This document shows positions 1 through 64,000 of a stretch of 64,000 nt of DNA, piece after piece. The notes under the pieces were generated by a model that was given only the letters and a program-made list of their open reading frames with translations, did no database searches and was not told where the DNA came from. Where the stretch lies: the NCBI RefSeq assembly GCF_009193135.1, contig NZ_VUKC01000019.1, forward strand, positions 1 through 64,000, written 5' to 3'. The DNA is from Georgenia satyanarayanai (GTDB lineage Bacteria; Actinomycetota; Actinomycetes; Actinomycetales; Actinomycetaceae). Every line of letters starts with the position of its first letter. The stretch's first letter is position 1. Both the position numbers and the translations under genes were made by a program.

Positions 1-652
1 GGTCGAGCTCGACCTCGTCCGCCGGTGCCTCGGGGTTGACGATGACCTCGCCACCGGCCGAGGAGATGAGCGCGTTGATCCACACGGTGAGCGACTCGGC
101 CTTGGCGCCCTGGACGCCGAGCAGCAGGTCCTGGTCGGTGGCGGCCTCGATGAGCTGCTCCCAGGTGACGGGTTGCTCCATGTCGAGCCCGGCCTCCTCG
201 GCGACGGACTTCCGGTACCAGAGGAGCTGGGTGTTGGCCCAGAAGGGGACGGAGACGAGCTCCCCGTCCCACGTCGCCGAGTCGACGGCGCCCTGGACGA
301 CGTCCTCGGTCTCCTGGAGCTCGCCAGGGACGGGGGCGAGGAAGCCCGCGGCCGCCATCTCGGGGATGAACGGCGGGTCCAGGCTCATGATGTCGATCGA
401 CTCGTCCGAGGCCGCCAGGCGGCGGGCCAGCTGCTCGCGCTGGGAGGCGGCGTCGCGGGGGAGCAGCGAGGTCTCGATGCGGTACTCGCCCTCGGCCTCC
501 TCGGTGCACGTCTGGGCGAGGGCGTCCTGGCCGCCGTCGTCGGGGTTGATGTACCAGGTGAGCACGGGGGGTCCGGACTCGCTGGCGCAGGCGCTGAGGC
601 CGGCGGCCAGGGCGAGCGCCAGGACCGTGATCGTCGTCCGCGGTCGTCGCAC
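1..652 (-). CDS. Extracellular solute-binding lipoprotein of an ABC importer (sugar type), C-terminus cut by the window edge
   Basis: Substrate-binding protein that would be tethered outside the membrane and feed an ABC sugar importer. From the GTG at 652 (GGAGG five bases upstream) the product starts VRRPRTTI, runs through a hydrophobic stretch and reaches the lipobox LSAC with Cys near residue 22, a lipoprotein signal peptide. After it come VLTWYINPDDGGQ, a segment on disposable residues ending SIDIMSLDPPFIPEMA, and VPFWANTQLLWYRK, as in family 1 solute-binding proteins such as trehalose or maltose binders. About 217 residues are visible of the usual 400 or more. Permease genes would lie beyond base 1. 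The substrate cannot be named from this part. The family call is firm, the sugar assignment is inference. Confidence 0.85.
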   Translation of the reverse strand, partial: MRRPRTTITVLALALAAGLSACASESGPPVLTWYINPDDGGQDALAQTCTEEAEGEYRIETSLLPRDAASQREQLARRLAASDESIDIMSLDPPFIPEMAAAGFLAPVPGELQETEDVVQGAVDSATWDGELVSVPFWANTQLLWYRKSVAEEAGLDMEQPVTWEQLIEAATDQDLLLGVQGAKAESLTVWINALISSAGGEVIVNPEAPADEVELD

Positions 653-741
653 GTGCCCTCCTCGGCATGACGGTCGGCCTGCGTCGGCCGACGTGTGGGC
701 CATAGACAACACCGAGAGCGCGGGCTTCGCATCCCGAGAGC

Positions 742-849
742 CCCGCCCCTCCGGCGAGAGCCGACTTGTCGCCGACAGCCGACTTACCGGCGACAGCCGA
801 CTTGTCGTCGAGAGCCGACTTGTCGCCGACAGCCGACTTACCGGCGACC
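742..849. repeat. Tandem array of 18-bp units in 54-bp higher-order blocks
   Basis: Five clear 18-bp units begin at 760, 778, 796, 814 and 832, all starting GCCGACTT. Units at 760 and 814 are identical (type A, ...GTCGCCGACA). Units at 778 and 832 match except for the last base (type B, ...ACCGGCGAC). Unit 796 is an A variant ending GAGA. A degenerate copy at 742 also ends GAGA, so the array reads as two 54-bp blocks (742-795 and 796-849). Type A contains the small palindrome CGACTTGTCG. The PAP2 stop codon (838-840) falls inside the last unit, and the rest fills most of the gap before the lipoprotein gene. Confidence 0.85.
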
Positions 850-1728
850 GCCGCTCGCCGGGCCGGTGTGCCGCTCGGGCCCCACCGGGCCCGTGGTGAG
901 GTGAAGGAGCAGACCCGCGCTGAGGACGGTGACGGCGGCGACGCCGAGTACGGCGCCGCCGTAGGCGACGAGCAGCTCGGTACGGCTCGCGCCGGACCCG
1001 GAAGCCGTCACGACGAGCGAGAGGCCGGCCATCAGCGCGCCGACGCCCGCCCCGAGGAGGAGCAGGCGGCGCGTCACCGTCGTCGGGCGGTCGCCCGCGC
1101 GGCGCACGCCGGGCCCCGCGACGAGGACGGCGAGCGCTCCCCAGAGGAGGACGACGAGCATCGCCGCGGCGACGTCGGAGGCACGGTGCCAGCCGTTGAC
1201 CATCGTCGCGAGCCCGGTCCCGCCGGCGTACGCCCAACCGGCCAAGGTGGCCGCCCAGCGCCAGCGGGGCGGCGCGACGAGGACGGCGACGGCGGCCACC
1301 GTTCCCGCCACCGTCGTGTGCCCGCTCGGCAGGGAGTTGGCGACCGCCTCGGAGACCCCGAGGTCGGGGCGGGGCAGGACCTGGTACTTGAGGAGCTGCG
1401 TCGTGACGTTGGCTCCGCCGACGAGGAGCGGCACCGCGAGCGCGACGCGCCACTGCCGCTGCGCCACGGCGACGGCGACCCCGGCGACGATGACGACGAC
1501 GAGGAACGGGACCGAGACGACGTCGAGCACCGTCTGGCTGCCCTCCGACAGGCGCCGACGGCCGATCCGCGAGCCCTCGAGGGCGGTGCTCTCCACGCGC
1601 TGGCCCATGGAGGTGACGACGAAGACCCACCACATGGCGACCACGCCCACCGCCGCCAGGACGGCGGTGAGGGCGGCGTCCCGGCGCAGCGTGCCGGCGG
1701 AGCGAGCGGCGGCGGGTCCTCCGCTCAC
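838..1728 (-). CDS. PAP2-family membrane phosphatase
   Basis: Membrane phosphatase of the PAP2 (phosphatidic acid phosphatase type 2) superfamily, acting on a lipid phosphate or pyrophosphate at the membrane. The protein is 296 residues with about six hydrophobic segments. The three signature parts are present in order: KYQVLPRP, LPSGHTT and GWHRASDVAAA, which supply the Arg, His and Asp of the active site. GTG at 1728 is chosen because it overlaps the TGA of the upstream phosphotransferase as GTGA, implying translational coupling. The stop codon lies in the 18-bp repeat array. Substrate (undecaprenyl pyrophosphate or phosphatidate) is undetermined. Confidence 0.85.
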   Translation of the reverse strand: MSGGPAAARSAGTLRRDAALTAVLAAVGVVAMWWVFVVTSMGQRVESTALEGSRIGRRRLSEGSQTVLDVVSVPFLVVVIVAGVAVAVAQRQWRVALAVPLLVGGANVTTQLLKYQVLPRPDLGVSEAVANSLPSGHTTVAGTVAAVAVLVAPPRWRWAATLAGWAYAGGTGLATMVNGWHRASDVAAAMLVVLLWGALAVLVAGPGVRRAGDRPTTVTRRLLLLGAGVGALMAGLSLVVTASGSGASRTELLVAYGGAVLGVAAVTVLSAGLLLHLTTGPVGPERHTGPASGGRR

Positions 1729-2870
1729 GCTCGGGACGGCTCCCCGCCGTCGGCCGCTGCCCCCGGGGACGAGGCCGTGTCGTCCGCCGCCGGCTCCTCT
1801 GCCGGCAGGGACGGCAGCTCGGCGGTCGAGTTCGGGTCGGCGTCCTCGTCGTCGGGTGCGCCCGCCGCGTCCTCGGGGACGTCGTCGCCGCCCTCCGCCC
1901 AGTCCCCGGGGCGCCCGGGGACGACGACGGGCTCCCGGTGACCGATCGGCTCCGCGTCGGTGACCTGCTCGGCGAGGTCCTCGAGCATGTGGACGGCGTC
2001 GGCGACGACCTGCTCGTTGGCGGTGTTGACACCGTGCATGAGCCAGCGGGCCAGGGCGAGCTCCCCGACGAGCTGCGCGCGGTCGAGGAGGTGCGCGTCG
2101 GCGTTCTCGGGGCGCGCGAGGGCGTAGGCCTCCTCGATCGCGTCGAGGCACTCCTCGGGGGCGCTCGCGAGCAGCCAGGCGAGGTCCACGGCGGGGTCCC
2201 CGACGTGGGTCTCGGAGAAGCTGATGACGGCGCTCACCTCACCGTCCTGGACGAGGACGTGCTCCTCGGCGAGGTCACCGTGGACGGGGGTGGTGCGGAA
2301 GCGCCACAGGGCGACGTCCTCCAGGGCACGCTCCCAGCGGGCCAGGACCACGGTGGGCACGTGCCCGGTGCGGGCGGCGGCGTCGACCTCGGCGAGGCAG
2401 CGCTTGCGGTACTCGTCGGCGTCGTAGACCGGCAGCCCGGCGTCCTCGACGACGCGCACGGGCAGCTCGTGCAGCGCCGCGAGGCAGCGGCCGAGGTCCG
2501 CCGCGAGGCCCGGGCCGGGGCCCAGGCGCTCGAGGTCGAGCGGGCGCCCCCGCAGCTGGCGGTAGACCATGGCGCGCCCGCCCTCGGGCAGGGCGGCGAA
2601 CCCGGCCGGTTCCGGCACCGCGAAGGGCAGCACCCCCTCGCGCACCTGCACCGCGAGGTTGGCGAGCAGCGCGACCTCCGCCTCGAGCGAGGCGCCGGCC
2701 GAGGCGTGCAGCGGGCAGCGGACCACCCAGTGGCGCCCACCGGAGTCGAGGACCCCGGTGACCTGGAAGTCGGCGGTGGTGCTCTGCGGGGAGCGGGTCG
2801 CGACGACGTCGAGGCCCGGCACCGCCGCAGTGGCGAGTGCCGCCAGGGCAAGGGGCGATCTCCGTGTCAC
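1725..2870 (-). CDS. Aminoglycoside-phosphotransferase-fold protein with acidic C-terminal tail
   Basis: Protein of the APH/choline-kinase fold, 381 residues. VHGDLAEEHVLV supplies the catalytic HGD and ISFSETHVGDPAVDL the metal-binding loop region; the Asn usual after HGDLxxx is replaced by His. The last ~75 residues are rich in Asp, Glu and Pro and look disordered. This gene sits next to nudC in many actinobacteria, so a housekeeping kinase role is as likely as drug resistance, and the phosphoacceptor is unknown. GTG at 2870 is the first start giving a plausible N-terminus (VTRRSPLALAAL). It diverges from nudC and overlaps the PAP2 gene by four bases. Confidence 0.75.
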   Translation of the reverse strand: MTRRSPLALAALATAAVPGLDVVATRSPQSTTADFQVTGVLDSGGRHWVVRCPLHASAGASLEAEVALLANLAVQVREGVLPFAVPEPAGFAALPEGGRAMVYRQLRGRPLDLERLGPGPGLAADLGRCLAALHELPVRVVEDAGLPVYDADEYRKRCLAEVDAAARTGHVPTVVLARWERALEDVALWRFRTTPVHGDLAEEHVLVQDGEVSAVISFSETHVGDPAVDLAWLLASAPEECLDAIEEAYALARPENADAHLLDRAQLVGELALARWLMHGVNTANEQVVADAVHMLEDLAEQVTDAEPIGHREPVVVPGRPGDWAEGGDDVPEDAAGAPDDEDADPNSTAELPSLPAEEPAADDTASSPGAAADGGEPSRA

Positions 2871-2954
2871 GCCCCAACCGTAGGACGCGCGGGCCCTCCT
2901 CACCCGCGGCGCTCGCGGCGCGCCCCCAGATCGGGGTGCGGATACGGTGCCCGG

Positions 2955-3929
2955 GTGGCCCTCACCCAGCTCCCTCTCGCCCGGACGACCGTCGACGCCG
3001 ACGGCGCCTCCCGCGCCCGCCCCGGCCTTCTCACGGAGCTGCGCGCGGACCCGGGCACGCGCGTCGTGCTCGTCCACCGCGGCCTCGTCGGAGCGGGGGA
3101 GGACGGTCTCGTCCTGCTTCCCGCGACCGACGTGCCCACCGACGCGTGGACGGTCGAGCAGGTCCACTACCTCGGCCGCGAGGGCGGCACGCGCTTCGTC
3201 GCGCTGGTCCTGCCCGGCCACCTCGGCTCGGAGCGGGACCTCGACGGCGCCCCCGTCGACACGGACGCCCCGCTCGTGGCCCTGCTCGCCGGCATGGAGG
3301 TGCGCCACCTGCGGGAGATCGGGGACCGACTGAGCGACCGGGACACCGGTCTGGGCACGACGGCGGTGGCGCTCGCGGGGTGGCACGAGCGCAACCCGCG
3401 CTGCCCCCGCTGCGGGGAGGCGACCGAGGTGCTCGAGGCCGGGTGGGTGCGCCGCTGCGTCGTCGACCACTCGCTGCACTACCCGCGCACCGACGCGGCG
3501 GTCATCATGGCGGTCGTCGACTCCGAGGACCGCCTGCTGCTCGGGCACGCCGCGCACTGGCCCGAGCACCGCTTCTCCACCCTCGCCGGGTACGTCGAGC
3601 CGGGGGAGTCGCTCGAGGCCGCCGTGCGGCGCGAGGTGGCCGAGGAGACCGGCGTCGTCGTCGGCGCCGTGCGCTACGAGGGCAGTCAGCCGTGGCCCTT
3701 CCCCTGCTCGCTCATGACCGCCTTCCGGGCCGACGTCGCTCCCGGCGCAGGTACGGAGATCGCCGTCGACGGCGTGGAGCTCACCGAGGCGCGCTTCTTC
3801 ACGCGTGGGGAGCTCACCACCGCGGCCGCCGACGGGACGGTGATCCTGCCCTCGCTCTCCTCGATCGCGCGCTCGCTCATCGAGGACTGGTACGGCGGCC
3901 CGCTGGCGGCCGGCCCGTCCCGAGCATGA
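2955..3929 (+). CDS. nudC: NADH pyrophosphatase / RNA deNADding Nudix hydrolase NudC
   Basis: Zinc-binding Nudix enzyme of 324 residues that splits NAD(H) to NMN(H) and AMP and, in the characterised family, removes NAD caps from RNA. The central zinc ribbon is visible (NPRCPRCGEAT followed by WVRRCVVDHSLHYPRTD), then the full Nudix box GYVEPGESLEAAVRREVAEE and the NADH-specific motif SQPWPFPCSLM. The GTG at 2955 lies six bases after a -10-like TACGGT (2943-2948), so the mRNA is probably leaderless. It is convergent with mrx1 and separated from it by a long hairpin. nudC, mrx1, uvrD2 and whiB7 together form a conserved actinobacterial neighbourhood. Confidence 0.95.
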   Translation: MALTQLPLARTTVDADGASRARPGLLTELRADPGTRVVLVHRGLVGAGEDGLVLLPATDVPTDAWTVEQVHYLGREGGTRFVALVLPGHLGSERDLDGAPVDTDAPLVALLAGMEVRHLREIGDRLSDRDTGLGTTAVALAGWHERNPRCPRCGEATEVLEAGWVRRCVVDHSLHYPRTDAAVIMAVVDSEDRLLLGHAAHWPEHRFSTLAGYVEPGESLEAAVRREVAEETGVVVGAVRYEGSQPWPFPCSLMTAFRADVAPGAGTEIAVDGVELTEARFFTRGELTTAAADGTVILPSLSSIARSLIEDWYGGPLAAGPSRA

Positions 3930-3930
3930 G

Positions 3931-3979
3931 ACAAGGTGTGGGGTTCTGGACCGCTGAGGTCGAGAACCCCACACCTTGT
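3931..3979. terminator. Perfect 17-bp inverted repeat, bidirectional terminator between nudC and mrx1
   Basis: ACAAGGTGTGGGGTTCT (3931-3947) is repeated exactly in inverse at 3963-3979 around a 15-base loop, starting one base after the nudC stop. It lies between convergent stops, so it can terminate both transcripts, although there is no clear U-tract on either side. Confidence 0.85.
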
Positions 3980-3999
3980 GAGACGTGGTGACGCGGACG

Positions 4000-4257
4000 T
4001 CAGCCCAGGCGGGTCCTCACCTCGCCCAGGGAGGGGTTCGTCGCGGCGGAGCCGTCGGGGAACAGGACGGTCGGGACGGTCTGGTTGCCGCCGTTGACCT
4101 CCTCGACGAAGCTCGCGGCCTGCGGGTCCTCCTCGATGTTGACCTCGAGGTAGCCGATGCCCTCGCCGTCGAGCTGCTTCTTCAGCCGGCGGCAGTACCC
4201 GCACCACGTCGTCGTGTACATCGTGATCGTGCCGGGCTCGGGCGTCGTCGTGCTCAT
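4000..4257 (-). CDS. mrx1: Mycoredoxin (glutaredoxin-like, mycothiol-dependent)
   Basis: Small 85-residue thioredoxin-fold protein that in mycothiol-producing actinobacteria reduces protein-mycothiol mixed disulfides. The dithiol active site WCGYC (Cys19, Cys22) follows a first strand ITMYTTTW. The cis-Pro motif is QTVPTVLFPDG. The ATG at 4257 has a good ribosome site (AGAAGGAG) upstream. Earlier in-frame starts would add about 36 unsupported residues. The mycothiol partner is family knowledge, not visible here. Confidence 0.92.
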   Translation of the reverse strand: MSTTTPEPGTITMYTTTWCGYCRRLKKQLDGEGIGYLEVNIEEDPQAASFVEEVNGGNQTVPTVLFPDGSAATNPSLGEVRTRLG

Positions 4258-4373
4258 CAAGGTCTCCTTCTGTCGGGTTCGCCGACCATAACGCGGCCCC
4301 GCGACGGCGTATTTCCCGGCGGTCCTGGGGACGAGCGGGCCGCGTGTCGGCGGGGGCTGAGACACTGGCGGCG

Positions 4374-6419
4374 ATGACGAGCGCGACCACTCCCAGCAGC
4401 GAGGAGCTCCTCGCCGCCCTCGACGACGACCAGCGCGCCGTGGCCCAGAGCCTCACCGGGCCGCTGTGCGTCCTCGCCGGCGCGGGCACCGGCAAGACCC
4501 GCGCGATCACCTACCGCATCGCCCACGGCGTGCGCGCCGGCGTCTACAGCCCGACGACGGTCCTCGCCGTCACCTTCACCGCTCGCGCCGCGGGGGAGAT
4601 GCGCTCGCGGCTGCGTGACCTCGGGGTGGGCGGCGTCCAGGCGCGCACCTTCCACGCGGCCGCGCTGCGCCAGCTGTCCTACTTCTGGCCCGCCGCCATC
4701 GGCGGTGGGCTGCCGAGGATCCAGGAGCACAAGGCCCCGCTCGTCGCCGAGGCGTCCTCCCGGCTCGGCCTGGGCGTCGACCGCGTGAGCATCCGCGACC
4801 TCGCCGCCGAGATCGAGTGGGCCAAGGTCAGCCTCGTCACCGCGGAGGACTACGTGGCGCGTGCCGTCGCCGCCGGACGTGAGGAGGCGGCCGGGCAGGA
4901 CCGCGCCACGGTGTCCCGCCTGCTGGAGATCTACGAGGACGTCAAGACCGAGCGCGGCGTCGTCGACTTCGAGGACGTCCTCCTCCTCATGGTCGGCATC
5001 CTCGAGGAGCGGGAGGACGTCGCCGCGGAGGTCCGCCGCCAGTACCGCCACTTCGTCGTCGACGAGTACCAGGACGTCTCCCCGCTCCAGCAGCGGCTCC
5101 TCGACCTGTGGCTCGGGGACCGCAAGGAGCTGTGCGTGGTCGGGGACGTCTCGCAGACCATCTACTCCTTCACCGGCGCCACCCCGCGCTTCCTCACCGA
5201 CTTCCCGCGCCGCTTCACCGGCGCGGAGGTGGTCCGCCTCGTGCGCGACTACCGCTCCACTCCGCAGGTCGTCTCCCTGGCCAACAGCGTCCTCGAGCGC
5301 GCCGGACGCCACCGCTCCAGCGCCGCCGTGCGGCTCGTCGCCCAGCGCCCCTCGGGGCCCGCGGTACGTTTCGAGGCCTTCGACGACGACGTCGCCGAGG
5401 CCGCCGGCGTGGCCGCCCGGATCGCGGCGCTGGAGAAGACCGGGGTACCGCGCGGCGAGATCGCCGTCCTCTACCGGACCAACGGCCAGGCCGAGGCGAT
5501 CGAGCAGGCACTGGCCCAGGCGGACATCGGCTACCTCGTGCGCGGCGGGGAGCGGTTCTTCTCCCGCCGCGAGGTGCGTGAGGCCGTCGTCCTCCTGCGC
5601 GGAGCCGCCCGGACGATGGCCGACCACCCCATGCCCGACGCTGTCCGCGACGTCCTCGCCGGGATGGGCTGGGCCCCGGACCCGCCCGCCGCCCGCGGTG
5701 CGGTGCGCGAACGGTGGGAGTCGCTCCAGGCGCTCGTCGCGCTCGCGGACGAGATCGCCGCCACCCGGGGCGCGGACCTCGCCGGCCTCGTCGCCGAGCT
5801 CGAGGAACGGGCCAGCGCCCAGCACGCCCCGACCGTCTCCGGTGTCACCCTCGCCTCCCTCCACGCGGCCAAGGGCCTGGAGTGGGACGCCGTCTTCCTC
5901 GTCGGGGTGAGCGAGGGCCTGCTGCCCATCTCCCTGGCCGAGACCGAGGACGCGATCGCCGAGGAGCGCCGCCTGCTCTACGTGGGGGTCACCCGAGCTC
6001 GTGAGCACCTCATGCTCTCCTACGCCCGGGCCCGCACCGTCGGCGGCCGGGCGAGCCGCAAGCCCTCCCGGTTCCTCGACGGCCTGTGGCCCGAGGAGGG
6101 CGCCGCCCGCCGTCGCCCTGCCTCCCGCGCGCCCCGGCGCGACCGCATCGCCGAGCTCACCGAGTCCGACCCCGAGGGCGCCGCCCTCGTCGAGCGGCTG
6201 CGCGCCTGGCGCGGGCAGGTCGCCACCGCGATCGGCAAGCCGCCCTACACGGTCCTCCACGACACGACCCTCGCCGCGATCGCCGAGGCCAGGCCCAAGG
6301 ACCTGCGCCAGCTCGGGATCCTGCGCGGCGTCGGCGCCGCCAAGCTCGAGGCCTACGGGCCTGCCGTCCTCGCCGTCGTGCGCGGCGAGGATGTCGTCGT
6401 CGAGCCGCCCGGCGCCTGA
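4374..6419 (+). CDS. uvrD2: ATP-dependent DNA helicase UvrD2
   Basis: Superfamily 1A 3'-5' DNA helicase, 681 residues. Walker A is GAGTGKTR near residue 35, motif II is VDEYQDVSP, followed by GDVSQTIYSFTGA, and motif VI is YVGVTRAREHL. The C-terminal ~75 residues (VERLRAWRGQVA through LGILRGVGAAKLEAYG) form an HRDC domain, the feature that separates actinobacterial UvrD2 from UvrD1/PcrA. ATG at 4374 follows a -10-like GACACT at 4361-4366 by seven bases, so a leaderless start is likely; an in-frame GTG at 4344 lies upstream of that element. It is divergent from mrx1. Role: DNA unwinding in repair. Confidence 0.95.
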   Translation: MTSATTPSSEELLAALDDDQRAVAQSLTGPLCVLAGAGTGKTRAITYRIAHGVRAGVYSPTTVLAVTFTARAAGEMRSRLRDLGVGGVQARTFHAAALRQLSYFWPAAIGGGLPRIQEHKAPLVAEASSRLGLGVDRVSIRDLAAEIEWAKVSLVTAEDYVARAVAAGREEAAGQDRATVSRLLEIYEDVKTERGVVDFEDVLLLMVGILEEREDVAAEVRRQYRHFVVDEYQDVSPLQQRLLDLWLGDRKELCVVGDVSQTIYSFTGATPRFLTDFPRRFTGAEVVRLVRDYRSTPQVVSLANSVLERAGRHRSSAAVRLVAQRPSGPAVRFEAFDDDVAEAAGVAARIAALEKTGVPRGEIAVLYRTNGQAEAIEQALAQADIGYLVRGGERFFSRREVREAVVLLRGAARTMADHPMPDAVRDVLAGMGWAPDPPAARGAVRERWESLQALVALADEIAATRGADLAGLVAELEERASAQHAPTVSGVTLASLHAAKGLEWDAVFLVGVSEGLLPISLAETEDAIAEERRLLYVGVTRAREHLMLSYARARTVGGRASRKPSRFLDGLWPEEGAARRRPASRAPRRDRIAELTESDPEGAALVERLRAWRGQVATAIGKPPYTVLHDTTLAAIAEARPKDLRQLGILRGVGAAKLEAYGPAVLAVVRGEDVVVEPPGA

Positions 6420-6492
6420 GCCGGTCCCGGCCGCCGGATCTCGCGGATTCCCGCCCGTCGCGGCGATCGGGAAATTCTGCACGGTAAATACC

Positions 6493-6522
6493 TTGCCCCC
6501 CGTCACAGGGCAGGCGTAATGT
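6493..6522 (+). promoter_or_regulatory. whiB7 promoter with A/T-rich WhiB7-type upstream element
   Basis: TTGCCC (6493-6498) and TAATGT (6517-6522) are separated by 18 bases. Just upstream of the -35 lies an A/T-rich patch, GGTAAATACC within 6483-6492, in otherwise >70% GC DNA. Autoregulated WhiB7 promoters are known to carry such a patch immediately before the -35, read by the WhiB7 AT-hook. Confidence 0.75.
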
Positions 6523-6603
6523 CCCTCTCGTCCGTGACCGAGTCGGGGCCCGTGCCTAGCCAGCACACGAGGGCTCCCATGTGCGAAGGGGAGGTGAACC
6601 GCA

Positions 6604-6738
6604 GTGATCACCATCATCTCGATGGAAGCCGCCAGCCGTGAGCTGGGCCGAGCTATGCCCTGGTTCACCGGGGATCGCTCCCGCCTTCGCCCCGCGCCCG
6701 TCGGCTACGCCGAGGGCCGCGCGCTCCGGACGCCGTAG
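6604..6738 (+). CDS. whiB7 upstream ORF (44-residue leader peptide)
   Basis: GTG at 6604 preceded by GGGGAGGTG opens a 44-codon frame ending TAG at 6736-6738, 108 bases before whiB7. The peptide begins VITIISMEAASRELGRAM and ends ALRTP; it is Arg-rich, with a Trp at codon 20. whiB7 genes studied in mycobacteria and Streptomyces have a long leader with a translated upstream ORF that controls attenuation in response to ribosome-targeting drugs, so this is the expected regulatory peptide rather than a functional protein. Just after its stop, GAACCGC (6739-6745) can pair with GCGGTTC (6780-6786). Confidence 0.7.
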   Translation: MITIISMEAASRELGRAMPWFTGDRSRLRPAPVGYAEGRALRTP

Positions 6739-6786
6739 AACCGCACACGTTCTCCGCCGGACCGCGCAGCTCCCGACCGCGGTTCG
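6739..6786 (+). promoter_or_regulatory. Possible attenuator stem in the whiB7 leader
   Basis: GAACCGC directly after the upstream ORF stop can pair with GCGGTTC about 34 bases later. No U-tract follows, so whether this is a terminator, an anti-terminator or only part of a larger fold is not decidable by eye. Confidence 0.35.
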
Positions 6787-6846
6787 CCCCTCCCGGGGAA
6801 TGCCGCAGGTCTGTCCAGACCCGGCTTCGCACTCACGGAGACACAC

Positions 6847-7188
6847 GTGCAACTCACCACCCTTCTCGACCGCCTCAACGAGGGGTCCTCGCTGTCGTGG
6901 CCGCTGGCCGAGGAGACGGCCGTGCTCGCGCTGGCCGAGCCCACCGCTCCGCTCGCCCCGTGCCAGGACGCTGAGGACCCCGACCTCTGGTTCGCCGAGC
7001 GCCAGGCGGACGTCGAGTTCGCCAAGACGCTGTGCCGCACCTGCCCCGTCCGCGAGGCCTGCCTCGCCGGCGCGCTCGAGCGCGCCGAGCCGTGGGGCGT
7101 GTGGGGTGGGGAGGTGTTCATCGGCGGCGAGGTCGTCGCGACCAAGCGCGGACGCGGCCGGCCCCGCAAGCACCACCCCGCGGCCTGA
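6847..7188 (+). CDS. whiB7: WhiB7-type iron-sulfur transcription factor (intrinsic antibiotic resistance)
   Basis: 113-residue Wbl protein that in its family binds an Fe-S cluster and sigma factor and switches on drug-resistance genes. Cluster ligands are Cys39, Cys63, Cys66 and Cys72. The Wbl turn is WGVWGGE near residue 83. The C-terminus carries the AT-hook RGRGRPRK (101-108), diagnostic for WhiB7 and absent from other Wbl classes. The GTG at 6847 follows ACGGAGACACAC. A leader of more than 300 bases with promoter and upstream ORF precedes it, and it follows uvrD2 as in mycobacteria. Candidate targets in the window include the ABC-F gene at 20.0 kb. Confidence 0.95.
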   Translation: MQLTTLLDRLNEGSSLSWPLAEETAVLALAEPTAPLAPCQDAEDPDLWFAERQADVEFAKTLCRTCPVREACLAGALERAEPWGVWGGEVFIGGEVVATKRGRGRPRKHHPAA

Positions 7189-7190
7189 GC

Positions 7191-8222
7191 TCAGGCCCGG
7201 GCGACGGGCACCGCCCCCGATCGAGCCGGCAGGCCGGTGCACCCGCAGTCCGGGTGCACCGGCCACTGCTGTGTCCGGGGCACCGGCCGCCGCGCGTCGA
7301 CGACCAGGCTCGCGCCCGCGACCGCGACCGGCTCGCCGTCGAGGTGGGCCACCAGCTGCCCGACGGTGACGGCCGCCGCGAGCAGGCAGGTGCACGCCTC
7401 CACACCACGGGCGGGCGTGCCGAGCAGCTGCGTGGCCACCGCCGGCCAGCGCTCGTCCGCCGCCGTGCGGTGCAGCTCGACGCAGCGCCCGCACGGGCCC
7501 GCCCCGGGAATGACGAGCGGACCGACGACGACGTCGACCTCCCGCGTGACGACGAGCAGGTGGACGACGTCCTCCCGCACGAGAGGCCGCAGCCGCACCG
7601 GGTCGCTGACGTCCTGCTCGACGAGGACGACAACGTCGGGCCGGGTGCGCGCCGGCGCCGAGGTGCGCAGGTGCGGGTAGGTCAGGCGCAGGACCGCCCG
7701 GCCACGCTCACCGCGCTCCTTGCCGACGTCGTGCAACCCGTAGCCCCCCGGGCCCACGTCGTCGCGCCGGACCCGGGCCCGGTCCTCCACGAGCAGCGTC
7801 CCCACACCCGCTGCCGCCAGTCCGGAGGCGACGAGCAGACCGAGCCGCCCCAGCCCGAGGACGGCGACGACCGCCCGGCCGCGGCGGGCGACGACGTCGC
7901 TCGCGTCCCGCTGTGCCACCCGCGACCAGTGGTCGACCTCCGCGCCGAGCCCCTGGTGGTCGAGGGACGGGTCGCGGGTCCGTTCCAGGGCCCCGCACGC
8001 GTCGAGCCGGGCGAGGAGCTCGCGGGCCCGTCCGGCGCGCACCCCGAGCCCGCGGCCGCGGGCGAGGAAGGTGGCCTCGCTCGTCTCCCGCTCCAGGCCG
8101 TCGAGCAGCCGCTGCTCCTCACCCGAGAGCCCGTCGAGGACGACAGCAAGGTCCGGGTCCGCGTGGAGCTGGCTGCTGCCCTCCTGGCGCCACAGCACGT
8201 GGGTGCCTGGTCGTAGTCGCAT
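7191..8222 (-). CDS. ThiF/E1-like nucleotide-binding protein of unknown role
   Basis: 343-residue protein with a central Rossmann segment VLGLGRLGLLVASGLAAAGVG followed by LLVEDRARVRRDDVG, the pattern of E1/MoeB/ThiF adenylating enzymes. Cys-rich pairs CGRC and CGC in the C-terminal half may bind zinc. The N-terminal ~120 residues are helical and contain no recognised domain. The canonical E1 Arg-Asn motif after the glycine loop is not obvious, so activity is uncertain. ATG at 8222 has GGGAGGGCAG upstream. A ThiF-like gene beside whiB7/uvrD2 is common in actinobacteria, but its substrate is not known to me. It is convergent with whiB7, two bases between stop codons. Confidence 0.7.
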   Translation of the reverse strand: MRLRPGTHVLWRQEGSSQLHADPDLAVVLDGLSGEEQRLLDGLERETSEATFLARGRGLGVRAGRARELLARLDACGALERTRDPSLDHQGLGAEVDHWSRVAQRDASDVVARRGRAVVAVLGLGRLGLLVASGLAAAGVGTLLVEDRARVRRDDVGPGGYGLHDVGKERGERGRAVLRLTYPHLRTSAPARTRPDVVVLVEQDVSDPVRLRPLVREDVVHLLVVTREVDVVVGPLVIPGAGPCGRCVELHRTAADERWPAVATQLLGTPARGVEACTCLLAAAVTVGQLVAHLDGEPVAVAGASLVVDARRPVPRTQQWPVHPDCGCTGLPARSGAVPVARA

Positions 8223-8359
8223 CTGCCCTCCCACCCCGAGGATGGCACCGGCGTGCCCGGCACCGCGCGGATACTCCCGCGGGCTGTGGACAGGCCCGCC
8301 TGTGGACGGGGACCTCCCGCGCGGCGTGGGTGTCGGCGGCCGGCCGTAGATTGGGAGAC

Positions 8360-8893
8360 ATGTCGGAGATCGAGGTCAGGCGCAGCCGTCGGCGCACCCG
8401 GACGGTCCAGGCCTTCCGCGAGAACGGCCGCACCGTCGTCGCCATCCCCGACCGCTTCACCGCGGCGGAGGAGGCGGAGTGGGTGGCGCGGATGGTCGAG
8501 CGGCTCGAGCGCACCGGCCGCCGGCGGCGACCGTCGGACGCCCAGCTCGCCACCCGTGCCGGGCAGCTGTCCGAGCGCTACCTCGAGGGGAGCGCCCGTC
8601 CCCGGTCGGTGGCGTGGGTGGGCAACCAGACCACCCGCTGGGGGTCGTGCACCCCGAGCACAGGCACCATCCGCATCTCGGAGCAGGTCAAGGGGATGCC
8701 CACGTGGGTGCTGGACTACGTCCTCGTCCACGAGCTCGCGCACCTGCTCGTCGGAGGCCACGGCCCCGACTTCTGGGCCTGGGTCGAGCGGTACCCCCAG
8801 ACGGAGCGGGCGCGCGGCTTCCTCGACGGCGTGTCCTTCGCCCGCCGGCTCGAGGGCAACCCCGCACCCGAGCCGGGCGGGACGGAGGACTAG
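8360..8893 (+). CDS. YgjP-like (WLM/DUF45) zinc metallopeptidase
   Basis: 177-residue protein with the zinc site HELAH in the context VLVHELAHLLVGGHG, preceded by the family segment WGSCTPSTGTIRIS. Both are hallmarks of the YgjP/DUF45 metallopeptidases. ATG at 8360 lies seven bases after a -10-like TAGATT (8347-8352), so the transcript is probably leaderless even though GGGAGAC could also act as a ribosome site. Its TAG stop shares the palindrome CTAG (8890-8893) with the stop of the convergent DUF2342 gene. The substrate is unknown. Confidence 0.88.
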   Translation: MSEIEVRRSRRRTRTVQAFRENGRTVVAIPDRFTAAEEAEWVARMVERLERTGRRRRPSDAQLATRAGQLSERYLEGSARPRSVAWVGNQTTRWGSCTPSTGTIRISEQVKGMPTWVLDYVLVHELAHLLVGGHGPDFWAWVERYPQTERARGFLDGVSFARRLEGNPAPEPGGTED

Positions 8894-10338
8894 CGCGAGT
8901 CGCCGTCGTCGTCCACGTCGGGACGGCTCCCGTCGGTGCCGGTCTCGCCGGGGTCCTGCGGATCCGCGGACTGCTCCGCCTCGGCGAAGATGCTCGCGAG
9001 GGCGGCATCGACATCCTCGTCGGCGCTCGCGGCGGCGTCGCGGGCGGCGACGAAGCCCTGGGGGTCGTCGAGCTCCTCGGCCGTGGGCATGAGGTCCGGG
9101 TGGGACCACAGGGCGTCGCGCTCCTCGATGCCACGCTGGTCGGCGAGGTGCGTCCACAGCGCCGCGGCCTCGCGCAGCCGCCGCGGCCGCAGCTCCAGGC
9201 CGACGAGCGAGGCGAAGGTCTGCTCGGCCGGACCGCCCGCAGCGCGGCGCCGCCGGACCATCTCGCGCAGCGGCACGCCGTGCGGCAGGTGCGGGGCCAC
9301 GGCCTGGCCGGCCACGACCTCCACCCAGCCCTCGACGAGCGCCAGGGCCGTCTCGAGGCGCACCAGCGCCGCGCGCTGGGCGTCGCTCTGCTCGAGGGCG
9401 AACACACCGCCGGAGAACGCCTCGCGCAGGGACTCGGGGTCGCTGGGGTCGAGGCCGCGGACGGCCTCCTCGATCGCCGCCGTGTCGATGGAGATCTCAC
9501 GCGCGTAGGCCTCCACGGTGCCCAGGAGATGGGCGCGCAGCCACGGCACGTGCGCGAAGAGCCGCGCGTGGGCGACCTCGCGGACGGCGAGGAAGAGGCG
9601 CACCTCCTCGGCCGGGGCGTCCAGGCCCTCCGCGAAGGCGCTGACGTTGGCGGGGACGAGGGCGGCGTCGTGGCCCTCGACGAGCGGCAGGCCGGTGTCG
9701 GAGGCGCCGAAGGCCTCTCCGGCGAGCGTGCCCACGGCCTGTCCCACCTGCATGCCGAAGACGGCGCCGCCGAGCTGGCGGATCATCCCGCCCCCCGCAC
9801 CGGCACCCAGGCCGGCGGCGAGCGGGTGGTCGCCGAGCTCCCGGGTCTGCTCCTCCAGGACACGCTCGAGCGCGCGCGCCACGGAGGTGGCGATCGGCTC
9901 GGCGAGCGTCTTCCAGGTCGGCAGCGTCTCGCGCGCCCAGTCCGAGCGGGACCACGCCCGGGTCGCACCCCCGCTGGGGCCCAGCTCGGTGACGGCGTCC
10001 AGCCACAGGTCCGCCACGCGCAGCGCCTCGGTCACCTCGGCCGCCTGGGCGGCGGTGACGGCGACGTCACCGGTCTGACGCACCACCTGGGTGGCGACGT
10101 CGCCGGCGAGGGCCCAGTTGACGGGGTCGCTGCCTCCGGCCGCGAGGATGTGCTGCATCTGGCCGAGCATCATCGCCAGCTGGTTGCGGTCCTGGGGGAG
10201 GCCGGCGGCGTTGGCCATCGCCTCGGGGTCGAGGCCCGCGGCGCGCATCGCGGCCATGGCCTCGTCGGCGGCCTGCGGCCCGAGCATGGAGCGCAGCAGC
10301 GCCTCCCAGCTCTCCTCACCGGCGGGGTCCTGGCTCAT
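8890..10338 (-). CDS. DUF2342 / zinc-dependent-metalloprotease-family protein
   Basis: 482-residue cytoplasmic protein matching the actinobacterial DUF2342 family, annotated as zinc-dependent metalloprotease or putative hydrolase. Features are the N-terminal ExxWxxLLRSMLGP helix, a Gly-rich centre (AAGLGAGAGGGMIRQLGG), and VREVAHARLFAHVPWL. In that motif the first His of a classic HExxH is Arg, so catalysis should not be assumed. The C-terminal ~50 residues are acidic and low-complexity. ATG at 10338; it diverges from the PDZ protease gene, a pairing conserved in actinobacteria. The role is unknown. Confidence 0.8.
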   Translation of the reverse strand: MSQDPAGEESWEALLRSMLGPQAADEAMAAMRAAGLDPEAMANAAGLPQDRNQLAMMLGQMQHILAAGGSDPVNWALAGDVATQVVRQTGDVAVTAAQAAEVTEALRVADLWLDAVTELGPSGGATRAWSRSDWARETLPTWKTLAEPIATSVARALERVLEEQTRELGDHPLAAGLGAGAGGGMIRQLGGAVFGMQVGQAVGTLAGEAFGASDTGLPLVEGHDAALVPANVSAFAEGLDAPAEEVRLFLAVREVAHARLFAHVPWLRAHLLGTVEAYAREISIDTAAIEEAVRGLDPSDPESLREAFSGGVFALEQSDAQRAALVRLETALALVEGWVEVVAGQAVAPHLPHGVPLREMVRRRRAAGGPAEQTFASLVGLELRPRRLREAAALWTHLADQRGIEERDALWSHPDLMPTAEELDDPQGFVAARDAAASADEDVDAALASIFAEAEQSADPQDPGETGTDGSRPDVDDDGDSR

Positions 10339-10472
10339 TCGAACAGCTCCGATCCTTCGGGGGGCACCACGGTAACCCCGGCGCGCGACGCGTCCGAGCG
10401 CGGCCGGAGCGGTTTCGCCCAGGGCGTGACCACGCCGGACGGTTCGGCGTGCCGCCCGGCGGGGGTGATGAT

Positions 10473-11597
10473 GTGGCGGTGCCCCTGCGACCCGACCAGC
10501 CTCCGGAGACCGGTGACGACCGGCCGCTGCTCACCCCCCGGACGGTGACCGCCGCCGTCGCCGGGGCGGTCACCTTCGTCCTCGCCCTGGCGATGCTGTT
10601 CGTCACCCCGCCGTACGCGGTCCAGAGCCCCGGCCCGACCCTCGACACGCTCGGGGACGTGCCCGACGGCTCCCCGCTCATCACCGTCGAGGGCACCGAG
10701 ACCTATCCCAGCGACGGGCAGCTGCGCCTCACCACCGTCTCCACCCGTGGCGGCCCGGGCTACCCGGCCACCGCCGCGCAGGTGATCGGCGGCTGGCTCT
10801 CCGGGACGACGACGGTCCTGCCGCGCGAGGCGGCCTTCGACCCCGAGCAGACGCGGGAGGACGTCGAGGAGGAGTCGACCATCCAGATGACCTCCTCGCA
10901 GACCAACGCCACCGTCGCGGCGCTCACCGAACTCGGTTACGACGTGCCCACCGAGCTGCGCGTCGCCGGCACCAGCCCCCACGGCCCGACCGCCGGGCTG
11001 CTCGAGGAGGGCGACACGCTCGTCACCATCGCCGCCGGCGCCGGTCCCACCGAGCTCAGCTCCTTCGCCGTGCTCAGCGAGGTCCTGGCCGACACCCCGC
11101 CCGGGTCCACGGTCACCCTCGGGGTCGAGCGCGCGGGGCGGGAGACGCCGGTGGAGGTCGTCACCGCCGACGACGGCGACGGCGGCAGCCTCCTCGGCGT
11201 CATGATCTCCCCGGAGGTCGACCTGCCCGTCGACGTCGGCTTCGCCATCGAGAACATCGGTGGCCCGAGCGCGGGCCTCATGCTCACGCTCGGGATCGTC
11301 GACATCCTCACCCCCGGCTCGCTCACCGGCGGGGCCGTCGTCGCCGGCACCGGCACCGTCGACCTCGCCGGCGACGTCGGACCGATCGGGGGCATCGCCC
11401 AGAAGATGGCCGGCGCGGTGCGCGACGGCGCCGAGTGGTTCCTCGCGCCGGTGGAGAACTGCGGTGAGGTCACCGGCGCCGTGCCGGACGGGCTGGAGGT
11501 CGTCGCCGTCGACACCGTCGCCGACGCCGTCGCGGCGCTCGAGGCCGTGACGGAGGGACGGACCGGGGATCTCGAGCGCTGCCCGGCGGCCCCCTGA
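10473..11597 (+). CDS. Membrane-anchored PDZ / Lon-like (S16) protease
   Basis: 374-residue secreted-side protease with one N-terminal membrane anchor (residues ~23-45), a PDZ domain (about 160-240) and a Lon-type catalytic domain. The Ser-Lys dyad is Ser266 in GGPSAGLM and Lys311 in IGGIAQKMAGA. Family members act outside the membrane on unknown substrates and are near-universal in actinobacteria and Firmicutes (YlbL-like). The start is uncertain: GTG codons at 10449, 10473 and 10479 are all in frame. 10473 is chosen because GGGGGTGAT lies just before it. Confidence 0.88.
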   Translation: MAVPLRPDQPPETGDDRPLLTPRTVTAAVAGAVTFVLALAMLFVTPPYAVQSPGPTLDTLGDVPDGSPLITVEGTETYPSDGQLRLTTVSTRGGPGYPATAAQVIGGWLSGTTTVLPREAAFDPEQTREDVEEESTIQMTSSQTNATVAALTELGYDVPTELRVAGTSPHGPTAGLLEEGDTLVTIAAGAGPTELSSFAVLSEVLADTPPGSTVTLGVERAGRETPVEVVTADDGDGGSLLGVMISPEVDLPVDVGFAIENIGGPSAGLMLTLGIVDILTPGSLTGGAVVAGTGTVDLAGDVGPIGGIAQKMAGAVRDGAEWFLAPVENCGEVTGAVPDGLEVVAVDTVADAVAALEAVTEGRTGDLERCPAAP

Positions 11598-11601
11598 GCG
11601 G

Positions 11602-12159
11602 CTAGGAGAACGTCGCGCGCAGCGCCTCGACGAGCCCGGGCACGGCGTCCGGGGAGCCGCCCACGGCGTCGTCGGAGTCGTTGTTGCGCGAGCGCAGCGC
11701 GCACCACGACTCCCCGGTGCGCAGGACACCCGCGACGATCCGCACGTCCTGCCGGTCGGGGTGCGCCTCGAGGTAGGCGACGGCCTCCTCGGGGTCGCGG
11801 GGCATGTCGGTCTCCGCCTCCGGCGGGACGACGATGCGCTCGACGACGATCGCGGCGCCGTCGACCTCCTCTGGCCAGCCCAGCTGCGCGAGGAGCTCCT
11901 CGAGGGTGTCGGCCTGCGGCAGGCCGTCCTGCTCGATCGACAGCAGGTGCTCGGGGTCCAGCCGCGCCGACTCCTCCGCGCCGTCGGGCAGCTCGGGGGC
12001 GAGCGCGGGGTTGACCGCCAGCGCCGAGGCCGTGCGCACGAGGGAGAAGACGAGGACCGGGGAGTCCCATCCCAGCGAGCCGACGTGGCGCTCGATGTCG
12101 AGGACCGCCTCGGCGAGGGCGCGCTGGCGGGGGGTGGGGTCGGTGGGGGAAGCCGTCAT
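11602..12159 (-). CDS. PPA1309-like conserved actinobacterial protein
   Basis: 185-residue soluble protein matching the PPA1309 family by its RALAEAVLDIERHV start and its WDSPVLVFSLV and VERIVVPPEAE segments. No catalytic motif is visible and the family has no known function. ATG at 12159 follows a -10-like GATCAT (12166-12171, minus strand) by six bases, suggesting a leaderless mRNA. The gene is convergent with the PDZ protease (four bases apart) and divergent from UPF0182, an arrangement conserved across actinobacteria. Confidence 0.75.
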   Translation of the reverse strand: MTASPTDPTPRQRALAEAVLDIERHVGSLGWDSPVLVFSLVRTASALAVNPALAPELPDGAEESARLDPEHLLSIEQDGLPQADTLEELLAQLGWPEEVDGAAIVVERIVVPPEAETDMPRDPEEAVAYLEAHPDRQDVRIVAGVLRTGESWCALRSRNNDSDDAVGGSPDAVPGLVEALRATFS

Positions 12160-12294
12160 GCGCCCATGATCGCGCACGTCAGGACGGGGAGGCGAGCGGC
12201 GCATGTGGGAACCTAGGAGGTGGGCGGCGCGTTGTCCCGACAGGGGCGACCTCACGCCGCCTCCCGACAGCTCCACGACCGAAGGTGCCACCAC

Positions 12295-15200
12295 GTGACG
12301 ACTTCTTCCGTCCCACGACCACCGCGGCCCGCCGGAGGCCGACGACGGGGCGCGCTCGTGCCCACACTCGTCGTCCTCGCGGTGCTCGCGGCGATCCTCA
12401 TGCTCACCGCCCAGTTCTGGACGGAGGTGCTGTGGTTCTCGCACCTGGACTTCGAGGAGGTCCTGTGGCGGGAGTGGACGACCCGAGCCGTCCTCTTCGC
12501 CATCGGGTTCCTCGTCATGGGCCTGTCCGTGTGGCTCGGCCTGCGCCTGGCCTACCGCTCGCGCCCCATCTACGCGCCGGTCACCCCTGAGCAGCAGAAC
12601 CTCGACCGTTACCGCGAGAGCGTCGAGCCGCTGCGCCGGATCGTCATGATCGGTGCGCCGATCGTCCTGGGCGTCTTCTCCGGCATCTCCGCGAGCGGGA
12701 ACTGGCGCGCGGTGCTCATGTGGCTCAACCGTGAGCCCTTCGGCACGACCGACCCGGAGTTCGGGATCGACATCGGCTTCTTCGTCTTCACCCTGCCGGT
12801 GCTGCGCACGCTCATCTCCTTCCTCATGACGGTCGTCCTCATCACCCTCGTGGCCTCGCTCGTCACGCACTACCTCTACGGGGGCATCCAGCTCGCCGGC
12901 CGCCCCGAGCGGGTCACGCGGGCGGCGCGGGTGCAGCTGTCGATCATGGCGGCCGTCTTCGTCCTGCTGATCGGCGCGAACTACTACCTCGACCGCTACT
13001 CGCTGCTCGTCGGGCAGAACGACCGCTTCGCCGGTGCCTCCTACGCCGACATCAACGCCAACCTCCCCGCGCGCACCATCCTCGCGGTCATCGCCGTCCT
13101 CATCGCGGTGATGTTCGTCGTCGCCGCCTTCCGTGGCAGCTGGATGCTGCCCGCCGCCGGCGTGGGCCTCATGATCCTGTCCGGAGTCGTCATCGGCGGG
13201 ATCTACCCGGCGATCGTCCAGCGCTTCCAGGTGACGCCCAACGCCGTCGAGTCGGAGTCGCCCTTCATCCAGCGCAACATCGACGCGACGCTCGCCGCCT
13301 ACGGGCTCGACAGCATCGAGAGCCAGACCTACGACGCCGTCACCGAGGCCGAGGCCGGGCAGCTGCGGGACGACACCGAGTCGACCGCCAGCATCCGCCT
13401 GCTCGACCCGAACATCGTCAGCCCCACCTTCCGCCAGCTCCAGCAGAACCGGCAGTACTACGACTTCAACTCCACGCTGTCGGTGGACCGCTACGAGATC
13501 GACGGCGAGAAGCGCGACACCGTCATCGCCATCCGTGAGCTCAACCAGGAGGGCCTGGGCAACGACCAGCGCACCTGGGTCAACGACCACACGGTGTACA
13601 CCCACGGCTTCGGCGCCGTGGCGGCCTACGGCAACACCGTGTCGGGCGACGGCCAGCCGGCGTTCTTCGAGTACGGCATCCCCTCGATCGGTGAGATCGG
13701 GGAGTACGAGGAGCGGGTCTACTTCGGTCAGAACACCCCGAGCTACTCGATCGTCGGCGCCCCGGAGGGCACCGAGCCGTGGGAGCTGGACTACCCGAAC
13801 GACGCCGCCCCGCAGGGGCAGGTCAACACGACCTACACGGGCGACGGCGGCCCGAGCCTGGGCAACCTGTGGAACCAGCTGCTCTACGCGATCCGGATGG
13901 GCTCGGAGCAGATCCTCTTCTCCGACCGCGTCAACGACGAGTCGCAGATCCTCTACGACCGCGACCCGCACGTGCGCGTCCAGAAGGTGGCGCCCTACCT
14001 CACCCTCGACGCCCGGGCCTACCCGGCGATCGTCGACATGGACGGCGATGAGTCGACGCCCAAGGAGCTGGTGTGGATCGTCGACGGCTACACGACGACG
14101 AACGAGTACCCGTACTCCGCACGCGAGTCCCTCGAGGACGCGACCACGGACGCCCTCACCGACGAGCTGGGCGGTGTCGTCGTCGGCCCCGCCCCGGAGG
14201 AGGTCAACTACATCCGCAACTCCGTCAAGGCGGTCGTCAACGCCTACGACGGTGAGGTCACCCTCTACGAGTGGGACGAGGAGGACCCGATCCTCCAGAC
14301 CTGGCAGAACGTCTTCCCGGACCACATCTCGCCGATGAGCGACATCAGCGGTGACCTCATGAGCCACCTGCGCTACCCGGAGGACCTGTTCAAGGTCCAG
14401 CGTGAGCTGCTCAGCCGCTACCACGTGACCGACGCGGCCTCGTTCTACTCCGGCGGCAACTTCTGGAACATCCCCAACGACCCGACCGCTGGGGAGGGAG
14501 TGCCCCAGCCGCCGTACTACCTCACGCTGCAGATGCCCGAGCAGGAGAGCGCGGAGTTCTCGCTGACCTCGAGCTTCATCCCCGGTGGCCAGACGGACCG
14601 GAACATCCTCACCGGCTTCCTCGCGGTCGACTCCGAGACCGGGAACACGCCCGGCGAGGTGAGGGACGGCTACGGGCAGCTGAGGCTGCTCGAGCTGCCC
14701 TCGGACGTCACGGTGCCCGGACCGGGCCAGGTGCAGAACACCTTCAACTCCAACCCGACGATCTCCACCGAGCTCAACCTGCTCCAGCAGGGTGGCTCGC
14801 AGGTGCTGCACGGCAACCTCCTCACGCTGCCGGTGGGCGGCGGCCTGCTGTACGTCCAGCCGGTGTACGTCCAGGCCTCGGCCGGTACCCAGTACCCGCT
14901 GCTCCAGTACGTGCTCGTCGCCTTCGGTGAGGAGATCGGCTTCGCGCCGACACTGACCGAGGCGCTCGACCAGGTCTTCGGCGGTGACTCGGGTGCCGAG
15001 GGCGGGGACGCCGACGTCGTCGACGAGACGCCAGAGGGCGAGGAGCCGACCGAGCCCGAGGGCACCACCGAGGTCGACGCCGGTGCGCAGCAGCGCCTCA
15101 CCGAGGCGCTGGCGGCCGCGAACCAGGCGCTGCAGGACGGCCAGGCGGCCCTCACGGAGGGTGACTGGACGACCTACGGCGAGGCGCAGGCCCGCCTCCA

Positions 15201-15360
15201 GGCCGCGCTCGCGGATGCCGCCGAGGCCCAGCAGGAGCTCGATGCCGCGGCGGGCGAGGTCCCGGCGCCCGAGGACGGCGAGACGGCGCCCGCGGGCGAG
15301 GAGGGCGAGGCGCCCGCCGACGGCACACCGCCCGAGACCGGCGACGCCGGCGGCGGCTGA
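12295..15360 (+). CDS. UPF0182 family large membrane protein
   Basis: 1021-residue integral membrane protein. The first ~320 residues contain about seven hydrophobic segments (the first LVPTLVVLAVLAAILML). A long extracytoplasmic region of conserved UPF0182 sequence follows (NDHTVYTHGFGAVAAYGN, YYLTLQMP). The last ~130 residues are an Ala/Glu/Pro-rich tail with a helical segment QQRLTEALAAANQALQ that is likely surface exposed. GTG at 12295 is preferred because upstream starts would add residues before a conserved N-terminus. Function is unknown, but the family is widespread in actinobacteria. A hairpin at 15375 ends the transcript. Confidence 0.9.
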   Translation: MTTSSVPRPPRPAGGRRRGALVPTLVVLAVLAAILMLTAQFWTEVLWFSHLDFEEVLWREWTTRAVLFAIGFLVMGLSVWLGLRLAYRSRPIYAPVTPEQQNLDRYRESVEPLRRIVMIGAPIVLGVFSGISASGNWRAVLMWLNREPFGTTDPEFGIDIGFFVFTLPVLRTLISFLMTVVLITLVASLVTHYLYGGIQLAGRPERVTRAARVQLSIMAAVFVLLIGANYYLDRYSLLVGQNDRFAGASYADINANLPARTILAVIAVLIAVMFVVAAFRGSWMLPAAGVGLMILSGVVIGGIYPAIVQRFQVTPNAVESESPFIQRNIDATLAAYGLDSIESQTYDAVTEAEAGQLRDDTESTASIRLLDPNIVSPTFRQLQQNRQYYDFNSTLSVDRYEIDGEKRDTVIAIRELNQEGLGNDQRTWVNDHTVYTHGFGAVAAYGNTVSGDGQPAFFEYGIPSIGEIGEYEERVYFGQNTPSYSIVGAPEGTEPWELDYPNDAAPQGQVNTTYTGDGGPSLGNLWNQLLYAIRMGSEQILFSDRVNDESQILYDRDPHVRVQKVAPYLTLDARAYPAIVDMDGDESTPKELVWIVDGYTTTNEYPYSARESLEDATTDALTDELGGVVVGPAPEEVNYIRNSVKAVVNAYDGEVTLYEWDEEDPILQTWQNVFPDHISPMSDISGDLMSHLRYPEDLFKVQRELLSRYHVTDAASFYSGGNFWNIPNDPTAGEGVPQPPYYLTLQMPEQESAEFSLTSSFIPGGQTDRNILTGFLAVDSETGNTPGEVRDGYGQLRLLELPSDVTVPGPGQVQNTFNSNPTISTELNLLQQGGSQVLHGNLLTLPVGGGLLYVQPVYVQASAGTQYPLLQYVLVAFGEEIGFAPTLTEALDQVFGGDSGAEGGDADVVDETPEGEEPTEPEGTTEVDAGAQQRLTEALAAANQALQDGQAALTEGDWTTYGEAQARLQAALADAAEAQQELDAAAGEVPAPEDGETAPAGEEGEAPADGTPPETGDAGGG

Positions 15361-15374
15361 CCCGGCACGGCGGT

Positions 15375-15408
15375 CCGGCGGGCGGTGAGTCACCTCACTG
15401 CCCGCCGG
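15375..15408 (+). terminator. Terminator after the UPF0182 gene
   Basis: Inverted repeat CCGGCGGGCGGTGAG (15375-15389) and its near-perfect complement (15394-15408) around a four-base loop, 15 bases after the stop codon. There is one mismatch. Confidence 0.7.
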
Positions 15409-15409
15409 A

Positions 15410-15439
15410 TTGCCACCGGGGGTCCCCGCCGCGTAAGGT
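15410..15439 (+). promoter_or_regulatory. Promoter of the initiator tRNA gene
   Basis: TTGCCA (15410-15415) and TAAGGT (15434-15439) are spaced by 18 bases, ending 12 bases before the tRNA. Confidence 0.65.
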
Positions 15440-15451
15440 GGTGACTACCGA

Positions 15452-15528
15452 CGCGGGGTGGAGCAGTTCGGTAGCTCGCCGGGCTCATAACCCGGAGGTC
15501 GCAGGTTCAAATCCTGCCCCCGCTACCA
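15452..15528 (+). tRNA. Initiator tRNA-Met (anticodon CAT)
   Basis: 77-nt cloverleaf with encoded CCA. The anticodon loop is CTCATAA on a stem with three consecutive G-C pairs (CCGGG/CCCGG). The T loop GTTCAAATC is present, and the acceptor begins CGCGGGG and ends CCCCGCT-A-CCA, leaving the first position unpaired. The GGG/CCC anticodon stem and unpaired position 1 identify it as initiator, not elongator. Confidence 0.97.
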
Positions 15529-15564
15529 GCAGAAGGCCCGGACCATCAGGTCCGGGCCTTCTGC
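15529..15564 (+). terminator. Perfect 16-bp terminator of the tRNA gene
   Basis: GCAGAAGGCCCGGACC pairs exactly with 15549-15564 across the loop ATCA, directly after the tRNA CCA. It can also stop transcripts of the convergent RsbP-like gene. Confidence 0.9.
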
Positions 15565-15585
15565 GTTCCCCCGGGAAGTCCCCGC

Positions 15586-17094
15586 TCAGGCGGGGCCGAG
15601 CCAGGACAGCAGGAGCAGGCAGACGTCGTCGTGCCCCTCGCCGGGCGGGAGCAGGCGGTCGGTCACGGCGTGCACCGCGTCCTGCGGCTCGAGCGCCCGG
15701 GTCTGCGCCCCGACCTCGACGAGCTCGTCGAGGCGGGTGGGCAGTGGGCGGTCGCGGCGTTCGACGAGGCCGTCGGTGTAGAGGAGCAGCCGGTCGCCGG
15801 GCACGAGGTCGACCACGGCCTCCGCCCGCTGGCTGCCCGGCCCTGTGAGCCCGAGCGGCGTGGAGCGCCCGTCCCACAGCAGACGTGCGGCGCCGTCCCC
15901 GCCGAGGAGCAGGGGCGGGAGGTGGCCGGCGCAGGCGAAGCGGAACCGGCCGGTGAGGAGGTCCAGCTCGCCGTACAGAAGGGTGGCCGCGGTGGAGCCC
16001 GGGACGCGCTGGACGAACCTGTCCAGAGCGCCGAGCACCTGCGCCGGGCCGACGCCGGGGCCGGCCACCGCCCGGCCGGCGCTGCGCAGCTGCCCCATCG
16101 CGACGGCGGCGTCCAGCCCGCGGCCCACGATGTCGCCGACCGCGACGGCCAGGACGTGGTCGTCGAGGTGGAAGGCGTCGTGCCAGTCCCCACCCACCTC
16201 GAGGGACTCCACCCCCGGCCGGTACGCCGTCGTCACGACGACGCGCTCGTCCTGCGGCAGCGGGGCGGTGAGGAGCGCCTGCTGGAGCTGGTGGGCGATC
16301 GCGGCGCTGCGGTCGAAGAGACTGGCCCGCTCCAGGGCGGCGCCCGCCTGCTGCCCGACGGCGGTGAGCACCGCCAGGTCCGGAGGCTCGGCCCCCGCGC
16401 CGTCGTCGGGCAGCAGGGACAGCACGCCGAGCAGCCCGGACCGCCCGTGGAGGGGGACGAGGACACGGCCGTCGGCGACGAGGGCCGCGCGTGGCCACGA
16501 CCGCGCCGACAGGGGGGCCGAGGTGCCGGCCTCCTCACCCGTGGCCGAGTGGGCAACCAGCCGGCCCTGTGGGTCGGTGAGCCAGCACGTCGCCGCGCGG
16601 GCGGCGAGTGACGGGGTCGCGGCGAGCAGCGCCGCGGCCACCCCGTCCAGACCCACGGCGGCCGAGAGGGCCGCGGTGACGTCCTGGAGCACCTGGGTGC
16701 GGCGGGCGGCGGCGTCGGCCTCCTTGCGGGCGGCCAGCAGCTCGCGTTCGTAGCGGGAGCGGTCCCGGGCGCTGGAGACGGACACCCGGACGCCGCCGTC
16801 GGGGGCGACGACGGCCGTCACGAGCACGGGCATGCGCCCGCCGGCACTGCGCAGCTCGAGCGCCACCTCGTCGGCCCGCCCCTCCACGTGGAGCAGCGGG
16901 GACAGGTGGGTCTCCCAGTAGATCCGGCCGCCCACCGAGAGGAGCTGGCTCAGACGCACCCGCCCGACCACCTCGTCCGCCGGCCGCCCCACCCACCGGA
17001 GGAAGGTGGTGTTGGCGTCGAGGACGGTGCCGTCGTCGGCGAGGAGGAGCAGGCCGGCGGGGGCCTGGTCCCAGGCGGCGGCGCGGTCGTTCAC
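15586..17094 (-). CDS. RsbP-like PP2C phosphatase with PAS and GAF sensor domains
   Basis: 502-residue signalling phosphatase of the RsbP/RsbU class, which in the family dephosphorylates an anti-anti-sigma factor. Domains in order are: PAS (about 8-110; LLLLADDGTVLDANTTFLRW), a short coiled linker, GAF (about 150-270), and PP2C/SpoIIE (about 285-500) with VGGDWHDAF, VGDIVGRGLDAA, CAGHLPPLLL and the late GHDDVCLLLL acidic motif. B. subtilis RsbP has PAS plus PP2C but no GAF, so this is an expanded sensor. GTG at 17094 overlaps the TGA of the RsbQ-like gene (GTGA), indicating a coupled pair. No sigma factor, RsbV or RsbW lies nearby. Confidence 0.88.
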   Translation of the reverse strand: MNDRAAAWDQAPAGLLLLADDGTVLDANTTFLRWVGRPADEVVGRVRLSQLLSVGGRIYWETHLSPLLHVEGRADEVALELRSAGGRMPVLVTAVVAPDGGVRVSVSSARDRSRYERELLAARKEADAAARRTQVLQDVTAALSAAVGLDGVAAALLAATPSLAARAATCWLTDPQGRLVAHSATGEEAGTSAPLSARSWPRAALVADGRVLVPLHGRSGLLGVLSLLPDDGAGAEPPDLAVLTAVGQQAGAALERASLFDRSAAIAHQLQQALLTAPLPQDERVVVTTAYRPGVESLEVGGDWHDAFHLDDHVLAVAVGDIVGRGLDAAVAMGQLRSAGRAVAGPGVGPAQVLGALDRFVQRVPGSTAATLLYGELDLLTGRFRFACAGHLPPLLLGGDGAARLLWDGRSTPLGLTGPGSQRAEAVVDLVPGDRLLLYTDGLVERRDRPLPTRLDELVEVGAQTRALEPQDAVHAVTDRLLPPGEGHDDVCLLLLSWLGPA

Positions 17095-17888
17095 GCCGCC
17101 AGGTACGTCTTCATCGCCGCGACGAGCTGGTCGGGGGCGCTGAGGTTCGGGCAGTGCCCCACGGCGTCGAGCACGGCGAACTCGCTGTCGGGGAGGTGGT
17201 CGCGCACGTACTCGCCCACCTCCATGGGCGCGATGACGTCCTCGCGGCACTGCACGACGAGCGCGGGGGTGGTGACCTCCGCCAGGTCCGCGCGGTTGTC
17301 CGACAGGAACGTCGTGCGGGCGAAGCGGCGGGCGAGCGTCGGGTCGGTCCGGCAGAAGCTCGCCGTCAGCTCCTCTCCCAGCTCGGGGCGGTCGGGCACG
17401 CCCATGATGACCGGGGCGATGTGGGCGGACCAGCCGAGGTAGTTGTCGTCCATGGTCTCGAGGAGCTCGTCGATCTCCTCCTGGCTGAACCCGCCGCGGT
17501 AGTCGCCGTCGTCGATGTAGCGGGGGCTGGGACTCACGAGCACGAGCCGGTCGAAGAGCTCGGGCCGCTCGCGGGCGGCCAGGACGCCGATCATGGCGCT
17601 CACGGAGTGGCCGACGAGGACGACCGGCCCGGTGCCGAGCGCGTCGACGATCTCGACGACGTCCTGCGCGTACCCCTCGAGGCGGGCGTGGCGGGCGGCG
17701 TCGTACGCGGACGGGTCGGAGGCACCGGCACCGACGTGGTCGAAGAGCACGACCCGGTGGGTGGCCTCGAAGTGCGGGGCGACGAACCGCCACATCTGCT
17801 GGTCGCAGCCGAAGCCGTGGGCCAGCACCATGGTGGGTCCCTCGGCCGAGCCGCTCACCCTGACGTTGTTCCGCTTGAGCGCATCCAC
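17091..17888 (-). CDS. rsbQ: RsbQ-like alpha/beta hydrolase, partner of the RsbP-like phosphatase
   Basis: 265-residue hydrolase very like B. subtilis RsbQ, the protein that RsbP needs to sense energy stress, and related to plant D14/KAI2 receptors. Diagnostic stretches are AHGFGCDQQMWRFVAP, LFDHVGAGASD, GYAQDVVEIVDAL and GHCPNLSAPD. The triad is Ser95 (GHSVS), Asp217 and His245, one to two residues shifted from the Bacillus enzyme. GTG at 17888 is seven bases after a -10-like TAGTGT (minus strand, 17896-17901), so a leaderless start is likely; an ATG eight codons upstream is possible. The small hydrophobic ligand of RsbQ proteins is not established. Confidence 0.9.
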   Translation of the reverse strand: MDALKRNNVRVSGSAEGPTMVLAHGFGCDQQMWRFVAPHFEATHRVVLFDHVGAGASDPSAYDAARHARLEGYAQDVVEIVDALGTGPVVLVGHSVSAMIGVLAARERPELFDRLVLVSPSPRYIDDGDYRGGFSQEEIDELLETMDDNYLGWSAHIAPVIMGVPDRPELGEELTASFCRTDPTLARRFARTTFLSDNRADLAEVTTPALVVQCREDVIAPMEVGEYVRDHLPDSEFAVLDAVGHCPNLSAPDQLVAAMKTYLAA

Positions 17889-17948
17889 GAACGGGACACT
17901 ACGGCACGGCATCCGGCCGTCGTGGCGCGGTTCGCGGACGGGCGCGAC

Positions 17949-19079
17949 TCACGCCGGGGCGGGCAGGGGGAAGGACCGGTCCGCGAAGAAGATGCTCCGT
18001 GCCGCCTGCCGTCCCGGCACGGTGCGCAGGCCCGCGAACGCCACCTCCATGGCCGCCGGGGAGCGCACGAGGCCCATGGTGCGCCGCATCGCCACCCGTC
18101 CGCGGAAGCGCCGGCGCAGGGCCGCTCCGTCGTACGAGCGCAGGGCTCCGGTGTCGCCGCTCGTCAAGGCCTCGTCGAGGGCGTCCGCGGCGTGCTCGGA
18201 CAGGCGCAGGCACGGGTCCAGGCCGCCGGCGGTCAGAGGGGACACGGCCCCCGCGGCGTCCCCGACGAGCAGCCCGCGCGGGGAGCTGATGCGTCGTAGC
18301 AGACCACCGACGGGAATGGGCCCGCCGCGCCGCTCGACGGCGGCCGGGCGGGGCGGTACGCCCGGCGCCAGCGCGGCGAGCTCCCGCACCGCCCGCCACA
18401 CGCCCTCGGGGTAGCGGGCGGCGTAGCCGGCCGTGCCGAGGTGGACGTGCTCGCCGTCGTCGACCACCCAGCCGAGGTACCCCGGGGCGAGCCGCGGGTG
18501 CAGGACGCAGTGGAAGGTCGGCACGTCGGTACCGGCGCTCGGGACCACCTCCTCCGCGCCGACGAGGAGACGCCTGTTGCGGTCCAGGCCCAGGTCACGC
18601 GCCACCCGGGAGCGGGCGCCGTCGGCGCCGACGACGAACCGGGGCCGGATCACGGACGGTGCTCCGTCGGTGCCCACGAGCTGCGCGGCGCCGTCGGCGT
18701 ACCCCGCGTAGCGGGTGCCGAGGAGCACCCGGGCGCCCGCCGCGCGAGCCCGGTCGGTGAAGGCGGCGTAGAGCCCGGGCATGTCCCCGACCCGGAACTC
18801 GTCGCGGTCGCTGACGAGGACGACGGGCCGCCGCAGGCTCGGTGGGTAGAGCGCCACCCGCCGGATGGGTGGGCCGAGGCGGTCCGCCGGGAGCGCGAAG
18901 TCGTCGAGGGTGCGGCGCACAAAGATGCCGGTCGTCCGGACCGAGCGGCCGAGGTCGGTGCGCTTGTCGACGACGCTCACCGCGTGGCCGCGCCCGGCGA
19001 GCAGCGTGGCCACATGGAGGCCGGCCAGTCCCGCGCCGACGACGAGGACGTCGGCGGCGTGTCCGCCCGGGCCGCTCAC
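17949..19079 (-). CDS. FAD-dependent oxidoreductase of the geranylgeranyl-reductase type
   Basis: 376-residue flavoprotein. The N-terminal dinucleotide fold is VLVVGAGLAGLHVA, followed by an Arg-containing VDKRTDLGRSVRTTG in place of the usual acidic loop, and the second FAD motif is GLLVGDAAGAVSPLTAGGLDP. These match the geranylgeranyl reductase/PHBH-like group that hydrogenates isoprenoid chains or oxidises aromatic rings. GTG at 19079 overlaps the TGA of the XRE regulator, so it is co-transcribed with XRE and DUF2975. No isoprenoid biosynthesis genes are close, and the substrate is unknown. Confidence 0.8.
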   Translation of the reverse strand: MSGPGGHAADVLVVGAGLAGLHVATLLAGRGHAVSVVDKRTDLGRSVRTTGIFVRRTLDDFALPADRLGPPIRRVALYPPSLRRPVVLVSDRDEFRVGDMPGLYAAFTDRARAAGARVLLGTRYAGYADGAAQLVGTDGAPSVIRPRFVVGADGARSRVARDLGLDRNRRLLVGAEEVVPSAGTDVPTFHCVLHPRLAPGYLGWVVDDGEHVHLGTAGYAARYPEGVWRAVRELAALAPGVPPRPAAVERRGGPIPVGGLLRRISSPRGLLVGDAAGAVSPLTAGGLDPCLRLSEHAADALDEALTSGDTGALRSYDGAALRRRFRGRVAMRRTMGLVRSPAAMEVAFAGLRTVPGRQAARSIFFADRSFPLPAPA

Positions 19080-19294
19080 GGTGCCGTCCCGTCGGGCTCC
19101 CAGCGCAGCAGGTCGCCGGGCTGGCAGTCGAGCGCCTCGCACAGGGCCTCGAGGGTGGTGAAGCGGACGGCCTTGGCGCGGCCGTTCTTGAGCACCGCGA
19201 GGTTGGCCGGCGTGATGCCCACCCGCTCGGCGAGCGTCCCCACCGACATCTTCCGGCGGGCGAGCATGACATCGATGTCGACGACGATGGGCAT
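19076..19294 (-). CDS. Small XRE-family (YozG-like) transcriptional regulator
   Basis: 72-residue protein that is almost only a helix-turn-helix: MSVGTLAERVGITPANLAVLK is followed by VRFTTLEALCEALDCQPGDLL, the typical XRE fold. This size and its partner match the YozG type usually paired with a DUF2975 membrane protein. Its ATG overlaps the stop of the DUF2975 gene (TGATG) and its own stop overlaps the flavoprotein start. It probably binds the palindrome at 19834-19850 to control its operon (inference). Confidence 0.88.
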   Translation of the reverse strand: MPIVVDIDVMLARRKMSVGTLAERVGITPANLAVLKNGRAKAVRFTTLEALCEALDCQPGDLLRWEPDGTAP

Positions 19295-19800
19295 CAGATC
19301 ACCTCGTCGAGCTCGGAGCGCAGGTGCTCGGCGCGGGTGGCGGTCTCGACCGCCTGGACGAGCAGCGTCCGCATGACGTAGACGACGAGCGCCACACCGG
19401 CGACGACGAGCGCGGTGCCGCACAGGAGGCCGACGATGCCGGGTGGGACGACGTCCCCCGCCGTCGTGCGGTTGAGGACGACCGAGACGACGGCGACGGC
19501 GAGGACGAGCACCGCGCCCGTCGCGATGGCGCCGATGACGACGTCGACGTAGCGGAACGCGGCGCTGGAGAACACCGTGCCCCTGCGCACCATCCCGAGC
19601 AGGCGCAGGATGCACACCGCGATGACCTGGAGGCACACCACACCGAGGAAGAAGCTCGCGGTGAGCGCCACGCGTGGTCCGGTGGCGAGCCCGTCCGTGT
19701 CGACCCAGAGCAGCGGCAGCAGGACCGCCTGGACGACGACGGACCCGACGAGCGCGACCGCGATGACGAGCTGGAGCACGCGGATGACGTACCGGTCCAT
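19294..19800 (-). CDS. DUF2975 membrane protein
   Basis: 168-residue protein with four hydrophobic segments (about 7-30, 45-67, 90-110, 120-145) and a charged C-terminus. It matches DUF2975, which is typically encoded next to a small XRE regulator as here. ATG at 19800 has GGAGGTTCCG before it. It is first in a three-gene operon driven by a promoter with an internal palindrome. Function is unknown; it may act as a membrane partner of the regulator. Confidence 0.8.
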   Translation of the reverse strand: MDRYVIRVLQLVIAVALVGSVVVQAVLLPLLWVDTDGLATGPRVALTASFFLGVVCLQVIAVCILRLLGMVRRGTVFSSAAFRYVDVVIGAIATGAVLVLAVAVVSVVLNRTTAGDVVPPGIVGLLCGTALVVAGVALVVYVMRTLLVQAVETATRAEHLRSELDEVI

Positions 19801-19830
19801 CGGAACCTCCTGTGATCGAGCGACGATGGG

Positions 19831-19860
19831 AAACTATCGACAATCGATAGGTGTTGGCAA
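19831..19860 (-). promoter_or_regulatory. Promoter with palindromic operator for the DUF2975-XRE-flavoprotein operon
   Basis: On the minus strand TTGCCA (19855-19860) and TAGTTT (19831-19836) are 18 bases apart. Filling the spacer is the perfect inverted repeat CTATCGA-caa-TCGATAG (19834-19850), overlapping the -10. A repressor bound there would block RNA polymerase. Confidence 0.75.
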
Positions 19861-19963
19861 GGGGGCCGTTATTCCGTTGCCTCGCGTCGTCGGTCGGGCG
19901 CAGGCTGTGAGACGTCCCCGCGGACCCCCCGCGAGTGTGAGGGACGGACGGCAGAGGACGAGC

Positions 19964-19999
19964 GATGACAGACCTGCGGAGCGCCGCCCCAGCGCGCTG
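19964..19999 (+). CDS. Possible leader peptide upstream of the ABC-F gene (MTDLRSAAPAR)
   Basis: ATG at 19964 with AGAGGACGAGCG before it opens an 11-codon frame stopped by TGA, 49 bases before the ABC-F start. Short leader peptides that stall under ribosome-targeting drugs control many ABC-F resistance genes. Whether this one is translated is inference from position and ribosome site only. Confidence 0.4.
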
Positions 20000-20048
20000 A
20001 CGCCCGCACGGGTGCTGCGCGACGTCCCGCCGCCCCGGAAGGTCCCAC

Positions 20049-21608
20049 GTGCCCGGTCCCTCGTCCTCCGTCGTCCTCCACGACCTGTCCTTCTCCTGGC
20101 CCGACGGCACCCCGGCCCTCGACCGCGTGAGCGGCGCGTTCGGCCGCGGGAGCACCGGGCTCGTCGGCGCCAACGGCGCGGGCAAGTCCACCCTCCTGCG
20201 GCTGATCGCCGGCGACCTCGTCCCCACCCGTGGCACGGTCTCCGTCCGGGGTGCTGTCGACCACCTGCCGCAGCGGCTCACCGCGGCGCCGGACGCGACG
20301 CTCGCCGACCTCCTGGGCGTGGGCACCGCTCTGCGGGCCCTGCGCGCGATCGAGGCCGGGTCGACCGAGCCCGCCGACTTCGATGCCGTCGGCACGGACT
20401 GGGACGTCGAGGAGCGGGCCACCGCGGCGCTCGCCTCCCTCGCCCTGCCCGTGGACCTGGACCGCCGTGCCACCGCGCTGTCCGGCGGGGAGGCCGTCCT
20501 CGCGGCGCTCGCCGGCGTGCGGCTGCGCGCGGCCGACGTCGCCCTCCTCGACGAGCCCACGAACAACCTCGACACCGACGCCCGCGAGCAGGTCTACGAG
20601 GTCGTGCGCGGGTGGCGCGGGACGCTCGTCGTCGTGAGTCACGACCTCACGCTCCTCGACCTCATGGGCACCACCGCGGAGCTGCGGTCCGGGGAGGTCG
20701 TCACCTTCGGCGGTCCCTACAGCGCGTACCGGGCGTGGCTCGCCACCCAGGAGGAGGCCGCCCGGCAGAGACTGCGGGCCGCCGAGCAGACCCTGCGCCG
20801 GGAGCAGCGCGAGCGGGCCCGCGCGGAGGAGCGCATGGCGCACAGCCGGCGGCAGGGCCGCAAGGACCGCGCGGACGGCAAGTACCCGCCGATCGTCCTG
20901 GGGGCCCGACGCAACGCCGCCGAGCGGTCCCAGGGCGAGCGGCGGACCGCGGCCGACGCCCGCCTCGCCTCCGCCCGCGCCGCCGTCGAGGTCGCCGGGG
21001 CCGCCGTCCGGGACGACGACGTCGTGCGCGTGGACCTGCCCGACCCGCAGGTGCCGCGGGGTCGTCGGCTGGCGGTCCTGCCGAGCAGCGACGGGCGCGC
21101 CGTCGTCCTCCAGGGCACCGAGCGGATCGCCCTCGTGGGGGCGAACGGCGTGGGCAAGACGACGCTGCTCCGCGCGCTCCTCCCCACCCTCGCGGTGCGC
21201 GTCGGCTACCTGCCCCAGCGGACCGAGCTCGACGACGGCGCCACCGTCCTCGACACCGTGCGCGCCGCGTCGCCGCGGCTGGCGCCCGGGGAGGTGCGCA
21301 ACCGGCTCGCGCGGCTGCTCGTGCGCGGGGACATGGTCGACCGCGCCGTCGCGACGCTGTCCGGCGGTGAGCGCTTCCGGGTCGCGCTCGCGCGGGTGCT
21401 CCTCAGCGACCCGCCGCCCGAGCTGCTCGTCCTCGACGAGCCGACGAACGACCTCGACAACCCGACCGTCGACCAGCTCGTCGCCGCCCTGGACGCCTAC
21501 CGGGGCGGGCTCCTCGTCGTCAGCCACGACAGCGCCTTCCTCGAGCGGCTCGGCCTCGACGCCGTCGTCCGGCTCACGGCGGACGCCCGCCTCGAGCGCG
21601 TGACGTGA
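20049..21608 (+). CDS. ABC-F family ribosome-protection-type ATPase
   Basis: 519-residue soluble protein with two ABC domains and no membrane segment. Walker A motifs are GANGAGKST (about residue 40) and GANGVGKTT (about 360). Walker B plus ABC-F signature are LLDEPTNNLD and VLDEPTNDLD; signatures are LSGGE and LSGGERFRV. The ~90-residue Arg-rich linker (RQRLRAAEQTLRREQRERAR) is the part that contacts P-site tRNA in ABC-F proteins. It could be a housekeeping translation factor or an antibiotic resistance protein. A leader of about 100 bases or more with a possible short ORF favours drug-responsive control. GTG at 20049; it is divergent from the DUF2975 operon. Confidence 0.9.
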   Translation: MPGPSSSVVLHDLSFSWPDGTPALDRVSGAFGRGSTGLVGANGAGKSTLLRLIAGDLVPTRGTVSVRGAVDHLPQRLTAAPDATLADLLGVGTALRALRAIEAGSTEPADFDAVGTDWDVEERATAALASLALPVDLDRRATALSGGEAVLAALAGVRLRAADVALLDEPTNNLDTDAREQVYEVVRGWRGTLVVVSHDLTLLDLMGTTAELRSGEVVTFGGPYSAYRAWLATQEEAARQRLRAAEQTLRREQRERARAEERMAHSRRQGRKDRADGKYPPIVLGARRNAAERSQGERRTAADARLASARAAVEVAGAAVRDDDVVRVDLPDPQVPRGRRLAVLPSSDGRAVVLQGTERIALVGANGVGKTTLLRALLPTLAVRVGYLPQRTELDDGATVLDTVRAASPRLAPGEVRNRLARLLVRGDMVDRAVATLSGGERFRVALARVLLSDPPPELLVLDEPTNDLDNPTVDQLVAALDAYRGGLLVVSHDSAFLERLGLDAVVRLTADARLERVT

Positions 21609-21622
21609 CGGCGCAGGCGACG

Positions 21623-22210
21623 CTACGAGCGGAGGTCGCCGACGAGGAGCCAGAGGAGGGGAGCCAGCGCGCCGACGGCGAGGACCGCCAGCCACGGGAC
21701 GGGCGCGGCGCCGTCGAGCAGGACGGCGACCACGACGGCGGCCTGCGCGACCGCCTGGACGGCGAGGAAGCCGGGCAGCGCGTCGCGCAGCACCGCGACC
21801 TCGACCCGCCCGCGCCACGCGACGGCGTCGGCGAGCGCACCGACACGCAGGACCGCGTGGGTGAGCAGCGCGAGGAGCGCCAGCGACCACCACGGGCCGG
21901 GGGAGAGCGCGAGCATCCCGACCAGCAGCGCCGCCGTGATCGCCAGGAACGCGGCGTGCGGACGGACGGTCACGACGACGCCGAGCACCACCGCGACCGC
22001 CAGCTGCGCCGGGCTGGTGGCGACGACGGCCCCGGCCCCGACGACGAGCGTGAGCAGCACGGCGCGCAGGACGAGCGCGGGCGCGGTGGGGCCGGTCCGC
22101 AGGGCCGTCCGCGGGCGCCGGGGTGCGCGCCGCGGGCCCACGGTGAGCGCGCCGTCGGGCCGGGGGAGGACCGCGTGCATGCGCTCGAGCAGCCGCCGCA
22201 GCGCGCTCAT
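21623..22210 (-). CDS. Membrane protein at the end of the first MoxR/DUF58 operon
   Basis: 195-residue protein with about five hydrophobic segments after a basic N-terminal ~50 residues (LVLRAVLLTLVVGAGAVV is the first). No family is recognised. ATG at 22210 overlaps the DUF58 stop as ATGA, so it is the last gene of the DUF4129-to-DUF58 operon and probably works at the membrane with it. Its stop is 15 bases from that of the convergent ABC-F gene. Confidence 0.7.
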   Translation of the reverse strand: MSALRRLLERMHAVLPRPDGALTVGPRRAPRRPRTALRTGPTAPALVLRAVLLTLVVGAGAVVATSPAQLAVAVVLGVVVTVRPHAAFLAITAALLVGMLALSPGPWWSLALLALLTHAVLRVGALADAVAWRGRVEVAVLRDALPGFLAVQAVAQAAVVVAVLLDGAAPVPWLAVLAVGALAPLLWLLVGDLRS

Positions 22211-23513
22211 CGCGGCGCCCCGTGACGGCGCCGGGCGAGGGTGGCGAGCTCGGCGCGCCCGCCGGCGGGCGGCGGCCCGTCCGCCGCCCAGCGCACCACC
22301 TCCACACCGCCGCGGCGGAGCCTCGTGAGCCGGTCCTGCCGCTGCAGCGACACCATCCGGTAGGCCATGAGCAGCCGCACCGACATCTCGGCGCCCCGCA
22401 CCGGGGGCAGCACGTCGACGGCGACCACCCGGTGGCCGGCGTGGCGCCACGTCAGCGCCATCGTCGCCGCCTCGTCGTCGAGGAAGGTCGACAGCACGAC
22501 GACGAGCGCACCGGACGGTACCTGCGGGGGGCGGACGCGCGGGCGGGGTGTGCCCTCGGGGGCCGACAGTGCCAGCCGCCGCACGACCCGCTCGAGGTGC
22601 CGGCGCCCGCCCCCGGGGCGCACGGGCCGCCGGCGCAGGCCGAGGTCCTCCAGGCCCACGCGGTCGCCCTGTCCGAGGTAGACCCGCGCGAGGGAGGCGG
22701 CGGCCTCCCGGGCGATGTCGAGGGAGGTGACGTCGCTCGTGAGCACCTCCCGGCCGCCGGCCCAGGTGGCGACGTCCGGCCCGACGTCGTCGCGCGAGTC
22801 GATGACGAGGACGACGGTCGCCTCCGCCGTCGACTGCGTGCGGCGCACGTACAGGTCCTGCAGCCGGCCGTCCTGCACGCCCCGACGGGCGCTGGTGCGC
22901 CAGTCGATCCGGCGCAGCCGGTCGCCCGTGGTGAAGAGGTTGACGTCGTGGAGCTCCTCGCCGTCCCCGATGCGACGGGCGGCGTGCGGGCCGACGAGCC
23001 CCTGCAGACGAGGCGGGAGAGGCAGCCGGTCGAGGGGGCGCTGGCCGGGCAGGACGAGGACGGGGGTCGGGCCGACCGTGACGACGTCACCCGTCGTGAG
23101 GTGCGCACCGCCGAGGCCGGCGGCGTCGAGGCGGAAGAGCTGGTTCTCCCCGGTGCGTACGCTCGTCGTCGCGAGCGTGACCTCGCGGGTCCCGCCGGGA
23201 GGGAGCCGCACGAGGCACTCGTCGGGCTCGGTGCCCGGGCTCGAGGCCCGCAGCCGCACCGCGACGGCCCCCTCCGGGCCACGCAGGAGCGCCGGGGCCC
23301 GCAGCTCCGCGCTCGCGGTGAGCTGTCGAGGGGCCCGCACCTCGACCGCGAGCGGGCCGCGGGGACGGCGGCTCCAGGCCCACACGGCGGTGAGGAGCGG
23401 GGCCACGCCGAGTGCCGCGACGTCCGCCCGGCCGCCGAGGGCACCCGCGGTGAGCGCCCCCGCCCCGAGGACGAGCGCGGCGGTGAGATGGGTGAGCGGC
23501 GCCCAGCGGCCGG

Positions 23514-23517
<4 letters not shown>
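22207..23517 (-). CDS. DUF58 protein (first MoxR cluster)
   Basis: 436-residue protein with two N-terminal hydrophobic segments and the DUF58 core GDRLRRIDWRTSARRG near residue 235, followed by a von Willebrand A-like region with VLVIDSRDDVG. DUF58 proteins accompany MoxR ATPases and appear to act in membrane or surface protein maturation. GTG at 23517 overlaps the MoxR TGA. A second DUF58 gene lies at 35959-37209, so the genome carries diverged paralogues. Confidence 0.88.
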
Positions 23518-24492
<975 letters not shown>

Positions 24493-24500
<8 letters not shown>

Positions 24501-24945
24501 GGGGGCTCCGGGTCTCGAGGGCGGTGAGGCAGGCGTCCAGGGCCCGCACGGGCTGGGGCGTCGTGGCGCGCAGGGTGCGCCACGCGCGCTCGCCGAGGTG
24601 GGCGCGCACGGCGTCGTCGTCCGCGGGGTCGATCCCGGCGAGGGCGAGGCGGCCGGCGGCGACCTCCCGCAGCTGGCGTAGCCCGCGCTCGCCGATGCGT
24701 CCGTCCCGGTCGGTGAGTGACCAGGACAGCTGGGAGACCTCGTGGCGGTGGCCGCCGCGCCGCTCGCCCGGCAGCTGTGGCAGGGCGTGATCGCGGCCGA
24801 GGTCGCGGTGCCCCACGACCGCCGCGGCGACGGCGGTGGCCGCGGCCGCGAGGGCGACGTTGACGCCGTCGAGGCCGATGCCCCACAGGGCGGCGGCGAC
24901 GGCGGCGACCGCGAGGACCGCGCCGGCGGCCCGGGCCCCGCTCAC
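24493..24945 (-). CDS. Hypothetical two-helix membrane protein in the MoxR operon
   Basis: 150-residue protein with two hydrophobic segments at the N-terminus (AAGAVLAVAAVAAALWGIGL and VNVALAAAATAVAAAVVG) and a soluble C-terminal half (GRIGERGLRQLREVAAGRLAL). No named domain is recognised; similar small proteins often lie between DUF4129 and MoxR genes in actinobacteria. GTG at 24945 overlaps the DUF4129 stop by three bases, and its end overlaps moxR by eight, so it is tightly coupled to both. Confidence 0.7.
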
Positions 24946-25667
24946 CGCTCCTCCCAGGAGGCGGCGAGGAGCTCGAGGCAGCGGCCGGCCTCGGTGACGT
25001 CCTCGGCGGTGAGGACCGAGTGCGGGGCGAAGCGGGCGCGGTGGTACAGCCGCAGGAGGCCCCGGGTCGCGCCGGCGTCGGCGCTGGTGGCGTCGAGCAC
25101 GGCGGTGGTGAGCTCGGTGGGGGTGTCCGACGGTGCGCGCTCCACCCCCGAGCTGGCCGCGGCCGCCTCGAGCTCGAGCCAGGCGGCGATGACGGCGTCG
25201 CCGGGCTCCCCGCCGGAGGCGAGCACGGCGCGCGCGGCGACGACGCCGCGGCGCAGGGCCGGCAGGTCCGGCTCCGGCTCGGCGGCCACGGGTGCGACAG
25301 CGGTGCCGAGGGCCGGTTCGTGGGCCGCGGCGGTCGTGCCGCGGGCCAGCGTCGCCCGGCGGAGGAGGGCGCGGAGGAGGAGCGCGAGGAGGAGGCCGCC
25401 GAGGACCGCGAGGACGAGGGTCACGGGGATGCCCCGCTCGCCGGCCTGCGGGGGTGGCTCCTCCTCGACCTCCTCCGCCGTCGGGCGCGTCTCCTGCTCC
25501 ACCGGAGCCGGGGCGGGCTGGACCTCGCGCGGCGCGACGTGCCACGGCCCGGCCAGTGCGGCCCCCGCGACGACGGCGAGCGCGACGACGGCCACGAGCA
25601 GGGGGAGCAGCAGCGGCCGAGCGGCCCCGGGGGCACGGCGCTGCGCCGTCGCCTCCCGCCCGCTCAT
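24942..25667 (-). CDS. DUF4129 membrane protein
   Basis: 241-residue protein with a hydrophobic segment near residues 19-41, a Pro/Glu-rich external stretch, a second segment (PVTLVLAVLGGLLLALLLRALL) and a cytoplasmic C-terminal DUF4129 domain recognised by LRLYHRARFAPHSVLTAEDV. In TgpA-type transglutaminases DUF4129 is often fused to the enzyme. Here it is separate and no transglutaminase is present in the operon. ATG at 25667 is the first gene of a five-gene operon running to 21623. Confidence 0.85.
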   Translation of the reverse strand: MSGREATAQRRAPGAARPLLLPLLVAVVALAVVAGAALAGPWHVAPREVQPAPAPVEQETRPTAEEVEEEPPPQAGERGIPVTLVLAVLGGLLLALLLRALLRRATLARGTTAAAHEPALGTAVAPVAAEPEPDLPALRRGVVAARAVLASGGEPGDAVIAAWLELEAAAASSGVERAPSDTPTELTTAVLDATSADAGATRGLLRLYHRARFAPHSVLTAEDVTEAGRCLELLAASWEER

Positions 25668-25707
25668 GGCCTCACCGTATCGGCCGCCGTCCCCTAGCGT
25701 GGGGAAC

Positions 25708-26520
25708 ATGGAGCGACGCGTGCGCAGGGGCCGCCTCACCTTCGACGTGCGCGACGAGGGCAGCGGCCCGGCGGTCCTGCTCCTGCACGGCTTCCCGCAG
25801 GACGCGACGAGCTGGCGGCACGTCGTGCCGCGTCTCCACGCGGCCGGCCTGCGCACGCTCACGATGGACCAGCGCGGCTACTCCCCGGGCGCCCGGCCGG
25901 CGCCGCGGGGGGCCTACCGGCTGGAGTTCCTCGTCGCGGACGTCCTCGCGGTGCTCGACGCCGCGGGGGTGGACCGGGCCCACGTCGTCGGGCACGACTG
26001 GGGCGGCGCGGTCGCGTGGGTGGCGGGGTCGCGGCACCCGGACCGGGTGGCGTCGCTGACCGTCGTCTCCACCCCGCACCCCGCGGCGCTGACGGCGGCG
26101 CTGCCTCGCTCGGACCAGGCGCTGCGCTCCGCCTACATGGCCGCCTTCCAGCTGCCCGGCCTGCCCGAGCGGGTGCTGCGCCGCCGCCTCGAGCGGCTCC
26201 TCGTCTCGGCCGGTCTGCCACCGGAGCAGGCGCGGCACTACCAGGTGCGGATGCGCGAGCCGGGAGCCGCGCGCGGCGCCCTCAACTGGTACCGCGGCGT
26301 GCCGCTCAGCCGCGAGGGTGCCGGCCGCGTCCGGGTCCCGACGACGTACGTGTGGGGCGAGCAGGACCCCTACCTCGGCCGCCGCGCCGCCGAGCTCACG
26401 GGGGACTACGTGGACGCCGAGTACGAGTTCCTCCCGCTGCCGGGAGGGCACTGGCTGCCGGAGCTGAGCCCGGACGCCGTCGCCGGCGCCGTGCTGCGGA
26501 GGGTCGGCGTGCCGGCCTGA
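25708..26520 (+). CDS. Alpha/beta hydrolase, epoxide-hydrolase-like
   Basis: 270-residue soluble hydrolase. The oxyanion motif is HGFPQ, the nucleophile elbow is GHDWGG with Asp instead of Ser, the acid is in WGEQDPYLG and the base in GGHWLPE. An Asp nucleophile points to the epoxide hydrolase / haloacid-type branch rather than esterases. ATG at 25708 lies seven bases after a -10-like TAGCGT (25695-25700), implying a leaderless mRNA. It is divergent from the DUF4129 operon. The natural epoxide is unknown. The nearby P450 (286 bases downstream) could in principle supply an epoxide, but nothing shows they are linked. Confidence 0.85.
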   Translation: MERRVRRGRLTFDVRDEGSGPAVLLLHGFPQDATSWRHVVPRLHAAGLRTLTMDQRGYSPGARPAPRGAYRLEFLVADVLAVLDAAGVDRAHVVGHDWGGAVAWVAGSRHPDRVASLTVVSTPHPAALTAALPRSDQALRSAYMAAFQLPGLPERVLRRRLERLLVSAGLPPEQARHYQVRMREPGAARGALNWYRGVPLSREGAGRVRVPTTYVWGEQDPYLGRRAAELTGDYVDAEYEFLPLPGGHWLPELSPDAVAGAVLRRVGVPA

Positions 26521-26806
26521 GCGGGCTCTGCCCCTCGTGCGCGGGTGGACCGGCCGGGGTGTACTGGGTGGAGACCGTGCCACCGACGCCCGGAGGGTGC
26601 CGTGCGAGTCCACGATCGCGTCACCGTCGTCACCGGCGGGCCCAGCACCGGGCCGCGCCGGCACCGACGAGACGACGGGGGCCGTCCTCGTCACCCGCAC
26701 CCACCTGCCGCGACGCGCAGCGCCCCGCCCGGGTGACCGGGGGCTGGGGCGGCCGACGGCACGCGGCCGCGGGAGACAGACGAACCACCATCGAGGAGAT
26801 CGAACC

Positions 26807-28108
26807 GTGACGAAGTCGCCCACCATGTCCCCGCCCGACGCCGCCCGTGCCCTGCTCAACGTCCTGCTGCCGATGGCGGCCGGCGGCGCGATCGCCCGCC
26901 GCCCGCGAGTCATGGGGGTGGCCCAGCGGCTCGACCTCGACAGCCGGGCCGTCAGGGAGATGCAGCGGCTGCGGGACCGCTACGGCGCCGGTCCCGTCCA
27001 GGTGCTGCCGGGACGGGGGATGGCGCTGGTCCTGGACCCGGGCGACGTCCACCGTGTGCTCAACGGCTCCCCGCAGCCCTTCAGCCCGGCGAGCCGTGAG
27101 AAGCGCGGCGCCCTGGGCCACTTCCAGCCCGAGGGAGTGCTCGTCTCCAGCCCGGAGGAGCGCACCCACCGCCGGCCCTTCAACGAGCAGGTGCTGCAGG
27201 CCGGACGGCCCGTCCACGACCACGGTGAGCACATGGCCGCGGTGGTCACCGAGGAGGTCGAGGCGCTCCTCGGGCACGTCGACGTCGCCGGCGAGCTCAC
27301 CTGGGACTCCTTCTCCCGCGCGTGGTGGCGGATCGTGCGCCGGGTCGTCCTGGGAGACAGCGCCCGCGACGACGAGCAGGTCACCGACGACCTCCTGCGG
27401 CTCCGCAAGGACGCGAACTGGTCCTACCTCAAGCCCCGGCGCACGGCTCGCACGCGCCGGTTCCTACGCCGCGTCCGCGAGTACGTCGACCGCGCGGAGC
27501 CCGGCAGCCTCGCGGAGATGACGGCCACGACTCCGGCCCGTCCCGGCACCGAGCCCCACCAGCAGGTGCCGCAGTGGCTCTTCGCCGCGGACGCCGGCGC
27601 CTGGGCCTCCTTCCGCGCGCTCGCGCTGCTCTCCACGATGCCGGGAGCCGCGGCCCGTGCGCGTGCGGAGCTCGACCGCCTCCCGGACCTGCCCTACCTG
27701 CGGGCCAGCGTGCTGGAGTCCCTGCGGCTGTGGCCGACCACGCCGCTCATCCTGCGGGACACCACCGAGGACACCGAGTGGGCGCGCGGCACGCTGGCCG
27801 CGGGCTCCTCCGTCGTCATCTTCGCGCCGTTCTTCCACCGCGACGACCGCCACGTGCCCGAGGCGCACCGCTTCGCGCCCGAGCTGTGGTCGCGCGAACG
27901 CACCGATGAGGACTGGCCGCTCGTCCCCTTCAGCGGCGGGCCGGCGATGTGCCCGGGGCGCAACGTCGTCCTGCTCCTCGCCAGCACGGTGCTCGGGCGC
28001 CTCCTCGCCGAGCGCGAGTACGTCGTCGAGGGCGGCGCGCTGGACCCGGACGGGCCCGTCCCCGGCTCGCTGAGTCCCTTCGCCCTGCGCTTCCGCACCG
28101 GCAGGTAG
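26807..28108 (+). CDS. Cytochrome P450 lacking the usual I-helix threonine
   Basis: 433-residue P450 without membrane anchor. The heme motif is PFSGGPAMCPGRN with ligand Cys382; the K-helix ExxR is ESLRLWP; and the ARDDEQ region follows AWWRIVRRVVLGDS. The I-helix reads WLFAADAGAWASFRAL, so the conserved acid-Thr pair that protonates bound oxygen is absent. That is seen in peroxygenases and in some actinobacterial P450 groups. GTG at 26807 has GAGGAG upstream. No ferredoxin or reductase is adjacent. The 286 bases before it contain no gene I can support. The substrate is unknown. Confidence 0.9.
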   Translation: MTKSPTMSPPDAARALLNVLLPMAAGGAIARRPRVMGVAQRLDLDSRAVREMQRLRDRYGAGPVQVLPGRGMALVLDPGDVHRVLNGSPQPFSPASREKRGALGHFQPEGVLVSSPEERTHRRPFNEQVLQAGRPVHDHGEHMAAVVTEEVEALLGHVDVAGELTWDSFSRAWWRIVRRVVLGDSARDDEQVTDDLLRLRKDANWSYLKPRRTARTRRFLRRVREYVDRAEPGSLAEMTATTPARPGTEPHQQVPQWLFAADAGAWASFRALALLSTMPGAAARARAELDRLPDLPYLRASVLESLRLWPTTPLILRDTTEDTEWARGTLAAGSSVVIFAPFFHRDDRHVPEAHRFAPELWSRERTDEDWPLVPFSGGPAMCPGRNVVLLLASTVLGRLLAEREYVVEGGALDPDGPVPGSLSPFALRFRTGR

Positions 28109-28137
28109 CCGTGAGTGCCGTCCCGCCGGCCGAGGCC

Positions 28138-28167
28138 TTCCCAAGCATGTAGCAGTCCTGCTACATT
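28138..28167 (+). promoter_or_regulatory. Promoter and palindromic operator of the ABC exporter-XRE operon
   Basis: ATGTAGCAG-tc-CTGCTACAT (28147-28166) is a perfect 9-bp inverted repeat with a two-base centre, overlapping a plausible promoter TTCCCA (28138-28143) with TACATT (28162-28167) spaced by 18. It is the natural site for the XRE regulator encoded at the end of the operon or for another repressor. Confidence 0.7.
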
Positions 28168-28197
28168 TCGACCCACCACTACGACGGGAGGTGGGGT

Positions 28198-29142
28198 GTG
28201 GGCAGCAACCGGTCCACCGTCATCGAGGCGACGGACGTGCGCATGCGTTACGGGACCACGGACGTCCTCGACGGCGTGACCTTCCGTGTCGACCGCGGCG
28301 AGGTCGTCGTGCTGCTCGGACCCAACGGCGCGGGCAAGACGACGACGATCGAGATCCTCGAGGGCTTCCGGCTCCCGTCCGGGGGGAAGGTCCGGGTGCT
28401 CGGGCAGGACCCCGTGCGCGGGGACGAGGCGTGGCGCGCCGACGTCGGGGTGGTACTCCAGTCCTGGCGCGACCACGGCCGGTGGACCGTGCGGGAGCTG
28501 GTCGAGCAGTTCGGCTCCTACTACCGGCCCAACTCCACCTCGGGGCGTCCGCGGCCCTACCCGACGGCGGAGCTCCTCGAGCGGGTGGGCCTCACCGAGC
28601 GTGCCGACCAGCAGGTCAAGAAGCTCTCCGGCGGCCAGCGTCGCCGGCTGGACGTGGCGATCGGGATCGTCGGCCGGCCCCGGCTCCTCTTCCTCGACGA
28701 GCCGACGGCGGGGTTCGACCCCGTGGCCCGCCGCGACTTCCACGACCTCATCCACCGGCTCAGCGACCTGGAGGACACGACGATCCTCCTCACCACCCAC
28801 GACCTCGGCGAGGCCGAGAAGCTCGCTGACCGCATCCTCATCCTCGACGGCGGGCGGATCGTCGCCGACGGCAGCGCGGAGCAGCTCGCCCGGCAGGTCG
28901 CCGGACGCACCGAGGTGCGCTGGGCCGCGGACGGCGAGCGGCACGTCCACGCGACGTCCGACGGCACGGCGTTCGTCCGCGACCTGCTCGCCCGGTTGGG
29001 TGAGGAGGTCAGCGACCTCGAGGTCCGCCGCACCACGCTGGAGGACACCTACCTCGCGATGGTCGCGCGCAGCGACGGGCCGCAGCGCCACGGGGCCGCC
29101 GTCCCCGGCCCGAGCGCCGTCCCCGGGAAGGACACCCGATGA
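28198..29142 (+). CDS. ABC exporter ATP-binding protein (DrrA/CcmA type)
   Basis: 314-residue ATPase with Walker A GPNGAGKTTT, Q-loop VVLQSWRDHG, signature LSGGQRRRLD, Walker B LLFLDEPTAGFD and H-loop TTHDLGEAEKL. The C-terminal ~90 residues resemble the extension of drug- or lipid-export ATPases (DUF4162-like, TTLEDTYLAMV). GTG at 28198 follows GGGAGGTGGGGT. Its stop overlaps the permease start as ATGA, so pump and regulator are one operon. The exported compound is unknown. Confidence 0.92.
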   Translation: MGSNRSTVIEATDVRMRYGTTDVLDGVTFRVDRGEVVVLLGPNGAGKTTTIEILEGFRLPSGGKVRVLGQDPVRGDEAWRADVGVVLQSWRDHGRWTVRELVEQFGSYYRPNSTSGRPRPYPTAELLERVGLTERADQQVKKLSGGQRRRLDVAIGIVGRPRLLFLDEPTAGFDPVARRDFHDLIHRLSDLEDTTILLTTHDLGEAEKLADRILILDGGRIVADGSAEQLARQVAGRTEVRWAADGERHVHATSDGTAFVRDLLARLGEEVSDLEVRRTTLEDTYLAMVARSDGPQRHGAAVPGPSAVPGKDTR

Positions 29143-29993
29143 ACCCCACGACCAACGCCGTCCGCGCGGGTGCGCGCCGCGGGTGGATCGAGTTCCGCAA
29201 CGCCATGCGCGCCCCCGAGGACCTCACGTACTACGTCCTCGGGACGGGCATCTTCCTCGTCGTCATGTGGCTCAACCGCGCCAACGAGGTCGAGGGCACC
29301 GGCATCTCGCTCGCACTCCTCATCCTTCCCGGCGTCCTCGCCTTCACGACGATGTTCTCCGCCTCCTACGGGCTGGCGACGCTCGTGGCCGCGGAGCGCG
29401 AGGACGGCACGCTGCTGCGCGCCAAGTCCGTCCCCCACGGGATGCGCGGGTACGTCACCGGGCAGAGCGTCCGCTCCAGCCTCGAGGTGGCCTTCAACGT
29501 CCTCATCCTCACCGTCCCGGCGACCCTCGTCGTCCCACGTCTGTGGTCCGCCACCGGACCCGCCGACGTCCTCCTCCTGGCCGCTGCGCTCGTGCTCGGC
29601 CTGGCCGCCTGCCTGCCGATCGGCTTCGCCGTCGGGTCGGTGTTCCGCAGTCCGCGGGCGGTCGGCGGCTGGGGGATGCTCGTCATGGGCGGGCTCGTCT
29701 TCGTCTCCGGCGTCTTCGTCCCCGCCGCCCAGCTCCCCGGGTGGGCGCAGGTGGTCGGCCAGCTCACCCCGATGTACTGGATGGGGCACCTCATGCGCCG
29801 TGCGGTCCTGCCCGAGAGTGTCGTCGCCGTCGAGATCGGCGAGACGTGGCGCACCGTGGAGGCCCTCGGCGTCCTCGGTCTGTGGGCGCTCGTCGGCGTC
29901 CTGCTCGCCCCCGTGCTCCTGCGTCGGATGGCCCGGCGCGAGTCGGGCTCCGTCGTCGCCGCCGGGCGGGAGAAGCAGCTGCAGCGTGTCTGA
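29139..29993 (+). CDS. ABC-2 type exporter permease
   Basis: 284-residue membrane protein with six hydrophobic segments and the ABC-2 pattern: an N-terminal amphipathic region RRGWIEFRNAMRAPEDL, the conserved ERxxGTLLRAKSVP loop and the late segment TPMYWMGHLMRRAVLP. The ATG overlaps the ATPase stop. Its own stop overlaps the XRE start by eight bases, giving three coupled genes. Confidence 0.88.
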   Translation: MNPTTNAVRAGARRGWIEFRNAMRAPEDLTYYVLGTGIFLVVMWLNRANEVEGTGISLALLILPGVLAFTTMFSASYGLATLVAAEREDGTLLRAKSVPHGMRGYVTGQSVRSSLEVAFNVLILTVPATLVVPRLWSATGPADVLLLAAALVLGLAACLPIGFAVGSVFRSPRAVGGWGMLVMGGLVFVSGVFVPAAQLPGWAQVVGQLTPMYWMGHLMRRAVLPESVVAVEIGETWRTVEALGVLGLWALVGVLLAPVLLRRMARRESGSVVAAGREKQLQRV

Positions 29994-30228
29994 ACCGAAG
30001 ATCCCGGACAGCGTCCACAACCGCATCGCCACCCTCCGCGTCGACCGCGGCGTCACCCGCCGCGAGCTCGCCGATGCGCTGGGCGTCCACTACCAGACGG
30101 TCGGGTACCTCGAGCGCGGCGAGTACGCCCCGAGCCTGCACCTCGCCCTGCGGATCGCCGCGTACTTCGACGTCCCGCTCGAGTTCGTCTTCTCCCTCGA
30201 GCGGTTCCCGCGGATGGGGCCGGGCTGA
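29986..30228 (+). CDS. Small XRE-family regulator of the ABC exporter operon
   Basis: 80-residue helix-turn-helix protein: IATLRVDRGVTRRELADALGV, then HYQTVGYLERGEYAPSLHLAL, then a short dimer tail ending FSLERFPRMGPG. The layout resembles short XRE regulators that accompany ABC-2 exporters. GTG at 29986 lies inside the end of the permease gene. It probably autoregulates through the palindrome at 28147 (inference). Its stop is two bases from that of the convergent folA. Confidence 0.88.
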   Translation: MSEPKIPDSVHNRIATLRVDRGVTRRELADALGVHYQTVGYLERGEYAPSLHLALRIAAYFDVPLEFVFSLERFPRMGPG

Positions 30229-30230
30229 GC

Positions 30231-30728
30231 TCAGCCGCGCCGGTAGGTGAGGATCCGGAAGCGCATGCCGTTCTCAGCGACGTGCCAGCCGCCGTCGTCG
30301 GGGTCCTCCTCGACGACCTGCCACTCCGGTCCGATCGGCGGCGCGTAGGTGTCGCCCTCGACCGCGTGGTCGATCTCGGTGACGACGAGGAGGTCGGCGT
30401 GCGCGATGGCCGCCTCGTAGACCTGGGCGCCGCCGCAGATCCACGCGTCCTCGTCCGCGACGAGCGCGAGGGCCGCCGCGAGGTCGCCGACCACCTCGGC
30501 GCCCGGCGCCTCGAACTCGGGGTTGCGGGTGAGGACGACGTTGCGTCGCCCCGGCAGCGGGCGGATCTTCTCCGGCAGCGACTCCCACTGCCGACGGCCC
30601 ATGACGACGGCGTCACCGGCGGTCGTGTTGCGGAAGTGGCGCAGGTCCTCGGGCAGGTGCCACGGGAGGTCGTTGTCGCGGCCGATGACGCGCTCGTGGG
30701 CCTGTGCCCAGATCATCCCGAGGGTCAT
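30231..30728 (-). CDS. folA: Dihydrofolate reductase
   Basis: 165-residue enzyme that reduces dihydrofolate to tetrahydrofolate with NADPH. The start [16 protein letters not shown], the active-site helix [12 protein letters not shown] with catalytic Asp28, the NADPH loop [11 protein letters not shown] and the [12 protein letters not shown] segment are all present. Its ATG overlaps the thyA stop (ATGA), so it is translated after thyA; the two enzymes recycle folate in dTMP synthesis. Confidence 0.97.
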
Positions 30729-31534
30729 ACCGCCACCGGCGCCTTGATCGCGGGGTGGTGCTGGTAACCGTGGACGACGACGTCCTCGTCGGTGTAGTCG
30801 AACAGGGAGGGTGCCTTGCGCAGCTCGAGGCGGGGCAGCGGGTAGGGCTCGCGGGAGAGCTGCTCACGGACCTGCTCGACGTGGTTGTCGTAGACGTGGC
30901 AGTCCCCGCCGGTCCACACGAAGTCCCCGACCTCCAGGCCCACCTGCTGGGCGACCATGTGGGTGAGCAGGGCGTAGGAGGCGATGTTGAACGGCACACC
31001 GAGGAAGAGGTCCGCCGAGCGCTGGTAGAGCTGGAGGGACAGGCGCCCGTCGGCGACGTAGAACTGGAAGAAGGCGTGGCAGGGGGCCAGCGCCATCGCG
31101 TCGAGGTCGGCGACGTTCCACGCCGAGACGATCATCCGGCGCGAGTCCGGGTTGTTGCGCAGCGTCTCGAGCACCCCGGAGAGCTGGTCGACGTGCCCGC
31201 CGTCCGGGGTGGGCCACGAACGCCACTGGTAGCCGTAGATCGGGCCGAGCTCACCGTCGTCGGCCGCCCACTCGTCCCAGATGTGGACGCCCCTGTCCTG
31301 GAGAGGGCGGGCGTTGTGCTCCCCGCGCAGGAACCACAGCAGCTCCTCGACCACACCGCGGAGGAAGACCCGCTTGGTCGTGACGAGCGGGAAGCCGGCG
31401 CGCAGGTCGAAGCGCATCTGGTGGCCGAACACGCTGCGCGTGCCGGTCCCGGTGCGGTCGGACTTCGCCGTGCCGTGCTCGAGCACGTGCCGCAGGAGGT
31501 CCTCGTAGGGCGTCGGGACGAGCGGTGTGGTCAC
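30725..31534 (-). CDS. thyA: Thymidylate synthase ThyA
   Basis: 269-residue enzyme making dTMP from dUMP and methylene-tetrahydrofolate. Recognised segments are [17 protein letters not shown], the catalytic Cys152 in [12 protein letters not shown], the [17 protein letters not shown] loop and HIWDEW. GTG at 31534 lies six bases after a -10-like TACCAT (minus strand, 31541-31546), so the thyA-folA mRNA is probably leaderless. Confidence 0.97.
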
Positions 31535-31553
31535 GGCGCCATGGTAAGCCGAA

Positions 31554-31582
31554 GGGCCGCCGTCCGACTCGGACGACGGCCC
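31554..31582 (-). terminator. Terminator after hsp20
   Basis: GGGCCGCCGTCCGA and its complement (one mismatch) around a single-base loop, 21 bases past the hsp20 stop and just upstream of thyA. Confidence 0.7.
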
Positions 31583-31602
31583 TGTGAGTCCGGCTCGAGC
31601 CG

Positions 31603-32043
31603 TCAGGCGTTGGCCGGCTCCTGCTCGCTCTGCTCGATGGTGCGCGGCGTGTGCGCCACCTGGATCTTGCGGGGCTTGGCCTCCTCGGCCACCGGGATCG
31701 TCAGGGTGAGCACGCCGTCGGCGTAGTCGGCGTCGATGCGGTCGACGGCGAGCCCGGTGCCCAGCGCGAGCTGTCGCGCGAAGGTGCCGGTGGGACGCTC
31801 GTGCGAGAGCCACTGGATGTCCTGGCCGTCGATGCTGGTGCGCTCGGCGCGGACGGTGAGCGTGCGGTCCTCGACGTCGATGTCAATCGTCGACGGGTCG
31901 ACACCCGGCAGATCGATCTGGGCGACGAAGGTCTCACCGCGCCGGTAGAGGTCCAGCGGCATCGCCGTGGCCGCGGGGGCCTGGCGCAGCACCGTGTTGA
32001 ACACGCGGTCCATCTCGTGGAACGGGTCGGTGAAGTGAGCCAT
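31603..32043 (-). CDS. Small heat-shock protein of the Hsp20 family
   Basis: 146-residue alpha-crystallin-type holdase that binds unfolding proteins. The crystallin domain runs from about residue 30 ([20 protein letters not shown]) to 125, with the C-terminal GVLTLTIPV strand and the motif PRKIQV. ATG at 32043 has a strong AAGGAGGT. The region upstream carries both a CIRCE and a HAIR element, so control by HrcA and HspR is expected. Neither repressor gene is in the window. Confidence 0.95.
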
Positions 32044-32103
32044 CAGGGGTACCTCCTTCTCGGTCAGGCGCCCGATCCGACCGGGCGCCGCTACCGCCGA
32101 TTT

Positions 32104-32128
32104 TGGCACTCGGAGGGTGAGAGTGCCA
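32104..32128. promoter_or_regulatory. CIRCE element (HrcA operator)
   Basis: TGGCACTC (32104-32111), nine bases, then GAGTGCCA (32121-32128): a perfect inverted repeat matching the CIRCE consensus core GCACTC-N9-GAGTGC, upstream of hsp20. Confidence 0.85.
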
Positions 32129-32151
32129 GCGTCGTTCGCCCAGGGCGAAGA

Positions 32152-32172
32152 GTTGAGTGCCCTCCGCTCAAC
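32152..32172. promoter_or_regulatory. HAIR element (HspR operator)
   Basis: GTTGAGT (32152-32158), seven bases, GCTCAAC (32166-32172). It fits the HAIR consensus CTTGAGT-N7-ACTCAAG with six of seven paired positions, and lies 24 bases from the CIRCE element. Confidence 0.75.
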
Positions 32173-32194
32173 TAGGCACCCACCTGGGACGACG

Positions 32195-32878
32195 TCACGC
32201 TGCGGGTGCCGTGCCGAAGGCGTCACGAGCCCCGGCGACCACCTGGCCGGCGAGCCGGCGACCGAGGAACCACCCGACGACGGCACCGATCCCGAAGGGC
32301 GCGAGGCGCCCGAGCATCATCGCCCCGCCCTTGGCGGCGACGGTGCGCACGAGGCGGCGGGAGAGCCCCCTGTTGACGGCGCGCACCGTGCCGAGGGGCA
32401 GCCGGGTGAGCAGCCCGCGGCCCCAGTAGAGGGTGCTGACGCCGAGCTCGCCCCGCAGGGCCCGGGCGCCGTCCTCACCGAGGAGCGCGGCGAGCAGCAG
32501 GGTGCGCCGGCGGGCGACGTCCTCGACGTCCACGCCGTGCACGTGGGCGACCGCGCCGACGAAGGTCGTGCTGGCGCGCAGGAAGCTGCCGAGGTTCACG
32601 GTGGTGAGGAGGGCGGCCACTCCCGTGCCCACCCCCGGCACCGCCGCGGTGAGGCCGACGGCGGCGCTGAGCACGCTCACCCGGCGTCGGTAGCGCCGCT
32701 CGAGAAGGGCGACGACGTCGGCCGGCGAGGCCCCGGGGTGGGCGGCGGCCACCTTCTCGGCGAGGGCTCGGGACCGGCCGGCCCCGCTCGCCAGGGCCTT
32801 CTCGACCCGGCGCTCGAACGCGTTCGCGGCCGGCTCGACCTCGCCGGCGCGCTGGGTGGTGGCGGGGCGGCGGCTCAC
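32195..32878 (-). CDS. EcsC/DUF697-like membrane-associated protein
   Basis: 227-residue protein with a basic, Ala-rich N-terminus, a hydrophobic Gly-rich stretch AAVGLTAAVPGVGTGVAALL (about 75-95) and a C-terminal hydrophobic hairpin APFGIGAVVGWFLGRR. This resembles EcsC/DUF697 proteins, though the match is weak by eye. GTG at 32878 overlaps the OsmC TGA, so the two genes are coupled. Function is unknown. Confidence 0.55.
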   Translation of the reverse strand: MSRRPATTQRAGEVEPAANAFERRVEKALASGAGRSRALAEKVAAAHPGASPADVVALLERRYRRRVSVLSAAVGLTAAVPGVGTGVAALLTTVNLGSFLRASTTFVGAVAHVHGVDVEDVARRRTLLLAALLGEDGARALRGELGVSTLYWGRGLLTRLPLGTVRAVNRGLSRRLVRTVAAKGGAMMLGRLAPFGIGAVVGWFLGRRLAGQVVAGARDAFGTAPAA

Positions 32879-33360
32879 GCCTGCCCCCGCAGCGGCTCGT
32901 GGACGACGGCGACGTCGTAGGTGGCGCCGGCCTTGATCGTGCGCCCCACCGTGCACTGGCGCCCGGAGGTGCGGTCGACCCGCTCGGCGAGCTTCTCCCG
33001 CTTCTCCTCGTCGAGCTCGGCGAGGTCGAGGAGAAGCTCGACGTCGAGGTGGCCGTAACGGTTCTCGTCCTCCACGCCCACGGAGGAGACACCGACGACG
33101 GCGGGGAAGTCGTCACCGAGCCTGCTGCGCAGTACGTGGTCGGCGGACAGCGCGGTGCACGCCGCGAGGGCGATCTTGAGGAGCTCCCCGGGGGAGAAGA
33201 CGCCCTCGGCGTCACCGCGGCCGATGCGCACCTGCGCCCCACGGCCGTTGTAGGCGATGTACTCCGGTCCGCCCTGGCGCTCGGCCCACAGGGCGCGTGC
33301 GGGGGTGACGGTCTCCTCGGGGGTGCTGGTCGGCTCGTCCGGCGTGGTCGTGTCGGTCAT
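32875..33360 (-). CDS. OsmC/Ohr-family peroxiredoxin-like protein
   Basis: 161-residue protein of the OsmC fold, whose members reduce organic hydroperoxides with two cysteines. The first Cys is in LAACTALSADHVL, the second in SGRQCTVGRTIKAG. FSPGELLKIAL is the family helix. The N-terminal ~20 residues are Thr/Pro-rich and probably flexible. ATG at 33360. It is followed by the EcsC-like gene with a four-base overlap. It is the OsmC rather than the Ohr branch by the 'RQCTV' context (moderate). Confidence 0.85.
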   Translation of the reverse strand: MTDTTTPDEPTSTPEETVTPARALWAERQGGPEYIAYNGRGAQVRIGRGDAEGVFSPGELLKIALAACTALSADHVLRSRLGDDFPAVVGVSSVGVEDENRYGHLDVELLLDLAELDEEKREKLAERVDRTSGRQCTVGRTIKAGATYDVAVVHEPLRGQA

Positions 33361-33472
33361 GCCCCCGATCGTGGCACGCCCCGCCGCCCCCCGACACCGG
33401 CAGCGTACGGTCCGCCTCCCGGGACGAGCCCCGGATACTCCGGTGGAGGGCTCCGGCTGCCGGCGGGACGGG

Positions 33473-35962
33473 TCAGGGGGCGACGGGGTGGGCTCGGCGG
33501 CCGGGCAGGAGGGAGCCGAGCTGGGCGCGTCCGCTGCTGGGCAGCAGCGTGGCGAGCAGGCGACGCCGACGGGTCACCCGGGCGCGCTGCCACTCCATCA
33601 CCTGCCGCACGTCCTCGCGCATGGTCCCCACGTCCGGGGTCTGCGCGGCGTACCGGGCCGACTCGAGCCGGTCCGTGGCCCGGTCCAGGGCCTCACGGGC
33701 AGGAGCGTCGGGCTGGAGCTCGCGCGCGTAGTGGTCCCGCAGGGCGCGAGGCGTCGCCGCGGGCGGCGCAGCGACACCGAGGTCGGCGAGCCCGTCGACG
33801 AGCGCGACCCACTCGGCCTCGATCCGCGCGGCAGGGCCGTGCCGGCGCCGGGACGTCCAGTGCCGCCAGTGGCCGGCGACGGGGACGACCGACGCGAGGG
33901 CGAGGACGACGGCGAGGCCCAGCGCCGTCCACCCGACCGTCTCGGCGTGGCGCTCGAACCAGCCCTCGGCGCCCGTGCCGCCCTGCCCGCCGGGGGTGTC
34001 GGGCAGGGCCGGGGCGACGCTCGGCTCCTCCGTCGAGGGCACCTCCTGCGGGGTGGGGACGGCCTGCTGCTGGCCCTCGGTGGCGAAGCTCGGCGCCGTG
34101 CCGCTGCGTTGACCGGGCGTGGGCTCGAAGCGCGTCCAGCCGAGCCCGGTGATGAAGAGCTCGGGCCACGCGTGGGCGTCGGCGGCGACGACGGTGCGGG
34201 TGCCGTCCAGGCCGCGCGAGCCGGGGAGGAACCCGACGGCGAGCCGGGCCGGGATGTCCTGGGCACGGGCGAGCATGACCATCGCGGTGGCGAACTGCGT
34301 GCAGTAGCCCTGCTTCGTCGTCAGGAAGTGGGAGATGGGGTCGAGCGGCTGGCCGTCCTCGTCCGCGACGGGGTCCGCCAGGGTGAGGGAGTAGGTGAAG
34401 TCCGGTCCGCGCAGGTAGCGCTGCATCTCCAGGGCGACGTCGATCTGGTTGGTCCGGTCCCCGGCGAGCTCGGCGGCGAGCTCCTCCACGAGCGGCCGGG
34501 ACGCGGGGTCGACGGTGAGGGCCTCGGGCTCCGGGACGGGCGACTCCAGCCGGACGCGTCCGTCCGGGTCCTCGACCTCGTAGCTGCCGTCGGTGCGGAA
34601 CCACTGCGTGTGGCCGTCGGAGAAGGTGATCGCGACGGTGTTCCCGTCGGGGGCGAGGAGGAAGGCGGTGCCGTCGTCGGCGGTCTCGGTGGTGAGCTCG
34701 TCGGCCGGGTACCGTCCCACCAGGCGGGCGGGCGGCGCCCCGATCTCCTCGGGAAGCGTGGTGAGCGGCCCGATCTCGAGGTAGTCCACCTCGTAGGTGC
34801 TCGGAGCCGCTCCGACCGTCATGCTGTCGCCGATGGGGGTCCACAGCCACTCGACGGAGCCGAGGTCGACGGCGGTCGGGGGGTAGGGCATCGCGAGCTG
34901 GGGGGCCCGCAGCCCGTTCTGCGTGACGGTCATCGTGCGGGGGGTCGCCTCGAGCTCGGGTGCCGTCAGCGCGGAGCCGGAGGCCGTGAAGATCTCGGGG
35001 ACCTGGTACTGGGTGACGGTCGCGGGGCCGAACGGCGTCCACCGGCCCTCCGAGTAGAGCGTCGTCGAGGTCACGCGCAACGGGGGCGGGGAGCTGTCCT
35101 CGGTCCGGAAGCGGATGACCGGCGCGTTGGAACGGTCGGCGAGGTCCTGGCTGAGGTCGAGGGTGTCGGTGAAGCTCACCGTCCCGGGCGCGCCCTCGCC
35201 CGAGCGGCCGTCGACGAGGACGGTCGGCGGCAGGTGCGGCAGGACGCCGGGGAGGACGACGGCGAGGACGAGGGCCGACAGCCCCATGACCCGCGCCGTG
35301 ACCCCGAGCCGGTGGTGGTTGCCCTGCGCCGCGGCGACGCGGTCGACGCTCACGTCGACGTCGCGCCCCTCGTCCCACTCCTCCAGCCGGGACCGGCCCT
35401 GCTGGGCGAGGAGGACGAGCCAGGCCGCCGCACCGACGAGGAAGTAGCGCGGGTCCAGCGCCTGACCCGAGCCGGAGGCCGCACCGGCGGAGACGAGGAG
35501 GAGCGGGATGCCGGCGAGCGCGCCCGCGCGCAGCGTGACCCCGAGCCCCTCCACCACGAGGGCGAGCGCGGCGATCGAGGCGAGGACGACGAAGGTGAGG
35601 CCGGGAGTCGCGGGCGCCGGCACGGCGTAGGTCTGGATGGTGACGACGCCCTCCCGCACGAGAGCGCTCATCGCGACGACCGCGGACTCGTCCGTGGGCC
35701 GGTGTTCCTGCGCCCAGGCCGCGAGCCCGCCGAGGAGTGCCAGCACCTGGACGAGGAGGACGAGCCAGGCCGGCACCCGGGCCATGCGGACGAGCGAGCC
35801 GGCGACGACGACGAGCAGGAGTACCCCGACGAGCGGTCCGAGCCACGACCGCGTCGAGACGAGCTCACCCAGGGGCCAGGACACGGCGACGAGCGCCGTG
35901 ACGGCGAGCGCGGACTCCACCCACCGGCCGCGGAGCAGGGCGGTGACCCAGGGGTCGTTCAC
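33473..35962 (-). CDS. TgpA-type transglutaminase-domain membrane protein
   Basis: 829-residue protein. About six membrane segments fill the first ~230 residues. An extracytoplasmic region holds a transglutaminase-like fold with Cys in TKQGYCTQFATAM, His in ADAHAWPEL and the acidic GWTRFEPTP. One further membrane segment lies near residue 695 (VGWTALGLAVVLALASVV), followed by a cytoplasmic tail. This is the TgpA layout. GTG at 35962 overlaps the DUF58 stop. The order MoxR-DUF58-TgpA is a conserved set thought to process or crosslink envelope proteins (inference). Confidence 0.92.
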   Translation of the reverse strand: MNDPWVTALLRGRWVESALAVTALVAVSWPLGELVSTRSWLGPLVGVLLLVVVAGSLVRMARVPAWLVLLVQVLALLGGLAAWAQEHRPTDESAVVAMSALVREGVVTIQTYAVPAPATPGLTFVVLASIAALALVVEGLGVTLRAGALAGIPLLLVSAGAASGSGQALDPRYFLVGAAAWLVLLAQQGRSRLEEWDEGRDVDVSVDRVAAAQGNHHRLGVTARVMGLSALVLAVVLPGVLPHLPPTVLVDGRSGEGAPGTVSFTDTLDLSQDLADRSNAPVIRFRTEDSSPPPLRVTSTTLYSEGRWTPFGPATVTQYQVPEIFTASGSALTAPELEATPRTMTVTQNGLRAPQLAMPYPPTAVDLGSVEWLWTPIGDSMTVGAAPSTYEVDYLEIGPLTTLPEEIGAPPARLVGRYPADELTTETADDGTAFLLAPDGNTVAITFSDGHTQWFRTDGSYEVEDPDGRVRLESPVPEPEALTVDPASRPLVEELAAELAGDRTNQIDVALEMQRYLRGPDFTYSLTLADPVADEDGQPLDPISHFLTTKQGYCTQFATAMVMLARAQDIPARLAVGFLPGSRGLDGTRTVVAADAHAWPELFITGLGWTRFEPTPGQRSGTAPSFATEGQQQAVPTPQEVPSTEEPSVAPALPDTPGGQGGTGAEGWFERHAETVGWTALGLAVVLALASVVPVAGHWRHWTSRRRHGPAARIEAEWVALVDGLADLGVAAPPAATPRALRDHYARELQPDAPAREALDRATDRLESARYAAQTPDVGTMREDVRQVMEWQRARVTRRRRLLATLLPSSGRAQLGSLLPGRRAHPVAP

Positions 35963-37205
35963 CGCAGGCCTGCCAGGTCGGCACGGCGCCCGCGGGCGGG
36001 TGGGACGGCGGCGGCCCACACATCGGCGACGGTGTCGCCGTCGCGGACGGTGCGGGTGCGCCAGCCGGCCGCGGTGAAGATCGGGACGAGCTCGCCGTCG
36101 CCGGGGACGGCCCACCCGCGTACCTCGGGGTCGTCGGCGAAGGAGGTGGTGTCAAGGACGAGCGCGACGCCGAGGCTGCCGGGGGAGCGCACGGCCGGGA
36201 CGGGGAGGACGGCCTCGGGGTCGTGGTCGGCGACGACCGCGACGACGACGGCGCCGTCCGCCGTGAGTGCGTGCGCGTCGCGGACGTAGGCGGTGAGGGC
36301 GTCGGCGGTCGGCTCGACGAGCGCGAGGGACCGCAGGACGGCGAGGAGGTCGGTGCGGCTCGGCTCCGCGGCGCCCACGACGTGCACGGCGTACCCGTCC
36401 TCGGTGAGGTGGACGGCGAGGGAGGCCACAGCGCGTACCGCCCACTCGAAGGCCTCGGCGGCGCCGCCGTAGGCACCTGCCCGGGGGTCGAGGAGCAGGA
36501 CCGCGCGGCGGCGGGCGGGGCGGTCCTCCTGGCGCACCATGAGCTCACCGCGGTGGGCGGTGGTGGGCCAGTGGACGCGGCGCAGGTCGTCGCCGTCACG
36601 GTAGGCGCGGATGCTCACGTCGTCCTCGCCGTGCAGGGCGACCATGTGAGGAACCTGCCCCTCGCGGCCCAGGCCGCCGCCGTGGACCCGGCCGGGCCCG
36701 AGCGGTTCGATGCGGGGCAGCACGAGCAGCTGGCTCTGCCCGGGGAGGTGGACGCTCGCCGTCGTCATCCCGAAGGCGTCGCGCCGCTCCAGGTGCAGCG
36801 GCCCGAGTCGGTGGGCGCCGCGGGAGGTCGAGGAGACGCGGTAGCGCACCGTGTGGCGCTCGCCGGGGTCCATGCGCGGCAGGAGGAAGCGTGGGCCGGT
36901 GCCGAGCAGCGGGTCGAGTGCCTCCTCGGCCACCTGGAGCGGGCTGGGGCGGGTGCCGCGCCCGCGCAGGACGAGCTCGACGTGCGCGGGCTGGTCGGGC
37001 GCCACGAGGGTGGGCGAGACGAGCCGCTGGAGCGTGAGGGGCGGTGCCGGCCGCCACCCCGCGACGACGGCGAGCACCGGGAGCCCGGTGACGAGGACAC
37101 CCGCCCGGGTGATGTCGGGGTAGCCGAGCAGCGTCCCGAGGGCGACGACGACGACCCCCAGCGCGAGGAAGACCTGTCCCCGGCCGGTGAGACGCGGGCG
37201 TCGGC

Positions 37206-37209
<4 letters not shown>
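35959..37209 (-). CDS. DUF58 protein (second MoxR cluster)
   Basis: 416-residue protein with two hydrophobic segments near the N-terminus and the DUF58 core YRDGDDLRRVHWPTTAHRGEL near residue 200. A VWA-like part follows (AVLLLDPRAG). ATG at 37209 overlaps the MoxR stop (ATGA). It diverges in sequence from the DUF58 protein at 22.2 kb, so the two clusters are probably not recent duplicates. Confidence 0.9.
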
Positions 37210-38162
<953 letters not shown>

Positions 38163-38208
38163 CCGATCCTCCCTCATGGACCGTGGTCCGGGGAGGGGAT
38201 CGGGTGGC

Positions 38209-38706
38209 TCACCTGCCGGCGAGGAAGTCCAGCCCGATGGAGCGCTCGACGGCGAGGACCTGGTCCACGGCACCGGCGGCGGCCTTCTCGATGGGCTTGC
38301 CGAAGAACGGGATCGAGGCGGTGATGTCGCCCGAGAAGGACTGCACCGTCCCGCCGTCGGGTCCGGGCTGCAGGGACATGCGGCCGTTGACGCGCACGGG
38401 TGCGCCGACGATGTCGAGGGACAGGGTGCCGGCGCGGCTGCCGTCGGCGTGGGGGGCCTCCCAGGCCTCGACCAGGCGCACGTCGAGGCTCTGGCCCACG
38501 AGGGAGCGGAAGGAGGAGGGCACCTGGTCGGTGGGCATCTGCCGGCGGGTGGTGATGGTGAAGGCCTCGCCCTCGCGGAGGACCTCCTGGGTGGAGTCGA
38601 GCGCTCCGGTGGCGGCGATCTTGCGCCGGACGAACTCCTCGTCGGCGAGCATCGCGGCCACTGCCTCCACGTCGGCGGGGTAGTCGATCGTCGCGTCGAA
38701 CCGCAC
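38209..38706 (-). CDS. DUF2505 family protein
   Basis: 165-residue soluble protein of the START/SRPBCC-like DUF2505 family (MRFDATIDYPADVEAVAAML start; SFSGDITASIPFFGKPIEKAA near the end). Such folds bind hydrophobic ligands, but no function is known for the family. GTG at 38706 with AAGGAG upstream. It lies 46 bases before the MoxR gene on the same strand and may be read through into it. Confidence 0.85.
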   Translation of the reverse strand: MRFDATIDYPADVEAVAAMLADEEFVRRKIAATGALDSTQEVLREGEAFTITTRRQMPTDQVPSSFRSLVGQSLDVRLVEAWEAPHADGSRAGTLSLDIVGAPVRVNGRMSLQPGPDGGTVQSFSGDITASIPFFGKPIEKAAAGAVDQVLAVERSIGLDFLAGR

Positions 38707-38783
38707 GTTGCTCCTTCAGTCGCCGGAGGTCCCAGCCTAGCGGTGACCGGCGACGGCGCACGGGCGGGCTATACGCTGACGGG

Positions 38784-40241
38784 GTGTCGACGCTCAGCGA
38801 ACTCATTCAGGACCGCTCACGGCTCGACCCGCACAGCATCGAGCGGCTGCACCAGCTCGTCGGTGACTGGCAGGTCGTCTCCGACCTCTCCTTCGCCGAC
38901 CTCCTCCTGTGCATCCCCATGGGCGAGGAGGACTTCCTCATCGTCGCCCACTGCCGCCCCTCGACGGGCGCGACCGTCTACTACGAGGACGTCGTCGGCC
39001 GGCTCATCCCCGCCGGGCGACGCCGGCTGCTGCGGCAGGCGATGGAGCGCCAGGTGCCCGTGCGCGCCACCGAGCCGCGCTGGATCGGTTCCCACGCGGT
39101 CCGCGAGGACGCCGTGCCCGTCGTCCACGAGGGCCGCACGATCGCGGTCATCTCGCGCCAGGCCAACCTCGGCATCACGCGCACCTCCAGCCGGCTCGAG
39201 CTCAACTACGTCGAGGCGGCCGACGCGATCTGCGCGATGGTCGCGCGCGGGGAGTTCCCCCAGCCCGGCTCGCCCACCGGCTCCCGGCGCGGGGCGCCGC
39301 GCGTGGGGGACGGGCTGTTCCGGCTCGGGCTGGACGGTGAGGTGCTCTACGCGAGCCCCAACGCGCTCTCGTGCTTCCACCGGCTCGGGGTCATCGGCGA
39401 CCTCACCGGCAAGGTGCTCGTCGAGGCCGTCACCGACGTCCTGGACGGCGAGAGCCCGGTGGACGAGTCGTTGCCCGTCGTCATGACCGGCAAGGCCGCC
39501 TGGCGCTCGGAGATCGACGCGCACGGCGTCGTCGTCTCCTTCCGGGCCATCCCCATCACGGAGAACGGTCAGCGGCGGGGGGCGGTGCTCCTGTGCCGCG
39601 ACGTCACCGAGGTGCGCCGCCAGGAGCTCGAGCTCCTCACCAAGGACGCGACCATCCGGGAGATCCACCACCGGGTGAAGAACAACCTCCAGACCGTGGC
39701 GGCGGTGCTCCGGCTGCAGTCGCGCCGCTCGAGCAGTGCCGAGGTGCGCGACGCGCTCGGCGAGGCGATCCGGCGCGTGTCGACCATCGCGCTCGTCCAC
39801 GACATGCTGTCGCAGATCATCGACGAGATCGTCGACTTCGACGCCCTCTTCGTCCGGGTGCTGCGCCTGTCCGCCGACGTCGCGGCGGGGGAGGGACACG
39901 TGCGGACCGAGGTGCAGGGCAGCTTCGGTCAGGTCCCGGCGGACGACGCCACGGCGCTCGCCGTCGTCCTCACCGAGCTCGTGACCAACGCCGTCCAGCA
40001 CGGGCTGGGGCCGACGGGCGGCACGGTCGTCGTCACCGCGCAGCGCGAGGGGGAGCAGCTCGACGTCACCGTGCGCGACGACGGCGCGGGGCTCGCGGAG
40101 GGCAGCGTCCTCAGCGGGCTCGGGACCCAGATCGTCTCGACGCTCGTGCGCGGCGAGCTCGGGGGCACCATCGACTGGCGCCCCGCCCCGGGCGGCGGCA
40201 CCGAGGTCGCCGTCCGGGCGCACATCGCCGACGCCCGCTAG
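38784..40241 (+). CDS. pdtaS: PdtaS-like sensor histidine kinase (GAF-PAS-HisKA_2)
   Basis: 485-residue soluble kinase. The N-terminal GAF-like domain (about 1-150) is followed by PAS (about 175-280), the HisKA_2 box EIHHRVKNNLQTV with the phosphorylated His at 295/296, and an HATPase with VLTELVTNAVQHG and VRDDGAGL. This is the architecture of mycobacterial PdtaS, which phosphorylates the RNA-binding antiterminator PdtaR. No pdtaR lies beside it. GTG at 38784 follows a TATACG -10 (38770-38775) by eight bases, probably leaderless. It shares the palindrome CTAG with the convergent dedA stop. Confidence 0.9.
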   Translation: MSTLSELIQDRSRLDPHSIERLHQLVGDWQVVSDLSFADLLLCIPMGEEDFLIVAHCRPSTGATVYYEDVVGRLIPAGRRRLLRQAMERQVPVRATEPRWIGSHAVREDAVPVVHEGRTIAVISRQANLGITRTSSRLELNYVEAADAICAMVARGEFPQPGSPTGSRRGAPRVGDGLFRLGLDGEVLYASPNALSCFHRLGVIGDLTGKVLVEAVTDVLDGESPVDESLPVVMTGKAAWRSEIDAHGVVVSFRAIPITENGQRRGAVLLCRDVTEVRRQELELLTKDATIREIHHRVKNNLQTVAAVLRLQSRRSSSAEVRDALGEAIRRVSTIALVHDMLSQIIDEIVDFDALFVRVLRLSADVAAGEGHVRTEVQGSFGQVPADDATALAVVLTELVTNAVQHGLGPTGGTVVVTAQREGEQLDVTVRDDGAGLAEGSVLSGLGTQIVSTLVRGELGGTIDWRPAPGGGTEVAVRAHIADAR

Positions 40242-40900
40242 TCCGCGGCGCGATCCTCGCGGCGCCGCCTGCGGGCGCGGTCACGGCTGCCGGTGCGGCT
40301 CCACACGAACCAGGCGACCGCGCCGACCACACCGGCGATGACGACCCACTGGAGGATGCCGGCGTACTGCTCGACGACGTGCCAGCTCTCGCCGAGCAGG
40401 TAACCGGCACAGACGAGCACGGTGTTCCAGATGGCCGAGCCCGCCGTCGTCAGCCCGACGAACACGGGCAGCGACATGCGCTCGATGCCCGCCGGGATGG
40501 AGATGAGGCTGCGGAAGATCGGCAGCATGCGCCCGAAGAACACGGCCTTGGCGCCGTGGCGGTCGAACCAGCGCTCGGTGTCGTCGATGTCGCCGGCGTC
40601 GACGAGCGGCAGCCGCTGGGCGATGGCCTTGAGGCGGCGGATGCCGAGCGCGGCGCCGAGGCCGTAGAGGACCAGCGCGCCCACGACCGAGCCGAGGATC
40701 GTCCACAGGATGACCCCGACGAGCGAGAGCTCGCCCTGGCTGGCGGTGAAGCCGGCCAGCGGGAGGATGACCTCGCTCGGGATCGGCGGGAAGAGGTTCT
40801 CCAGCGCGATGGCCAGCGCGGCCCCCGGCCCGCCCAGGGTCTCCATGAGGTTGACGGCGAAGTCGGTGACCCCGCCGAAGAGCCCGCCGTCGCCCGACAC
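40238..40900 (-). CDS. DedA/SNARE-associated-family membrane protein
   Basis: 220-residue membrane protein of the DedA family, which moves undecaprenyl phosphate or other lipids across the membrane. Family motifs are ENLFPPIPSEVILPLAGF, GRMLPIFRSLISIPAG and the later G..W N..L (SAIWNTVLVCAGYLLG). The start is uncertain: GTG at 40900 is the last start before a terminator hairpin and keeps the usual N-terminal extension, while ATG at 40846 would trim 18 residues. The C-terminus is Arg-rich. Confidence 0.88.
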   Translation of the reverse strand: MSGDGGLFGGVTDFAVNLMETLGGPGAALAIALENLFPPIPSEVILPLAGFTASQGELSLVGVILWTILGSVVGALVLYGLGAALGIRRLKAIAQRLPLVDAGDIDDTERWFDRHGAKAVFFGRMLPIFRSLISIPAGIERMSLPVFVGLTTAGSAIWNTVLVCAGYLLGESWHVVEQYAGILQWVVIAGVVGAVAWFVWSRTGSRDRARRRRREDRAAD

Positions 40901-40905
40901 GGAGG

Positions 40906-40939
40906 AGGCCCCCGGTGCCACGAAGGGCGCCGGGGGCCT
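40906..40939 (-). terminator. Terminator between whiB1 and dedA
   Basis: AGGCCCCCGG (40906-40915) pairs perfectly with CCGGGGGCCT (40930-40939), 21 bases after the whiB1 stop. Confidence 0.75.
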
Positions 40940-40959
40940 GCTCAGCAGTGCGGTGTGGC

Positions 40960-41208
40960 TCAAGAGGCGCGACGAGCGCGGGCAGTCCGGCGCTTGAGGG
41001 CGCGGCGCTCGTCCTCGGACAGCCCGCCCCAGACTCCGGCGTCCTGACCGTTCTCCAGGGCCCACTTGAGGCACGTGTCCACGACGGGGCACCGGCGGCA
41101 GACCGCCTTGGCCTCCTCGATCTGCAGGAGAGCGGGCCCGGTGTTGCCGATGGGGAAGAAGAGCTCGGGGTCCTCGTTGAGGCAGGCAGCAGTGTGGCGC
41201 CAGTCCAT
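40960..41208 (-). CDS. whiB1: WhiB1-type iron-sulfur regulator
   Basis: 82-residue Wbl protein. Cluster ligands are Cys9, Cys37, Cys40 and Cys46 in a MDWRHTAACL...CRRCPVVDTCLKWAL layout; GVWGGLSEDERRALKRR follows, as in the essential, nitric-oxide-sensitive WhiB1. There is no AT-hook, unlike the WhiB7 at 6.8 kb. ATG at 41208 with GAAGGAG upstream; an in-frame extension upstream is not supported by the family length. Confidence 0.95.
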   Translation of the reverse strand: MDWRHTAACLNEDPELFFPIGNTGPALLQIEEAKAVCRRCPVVDTCLKWALENGQDAGVWGGLSEDERRALKRRTARARRAS

Positions 41209-41406
41209 GGCAACTCCTTCTTGGGCGCGACGGTGGGCCGTGATCGTCGAGGGGGGAAGTCCGACGCGGCCGGTGACTGCCTCCAACCCTCACACGGCCC
41301 GGACGTGCCCGACAAGGGGGTCGGGTCGGTGAACTGCAGGTGAAGTGGAGTGGTGTTGGTCACACGGCGGCGTCGGTCACAGCGAGGGGCGACGTACGCT
41401 GGCCCG

Positions 41407-41820
41407 GTGACCACCGAGCGCCCCGCGCGACCGCCGCTGCCCCTCGTCCTGGCCCTCCTCCTCGTCCTCGTCGAGGTCGGCGCGATGGCCGCGCTGGCGG
41501 TGGGGATGCTCGCCGAGGTGCTCGGCGGGGCCGCCGAGGGCGGTGCCGTCACGGCCGTGCTGGCGCTCGCCTTCCTCGGCCTGTGCGTCCTGCTCGTCGT
41601 CGCGTCGCGCGCCCTGTACCAGCGCCGGCGGTGGGGCAGGGCACCCCTCGTCACCTGGCAGCTCCTCGTGCTCGCGACGGGAGTCTCCCAGTCCGGCGTC
41701 ATCCCGGGGCTGGTGGTCGCGCTCCTCGTCGTGCTCCCCGTCGCGGTCACCGTCGGGCTCCTCATCCCCCCGTCCGTGGCCTGGACCGACCGGACCACCC
41801 CACCCCGCGCGGTCGTCTAG
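41407..41820 (+). CDS. Small four-helix membrane protein
   Basis: 137-residue protein with four hydrophobic segments (about 12-32, 45-68, 80-100, 102-122). No motif is recognised. GTG at 41407 is six bases after TACGCT (41395-41400), a likely leaderless promoter. It is divergent from whiB1 and convergent with the glycosidase gene, alone in its unit. Similar small proteins are common in actinobacteria without known role. Confidence 0.75.
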   Translation: MTTERPARPPLPLVLALLLVLVEVGAMAALAVGMLAEVLGGAAEGGAVTAVLALAFLGLCVLLVVASRALYQRRRWGRAPLVTWQLLVLATGVSQSGVIPGLVVALLVVLPVAVTVGLLIPPSVAWTDRTTPPRAVV

Positions 41821-41857
41821 CCCCCGCCCCGCGTGGTGGGCGGGCGGAGGCGCCTCG

Positions 41858-43486
41858 TCAGGGGCGAGCGGGCAGGACGAGGACGGCGTCGCCGACCGGG
41901 CGTTCGCCGGCAGCGTCGGACGGGACGGTGAGCAGGCGGTCCTCCACCACCATCGCCGTCGACCCTCCGCCGTCGAGGTTGAGCGCCTCGCGCAGACCGA
42001 GCCCGACGGCGACGTCCGCCGCCTCGGGGATCGACAGGCCCAGGGCGTCGGTGCTGCGCCCGTCCGCCGTGGCGAGGACGAGCCGGCCGCGCTCGTCGAC
42101 GCCGGCCAGCGTGCGCGGGTTCCGCTTGTGGGCCCAGCCGTAGTAGAAGCTCGGGTTGTCCGCGTGCACCATGCCGTCCGCCGCGGCCGTGACGTGCCGC
42201 CGACCGTCACGGACGAGCTCGGGGCCGCCGTTGACGACGGACGGGTAGCGGCTCGGGTGCACGGTGCGGCCGTCCTCGTCGGTGAGGGAGGTCCTCACGT
42301 CCAGACGGGTGCCCTCGGGGGCGAGCGCCCGCAGGACGGGGACGAGGTCACCGGTGGCCTGCACGGTGCTGCCCCCGGCGGGGACGGGCCCGCCGCGCGC
42401 GTCGCGGACCTCGGTGACCCGGCCGCTGCGGTCGAGGACCACCTCGACACCGTCACCGGCGGGGGTCCGCTCCGCGTAGGCCGGGGTGAAGACGACGATC
42501 TCGTCGGGGTCGGTGCACGTGACGTCGTGCAGCGGCAGGGAGGTGGGGACGTCGTCGAGACCGCCGCAGTTGCGGACGAGGCCGGGGACCCGGTTGAGGC
42601 CGTCGAGGGGCAGGCGTGTGCCGCCCGCCCGCAGCTCCCCCTCCCAGTCGAGGCGCTCCACCTCGGTGCGCCGGGCGTCGGGCCGGAGGAGGAGAGCGGG
42701 ACGGTCACCGACTGGCTCGCTGAGGAGCTCGCCGTCGACGACGGACACCCCGGCGGGGTCGCCGGGTGCGCCGGCCTGCGGGTCGAGGACGAAGAAGCCG
42801 CCGTTGACGGCGGCGAGCGCGCCGGACAGGGCGGCGAGCTCGGAGGTGGTCTCCCGCTGCTCGACGTCCGGGCCGAGGGACGCGGCGACCTCACCGCGGA
42901 AGTGGCGGGGGTCCACGGTGAGGACGTCGATGCGCCACGGCCCGCGGTCGTCGTCGCCGTCGGCGTCCCAGGCGGTGGAGAGCGTGGAGCCGCGGTGGCC
43001 GGCGGCGATGACGCGCTCGCGGGCGGCGTCGGCGGACGCACGGTCGGGGAAGGAGCCCACCCGCACCCGCCAGCCGAGGCTGCCGCCGGGGAAGTCGGCG
43101 ACGGCCTCGGTGCGGACCTCCTCGACCCGGGCGTCCAGGCCGGCGTCACGGAGCTCGGCGGCGACCTCCTGCGCGCTCGCACGGTCGCGCAGCGCGGTGG
43201 GCGGGGCGTCCGGGTCGGGCGAGCCGGAACCCGCCGGCACCGAGACCTCGACCGTCCACGGGTAGGTGGCCGTCGTCTCCCCGCGCACGATGCGGGTGAG
43301 GGTGACGCCGGGGGCGAGCCGCTCGGTCTCGCGCGTCTCCGGGAGGCCCGCGGCGCCCAGGGGGAGCGTGGGGCCGGGGTCCGCCGCACGGGGTGGCTCG
43401 GCGAGCGCGACGAGCGGCAGGGCGAGCACGGCCGCCGTCGTCGCGGCGAGGACGACGGCGCCGCGGCGGGCACGGTGCTGGGGCAT
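41858..43486 (-). CDS. Secreted SPOR plus phosphodiester glycosidase (NAGPA-domain) protein
   Basis: 542-residue exported protein. A Sec signal peptide covers about residues 1-30 (VVLAATTAAVLALPLVALA). A SPOR-like peptidoglycan-binding segment near 100-170 ends WRVRVGSFPDRASADAARERV. The C-terminal half is a phosphodiester glycosidase/NAGPA domain with AAVNGGFFVLD and the signature ALNLDGGGSTAMVV. The family cleaves GlcNAc-phosphodiester bonds such as those on wall teichoic or glycoprotein glycans. Joining it to a septal peptidoglycan-binding domain suggests a wall-located role. ATG at 43486 with GGGAGG upstream. Confidence 0.87.
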   Translation of the reverse strand: MPQHRARRGAVVLAATTAAVLALPLVALAEPPRAADPGPTLPLGAAGLPETRETERLAPGVTLTRIVRGETTATYPWTVEVSVPAGSGSPDPDAPPTALRDRASAQEVAAELRDAGLDARVEEVRTEAVADFPGGSLGWRVRVGSFPDRASADAARERVIAAGHRGSTLSTAWDADGDDDRGPWRIDVLTVDPRHFRGEVAASLGPDVEQRETTSELAALSGALAAVNGGFFVLDPQAGAPGDPAGVSVVDGELLSEPVGDRPALLLRPDARRTEVERLDWEGELRAGGTRLPLDGLNRVPGLVRNCGGLDDVPTSLPLHDVTCTDPDEIVVFTPAYAERTPAGDGVEVVLDRSGRVTEVRDARGGPVPAGGSTVQATGDLVPVLRALAPEGTRLDVRTSLTDEDGRTVHPSRYPSVVNGGPELVRDGRRHVTAAADGMVHADNPSFYYGWAHKRNPRTLAGVDERGRLVLATADGRSTDALGLSIPEAADVAVGLGLREALNLDGGGSTAMVVEDRLLTVPSDAAGERPVGDAVLVLPARP

Positions 43487-43573
43487 GAGGGGCCTCCCGG
43501 GTCGGTGTCGCCCGTCGGCGGGCGCGGCACCGCCAGTCTCACCGTCGTGCGCGGGCGGCGCCACAGCACACGT

Positions 43574-43607
43574 GGACCCCGTCACGTCCGGGGACGTGAC
43601 GGGGTCC
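43574..43607 (-). terminator. Perfect 16-bp hairpin between the ABC operon and the glycosidase gene
   Basis: GGACCCCGTCACGTCC (43574-43589) and its exact complement (43592-43607) around two bases. Confidence 0.85.
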
Positions 43608-43613
43608 GTCGTC

Positions 43614-43647
43614 GTCGGGCGCCGGCCCCTCCAGCCCGGCGCCCGAC
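43614..43647 (-). terminator. Second hairpin directly after the ABC permease gene
   Basis: GTCGGGCGCCGG (43614-43625) pairs with 43636-43647 exactly, four bases after the permease stop. With the hairpin at 43574 it makes a tandem terminator. Confidence 0.8.
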
Positions 43648-43650
43648 GGG

Positions 43651-46248
43651 CTACTCGGCCGCGAGCGCGGCCACGGGCGGCGTGCGCACGGCGCTGCGGG
43701 CGGGCAGCACCGAGGCGGCCAGGCCCGCGAGGAGAGCGACGACGACGATCGCGGCGAGGTGGGTCCAGGGCACCGCGAGCTCGAGCTCCCCGGACGGACC
43801 GAGCAGGACCGCCGTCCCGGCCCAGCCGTACAGCAGGCCGAGGACGGCACCGATGAGCACGCCGGCCAGGGCGAGGAAGACGCCCTCGACGGCGAGCATC
43901 CGTCGCAGCTGGCCGCGGGTCAGGCCCATGGCGCGGAGCAGGGCGGACTCGCGGCGCCGTTCGATGACCGACAGCGACAGCGTGTTGGCGACCCCGATGA
44001 GGGCGATGACGACGGCGACGGCGAGCAGCCCGACGACGATCGCGAGCAGCGTGTTGATGACCTGCTCGAAGACCTCCCGCTGAGCGGCCGGGCCGTCGAC
44101 GTACGGCGTGCTGTACATGGCGTCGGGGTCATCGTTGCCGGCGGCCGACTGCGCCTCCGTCAGGCGGTCGGAGACCGCCGTGATCGTCGCGGCGTGCTCG
44201 CTGCCGGACAGGCGTGCCCACAGCTCCGTGACGGGCGCGTCGGGGGCGATCGCCTCGCGCAGCCCGGCCGGGGCGTAGGCCCAGTCGCCCGGGCCGTCGA
44301 CGGAGACGGTCAGCTCCGCCCCGCCGAGGGTGAGCGACTGCCCGTCGGTGACGCCCGCCGTGCGCGCCCAGCCCGACCCGACGAGGAGCGTGTTCGAGCC
44401 GAGGCCCTCGAGCAGCGACTCGTCGAGCACGACGCCCTCGGCGGCCTCCTTGTCGATGAGGCTGACCGTGGTCTCGATCTCGCCGTCGGGTGTCGGGAAG
44501 GTGACGACCGCCTCGGAGACCTCGAAGGTCTCGGCGACGTTCTCCGTGCGCTCGACCGTCTCGAGCTGGGCGGGGGTGAGGGCGCCGGCCCGGCCGGTCT
44601 CCGGGTCCCAGGCGCTGGACGTGACGACGAGGTCGACAGGGAACTCGCTGCGGAGCATCGCGTCGAGGCTGGCGCGGGCACTGACCGCCCCGGTCGACAT
44701 GAGAGCGACGAGGGTGACGCCGATGACGAGCGCGGTGGCGGTCGCGGCGGTCCGGCGTGGGTTGCGGACGGCGTTCGCCGTCGCGATCCGGGCCGGGGTG
44801 CCGCCGCCCAGGCGCCGTGCGACGGCACCGAGGGTCCGGACGACGGACGGGACGACGAAGACCATGCCGAGCATGACGCCGGCGAAGGACACGAAGCCGC
44901 CGAGGATCCCGAGCGCGAGACCGCCGAGCAGGGCGGTCTCCTCGCCGAGGTCGGAGGCCGCGAGGAAGGGGGCGACGGCGACCATGACGCCACCGGTGAC
45001 GATGAGGAGGAGCGAGGCGACGACCCGCCGGCGGGAGGCGCCCCGGGGGTCCGGCGGCTGCGGCGGGCGCAGCGCGGCAAGGGGCGAGACCACCGTGGCT
45101 GCCCGTGCCGGCGAGAGCGCGGCCAGCACGGTGACAAGGGCTCCGGTGACGACCGGGACGATGACGGCGGCGGGGGTGATGCTCACGCTCTCGGGGATCG
45201 CGAACGGCAGGTCCTGGGCGCCGAGCACCCACAGGGCGCCCTGCGCCAGGGCGGTGCCGAGGAGGAGGCCGCCGACCCCGGCGACGACGCCGAGGATGAG
45301 CGCCTCGGTGAGCACCGAGCGGCGCACCTGCCGCTTGGTCGCCCCGACGGCACGCAGGAGCGCGAGGGTGTGGGTGCGCTGGGCGACGAGCACCTGGAAG
45401 GTGTTGGTGATGACGATGGCCGCGACGAACATGGCCAGCGCGCCGAAGGCGAGGATGACGGCGCTGAGGACGTAGGCCTGGCCGGTGAGCTCCTCCAGCC
45501 GCTGCTGGGCGAAGGACTCGCCCGTGTAGACGGACGCCTCCGGCAGCACCTCGGCGACGTCCGCGGCCAGCACCTCGGGGGAGACGCCGTCGGCGGCGCG
45601 CACGAGGACCTCGTCGAAGGCGAGGGCGCGGTCGGTCGCGCCCACCCACGCGTCGCGCTGGGCCTCGGTGACGAGCACGGTCGAGCCGGCACCGACGAGT
45701 GGGGAGGGGTCCTGCAGGAGCCCGACCACGGTGAGCTCGTCCTCGGTGACGGGGTTGGTCTCCTCCACGCCGGCCGGCGCGGGCAGGTAGACGTCCGCGG
45801 ACAGGGTGAGCGTGTCACCGAGACCGATCTCCAGCCGCTCGGCGGAGGAGGCGCTGAGCGCGGTCTCGCCCGGCGCCGTCGGGAACGCGCCGTCGAGGAG
45901 CGTGGCGCCCGAGAGGCCCGGCGAACCGACCGTCTCCACCGAGGACCAGTCCTGACGTCCGCCCGCCACGAGCGAGCCGAAGATGGTGAGGTGGCCGTCG
46001 GCGACGGTGACGCCGGGCAGTGCGCGCACCTCGTCGAGCTGGTCGGGGGTGATGAGCTCGGCGCCGGCCGGGACGACGACGTCCGCGTCGGCGATGTCGG
46101 CGGTGACGGCGCCGTAGGTGGTGTCGCGGATGACCGCGGTCCCCAGGAGGGTGGCGGCGATGAAGGCGGTGCCGAGCACGATGGCCAGCCCGGCGGCGAG
46201 GAGGCGGCCGGTGCTGCGCCGCATCTGGGTCAGGGTGAGGCGCAGCAT
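43651..46248 (-). CDS. FtsX-like ABC transporter permease (two FtsX domains)
   Basis: 865-residue membrane protein with the duplicated MacB/FtsX layout: an N-terminal helix, a large external domain (about 45-250), three helices with TFQVLVAQRTHTLALLRAVGATKRQV, then a second external domain and three final helices with ERRRESALLRAMGLTRGQL. The repeated 'RALGA(T/L)' loops are the ATPase contact. The ATG overlaps the ATPase stop (TGATG). Substrates in this family are peptides, lipoproteins or antimicrobials. A two-component system lies just upstream on the same strand. Confidence 0.92.
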   Translation of the reverse strand: MLRLTLTQMRRSTGRLLAAGLAIVLGTAFIAATLLGTAVIRDTTYGAVTADIADADVVVPAGAELITPDQLDEVRALPGVTVADGHLTIFGSLVAGGRQDWSSVETVGSPGLSGATLLDGAFPTAPGETALSASSAERLEIGLGDTLTLSADVYLPAPAGVEETNPVTEDELTVVGLLQDPSPLVGAGSTVLVTEAQRDAWVGATDRALAFDEVLVRAADGVSPEVLAADVAEVLPEASVYTGESFAQQRLEELTGQAYVLSAVILAFGALAMFVAAIVITNTFQVLVAQRTHTLALLRAVGATKRQVRRSVLTEALILGVVAGVGGLLLGTALAQGALWVLGAQDLPFAIPESVSITPAAVIVPVVTGALVTVLAALSPARAATVVSPLAALRPPQPPDPRGASRRRVVASLLLIVTGGVMVAVAPFLAASDLGEETALLGGLALGILGGFVSFAGVMLGMVFVVPSVVRTLGAVARRLGGGTPARIATANAVRNPRRTAATATALVIGVTLVALMSTGAVSARASLDAMLRSEFPVDLVVTSSAWDPETGRAGALTPAQLETVERTENVAETFEVSEAVVTFPTPDGEIETTVSLIDKEAAEGVVLDESLLEGLGSNTLLVGSGWARTAGVTDGQSLTLGGAELTVSVDGPGDWAYAPAGLREAIAPDAPVTELWARLSGSEHAATITAVSDRLTEAQSAAGNDDPDAMYSTPYVDGPAAQREVFEQVINTLLAIVVGLLAVAVVIALIGVANTLSLSVIERRRESALLRAMGLTRGQLRRMLAVEGVFLALAGVLIGAVLGLLYGWAGTAVLLGPSGELELAVPWTHLAAIVVVALLAGLAASVLPARSAVRTPPVAALAAE

Positions 46249-46997
46249 CAGGCGTTCACCGTGCGCAGCGCGTCGAGGCCGGCGAGGACCGACTCGGGGG
46301 TCGGGCTCTGGATCGTCCCGGCGATGCGGCCGTCGGCGAGCAGGACGACGCTGTCGGCGTAGGACGCCGCCGCCGGGTCGTGGGTGACCATGACGACCGT
46401 CTGGCCCAGCTCGCGGACGCTGGTGCGCAGGAAGGAGAGCACCTCCGCGCCGGAGCGGGAGTCGAGGTTGCCGGTGGGCTCGTCGGCGAAGACGACCTCG
46501 GGGCGGGTGATGAGGGCGCGGGCGATCGCCACGCGCTGCTGCTGACCACCGGACAGCTCGCTGGGCCGGTGAGTGAGGCGCTCACGCAGGCCGAGGGTGT
46601 CGACGAGGGTGTCCAGCCAGCCCTGGTCCGGGGTCGTGCCCGCGAGCTCGCAGGGCAGGGTGATGTTCTGCAGCGCGGTGAACATCGGCAGCAGGTTGAA
46701 GGACTGGAAGACGAAGCCGACGCGCTCGCGGCGCAGGAGGGTGAGCGCGGTGTCGCCCAGGCTGGTGAGCTCGGTGTCACCGAGCACCACCTGGCCGTCG
46801 GTCGCGGTGTCGAGGCCCGCGAGCAGGTGCATGAGCGTGGACTTGCCCGAGCCGGACGGGCCCATGATGGCGGTGAACTCACCGGCCGCGAAGGCCACGT
46901 CGACGCCGCGCAGGGCGTGGACGGCGACGTCTCCGCTGCCGTAGACCTTGCTCAGGGCACGAGCGCGGACCGCTGCTCGGCTGGGGGAAGTGCTCAC
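46248..46997 (-). CDS. MacB/LolD-type ABC ATP-binding protein
   Basis: 249-residue ATPase: Walker A GPSGSGKST, Q-loop FVFQSFNLLP, signature LSGGQQQRVAI, Walker B VVFADEPTGNLD, H-loop VTHDPAAAS. NLDS after Walker B is typical of the MacB/LolD class that pairs with FtsX-type permeases. GTG at 46997 has GAGGAGAA upstream. It is coupled to the permease by a one-base overlap and probably answers to the response regulator upstream. Confidence 0.93.
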   Translation of the reverse strand: MSTSPSRAAVRARALSKVYGSGDVAVHALRGVDVAFAAGEFTAIMGPSGSGKSTLMHLLAGLDTATDGQVVLGDTELTSLGDTALTLLRRERVGFVFQSFNLLPMFTALQNITLPCELAGTTPDQGWLDTLVDTLGLRERLTHRPSELSGGQQQRVAIARALITRPEVVFADEPTGNLDSRSGAEVLSFLRTSVRELGQTVVMVTHDPAAASYADSVVLLADGRIAGTIQSPTPESVLAGLDALRTVNA

Positions 46998-47122
46998 AGG
47001 GGGTTCTCCTCGGTGGGGCGGCGGTGGGCCGCGTCTGGTGATGTCACCGACGCTACGAGCGCCGCCCCCGGCACCGCGTCGTGCCGTGGACCCGTTCTCG
47101 GGTCATCCCGTGGTCGTACGCC

Positions 47123-47141
47123 GGGCGGACCGTGTCCGCCC
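47123..47141 (-). terminator. Hairpin after the response regulator gene
   Basis: GGGCGGAC-cgt-GTCCGCCC, 15 bases beyond the stop codon. The remaining ~125 bases to the ABC operon would then hold that operon's promoter. Confidence 0.6.
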
Positions 47142-47155
47142 ACCGGCGTGCCCTG

Positions 47156-47848
47156 CTAGGAGCCGGGGGTGACGAGGCCGGTCTCGTAGGCGACGACGAC
47201 GGCCTGGACGCGGTCGCGCGCGCCCAGCTTGGCCAGCACGCGCCCGACGTGGGTCTTGACCGTGGCCTCGGCGACGTAGAGCTCCGCCGCGATCTCGGTG
47301 TTGCTGCGCCCGCGCGCCATGAGGACGAGGACCTCGCGCTCGCGGTCGGTGAGGGTGTCCAGGACGGCGGGAGGTGCCTTCTGCTCGTCCGGCAGGATCT
47401 GGGCGAGGTGCTCGATGAGCCGCTTGGTGGAGGAGGGGGCGATGACCCCGTCGCCCGCGTGGACGGTGCGGATGGCGTCGAGCATGTCCTCCGGTGGCAC
47501 GTCCTTGAGGAGGAAGCCGCTCGCCCCCGCCTTGATCGCGCGCATGACGTACTCGTCGAGGTCGAAGGTCGTGAGGATGACGACCTTCGGGCCGTCGCTG
47601 CCGCGGCTGGTCAGCTCCTCGGTGGCGGTGAGCCCGTCCATGCCCGCCATGCGCACGTCCATGAGGACGACGTCGGCGGCGTAGGACTCGAGCATGCGCA
47701 GCGCCTGGGCGCCGTCGGAGGCCTCGGCGACGACCTCCATGTCGGGCTGGGAGTTGATGACGAGCGCGAAGCCGGCGCGCACGAGCTGCTGGTCGTCGAC
47801 GAGGGCGACGCGGATGCGGATGGGGGAGGGCTGTGGGGGAGTGCTCAC
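47156..47848 (-). CDS. NarL/LuxR-family response regulator
   Basis: 230-residue two-domain regulator. The receiver has DDQQLVRAG, phosphorylated Asp in [14 protein letters not shown], Thr in [11 protein letters not shown] and the Lys of LLKDVPPE. The LuxR-type helix-turn-helix is [25 protein letters not shown] at 47848 overlaps the TGA of the kinase gene, so the pair is translated together. The nearest plausible target is the MacB/FtsX operon just downstream (inference). Confidence 0.95.
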
Positions 47849-49296
47849 GGCGTTCCGTTCTGCTGGGGCTGCGGCCATGATGCCGGAGCCAGCGGAGCGC
47901 CGTCGCCCGCGCCGAGGAGGAAGGCCGGTGACTGGCCCCCCGGCAGCGGGATCTCCGCGCGCACCCGGTAACCACCCCCGGGCTTCGCCCCCACCTCCAG
48001 GGTGCCGCCGAAGAGCGCGACGCGCTCCTGCATGCCGACCAGCCCGTGCCCGGCGCCGTCGCTCGTCGCAGCGGCGCCGCGGCCGGTGTCGTCGACCTGG
48101 ATCGAGAGGCGCTGGGTGGACCACTGGAGCATCACGGTGGCGCTCGCGGTGGGCCCGCCGTGCTTGAGCACGTTGGTCAGCGCCTCCTGGCAGATCCGGT
48201 AGACGGTGAGCCCGAGGCCCGGGGGCAGCGGACGGGCCTGGCCCACGCGCACGAGGGAGACGTCGAGACCCGAGGAGCGCACCTGCTCGACGAGCGTGTC
48301 GAGATCCGCGTCGATGGGCTGCGGGGTGGTGGTCTCGGGCTGCCCGTCGGTGCCGGGCGCGCGCAGGACACCGAGGATCTTGCGCATGTCCGCGAGCGCG
48401 GCACGGCCCGTCTCGCTGATCGTCGTCAGAGCCCGGACGGCGGCGTCGGGGTCGGCGGTGGCGGCGTAGCGACCGCCGTCGGCCTGGGCGATGACGACGG
48501 ACAGGGAGTGGGCGACGACGTCGTGCATCTCGCGGGCGATCCGCGAACGTTCGGCGGCCGTGGCGATCTGCGCCTGCTGGTCACGCTCGATCTCGAGGCG
48601 GCGGGCACGCTCGGACAACGTCTCGGTGTGGGCGAGCCGGCTGCGCCGCACCAGCCCCATGGCCCAGACGAACAGGGACACGACGCCGAGGAGTGCGCCG
48701 ATGACGGTGATGAAGATGAAGTCGTTGAGGGAGAACCGGAGATCCAGGGAGCCGCCGCCGCCCGCCACCCCGGGCCCGGAGGACGCGGCGAGCCACCCCG
48801 CCAGGAGCAGCCCCCCGAAGATCGCGCTGACGAGGGCGAGCCGGCCGGCCCACACGGGGCCGTGGACGGTCACCGAGTACAGGGCGACGAAGATGAGGAC
48901 GTCGGCGACGACGAGGGGTGCCCCGCCGAGGAAGTGGAGGAGCGCCGCCGCATAGACGACGACGGCCGAGGGCACGGGCCGCGACCGGCGCCAGTAGAGC
49001 GCGGCCGGCATGACGATCGAGGCGACCGTCGCGAGGAAGATGCTCGGGGCGCTCGGGTAGGACGCCCCGGAGAGCAGTGAGGGCAGCGCGACGAACACCG
49101 CCAGCCCGAGGGCCAGGAGCAGGTCGGTGGTGCGGCTGCCGCCGCGCAGTGCCGGCGCGGGCGCGGTGGGTGCGCCCGTGAAGGTGGGCTGTGTGGCGCC
49201 CTGCCACGGTGGGGTGCGGACCCGCTGGCCGGGCTGCGGAGGCGGCGGGGGGTAGGGCCCCGAGGGGGAGCCGGGCGCGCTCGGCGGGGTGCTCAC
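47845..49296 (-). CDS. HisKA_3 (NarX/DesK-type) sensor histidine kinase
   Basis: 483-residue kinase. The first ~55 residues are Pro/Gly-rich and cytoplasmic, followed by about six membrane segments (60-220). The H-box is [20 protein letters not shown], the N-box [13 protein letters not shown], and the glycine box [11 protein letters not shown]. No extracytoplasmic sensor domain is present, so it may sense within the membrane, like kinases that guard ABC exporters. GTG at 49296 is only four bases after the SRAP stop, so it may be read from the SRAP promoter. Confidence 0.93.
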
Positions 49297-49300
49297 CGGC

Positions 49301-50005
49301 TCAGTCCACCGGTTCGATGAGGGCCGGGGAGTCCACCCGGACGTTGCCGACCTGCGGGCCGACGCGGTGGAACTCCATCCGGGGCCGCTCGGGGGCGATG
49401 GCCGCGAGTGCCTCCTCGGGCGCGGTGACGGAGGGGTCCAGCCACTGTGCGACCGCGGCGCGGCGCAGGACGACGGGCTCGCGGTCGTGGATGCCGGCGA
49501 GCTGGGAGCGGGCGGGCTGGGTGAGGATGGTCGTGGACAGGAGCCAACGGCTGGGGTCGTTCTCGTCCTTGCTCGGGTCGCGCCAGAAGGCGTAGAGCCC
49601 GGCGAAGGCGAGCGGGGCGGCGTCGGCCCGGTGGATGAAGTGGGGCGTCTTCGAGCCGTCGGGGTTCTTGCGCCACTCGTAGTAGCCGTCGGCCGGCAGG
49701 ATGCAGCGGCGGGTGCGCAGGGACTTGGCGAAGGCGTTCTTCTCCGCGACCGTCTCGATGCGGGCGTTGATCATCCGCGCACCGATCTTCGGGTCGCTCG
49801 CGAAGGGCGGCACGAGGCCCCAGCGGGCGGCGTGCATCTGTCGGCCGGCGTCGGCCTCGGCGCGCTCGAGCACCACCCTGACCTGGTCGGTGGGCGCCAC
49901 GTTGAAGGAGGGGTGGACGCCGATCGCGTCCTCCGCGATCTCGGCGACGTCGAAGGCGTCAGCGAGCTCCTGGGCCTGACGGAAGGAGGCATAACGTCCG
50001 CACAT
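49301..50005 (-). CDS. SRAP/YedK protein, abasic-site DNA-protein crosslink enzyme
   Basis: 234-residue HMCES-type protein that attaches its Cys2 covalently to abasic sites in single-stranded DNA. MCGRY at the N-terminus fixes the start (ATG 50005) because Cys2 must be exposed. An upstream ATG two codons earlier would mask it. Other active-site parts are NVAPTDQV, ARMINARIETV, PADGYYEW (Glu) and IHDREPVVL (His). It is divergent from ligA, which is functionally fitting. Unusually, it is followed after four bases by a two-component kinase gene. Confidence 0.93.
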   Translation of the reverse strand: MCGRYASFRQAQELADAFDVAEIAEDAIGVHPSFNVAPTDQVRVVLERAEADAGRQMHAARWGLVPPFASDPKIGARMINARIETVAEKNAFAKSLRTRRCILPADGYYEWRKNPDGSKTPHFIHRADAAPLAFAGLYAFWRDPSKDENDPSRWLLSTTILTQPARSQLAGIHDREPVVLRRAAVAQWLDPSVTAPEEALAAIAPERPRMEFHRVGPQVGNVRVDSPALIEPVD

Positions 50006-50031
50006 GGTCATAGCGTGCCAGGGGCCCCTGA

Positions 50032-53215
<3,184 letters not shown>

Positions 53216-53219
<4 letters not shown>

Positions 53220-54280
53220 CGAGCTTCGGACTGTCCGCCTACTTCCGCCACCTCGACGTCGCGGAGCAGGTCTGCGCCACCGCCCGCGAGGACGGCTTCA
53301 CCATGCTCTTCGGCTCCCTGCACGTGCCCGAGGAGCCCGACGGCGACTTCCGCGCCCGCATGCAGCGGGTCGGGTCGATGGCCCAGGACGCCGGCCTCGG
53401 TCTCGTCGTCGACATCTCCGGCCCGTCCCTCGCGGCGGTCGGGCTGGACGTGGCGACAGCGGGAACGATGCGTGAGTGGGGCGTCAGCGCCCTGCGGGTG
53501 GACTACGGGCTGAGCGACGCGGACATCGTCGCGCTGTCCCGCTCGATCCCGATCTGGTTCAACGCCTCCACCGCCACGGCGGGGGACTTCGAGCGCCTCG
53601 TCGGGATGGGGCTGCGCACCGAGGGCATCGGCATCTCCCACAACTTCTACCCCAAGCCGTGGACCGGGCTGGCCGACGAGTTCCTCGACACCCAGACCCG
53701 GATGTTCCACGAGCTCGGCTTCACCGTCCAGGCGTGGGTGCCCGGTGACGGCCTGCGGCGCATCCCGCTCGGCTTCGGGCTGCCCACCCTCGAGCGCCAC
53801 CGCGACGTCCACCCGCTGGCCGCGGCGCTGGACCTGCGTCGTGCCGGCATCGACGACGTCTTCGTCGGTGACCCGTCCCTGTCCGAGCGCACGCGCCGCG
53901 CCTGGCGGGCGTGGGCGCTGGAGGACGTCGTCGAGCTCGAGGTCGAGCTCACCGCGCCGGTCCCGCAGGCCGTCGCGGAGCGGCTCACCGTGCTCGACCG
54001 CAACCGCACCGACGACGCCGCCGCCATGGTCCGTCTCGAGGGCGCCCGGGGCGCGCTGGCCGACGTCGCGATCCCCGCCGGCCCCACCGTGGGGCGCGCG
54101 CTGGGCTCGGTGACCGTCGACAACGACGCCGCCGGCCGGTACAAGGGTGAGATCGCGATCCAGCGGGTCGACCTCCCGGCCGACGCGACCGTCAACGTCG
54201 TGGGCCACGTCGTCGCCCAGGACCACGACCTCCTCAGCCGCATCGCCCCCGGCCAGCGGGTCCGCCTCCGCCTCCGCTGA
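53216..54280 (+). CDS. MupG-like 6-phospho-N-acetylmuramidase (DUF871)
   Basis: 354-residue protein of the DUF871/MupG family, which in Staphylococcus cleaves MurNAc-6-phosphate-GlcNAc during wall recycling. Recognised segments are the barrel start FGLSAYFRHLDVAEQV, DGFTMLFGSLHVPEE, LRVDYGLSDADIV, ISHNFYPKPWTGL and the C-terminal GEIAIQRVDLPADATVN domain. GTG at 53216 overlaps the GNAT stop. No PTS transporter or MurQ gene is in the window, so the recycling role is inferred from family alone. Confidence 0.85.
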
Positions 54281-54340
54281 CCCGCACGTCCCTCGCACGC
54301 CGACGGACGAGTTCATCCGGGGCGTGGGCGACCGTCCTCC

Positions 54341-55909
54341 TCAGAGGATGACGACGACCTGCACGAGGAGGATCTTGGTGATCATCCCGACGGCGAAGAG
54401 CGCGGCGTAGCCCGCCTCCACCCGTTCGTCGGTCACCCGGGAGCTGGCGTAGGCGAGGATCGCCGGCTGCCCGACGAAGCCGGCGAGCCCGCCCGCCGTG
54501 CGTGCCGTGCTCTGCCCGAGGAGGCGAGCGGCGAGCACGAAGCCCGCTCCGGCCAGCGCCGTCAGCACCGCCCCGGCCAGGACCACGCGCAGCCCCAGCC
54601 CGGTGAAGGCCTGCGCGACGAAGGCCTGCCCCGAGGCGAGGCCGGTCGCCCCGAGGAAGAGCAGCAGACCGAGCTGGCGGATGGTGAGGTTCGCCGAGCT
54701 CGGCAGCGTCCACACGATGGGTCCGGTCCGGTCCAGCCGCCCCAGCACCATCCCGACGACGAGCGGTCCGGCCGCGGAGCCGAGCGCGAAGGCCACGCCG
54801 CCCGGCAGCGGGAGGGTGAGTAGACCGAGGAGGAGCCCGACGGCGACGCCGGTGCCCAGGGAGAGCGGGTCGATCTCGCTCACGCGCCGTTCGGAGTCAC
54901 CGAACAGCTCGGACAGGGCGGTGAGCTGCCCCCGCGGGAAGACGACCCGCACCCGGTCCCCGAGCTGGAGGACGAGGTCCTCGTGCGCGAGCAGGTCGGT
55001 GTCCCCCCGTCGCACGCGGGTGACGACCCCGTCGAAGCGCCCGGGGATGTCGAGCTCGTGCACGGTACGACCCGCGACCCGCTGGTCGGAGACGACGAAG
55101 CGCCGGAAGTGGACCACCGAGCGGTCGTGGGCCAGGTGTCGGTGCACCCGCCGGCCCAGGTGCGCGACGGCGTCGTGCACGGCCTGGCGCGACCCGACGA
55201 CGACGACCCGGTCACCGGGCCGCAGCTCCTCGTCCTCGTCGACCACGCCCATCCGCCCCTCCCGCTCGAGGTAGGACAGGCGCACCGTGCCCTCGCGGTA
55301 GCCGGGGATGTCCCGGAGCGGGCCGGGGTGGAGCACCTCGGCACTCACGTCGACGAGCCCGATCCCCGCCCGGGGCTCCGGGTCGCGCGCCGAGGTCCAC
55401 GGACGGGAGACGACGACGGCGACGAGCAGGATCGTGACGACCACGCCGAGCGGGTAGGCGAGGGAGTAGCCGATGGCGGGCTCCTGGGTGCCGGTCGCCG
55501 TCGTCGCGGCGGCGAGGGCCGGTGTGGCGGTGAGCGATCCGGCGAAGACCCCGCCCACCATGCCCGCCGGGATGTCCAGGACCCGGCCCAGGACAACGGC
55601 GCCGCCGGCCACGACCGCGAGCACCCCCGCCGCGGCCGCGAGTGTCGGCAGCTGGGGGCGCAGGTCGCGGAAGAAGCGGCCCCCGGCCGCGAGGCCGACC
55701 ATGTAGACGAAGAGCACCAGCCCCAGGGTCTGGACCAGACCGAAGCCCTCGCCGAGCCGCGGGTCCAGCGCCCCGACCGCCAGGCCGACGAACAGGGCCC
55801 CGGCGGCGCCGAAGCGCACCGGGCCGAAGGGCACCATGCCCAGCAGCGTCCCCGCCGCCACGACGAGCATGATCGTCAGCAGCGGGTTGGCCGCGAGGAG
55901 GTCGACCAC
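54341..55909 (-). CDS. AspT/YidE-YbjL-type transporter with two RCK-C domains
   Basis: 522-residue membrane protein. Five or so helices (residues 1-170), two TrkA-C (RCK-C) domains (about 200-360, including DEDEELRPGDRVVVVG and LVLQLGDRVRVVFP) and a second helix bundle make the layout of the aspartate:alanine exchanger family. GSLTATPALAAA and VGQPAILAYAS are the inverted family repeats. GTG at 55909. It lies ten bases after the phospholipase-type gene on the same strand. Substrate unknown. Confidence 0.88.
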   Translation of the reverse strand: MVDLLAANPLLTIMLVVAAGTLLGMVPFGPVRFGAAGALFVGLAVGALDPRLGEGFGLVQTLGLVLFVYMVGLAAGGRFFRDLRPQLPTLAAAAGVLAVVAGGAVVLGRVLDIPAGMVGGVFAGSLTATPALAAATTATGTQEPAIGYSLAYPLGVVVTILLVAVVVSRPWTSARDPEPRAGIGLVDVSAEVLHPGPLRDIPGYREGTVRLSYLEREGRMGVVDEDEELRPGDRVVVVGSRQAVHDAVAHLGRRVHRHLAHDRSVVHFRRFVVSDQRVAGRTVHELDIPGRFDGVVTRVRRGDTDLLAHEDLVLQLGDRVRVVFPRGQLTALSELFGDSERRVSEIDPLSLGTGVAVGLLLGLLTLPLPGGVAFALGSAAGPLVVGMVLGRLDRTGPIVWTLPSSANLTIRQLGLLLFLGATGLASGQAFVAQAFTGLGLRVVLAGAVLTALAGAGFVLAARLLGQSTARTAGGLAGFVGQPAILAYASSRVTDERVEAGYAALFAVGMITKILLVQVVVIL

Positions 55910-55919
55910 GCGCCGGCCC

Positions 55920-57179
55920 TCAGAACAGCCAGCGCAGCGGGTGGAGGAGCTCCTCGCCGACGCGCGCGAGGTGGGACCGCTGCTCCCACTCCTCGATGGT
56001 CAGCTGCCGGGCGTTGGTGAGGTCGGTCGCGAAGACCTCCTCCATGTGCGCGGCGAGGTCCTCGTCATGGATCTCGAGATTGATCTCGAAGTTCCCGAGC
56101 ATGGACATCCGGTCGATGTTCGTCGTGCCGATGGTCGTCCAGCGGCCGTCGACGGTCGCGGTCTTCGCGTGGACCATCGCGCCCTGGTAGAGCCAGATCG
56201 CCACGCCGCCGCGCAGGATCCTGTCGTAGAAGGACCGGGCCACCCAGTCGGCCAGGACGTGGTTGGACACCTCGGGGATGAGGACCCGCACGTCCACGCC
56301 GCGCCTGGCGGCGCCGAGCATGGCCTCGAGGAACTCGGGGTCGGGGATGAAGTAGCCCTGGGTGATGTAGACGTGCTGGACGGCGCGGTCCATCGCGTCG
56401 ATGTAGGCACCGCGCACCGGGAACAGCATCGAGGAGGGGGTGTTGCGCGCCGCGCGGATCCGCGAGTTCCACGAGTGGGCCCCGCGGTCGGCGAGCTCGG
56501 GGTGGTGGGGCTCGCGGTGGGCGTTCCAGAAGTCGACGAAGGCGTTGTCGAGCTCCCAGACGGCCGGGCCCTCGACCCGCAGGTGGGTGTCGCGCCACTG
56601 GGTCGCGTACAGCTCACCGATGTTGTAGCCGCCGACGAAGCCGACCTCGCCGTCGACGACGAGGATCTTGCGGTGGTCACGGCCGGACTTGCGCATGTTG
56701 AGCGTGAGCAGGCCGGGGCGCCACAGCGGGAACTTCAGCGTGTGGACGGAGTCGGGGAAGCGCTTGAAGGCCGGCGGGACGACGAGGTTGCCCCAGGAGT
56801 CGAAGACGACGTAGACCGCGACGCCGCGCTCGGCGGCGGCGATGAGCTCGCGCTTGAACTCGTGGCCGACGGAGTCGTCCTTCCAGATGAAGGTCTCGAA
56901 GAGGATGTACTCGCGCGCACCGCGGATGGCCTCGAGCATCGCGGCGTAGATGTCCTCGCCGTAGGTGTAGACGGTGAGCTCGGAGTCCCCGACGTCGACT
57001 CCCACCGGGGCCGTGCGAGGGAAGTCACCGCCGGGCGGCTGGCGTCGCTTGCGCAGCGTGTCCACGCCCCAGACGGTGGTGGCGGCGGCGAGCTGGGCAC
57101 CGGCCAGCCCCAGGACACCCCACTTCACGGCGCGACGGACCCGTGGGCGCAGCCAGTGGCGGACCGTGCTCAGCTTCAT
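55920..57179 (-). CDS. Phospholipase D-superfamily / cardiolipin synthase-like protein
   Basis: 419-residue protein with one N-terminal membrane segment (about 18-40) and two HKD motifs: DHRKILVVDGEVGFVGG and HAKTATVDGRWTTIGTTN. Spacing and YGEDIYAAMLEAIRGA are as in bacterial cardiolipin synthases (Cls), which join two phosphatidylglycerols. Since actinobacteria also have a CDP-alcohol type enzyme, the precise activity is open. ATG at 57179. It is divergent from gatC. Confidence 0.88.
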   Translation of the reverse strand: MKLSTVRHWLRPRVRRAVKWGVLGLAGAQLAAATTVWGVDTLRKRRQPPGGDFPRTAPVGVDVGDSELTVYTYGEDIYAAMLEAIRGAREYILFETFIWKDDSVGHEFKRELIAAAERGVAVYVVFDSWGNLVVPPAFKRFPDSVHTLKFPLWRPGLLTLNMRKSGRDHRKILVVDGEVGFVGGYNIGELYATQWRDTHLRVEGPAVWELDNAFVDFWNAHREPHHPELADRGAHSWNSRIRAARNTPSSMLFPVRGAYIDAMDRAVQHVYITQGYFIPDPEFLEAMLGAARRGVDVRVLIPEVSNHVLADWVARSFYDRILRGGVAIWLYQGAMVHAKTATVDGRWTTIGTTNIDRMSMLGNFEINLEIHDEDLAAHMEEVFATDLTNARQLTIEEWEQRSHLARVGEELLHPLRWLF

Positions 57180-57248
57180 CCCCCCAACCTAGAGCAGCAT
57201 GCGCGGGCCTCGCGGCCCCCCGGGCCGGGGGCGATAGACTCGGCAGCC

Positions 57249-57548
57249 ATGTCCACCATCAACGCAGCCGAGGTTGCGCGCGTCGCCGCGCTGGCCCGGA
57301 TCGAGCTCACGAACGAGGAGGTCGAGCGCCTCGCCGGGGAGCTCGGCGTCATCGCCGACGCGGTCGCCCAGGTCGGTGAGCTCGTCGGTCCCGACGTGCC
57401 CGCCACCAGCCACCCGATCCCGCTGGCGAACGTCATGCGGGAGGACGTCGTGGAGCAGCCGCTGTCCGTCGAGGCCGCCCTCTCGGGCGCGCCAGAGAGC
57501 GCGGACGGGCAGTTCCTCGTGCCGCAGATCCTGGGGGAGGACGCATGA
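57249..57548 (+). CDS. gatC: Asp/Glu-tRNA amidotransferase subunit C
   Basis: 99-residue linker subunit of GatCAB, wrapping GatA and GatB. Typical features are [21 protein letters not shown] at the start and [12 protein letters not shown] in the middle. ATG at 57249 is eight bases after TAGACT (57235-57240), a likely leaderless promoter for the gatCAB operon. The stop overlaps gatA (ATGA). Confidence 0.95.
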
Positions 57549-59068
57549 GCGAGCTCATCACCGCGACTGCCGCCGAGCTGGCGGAGCGCCTGCGCTCCAC
57601 GGAGGTCAGCTCCGTCGAGGTGACCCAGGCGCACCTGGACCGCATCAGTGAGGTCGACGGCGCCGTCCACGCCTTCCTCCACGTCAACGGTGAGGAGGCG
57701 CTGGCCACCGCCCGCGACGTCGACGAGCGCCGCGCCCGCGGTGAGGAGCTGCACCCGCTCGCCGGTGTGCCGATCGCCGTCAAGGACGTCGTCGTGACCA
57801 AGGGCCAGCCGACGACGGCGGCCTCGAAGATGCTCGAGGGCTGGATCCCTCCCTACGACGCCACCATCGTCGAGCGGCTGCGCGCCGCCGGCCTGCCGAT
57901 CCTCGGCAAGACGAACCTCGACGAGTTCGCCATGGGCTCCTCGACCGAGCACTCCGCCTACGGTCCCACCCGCAACCCGTGGGACCTCGAGCGCATCCCC
58001 GGCGGCTCGGGCGGTGGCTCGGCCGCCGCCGTCACCGCCTTCGAGGCACCCCTCGCGATCGGCACCGACACCGGTGGCTCGATCCGCCAGCCCGCCGCCG
58101 TCACCGGTTCCGTCGGGATCAAGCCCACCTACGGCGGCGTCTCCCGGTACGGGCTCATCGCCCTCGCCTCGAGCCTCGACCAGGCTGGACCGGTCTCCCG
58201 CACCGTGCTGGACTCCGCGCTGCTGCACGAGCTCATCGGCGGTCACGACCCGCGCGACTCCACGTCCCTGCCGGACCCCGTCGGGGACCTCGTCGCCGCC
58301 GCGACGGCGCAGGACCTGCGCGGGCTGCGGGTGGGCGTGGTTCGTGAGCTCGGGGGCGAGGGCTACCAGGCCGGCGTCGAGGCGAGCTTCACCGCCGCCC
58401 TCGACCTCCTGCGCGAGGCCGGGGCGGAGATCGTCGAGGTCTCCTGCCCGAGCTTCGCCTACGCGCTCGCCGCCTACTACCTCATCCTCCCCGCCGAGGC
58501 GTCCTCCAACCTCGCCAAGTTCGACGGCATGCGCTTCGGCCTGCGCGTCGAGCCGGCCGAGGGGCCGCTGACCGCCGAGCGCGTCATGGCCGCCACCCGT
58601 GGTGCCGGGTTCGGCGACGAGGTCAAGCGCCGCATCATCCTCGGCACGCACGCGCTGTCCGCGGGCTACTTCGACGCCTACTACGGCAGCGCCCAGCAGG
58701 TGCGCACGCTCATCCAGCGCGACTTCGCGGCCGCCTTCGAGCAGGCCGACGTCCTCGTCTCGCCGACCACCCCGACGACGGCGTTCCGTTTCGGGGAGAA
58801 GCTCGACGACCCGCTGGCCATGTACCTCAACGACGTCGCGACCATCCCCGCGAACCTCGCCGGGGTGCCGGGCATCTCCGTGCCGAGCGGCCTGAGCGAC
58901 GACGGCCTGCCCGTCGGCTTCCAGGCCCTGGCCCCCGCCCGCCAGGACGCCCGGCTCTACCGGGTCGGCGCAGTGCTCGAGCGGATGCTCGACGAGCGCC
59001 GCGGGCACCGGCTGCTCGCCGACGCCCCGTCGCTGCCCACCACCGTCTCCCAGGAGGCCGCCCGATGA
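57545..59068 (+). CDS. gatA: Asp/Glu-tRNA amidotransferase subunit A
   Basis: 507-residue amidase-signature subunit that releases ammonia from glutamine for the correction of Glu-tRNA(Gln) and Asp-tRNA(Asn). The Ser-Ser-Lys triad is Lys80 (PIAVKD), Ser155 (PGGSGGGSA) and Ser179 ([10 protein letters not shown]). It overlaps gatC and gatB by four bases on each side, so the three subunits are coupled. Confidence 0.97.
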
Positions 59069-60573
59069 CCGCGACCACGCCCGCGCTCGTCGACTTCGAC
59101 GACGCGATCACCCGGTACGACCCCGTGATCGGGATCGAGGTCCACGTCGAGCTCGGGACCGCGTCGAAGATGTTCGACGGCGCGCCGAACGACTTCGGCG
59201 GGGAGCCCAACTCCCACACGACGCCCGTCTCCCTCGGACTGCCGGGGACCCTGCCGGTCATCAACCGCACGGCCGTGGAGTACGCGATCCGCATCGGCCT
59301 CGCGCTGGGCTGCGAGATCGCCGAGACCTGTCGCTTCGCCCGGAAGAACTACTTCTACCCGGACGTGCCGAAGAACTTCCAGACCTCCCAGTACGACGAG
59401 CCCATCGCCTTCGACGGGCAGGTCGACATCGAGCTCGAGGACGGCACCGTCGTGCCGGTCGCCGTCGAGCGCGCGCACATGGAGGAGGACGCGGGCAAGA
59501 ACACCCACGTCGGCGGCGTCGGGAACCGGATCCACGGGGCGGAGTACTCGCTCGTCGACTACAACCGCGCCGGGGTGCCGCTCGTCGAGATCGTCACCCA
59601 CCCGATCACCGGCACCGGTGCCCGGGCGCCGGAGGTGGCCCGCGCCTACGTGAGCACGCTGCGCGACCTCTTCCGCGCGCTGGGCGTCTCGGAGGCACGG
59701 ATGGAGCGTGGCAACGTGCGCGCCGACATCAACGTCTCGCTGCGGTCGGGCCCGGACGCCCCGCTCGGTACCCGCACCGAGACGAAGAACGTCAACAGCT
59801 TCCGCTCCATCGAGCGGGCCGTCCGCTACGAGATCTCCCGCCAGGCCGCCGTCCTCGACGAGGGCGGGACGGTGGTCCAGGAGACGCGACACTGGCACGA
59901 GGACACCGGTACGACGTCGTCGGGGCGCGTGAAGTCCGACGCCGAGGACTACCGCTACTTCCCGGAGCCGGACCTCGTGCCGCTGGCGCCGAGCCGCGAG
60001 TGGGTCGAGGAGATCCGCGCCAGCCTGCCCGAGATGCCAGCGCTGCGCCGTCGGCGCCTGCAGGGGGAGTGGGGCTACGCGGACGCCGAGATGCGTGACG
60101 TCGTCAACGCCGGCGCCCTCGACCTCATCGAGGCGACCGTCGCCGCCGGCGCGGACGCCTCCGCCGCCCGCAAGTGGTGGATGGGCGAGCTCGCCCGCAC
60201 CGCCAAGGGCGTCAGCGTCGAGCTCGCCGACCTGGCGATCACCCCGGCGGAGGTCGCCGAGCTGGCCGCGCTCGTGGAGTCGGGCCGTATCAACGACAAG
60301 CTCGCCCGCCAGGTGCTGGCCGGTGTGCTCGCGGGGGAGGGCGGGCCGGAGGCGGTCGTCGTCGCCCGCGGCCTGGGGGTCGTGTCCGACGACGGCGCCC
60401 TCATCGCCGCCGTCGACGAGGCTCTGGCCGCCAACCCCGACGTCGCCGAGAAGATTCGCGGCGGCAAGGTGCAGGCAGCCGGCGCGATCGTCGGTGCGGT
60501 CATGAAGGCGACCCGTGGCCAGGCCGACGCCGGCCGCGTGCGCGAGCTCATCATGGAGCGCGTCGGCGCCTGA
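59065..60573 (+). CDS. gatB: Asp/Glu-tRNA amidotransferase subunit B
   Basis: 502-residue kinase/transamidase subunit. IGIEVHVEL near the start, [28 protein letters not shown] and [16 protein letters not shown] are the family signature. The C-terminal helical and YqeY-like tRNA-binding region (residues ~340-500, [18 protein letters not shown]) is complete. A strong hairpin follows the stop. Confidence 0.97.
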
Positions 60574-60593
60574 CCCACCCGGGCCGCACGTGT

Positions 60594-60637
60594 GCCGAGA
60601 GCGGAGCTGTTCCCCCCAGAACGGCTCCGCTCTCGGC
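60594..60637. terminator. Terminator between gatB and the DUF6457 gene
   Basis: GCCGAGAGCGGAGC (60594-60607) and its exact complement (60624-60637), with further inner pairing GTTC/GAAC. It serves the two convergent transcripts. Confidence 0.85.
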
Positions 60638-60676
60638 GCGCCGGGCGGCGCGTGGGCGGCGGGCGGTGCTGGTCGG

Positions 60677-60961
60677 TCAGCGCGCCGTCCGGGAGGCGAC
60701 GAGCCGTTCGACGGCCTCGGCCCGCTCCGTCACGTCCCGCACGGTGGAGCCGGCGTCCAGCTCACGGCCGGCGGCCCCCACCGACAGTCCGACGAGGAAG
60801 GCGGTGAGCGGGGCGCCCGGGCGCGTGGGTCCGTGGGCAACCTGGCCGACGAGTGCGAGGAGCTGTTCCGCGGTGCTCTCGACGATCGCCGGGTCCAGCC
60901 CGAGCTCGTCGCACACGTCGCGCAGCCACTCGTGCATCTGGGCCATCCGCTCGTCGCTCAC
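60677..60961 (-). CDS. DUF6457 family small protein
   Basis: 94-residue soluble helical protein (MAQMHEWLRDVCDELGLD; LVGQVAHGPTRPGAPLTAFLVG), matching DUF6457. In many actinobacteria this domain neighbours or is fused to molybdenum-cofactor MobA, but none is here. GTG at 60961 overlaps the stop of a 42-codon frame upstream. Function unknown. Confidence 0.75.
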   Translation of the reverse strand: MSDERMAQMHEWLRDVCDELGLDPAIVESTAEQLLALVGQVAHGPTRPGAPLTAFLVGLSVGAAGRELDAGSTVRDVTERAEAVERLVASRTAR

Positions 60962-61086
60962 GGCCGGTCCTCGGGCGTCGATGCGCCGGCCCCGGCGGGG
61001 TCGCGCTCGCCGGCCTCACCGGGGCGGCGACGGTAGGACGTGTGGACCTCGGGCACGTACTCGGTGCTGTCGTCCATGCGCGTCAT
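60958..61086 (-). CDS. Small hypothetical protein upstream of DUF6457
   Basis: 42-residue Arg/Glu-rich frame (MTRMDDSTEYVPEVHTSYRR at its start) whose TGA overlaps the DUF6457 GTG as GTGA. The overlap and codon use agree with a real coding region. The start could be ATG 61086 or ATG 61077; no ribosome site is visible for either. It could also be a coupling ORF. Confidence 0.5.
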   Translation of the reverse strand: MTRMDDSTEYVPEVHTSYRRRPGEAGERDPAGAGASTPEDRP

Positions 61087-61118
61087 CGTGGCACAGCCGT
61101 CTCGCGGGACGCACGAGC

Positions 61119-61142
61119 GCCGAGGACCGTGCGGTCCTCGGC
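61119..61142 (-). terminator. Terminator after the DoxX gene
   Basis: GCCGAGGACCG-tg-CGGTCCTCGGC, a perfect 11-bp stem 12 bases past the DoxX stop. Confidence 0.8.
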
Positions 61143-61154
61143 GGGTGCGGCGGG

Positions 61155-61721
61155 TCAGCGGAGCCAGCTGTTGCCGACCTTCCCGGCCCACCACCTGCCC
61201 AGGCCCCACTTGTCGCCGGAGAGGGTCACCGCGGCGATGATGAGGAGCAGCGCCTCCATCCAGTGCGAGTCGACGACGGGGTTGGTGCCGTGCTCGCCCA
61301 CCCAGGGAAGGGCGACGACGTACATGAAGGCCATGAGCAGGGTGCCGCTCACGGCGGCGATCCGCAGGCCCGCCCCGGTGATCATCGCGACCCCGATGCC
61401 CAGGAGGCCGAGCATGAAGACGATGTCGCCGAAGGGGTTGAGGAACAGGGACTGGAACAGCTCAGCCAGCGGCTGCTCCGGCGGGAGGTTGCCGAGGTAG
61501 CCCTGGGCCGGCGTCCCGCCGTTGATCCAGGCCCGCTCGCCCGGCGTCGAGAAGCCGAGTCCGAAGGTCTTGTCGAGGAACGCCCACAGGAAGTAGAACC
61601 CGACGACGATGCGTCCCACGGCGAGCGCGGCCTGCGCGCCGGGCCGGGTGACGATGTCGTCCATGTACAGGGTCCTACCGCCCTGGGCGGATCCTCTGGC
61701 GGGGGTGGTCGTGGTGGCCAT
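61155..61721 (-). CDS. DoxX-family membrane protein
   Basis: 188-residue protein with four hydrophobic segments. The first follows a short cytoplasmic start (AALAVGRIVVGFYFLWAFLD); DIVFMLGLLGIGVAMITGAG and HWMEALLLIIAAVTL are later ones, as in DoxX/TQO-type proteins linked to quinone or thiol redox systems. ATG at 61721 with CAAGGAGAG upstream. A 12-bp palindrome lies about 60 bases further up. Its partner and substrate are unknown. Confidence 0.82.
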   Translation of the reverse strand: MATTTTPARGSAQGGRTLYMDDIVTRPGAQAALAVGRIVVGFYFLWAFLDKTFGLGFSTPGERAWINGGTPAQGYLGNLPPEQPLAELFQSLFLNPFGDIVFMLGLLGIGVAMITGAGLRIAAVSGTLLMAFMYVVALPWVGEHGTNPVVDSHWMEALLLIIAAVTLSGDKWGLGRWWAGKVGNSWLR

Positions 61722-61781
61722 CGGAGCTCTCCTTGCTGAGGGTGGTGCGCTGGGGGTGCTGTCATGCACAAGCGTCCTCTT

Positions 61782-61793
61782 CGGACTAGTCCG
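61782..61793. promoter_or_regulatory. Palindrome upstream of the DoxX gene
   Basis: CGGACTAGTCCG is a perfect 12-bp palindrome between the divergent DoxX and malic enzyme genes, a candidate operator. CTAG is rare in this GC-rich sequence. Confidence 0.45.
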
Positions 61794-61874
61794 GCAAACG
61801 GGGCCAAGGTCCCGACTTCGGGGGACGTGACGCGCCGCGGCGGCCTGGAGCGGCCCGCAACCGTGGAGGTGGTC

Positions 61875-61880
61875 GATAAT
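61875..61880 (+). promoter_or_regulatory. -10 element of the malic enzyme gene
   Basis: GATAAT matches the TATAAT consensus in five of six bases and overlaps an in-frame ATG (61879), which argues that translation starts at the later ATG (61927). Confidence 0.55.
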
Positions 61881-61926
61881 GGCGCTGGTCGCGACGTCGC
61901 GGCCACGGCGAGAGGACACGACACCG

Positions 61927-63414
<1,488 letters not shown>

Positions 63415-63505
63415 GGCACACACCGGCTGACGAGCACTCGAGCGGGCGGACCTTTCAGCGGAATCATGCGGGTTCCGCCCTGCGCGGTGACCGCCTTCGA
63501 CCGGC

Positions 63506-63535
63506 TTGACCGGCGGTCCGTCGCCTGCCTATGAT
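63506..63535 (+). promoter_or_regulatory. rRNA operon promoter
   Basis: TTGACC (63506-63511), 18 bases, TATGAT (63530-63535): the best sigma-70-type promoter in the window, about 465 bases before the window end and followed by rRNA leader sequence. Confidence 0.8.
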
Positions 63536-64000
63536 TCTCGAGCCGGCAAGGGAGGCACGGACACGAAGAGCTGAGAGGCTCGGTGGCCGGTTCCGCCGGA
63601 ACGACAGCTGAACAGGACGCCGCTCAGTCGGCGCCTCGTCGGTCAGTCGGAACTCGACAGGGTTCAGGGCGGCGTTCGCACTGCGAGCGCGATGCGCTGG
63701 GTCGTGTCGGGACAGACAGCGATAGCCCCGATCCGGGTCTGCACGGGTGTGTGGTCCTGGCGGTGTGTGTCTGTTTCTTGAGAACTCAACAGTGTGCCAA
63801 GTTTTTGATGCCAAATATGGTCCTGGTGTCTGGCTTGTTCGTCTGCCGTTGTGGTGGGCGTGGGTCGGGTGTCGGGGTTGTTAGTTTGTTTGGTTGATGC
63901 TTGCCCGTGGTTCCTCGTTTCTGCGGGTGGGTGTTTGCCTGGATCGCTCGCTGCTCTTTTGGGTGGTGGGTGTTTCTTCGTATGGTTGTTACCCCCTTTG
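63536..64000 (+). other. 5' leader of an rRNA operon (16S gene lies beyond the window)
   Basis: No open frame fits here. The last ~230 bases turn T/G-rich (for example GTTAGTTTGTTTGGTTGAT), unlike the coding DNA, and contain the actinobacterial pre-rRNA motif TTCTTGAGAACTCAACAGTG (63776 onward), with the palindrome TTGAGAACTCAA at 63778-63789. In related genomes this motif lies just before 16S or in the 16S-23S spacer; as a promoter precedes it and no 16S is present, this is the leader. Confidence 0.8.

Follow-up and report, generated by a model that had tools for sequence, protein, structure and literature searches.

The window, that is, the whole 64,000-nucleotide stretch that was analyzed, carries on its minus strand rsbQ (17091..17912), whose 273-aa product is an alpha/beta hydrolase of the RsbQ/KAI2/D14 kind, followed by rsbP (15586..17094), encoding a 502-aa PAS-GAF-PPM phosphatase. 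The GTG start of rsbP lies on the TGA stop of rsbQ in a GTGA overlap (17091..17094, minus strand), which agrees with the coupled pair described in an earlier note made from the letters alone, and translational coupling is suggested by this overlap. The same note placed the rsbQ start at 17888, which was revised, as this position is an in-frame GTG eight codons inside an ATG-started frame; the ATG was favored because the alignments of three homologues from the genus begin at residue 2 or 3. A gene for an FAD-dependent oxidoreductase (17949-19142) lies 36 bp upstream on the same strand as rsbQ, and a tRNA-Met (cat) gene (15452-15528, plus strand) lies just past the rsbP end. The oxidoreductase was considered as a conserved ligand-making neighbor and rejected, since among 80 other loci it was matched in L066 and L067 only (G, C and L numbers denote genomes, contigs and loci).

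The closest solved relative of the window RsbQ was B. subtilis RsbQ (1wom), with an E of 4.9e-89 over residues 11-272 of 273, and it outranked the KAI2/D14 receptors among the solved-structure matches. The intact catalytic triad reported earlier as Ser95/Asp217/His245 was found again, numbered Ser103/Asp225/His253 from the ATG. Among the RsbQs compared, the catalytic Ser and Asp were present in 81/81 and the His in 80/81. The proteins of the pair share 85-92% identity within the genus Georgenia, and the closest rsbP from a named genome, that of Georgenia satyanarayanai, stands at 86%. By analogy with the RsbQ class, the window RsbQ may be required for activation of its phosphatase.

A Pfam search of the window RsbP detected PAS_4 (3.5e-7) and SpoIIE/PPM (2.4e-42), and the GAF models stayed under the curated cut-offs (GAF_3, 20.6 of 27 bits; GAF_2, 20.1 of 28.6 bits). 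GAF_2 was detected in 9 of the 11 aligned RsbP members, with a best value of 5.7e-13. An AlphaFold2 model of the single RsbP chain gave a mean pLDDT of 87.3 and a pTM of 0.62, and the domain limits below are our reading of its secondary elements. On the minus strand, they comprise an RsbP-type PAS domain with a long helix at residues 54-71, the SVGGRIYWETHLSP region (residues 12-108, 16771..17061; alignment and AlphaFold2), a predicted helix from PAS to GAF (109-145, 16660..16770; AlphaFold2), the GAF core (148-229, 16408..16653; Pfam matches of relatives, AlphaFold2, and Foldseek), a predicted helix from GAF to PPM (240-275, 16270..16377; AlphaFold2 and linker measurement), and the PPM/SpoIIE phosphatase domain (285-498, 15601..16242; Pfam and structure comparison). 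The chain stops after the PPM domain and contains neither HATPase nor STAS. When the GAF segment was predicted alone (pLDDT 89.1), the top Foldseek matches were for the most part GAF domains or sensors that contain one (best E 6.2e-5). The segment between PAS and PPM is a GAF fold as judged from the relatives and the predicted structure, in both of which the assignment is clear. The PAS-GAF-PP2C architecture proposed earlier, added GAF included, is hence upheld by Pfam PAS_4 and SpoIIE, the GAF_2 matches of relatives, and the predicted fold. The nearest solved PPM was that of Rv1364c (3ke6), with a Z of 29.8 in VIA-align rows that lie mainly on residues 269-502 and barely cover PAS and GAF.

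The pair was compared with the RsbQ-PAS module of Nadezhdin, Brody and Price (2011, PMC3183031), whose account of the module gives nine distinguishing PAS residues (B. subtilis positions 10, 13, 48, 53, 55, 56, 59, 72, and 86) and notes that a DIT motif is lacking. The window PAS matches eight of these nine residues, with Ala and not Cys at position 10, in a register set by eye on the conserved Pro62 instead of an aligned B. subtilis sequence. Cys occupies position 10 in 61 of 76 aligned PAS domains. The DIT motif is absent at the PAS end of the window RsbP, where VSVSSARDRSRYERELL comes after the PAS domain, and both the RsbQ gene directly upstream and an RsbP-type PAS as the most N-terminal domain are present. 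With eight of nine class residues and no DIT, the window pair was therefore filed as a member of the RsbQ-PAS module. It shares with the module, as that study describes it, the position of RsbQ just upstream, the N-terminal RsbP-type PAS, a helix leading to a PPM output, and the class residues. The helix at residues 109-145 is predicted in the single-chain AlphaFold2 model behind PAS, at the place where the module has its coiled-coil segment. The difference is the GAF between PAS and output: the word GAF is absent from the main text of PMC3183031, which in its treatment of domain architectures mentions extra PAS domains only, and searches of an open-access library listed no report of a GAF within a phosphatase linked to RsbQ. 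The GAF-PPM stress phosphatase RsbZ of C. difficile, as described in PMC12143880, likewise joins GAF to PPM by a helical linker, but its N-terminal GAFs are in tandem and that description includes no RsbQ link. Judged from its sequence, the window pair is a real and conserved variant of the published sensor module with a GAF insertion.

The search for RsbQ covered 59 relatives, of which 8 gave a match, and 394 genomes of the class, of which 74 did. Of these 82 loci, 80 were fetched and the two weakest (G174 and G306) were left out. The sample contains duplicates (G441 = G001, G443 = G026; L066/L150, L069/L152, and L073/L160 are pairwise repeats), and G466 (L183) contributes only an rsbP end at a contig start, with its RsbQ outside the view. 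By single-sequence search, PAS came directly after RsbQ in 76 of 81 loci, window included, and this adjacency exceeds chance. The other five loci were L081 and L100, which are cut off by contig ends, L114, L125, and L145; a profile search recovered the PAS in L100 and L114 and did not in L125 and L145. The outputs were mostly PPM, and three (L072, L138, and L140) were read by eye as GGDEF-EAL. Locus L144 (4571-5974) encodes RsbQ and then PAS-GAF-GGDEF, the GGDEF being detected by Pfam, so that the GAF insertion occurs with a cyclase output too.

In a tree of 126 RsbQ rows built by a quick method, one 40-row clade received an SH-aLRT of 100. It consists of 36 PAS-GAF-PPM forms and four with a fused HATPase, from Georgenia, Cellulomonas, Promicromonospora, and others. 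When named genomes were scanned and the best 80 of 577 matches examined, more GAF forms turned up in Georgenia, Cellulomonas, Oerskovia, Actinotalea, and Kineococcus, as well as in Promicromonospora, Cellulosimicrobium, Luteimicrobium, Isoptericola, and Xylanimonas. Multi-GAF modules were also observed: those loci among L189-L209 that have RsbQ, from Actinoplanes, Dactylosporangium, Micromonospora, and others, carry one to three GAFs, a PPM, mostly a fused HATPase, and an adjoining STAS gene. GAF presence requires at least five changes over the RsbQ tree, and therefore the domain was gained or lost several times. The added GAF, which the earlier note treated as a feature of this phosphatase, is thus present, but it marks an RsbQ-RsbP clade and is not peculiar to this genome.

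The linkers were measured by taking the R of RxYE as the end of PAS and LQ/LR before Pro as the entry to PPM, with L079, split over two frames, outside the set. All 62 GAF-less proteins measured had PAS-PPM linkers of 28+7n residues. The 60 located by pattern had lengths of 28 (36 proteins), 35 (13), 42 (7), 49 (2), and 56 (2), and the two outside the pattern had linkers of 35. Over the RsbQ tree, the length changed at least eight times, with all differences being multiples of seven, to which tandem duplication of heptad repeats could have contributed. A heptad spacing of the total PAS-to-PPM length in GAF forms was also considered, which the measured lengths ruled out. The GAF-PPM helix was 17 residues long in 40 of the 46 GAF proteins that were measurable among 56, and the other six look like anchor mishits. 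A 2025 eLife paper (PMC12143880) proposes crossing helical linkers as the switch of PPM phosphatases and models RsbQ between PAS and linker; the F55A substitution in the B. subtilis PAS is reported in PMC3183031 to weaken RsbP binding to RsbQ. The word heptad is absent from the main texts of these two RsbP papers, and heptad-spaced linkers have already been described for phytochrome-regulated cyclases (PMC9587094). The spacing observed here is evidence, at the level of sequence, for the model of helical transmission in PPM phosphatases that PMC12143880 puts forward.

The GAF forms may hence be read as one helical relay with a GAF set into it, and the part played by the GAF itself admits two views. 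It might be a passive, ligand-free spacer with sensing by RsbQ-PAS alone, which concerns the GAF step only, is compatible with the rest of the reading preferred below, and appears to us a serious if somewhat less probable option. The GAF is variable, is shortened in G043 (L071), and scores under the Pfam cut-offs in the window RsbP, and the helix behind it is of fixed length in most proteins; these points are consistent with a spacer. Against it, the 40-row clade retains the GAF throughout, and the domain reappears in other lineages of RsbQ, in one case with a GGDEF output (L144).

The Georgenia genome (3.44 Mb, 23 contigs, completeness 100) was next compared with the classical output. No protein of the whole genome exceeded the cut-off of TIGR02980 (SigB/F/G), the best value being 4.4e-38. 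Sigma-70 region 2 was matched 11 times, always outside the contig of the window, and region 3 in two proteins only, which were read by eye as the primary and the flagellar sigma. The window itself gave no match to STAS or to sigma-70 region 2 or 3, and the statement that rsbV, rsbW, and sigma genes are lacking locally holds, none having been found in the window. Its sole HATPase_c_2 match (39927-40091) lies inside a 485-aa ORF (38784-40241) that looks like a sensor kinase and not like RsbW; we take this ORF to resemble PdtaS. The sensor pair and the type of phosphatase are the same as in the B. subtilis RsbQ-RsbP-RsbV-RsbW-SigB energy-stress pathway, whereas the genome has no SigB/F/G over the cut-off and the window has neither rsbV nor rsbW.

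SigB/F/G was over the TIGR02980 cut-off in 48 of 58 RsbQ genomes. The ten under it, a status read from the best E-values, include G000 (this genome), G001, G002, and G004 of the genus Georgenia, G007, G026, and G043, as well as G170, G240, and G374, whose best matches near 1e-64 make a divergent SigB possible there. A further 37 genomes, from which L169 and L177 stood apart, contained nine over the cut-off, namely Kineococcus, three MAGs that hold the fused form within the clade, and five whose GAF modules are of other kinds (L187, L190, L191, L195, and L199). The remaining 28 were HATPase-less GAF genomes under the cut-off, two of which repeat G001 and G026 and one of which, G466, holds the rsbP piece only. 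SigB/F/G was hence found in Kineococcus only among the 29 additional genomes whose GAF form belongs to the clade and lacks a HATPase, and all four fused-HATPase clade genomes (G079 = G472, G134, G470, and G471) have it. Outside the clade, GAF forms without a detected HATPase do have SigB/F/G (G437, L121; G473, L187; and G089, L087, a contig end). A SigB-type sigma gene lies inside the locus in 4 of 62 GAF-less forms and in L120, and relatives with such a gene near RsbQP are L108, L120, L129, L131, and L139.

The classical output is thus missing while the sensor is intact, since SigB/F/G is absent over the cut-off and the RsbQ-RsbP residues are retained, and the Georgenia sensor pair probably controls something other than SigB. 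The earlier suggestion of a different anti-sigma system stands as far as a non-SigB system is probable; its anti-sigma nature need not hold, because no SigB/F/G is over the cut-off genome-wide. An RsbQ product may serve as the signal, as the same note suggested. Control of an ECF or unrecognised sigma factor through a HATPase protein nevertheless has to be weighed, as the 11 region 2 matches, two of them with region 3, leave room for an ECF-type target and relatives carry a SigB-type gene near the pair in the five loci just listed. It is regarded as unlikely, given a genome without SigB/F/G over the cut-off, region 3 proteins that read as primary and flagellar, and a window without any sigma match. 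The same lack of SigB/F/G would suit a pair decaying after SigB loss, but the catalytic residues of RsbQ and the class residues of PAS are intact, identity is 85-92% inside the genus, and the pair is retained in many genera among the best 80 of 577 matches, so that a remnant is highly improbable.

As for the substrate, a STAS-domain protein had been named earlier as something the genome should hold. Six STAS matches were found, one in a transporter-like protein and five in others, and a later profile search added one more STAS protein on C17. The genome thus has STAS and HATPase proteins in other places, with none of them linked to rsbQP. Locus profiles (STAS, HATPase, sigma, PAS, GAF, and PPM) seeded from single sequences, which may miss distant members, detected neither a STAS nor a HATPase gene close to the window pair. 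A STAS gene lay downstream in 18/18 loci of GAF forms with a fused HATPase, in 1/42 loci of HATPase-less GAF forms (Kineococcus; the set includes a few genomes twice), and in 17/62 of the GAF-less forms, plus L120, which is GAF-less and followed by a HATPase. The empty neighborhood of the window pair would fit an RsbP acting outside partner switching, on Ser/Thr-kinase substrates. This is quite improbable in our view, since STAS genes adjoin every fused-HATPase GAF form, four of these genomes being in the same RsbQ clade, and the nearest PPM is that of Rv1364c, in which, according to PMC12143880, anti-sigma and anti-anti-sigma domains are fused with the phosphatase. Like some GAF-type RsbQ modules of other actinobacteria, which have a fused HATPase and an adjoining STAS gene, this PAS-PPM-RsbW-RsbV type of fusion (PDB 3ke6) unites the parts of a switch; the window RsbP shares with it the closest solved PPM, and differs in having neither HATPase nor STAS and in pairing with RsbQ.

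Two loci elsewhere in the genome were compared as partners. A cluster on C18 (L015, G000:C18:112000-131500, at 9928-13873) encodes a GAF-PP2C, a cellulose-synthase-like glycosyltransferase, RsbV, and RsbW; its RsbV-RsbW pair has a DSSGLG motif, no sigma gene occurs among the genes scanned, and it is scattered among relatives. Were it the target, RsbQP would control exopolysaccharide, and the C18 RsbV was the best match of the STAS beside GAF-less modules in 4/4 readable cases (L073 and L120 left out). However, the cluster has its own phosphatase, and its RsbV stayed unmatched at E 1e-8 in the RsbQ-positive same-genus genomes G001, G002, and G004. The cluster was hence rejected as the main target, as it is not kept with RsbQ inside the genus, and we hold this explanation to be very unlikely.

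The other locus, on C16, adjoins purA and consists of STASa (C16:89688-90017) and STASb (C16:92376-92708) flanking a PPM-HATPase gene (L016, G000:C16:84000-98000, at 4246-8709). The PPM-HATPase protein has 742 aa and a PAS-like N-terminus by eye, and the nearest sigma region 2 match on C16 is over 50 kb away. STASa and STASb lay no more than 6 kb apart in 32/33 genomes with a GAF module, Kineococcus being the exception, vs 5/27 RsbQ-negative relatives, as counted by reading match coordinates with G458 left out. The Fisher value of 1.1e-10 ignores relatedness, by which this co-occurrence with RsbQ is confounded, and many of the RsbQ-negative genomes are small. In the 13 loci inspected (L016 of this genome and L230-L241, RsbQ-negative genomes included), the PPM-HATPase gene was present in 11 and purA in all 13, and the locus persists without RsbQ in Georgenia G003 and four others. 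Of the STAS proteins beside ten GAF-type modules, six matched STASb best, two the C18 RsbV, and two a C19 STAS, these matches being weak and split. From the co-occurrence with GAF modules and the STASb-like neighbors, the purA-linked switch is the best-placed candidate target of RsbP. This locus has a PPM domain of its own, so RsbP may be dispensable for it.

Taken together, these observations make it fairly likely that the window encodes the known RsbQ-PAS input module with an added GAF and a partner-switch output without SigB. By analogy with B. subtilis, RsbQ would bind the PAS domain and switch the phosphatase on. The signal would then travel as a helical movement along the PAS-GAF helix, across the GAF, and along the GAF-PPM helix until it reaches the PPM, and the GAF may act as a second input. 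RsbP would dephosphorylate an RsbV-like STAS protein encoded elsewhere in the genome, which would in turn tie up an RsbW-like HATPase. A sigma factor of the SigB/F/G kind is improbable as the target so released, because these genomes show none, and STASa / PPM-HATPase / STASb at purA are the candidate partners. A more far-reaching version, that the RsbQ-PAS sensor was kept without SigB/F/G, took the GAF as second input, and was rewired to the purA-linked, sigma-free switch with a non-transcriptional target, is tentative and on balance rather doubtful.

The GAF clade, the missing SigB/F/G, the co-occurrence with the purA-linked STAS locus, and the 28+7n linkers go beyond the published module. 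The bacterial RsbQ is related to the karrikin and strigolactone receptors of plants, and an RsbQ-RsbP pair without SigB separates this sensor from its classical output, which may open a route to its ligand and its target.
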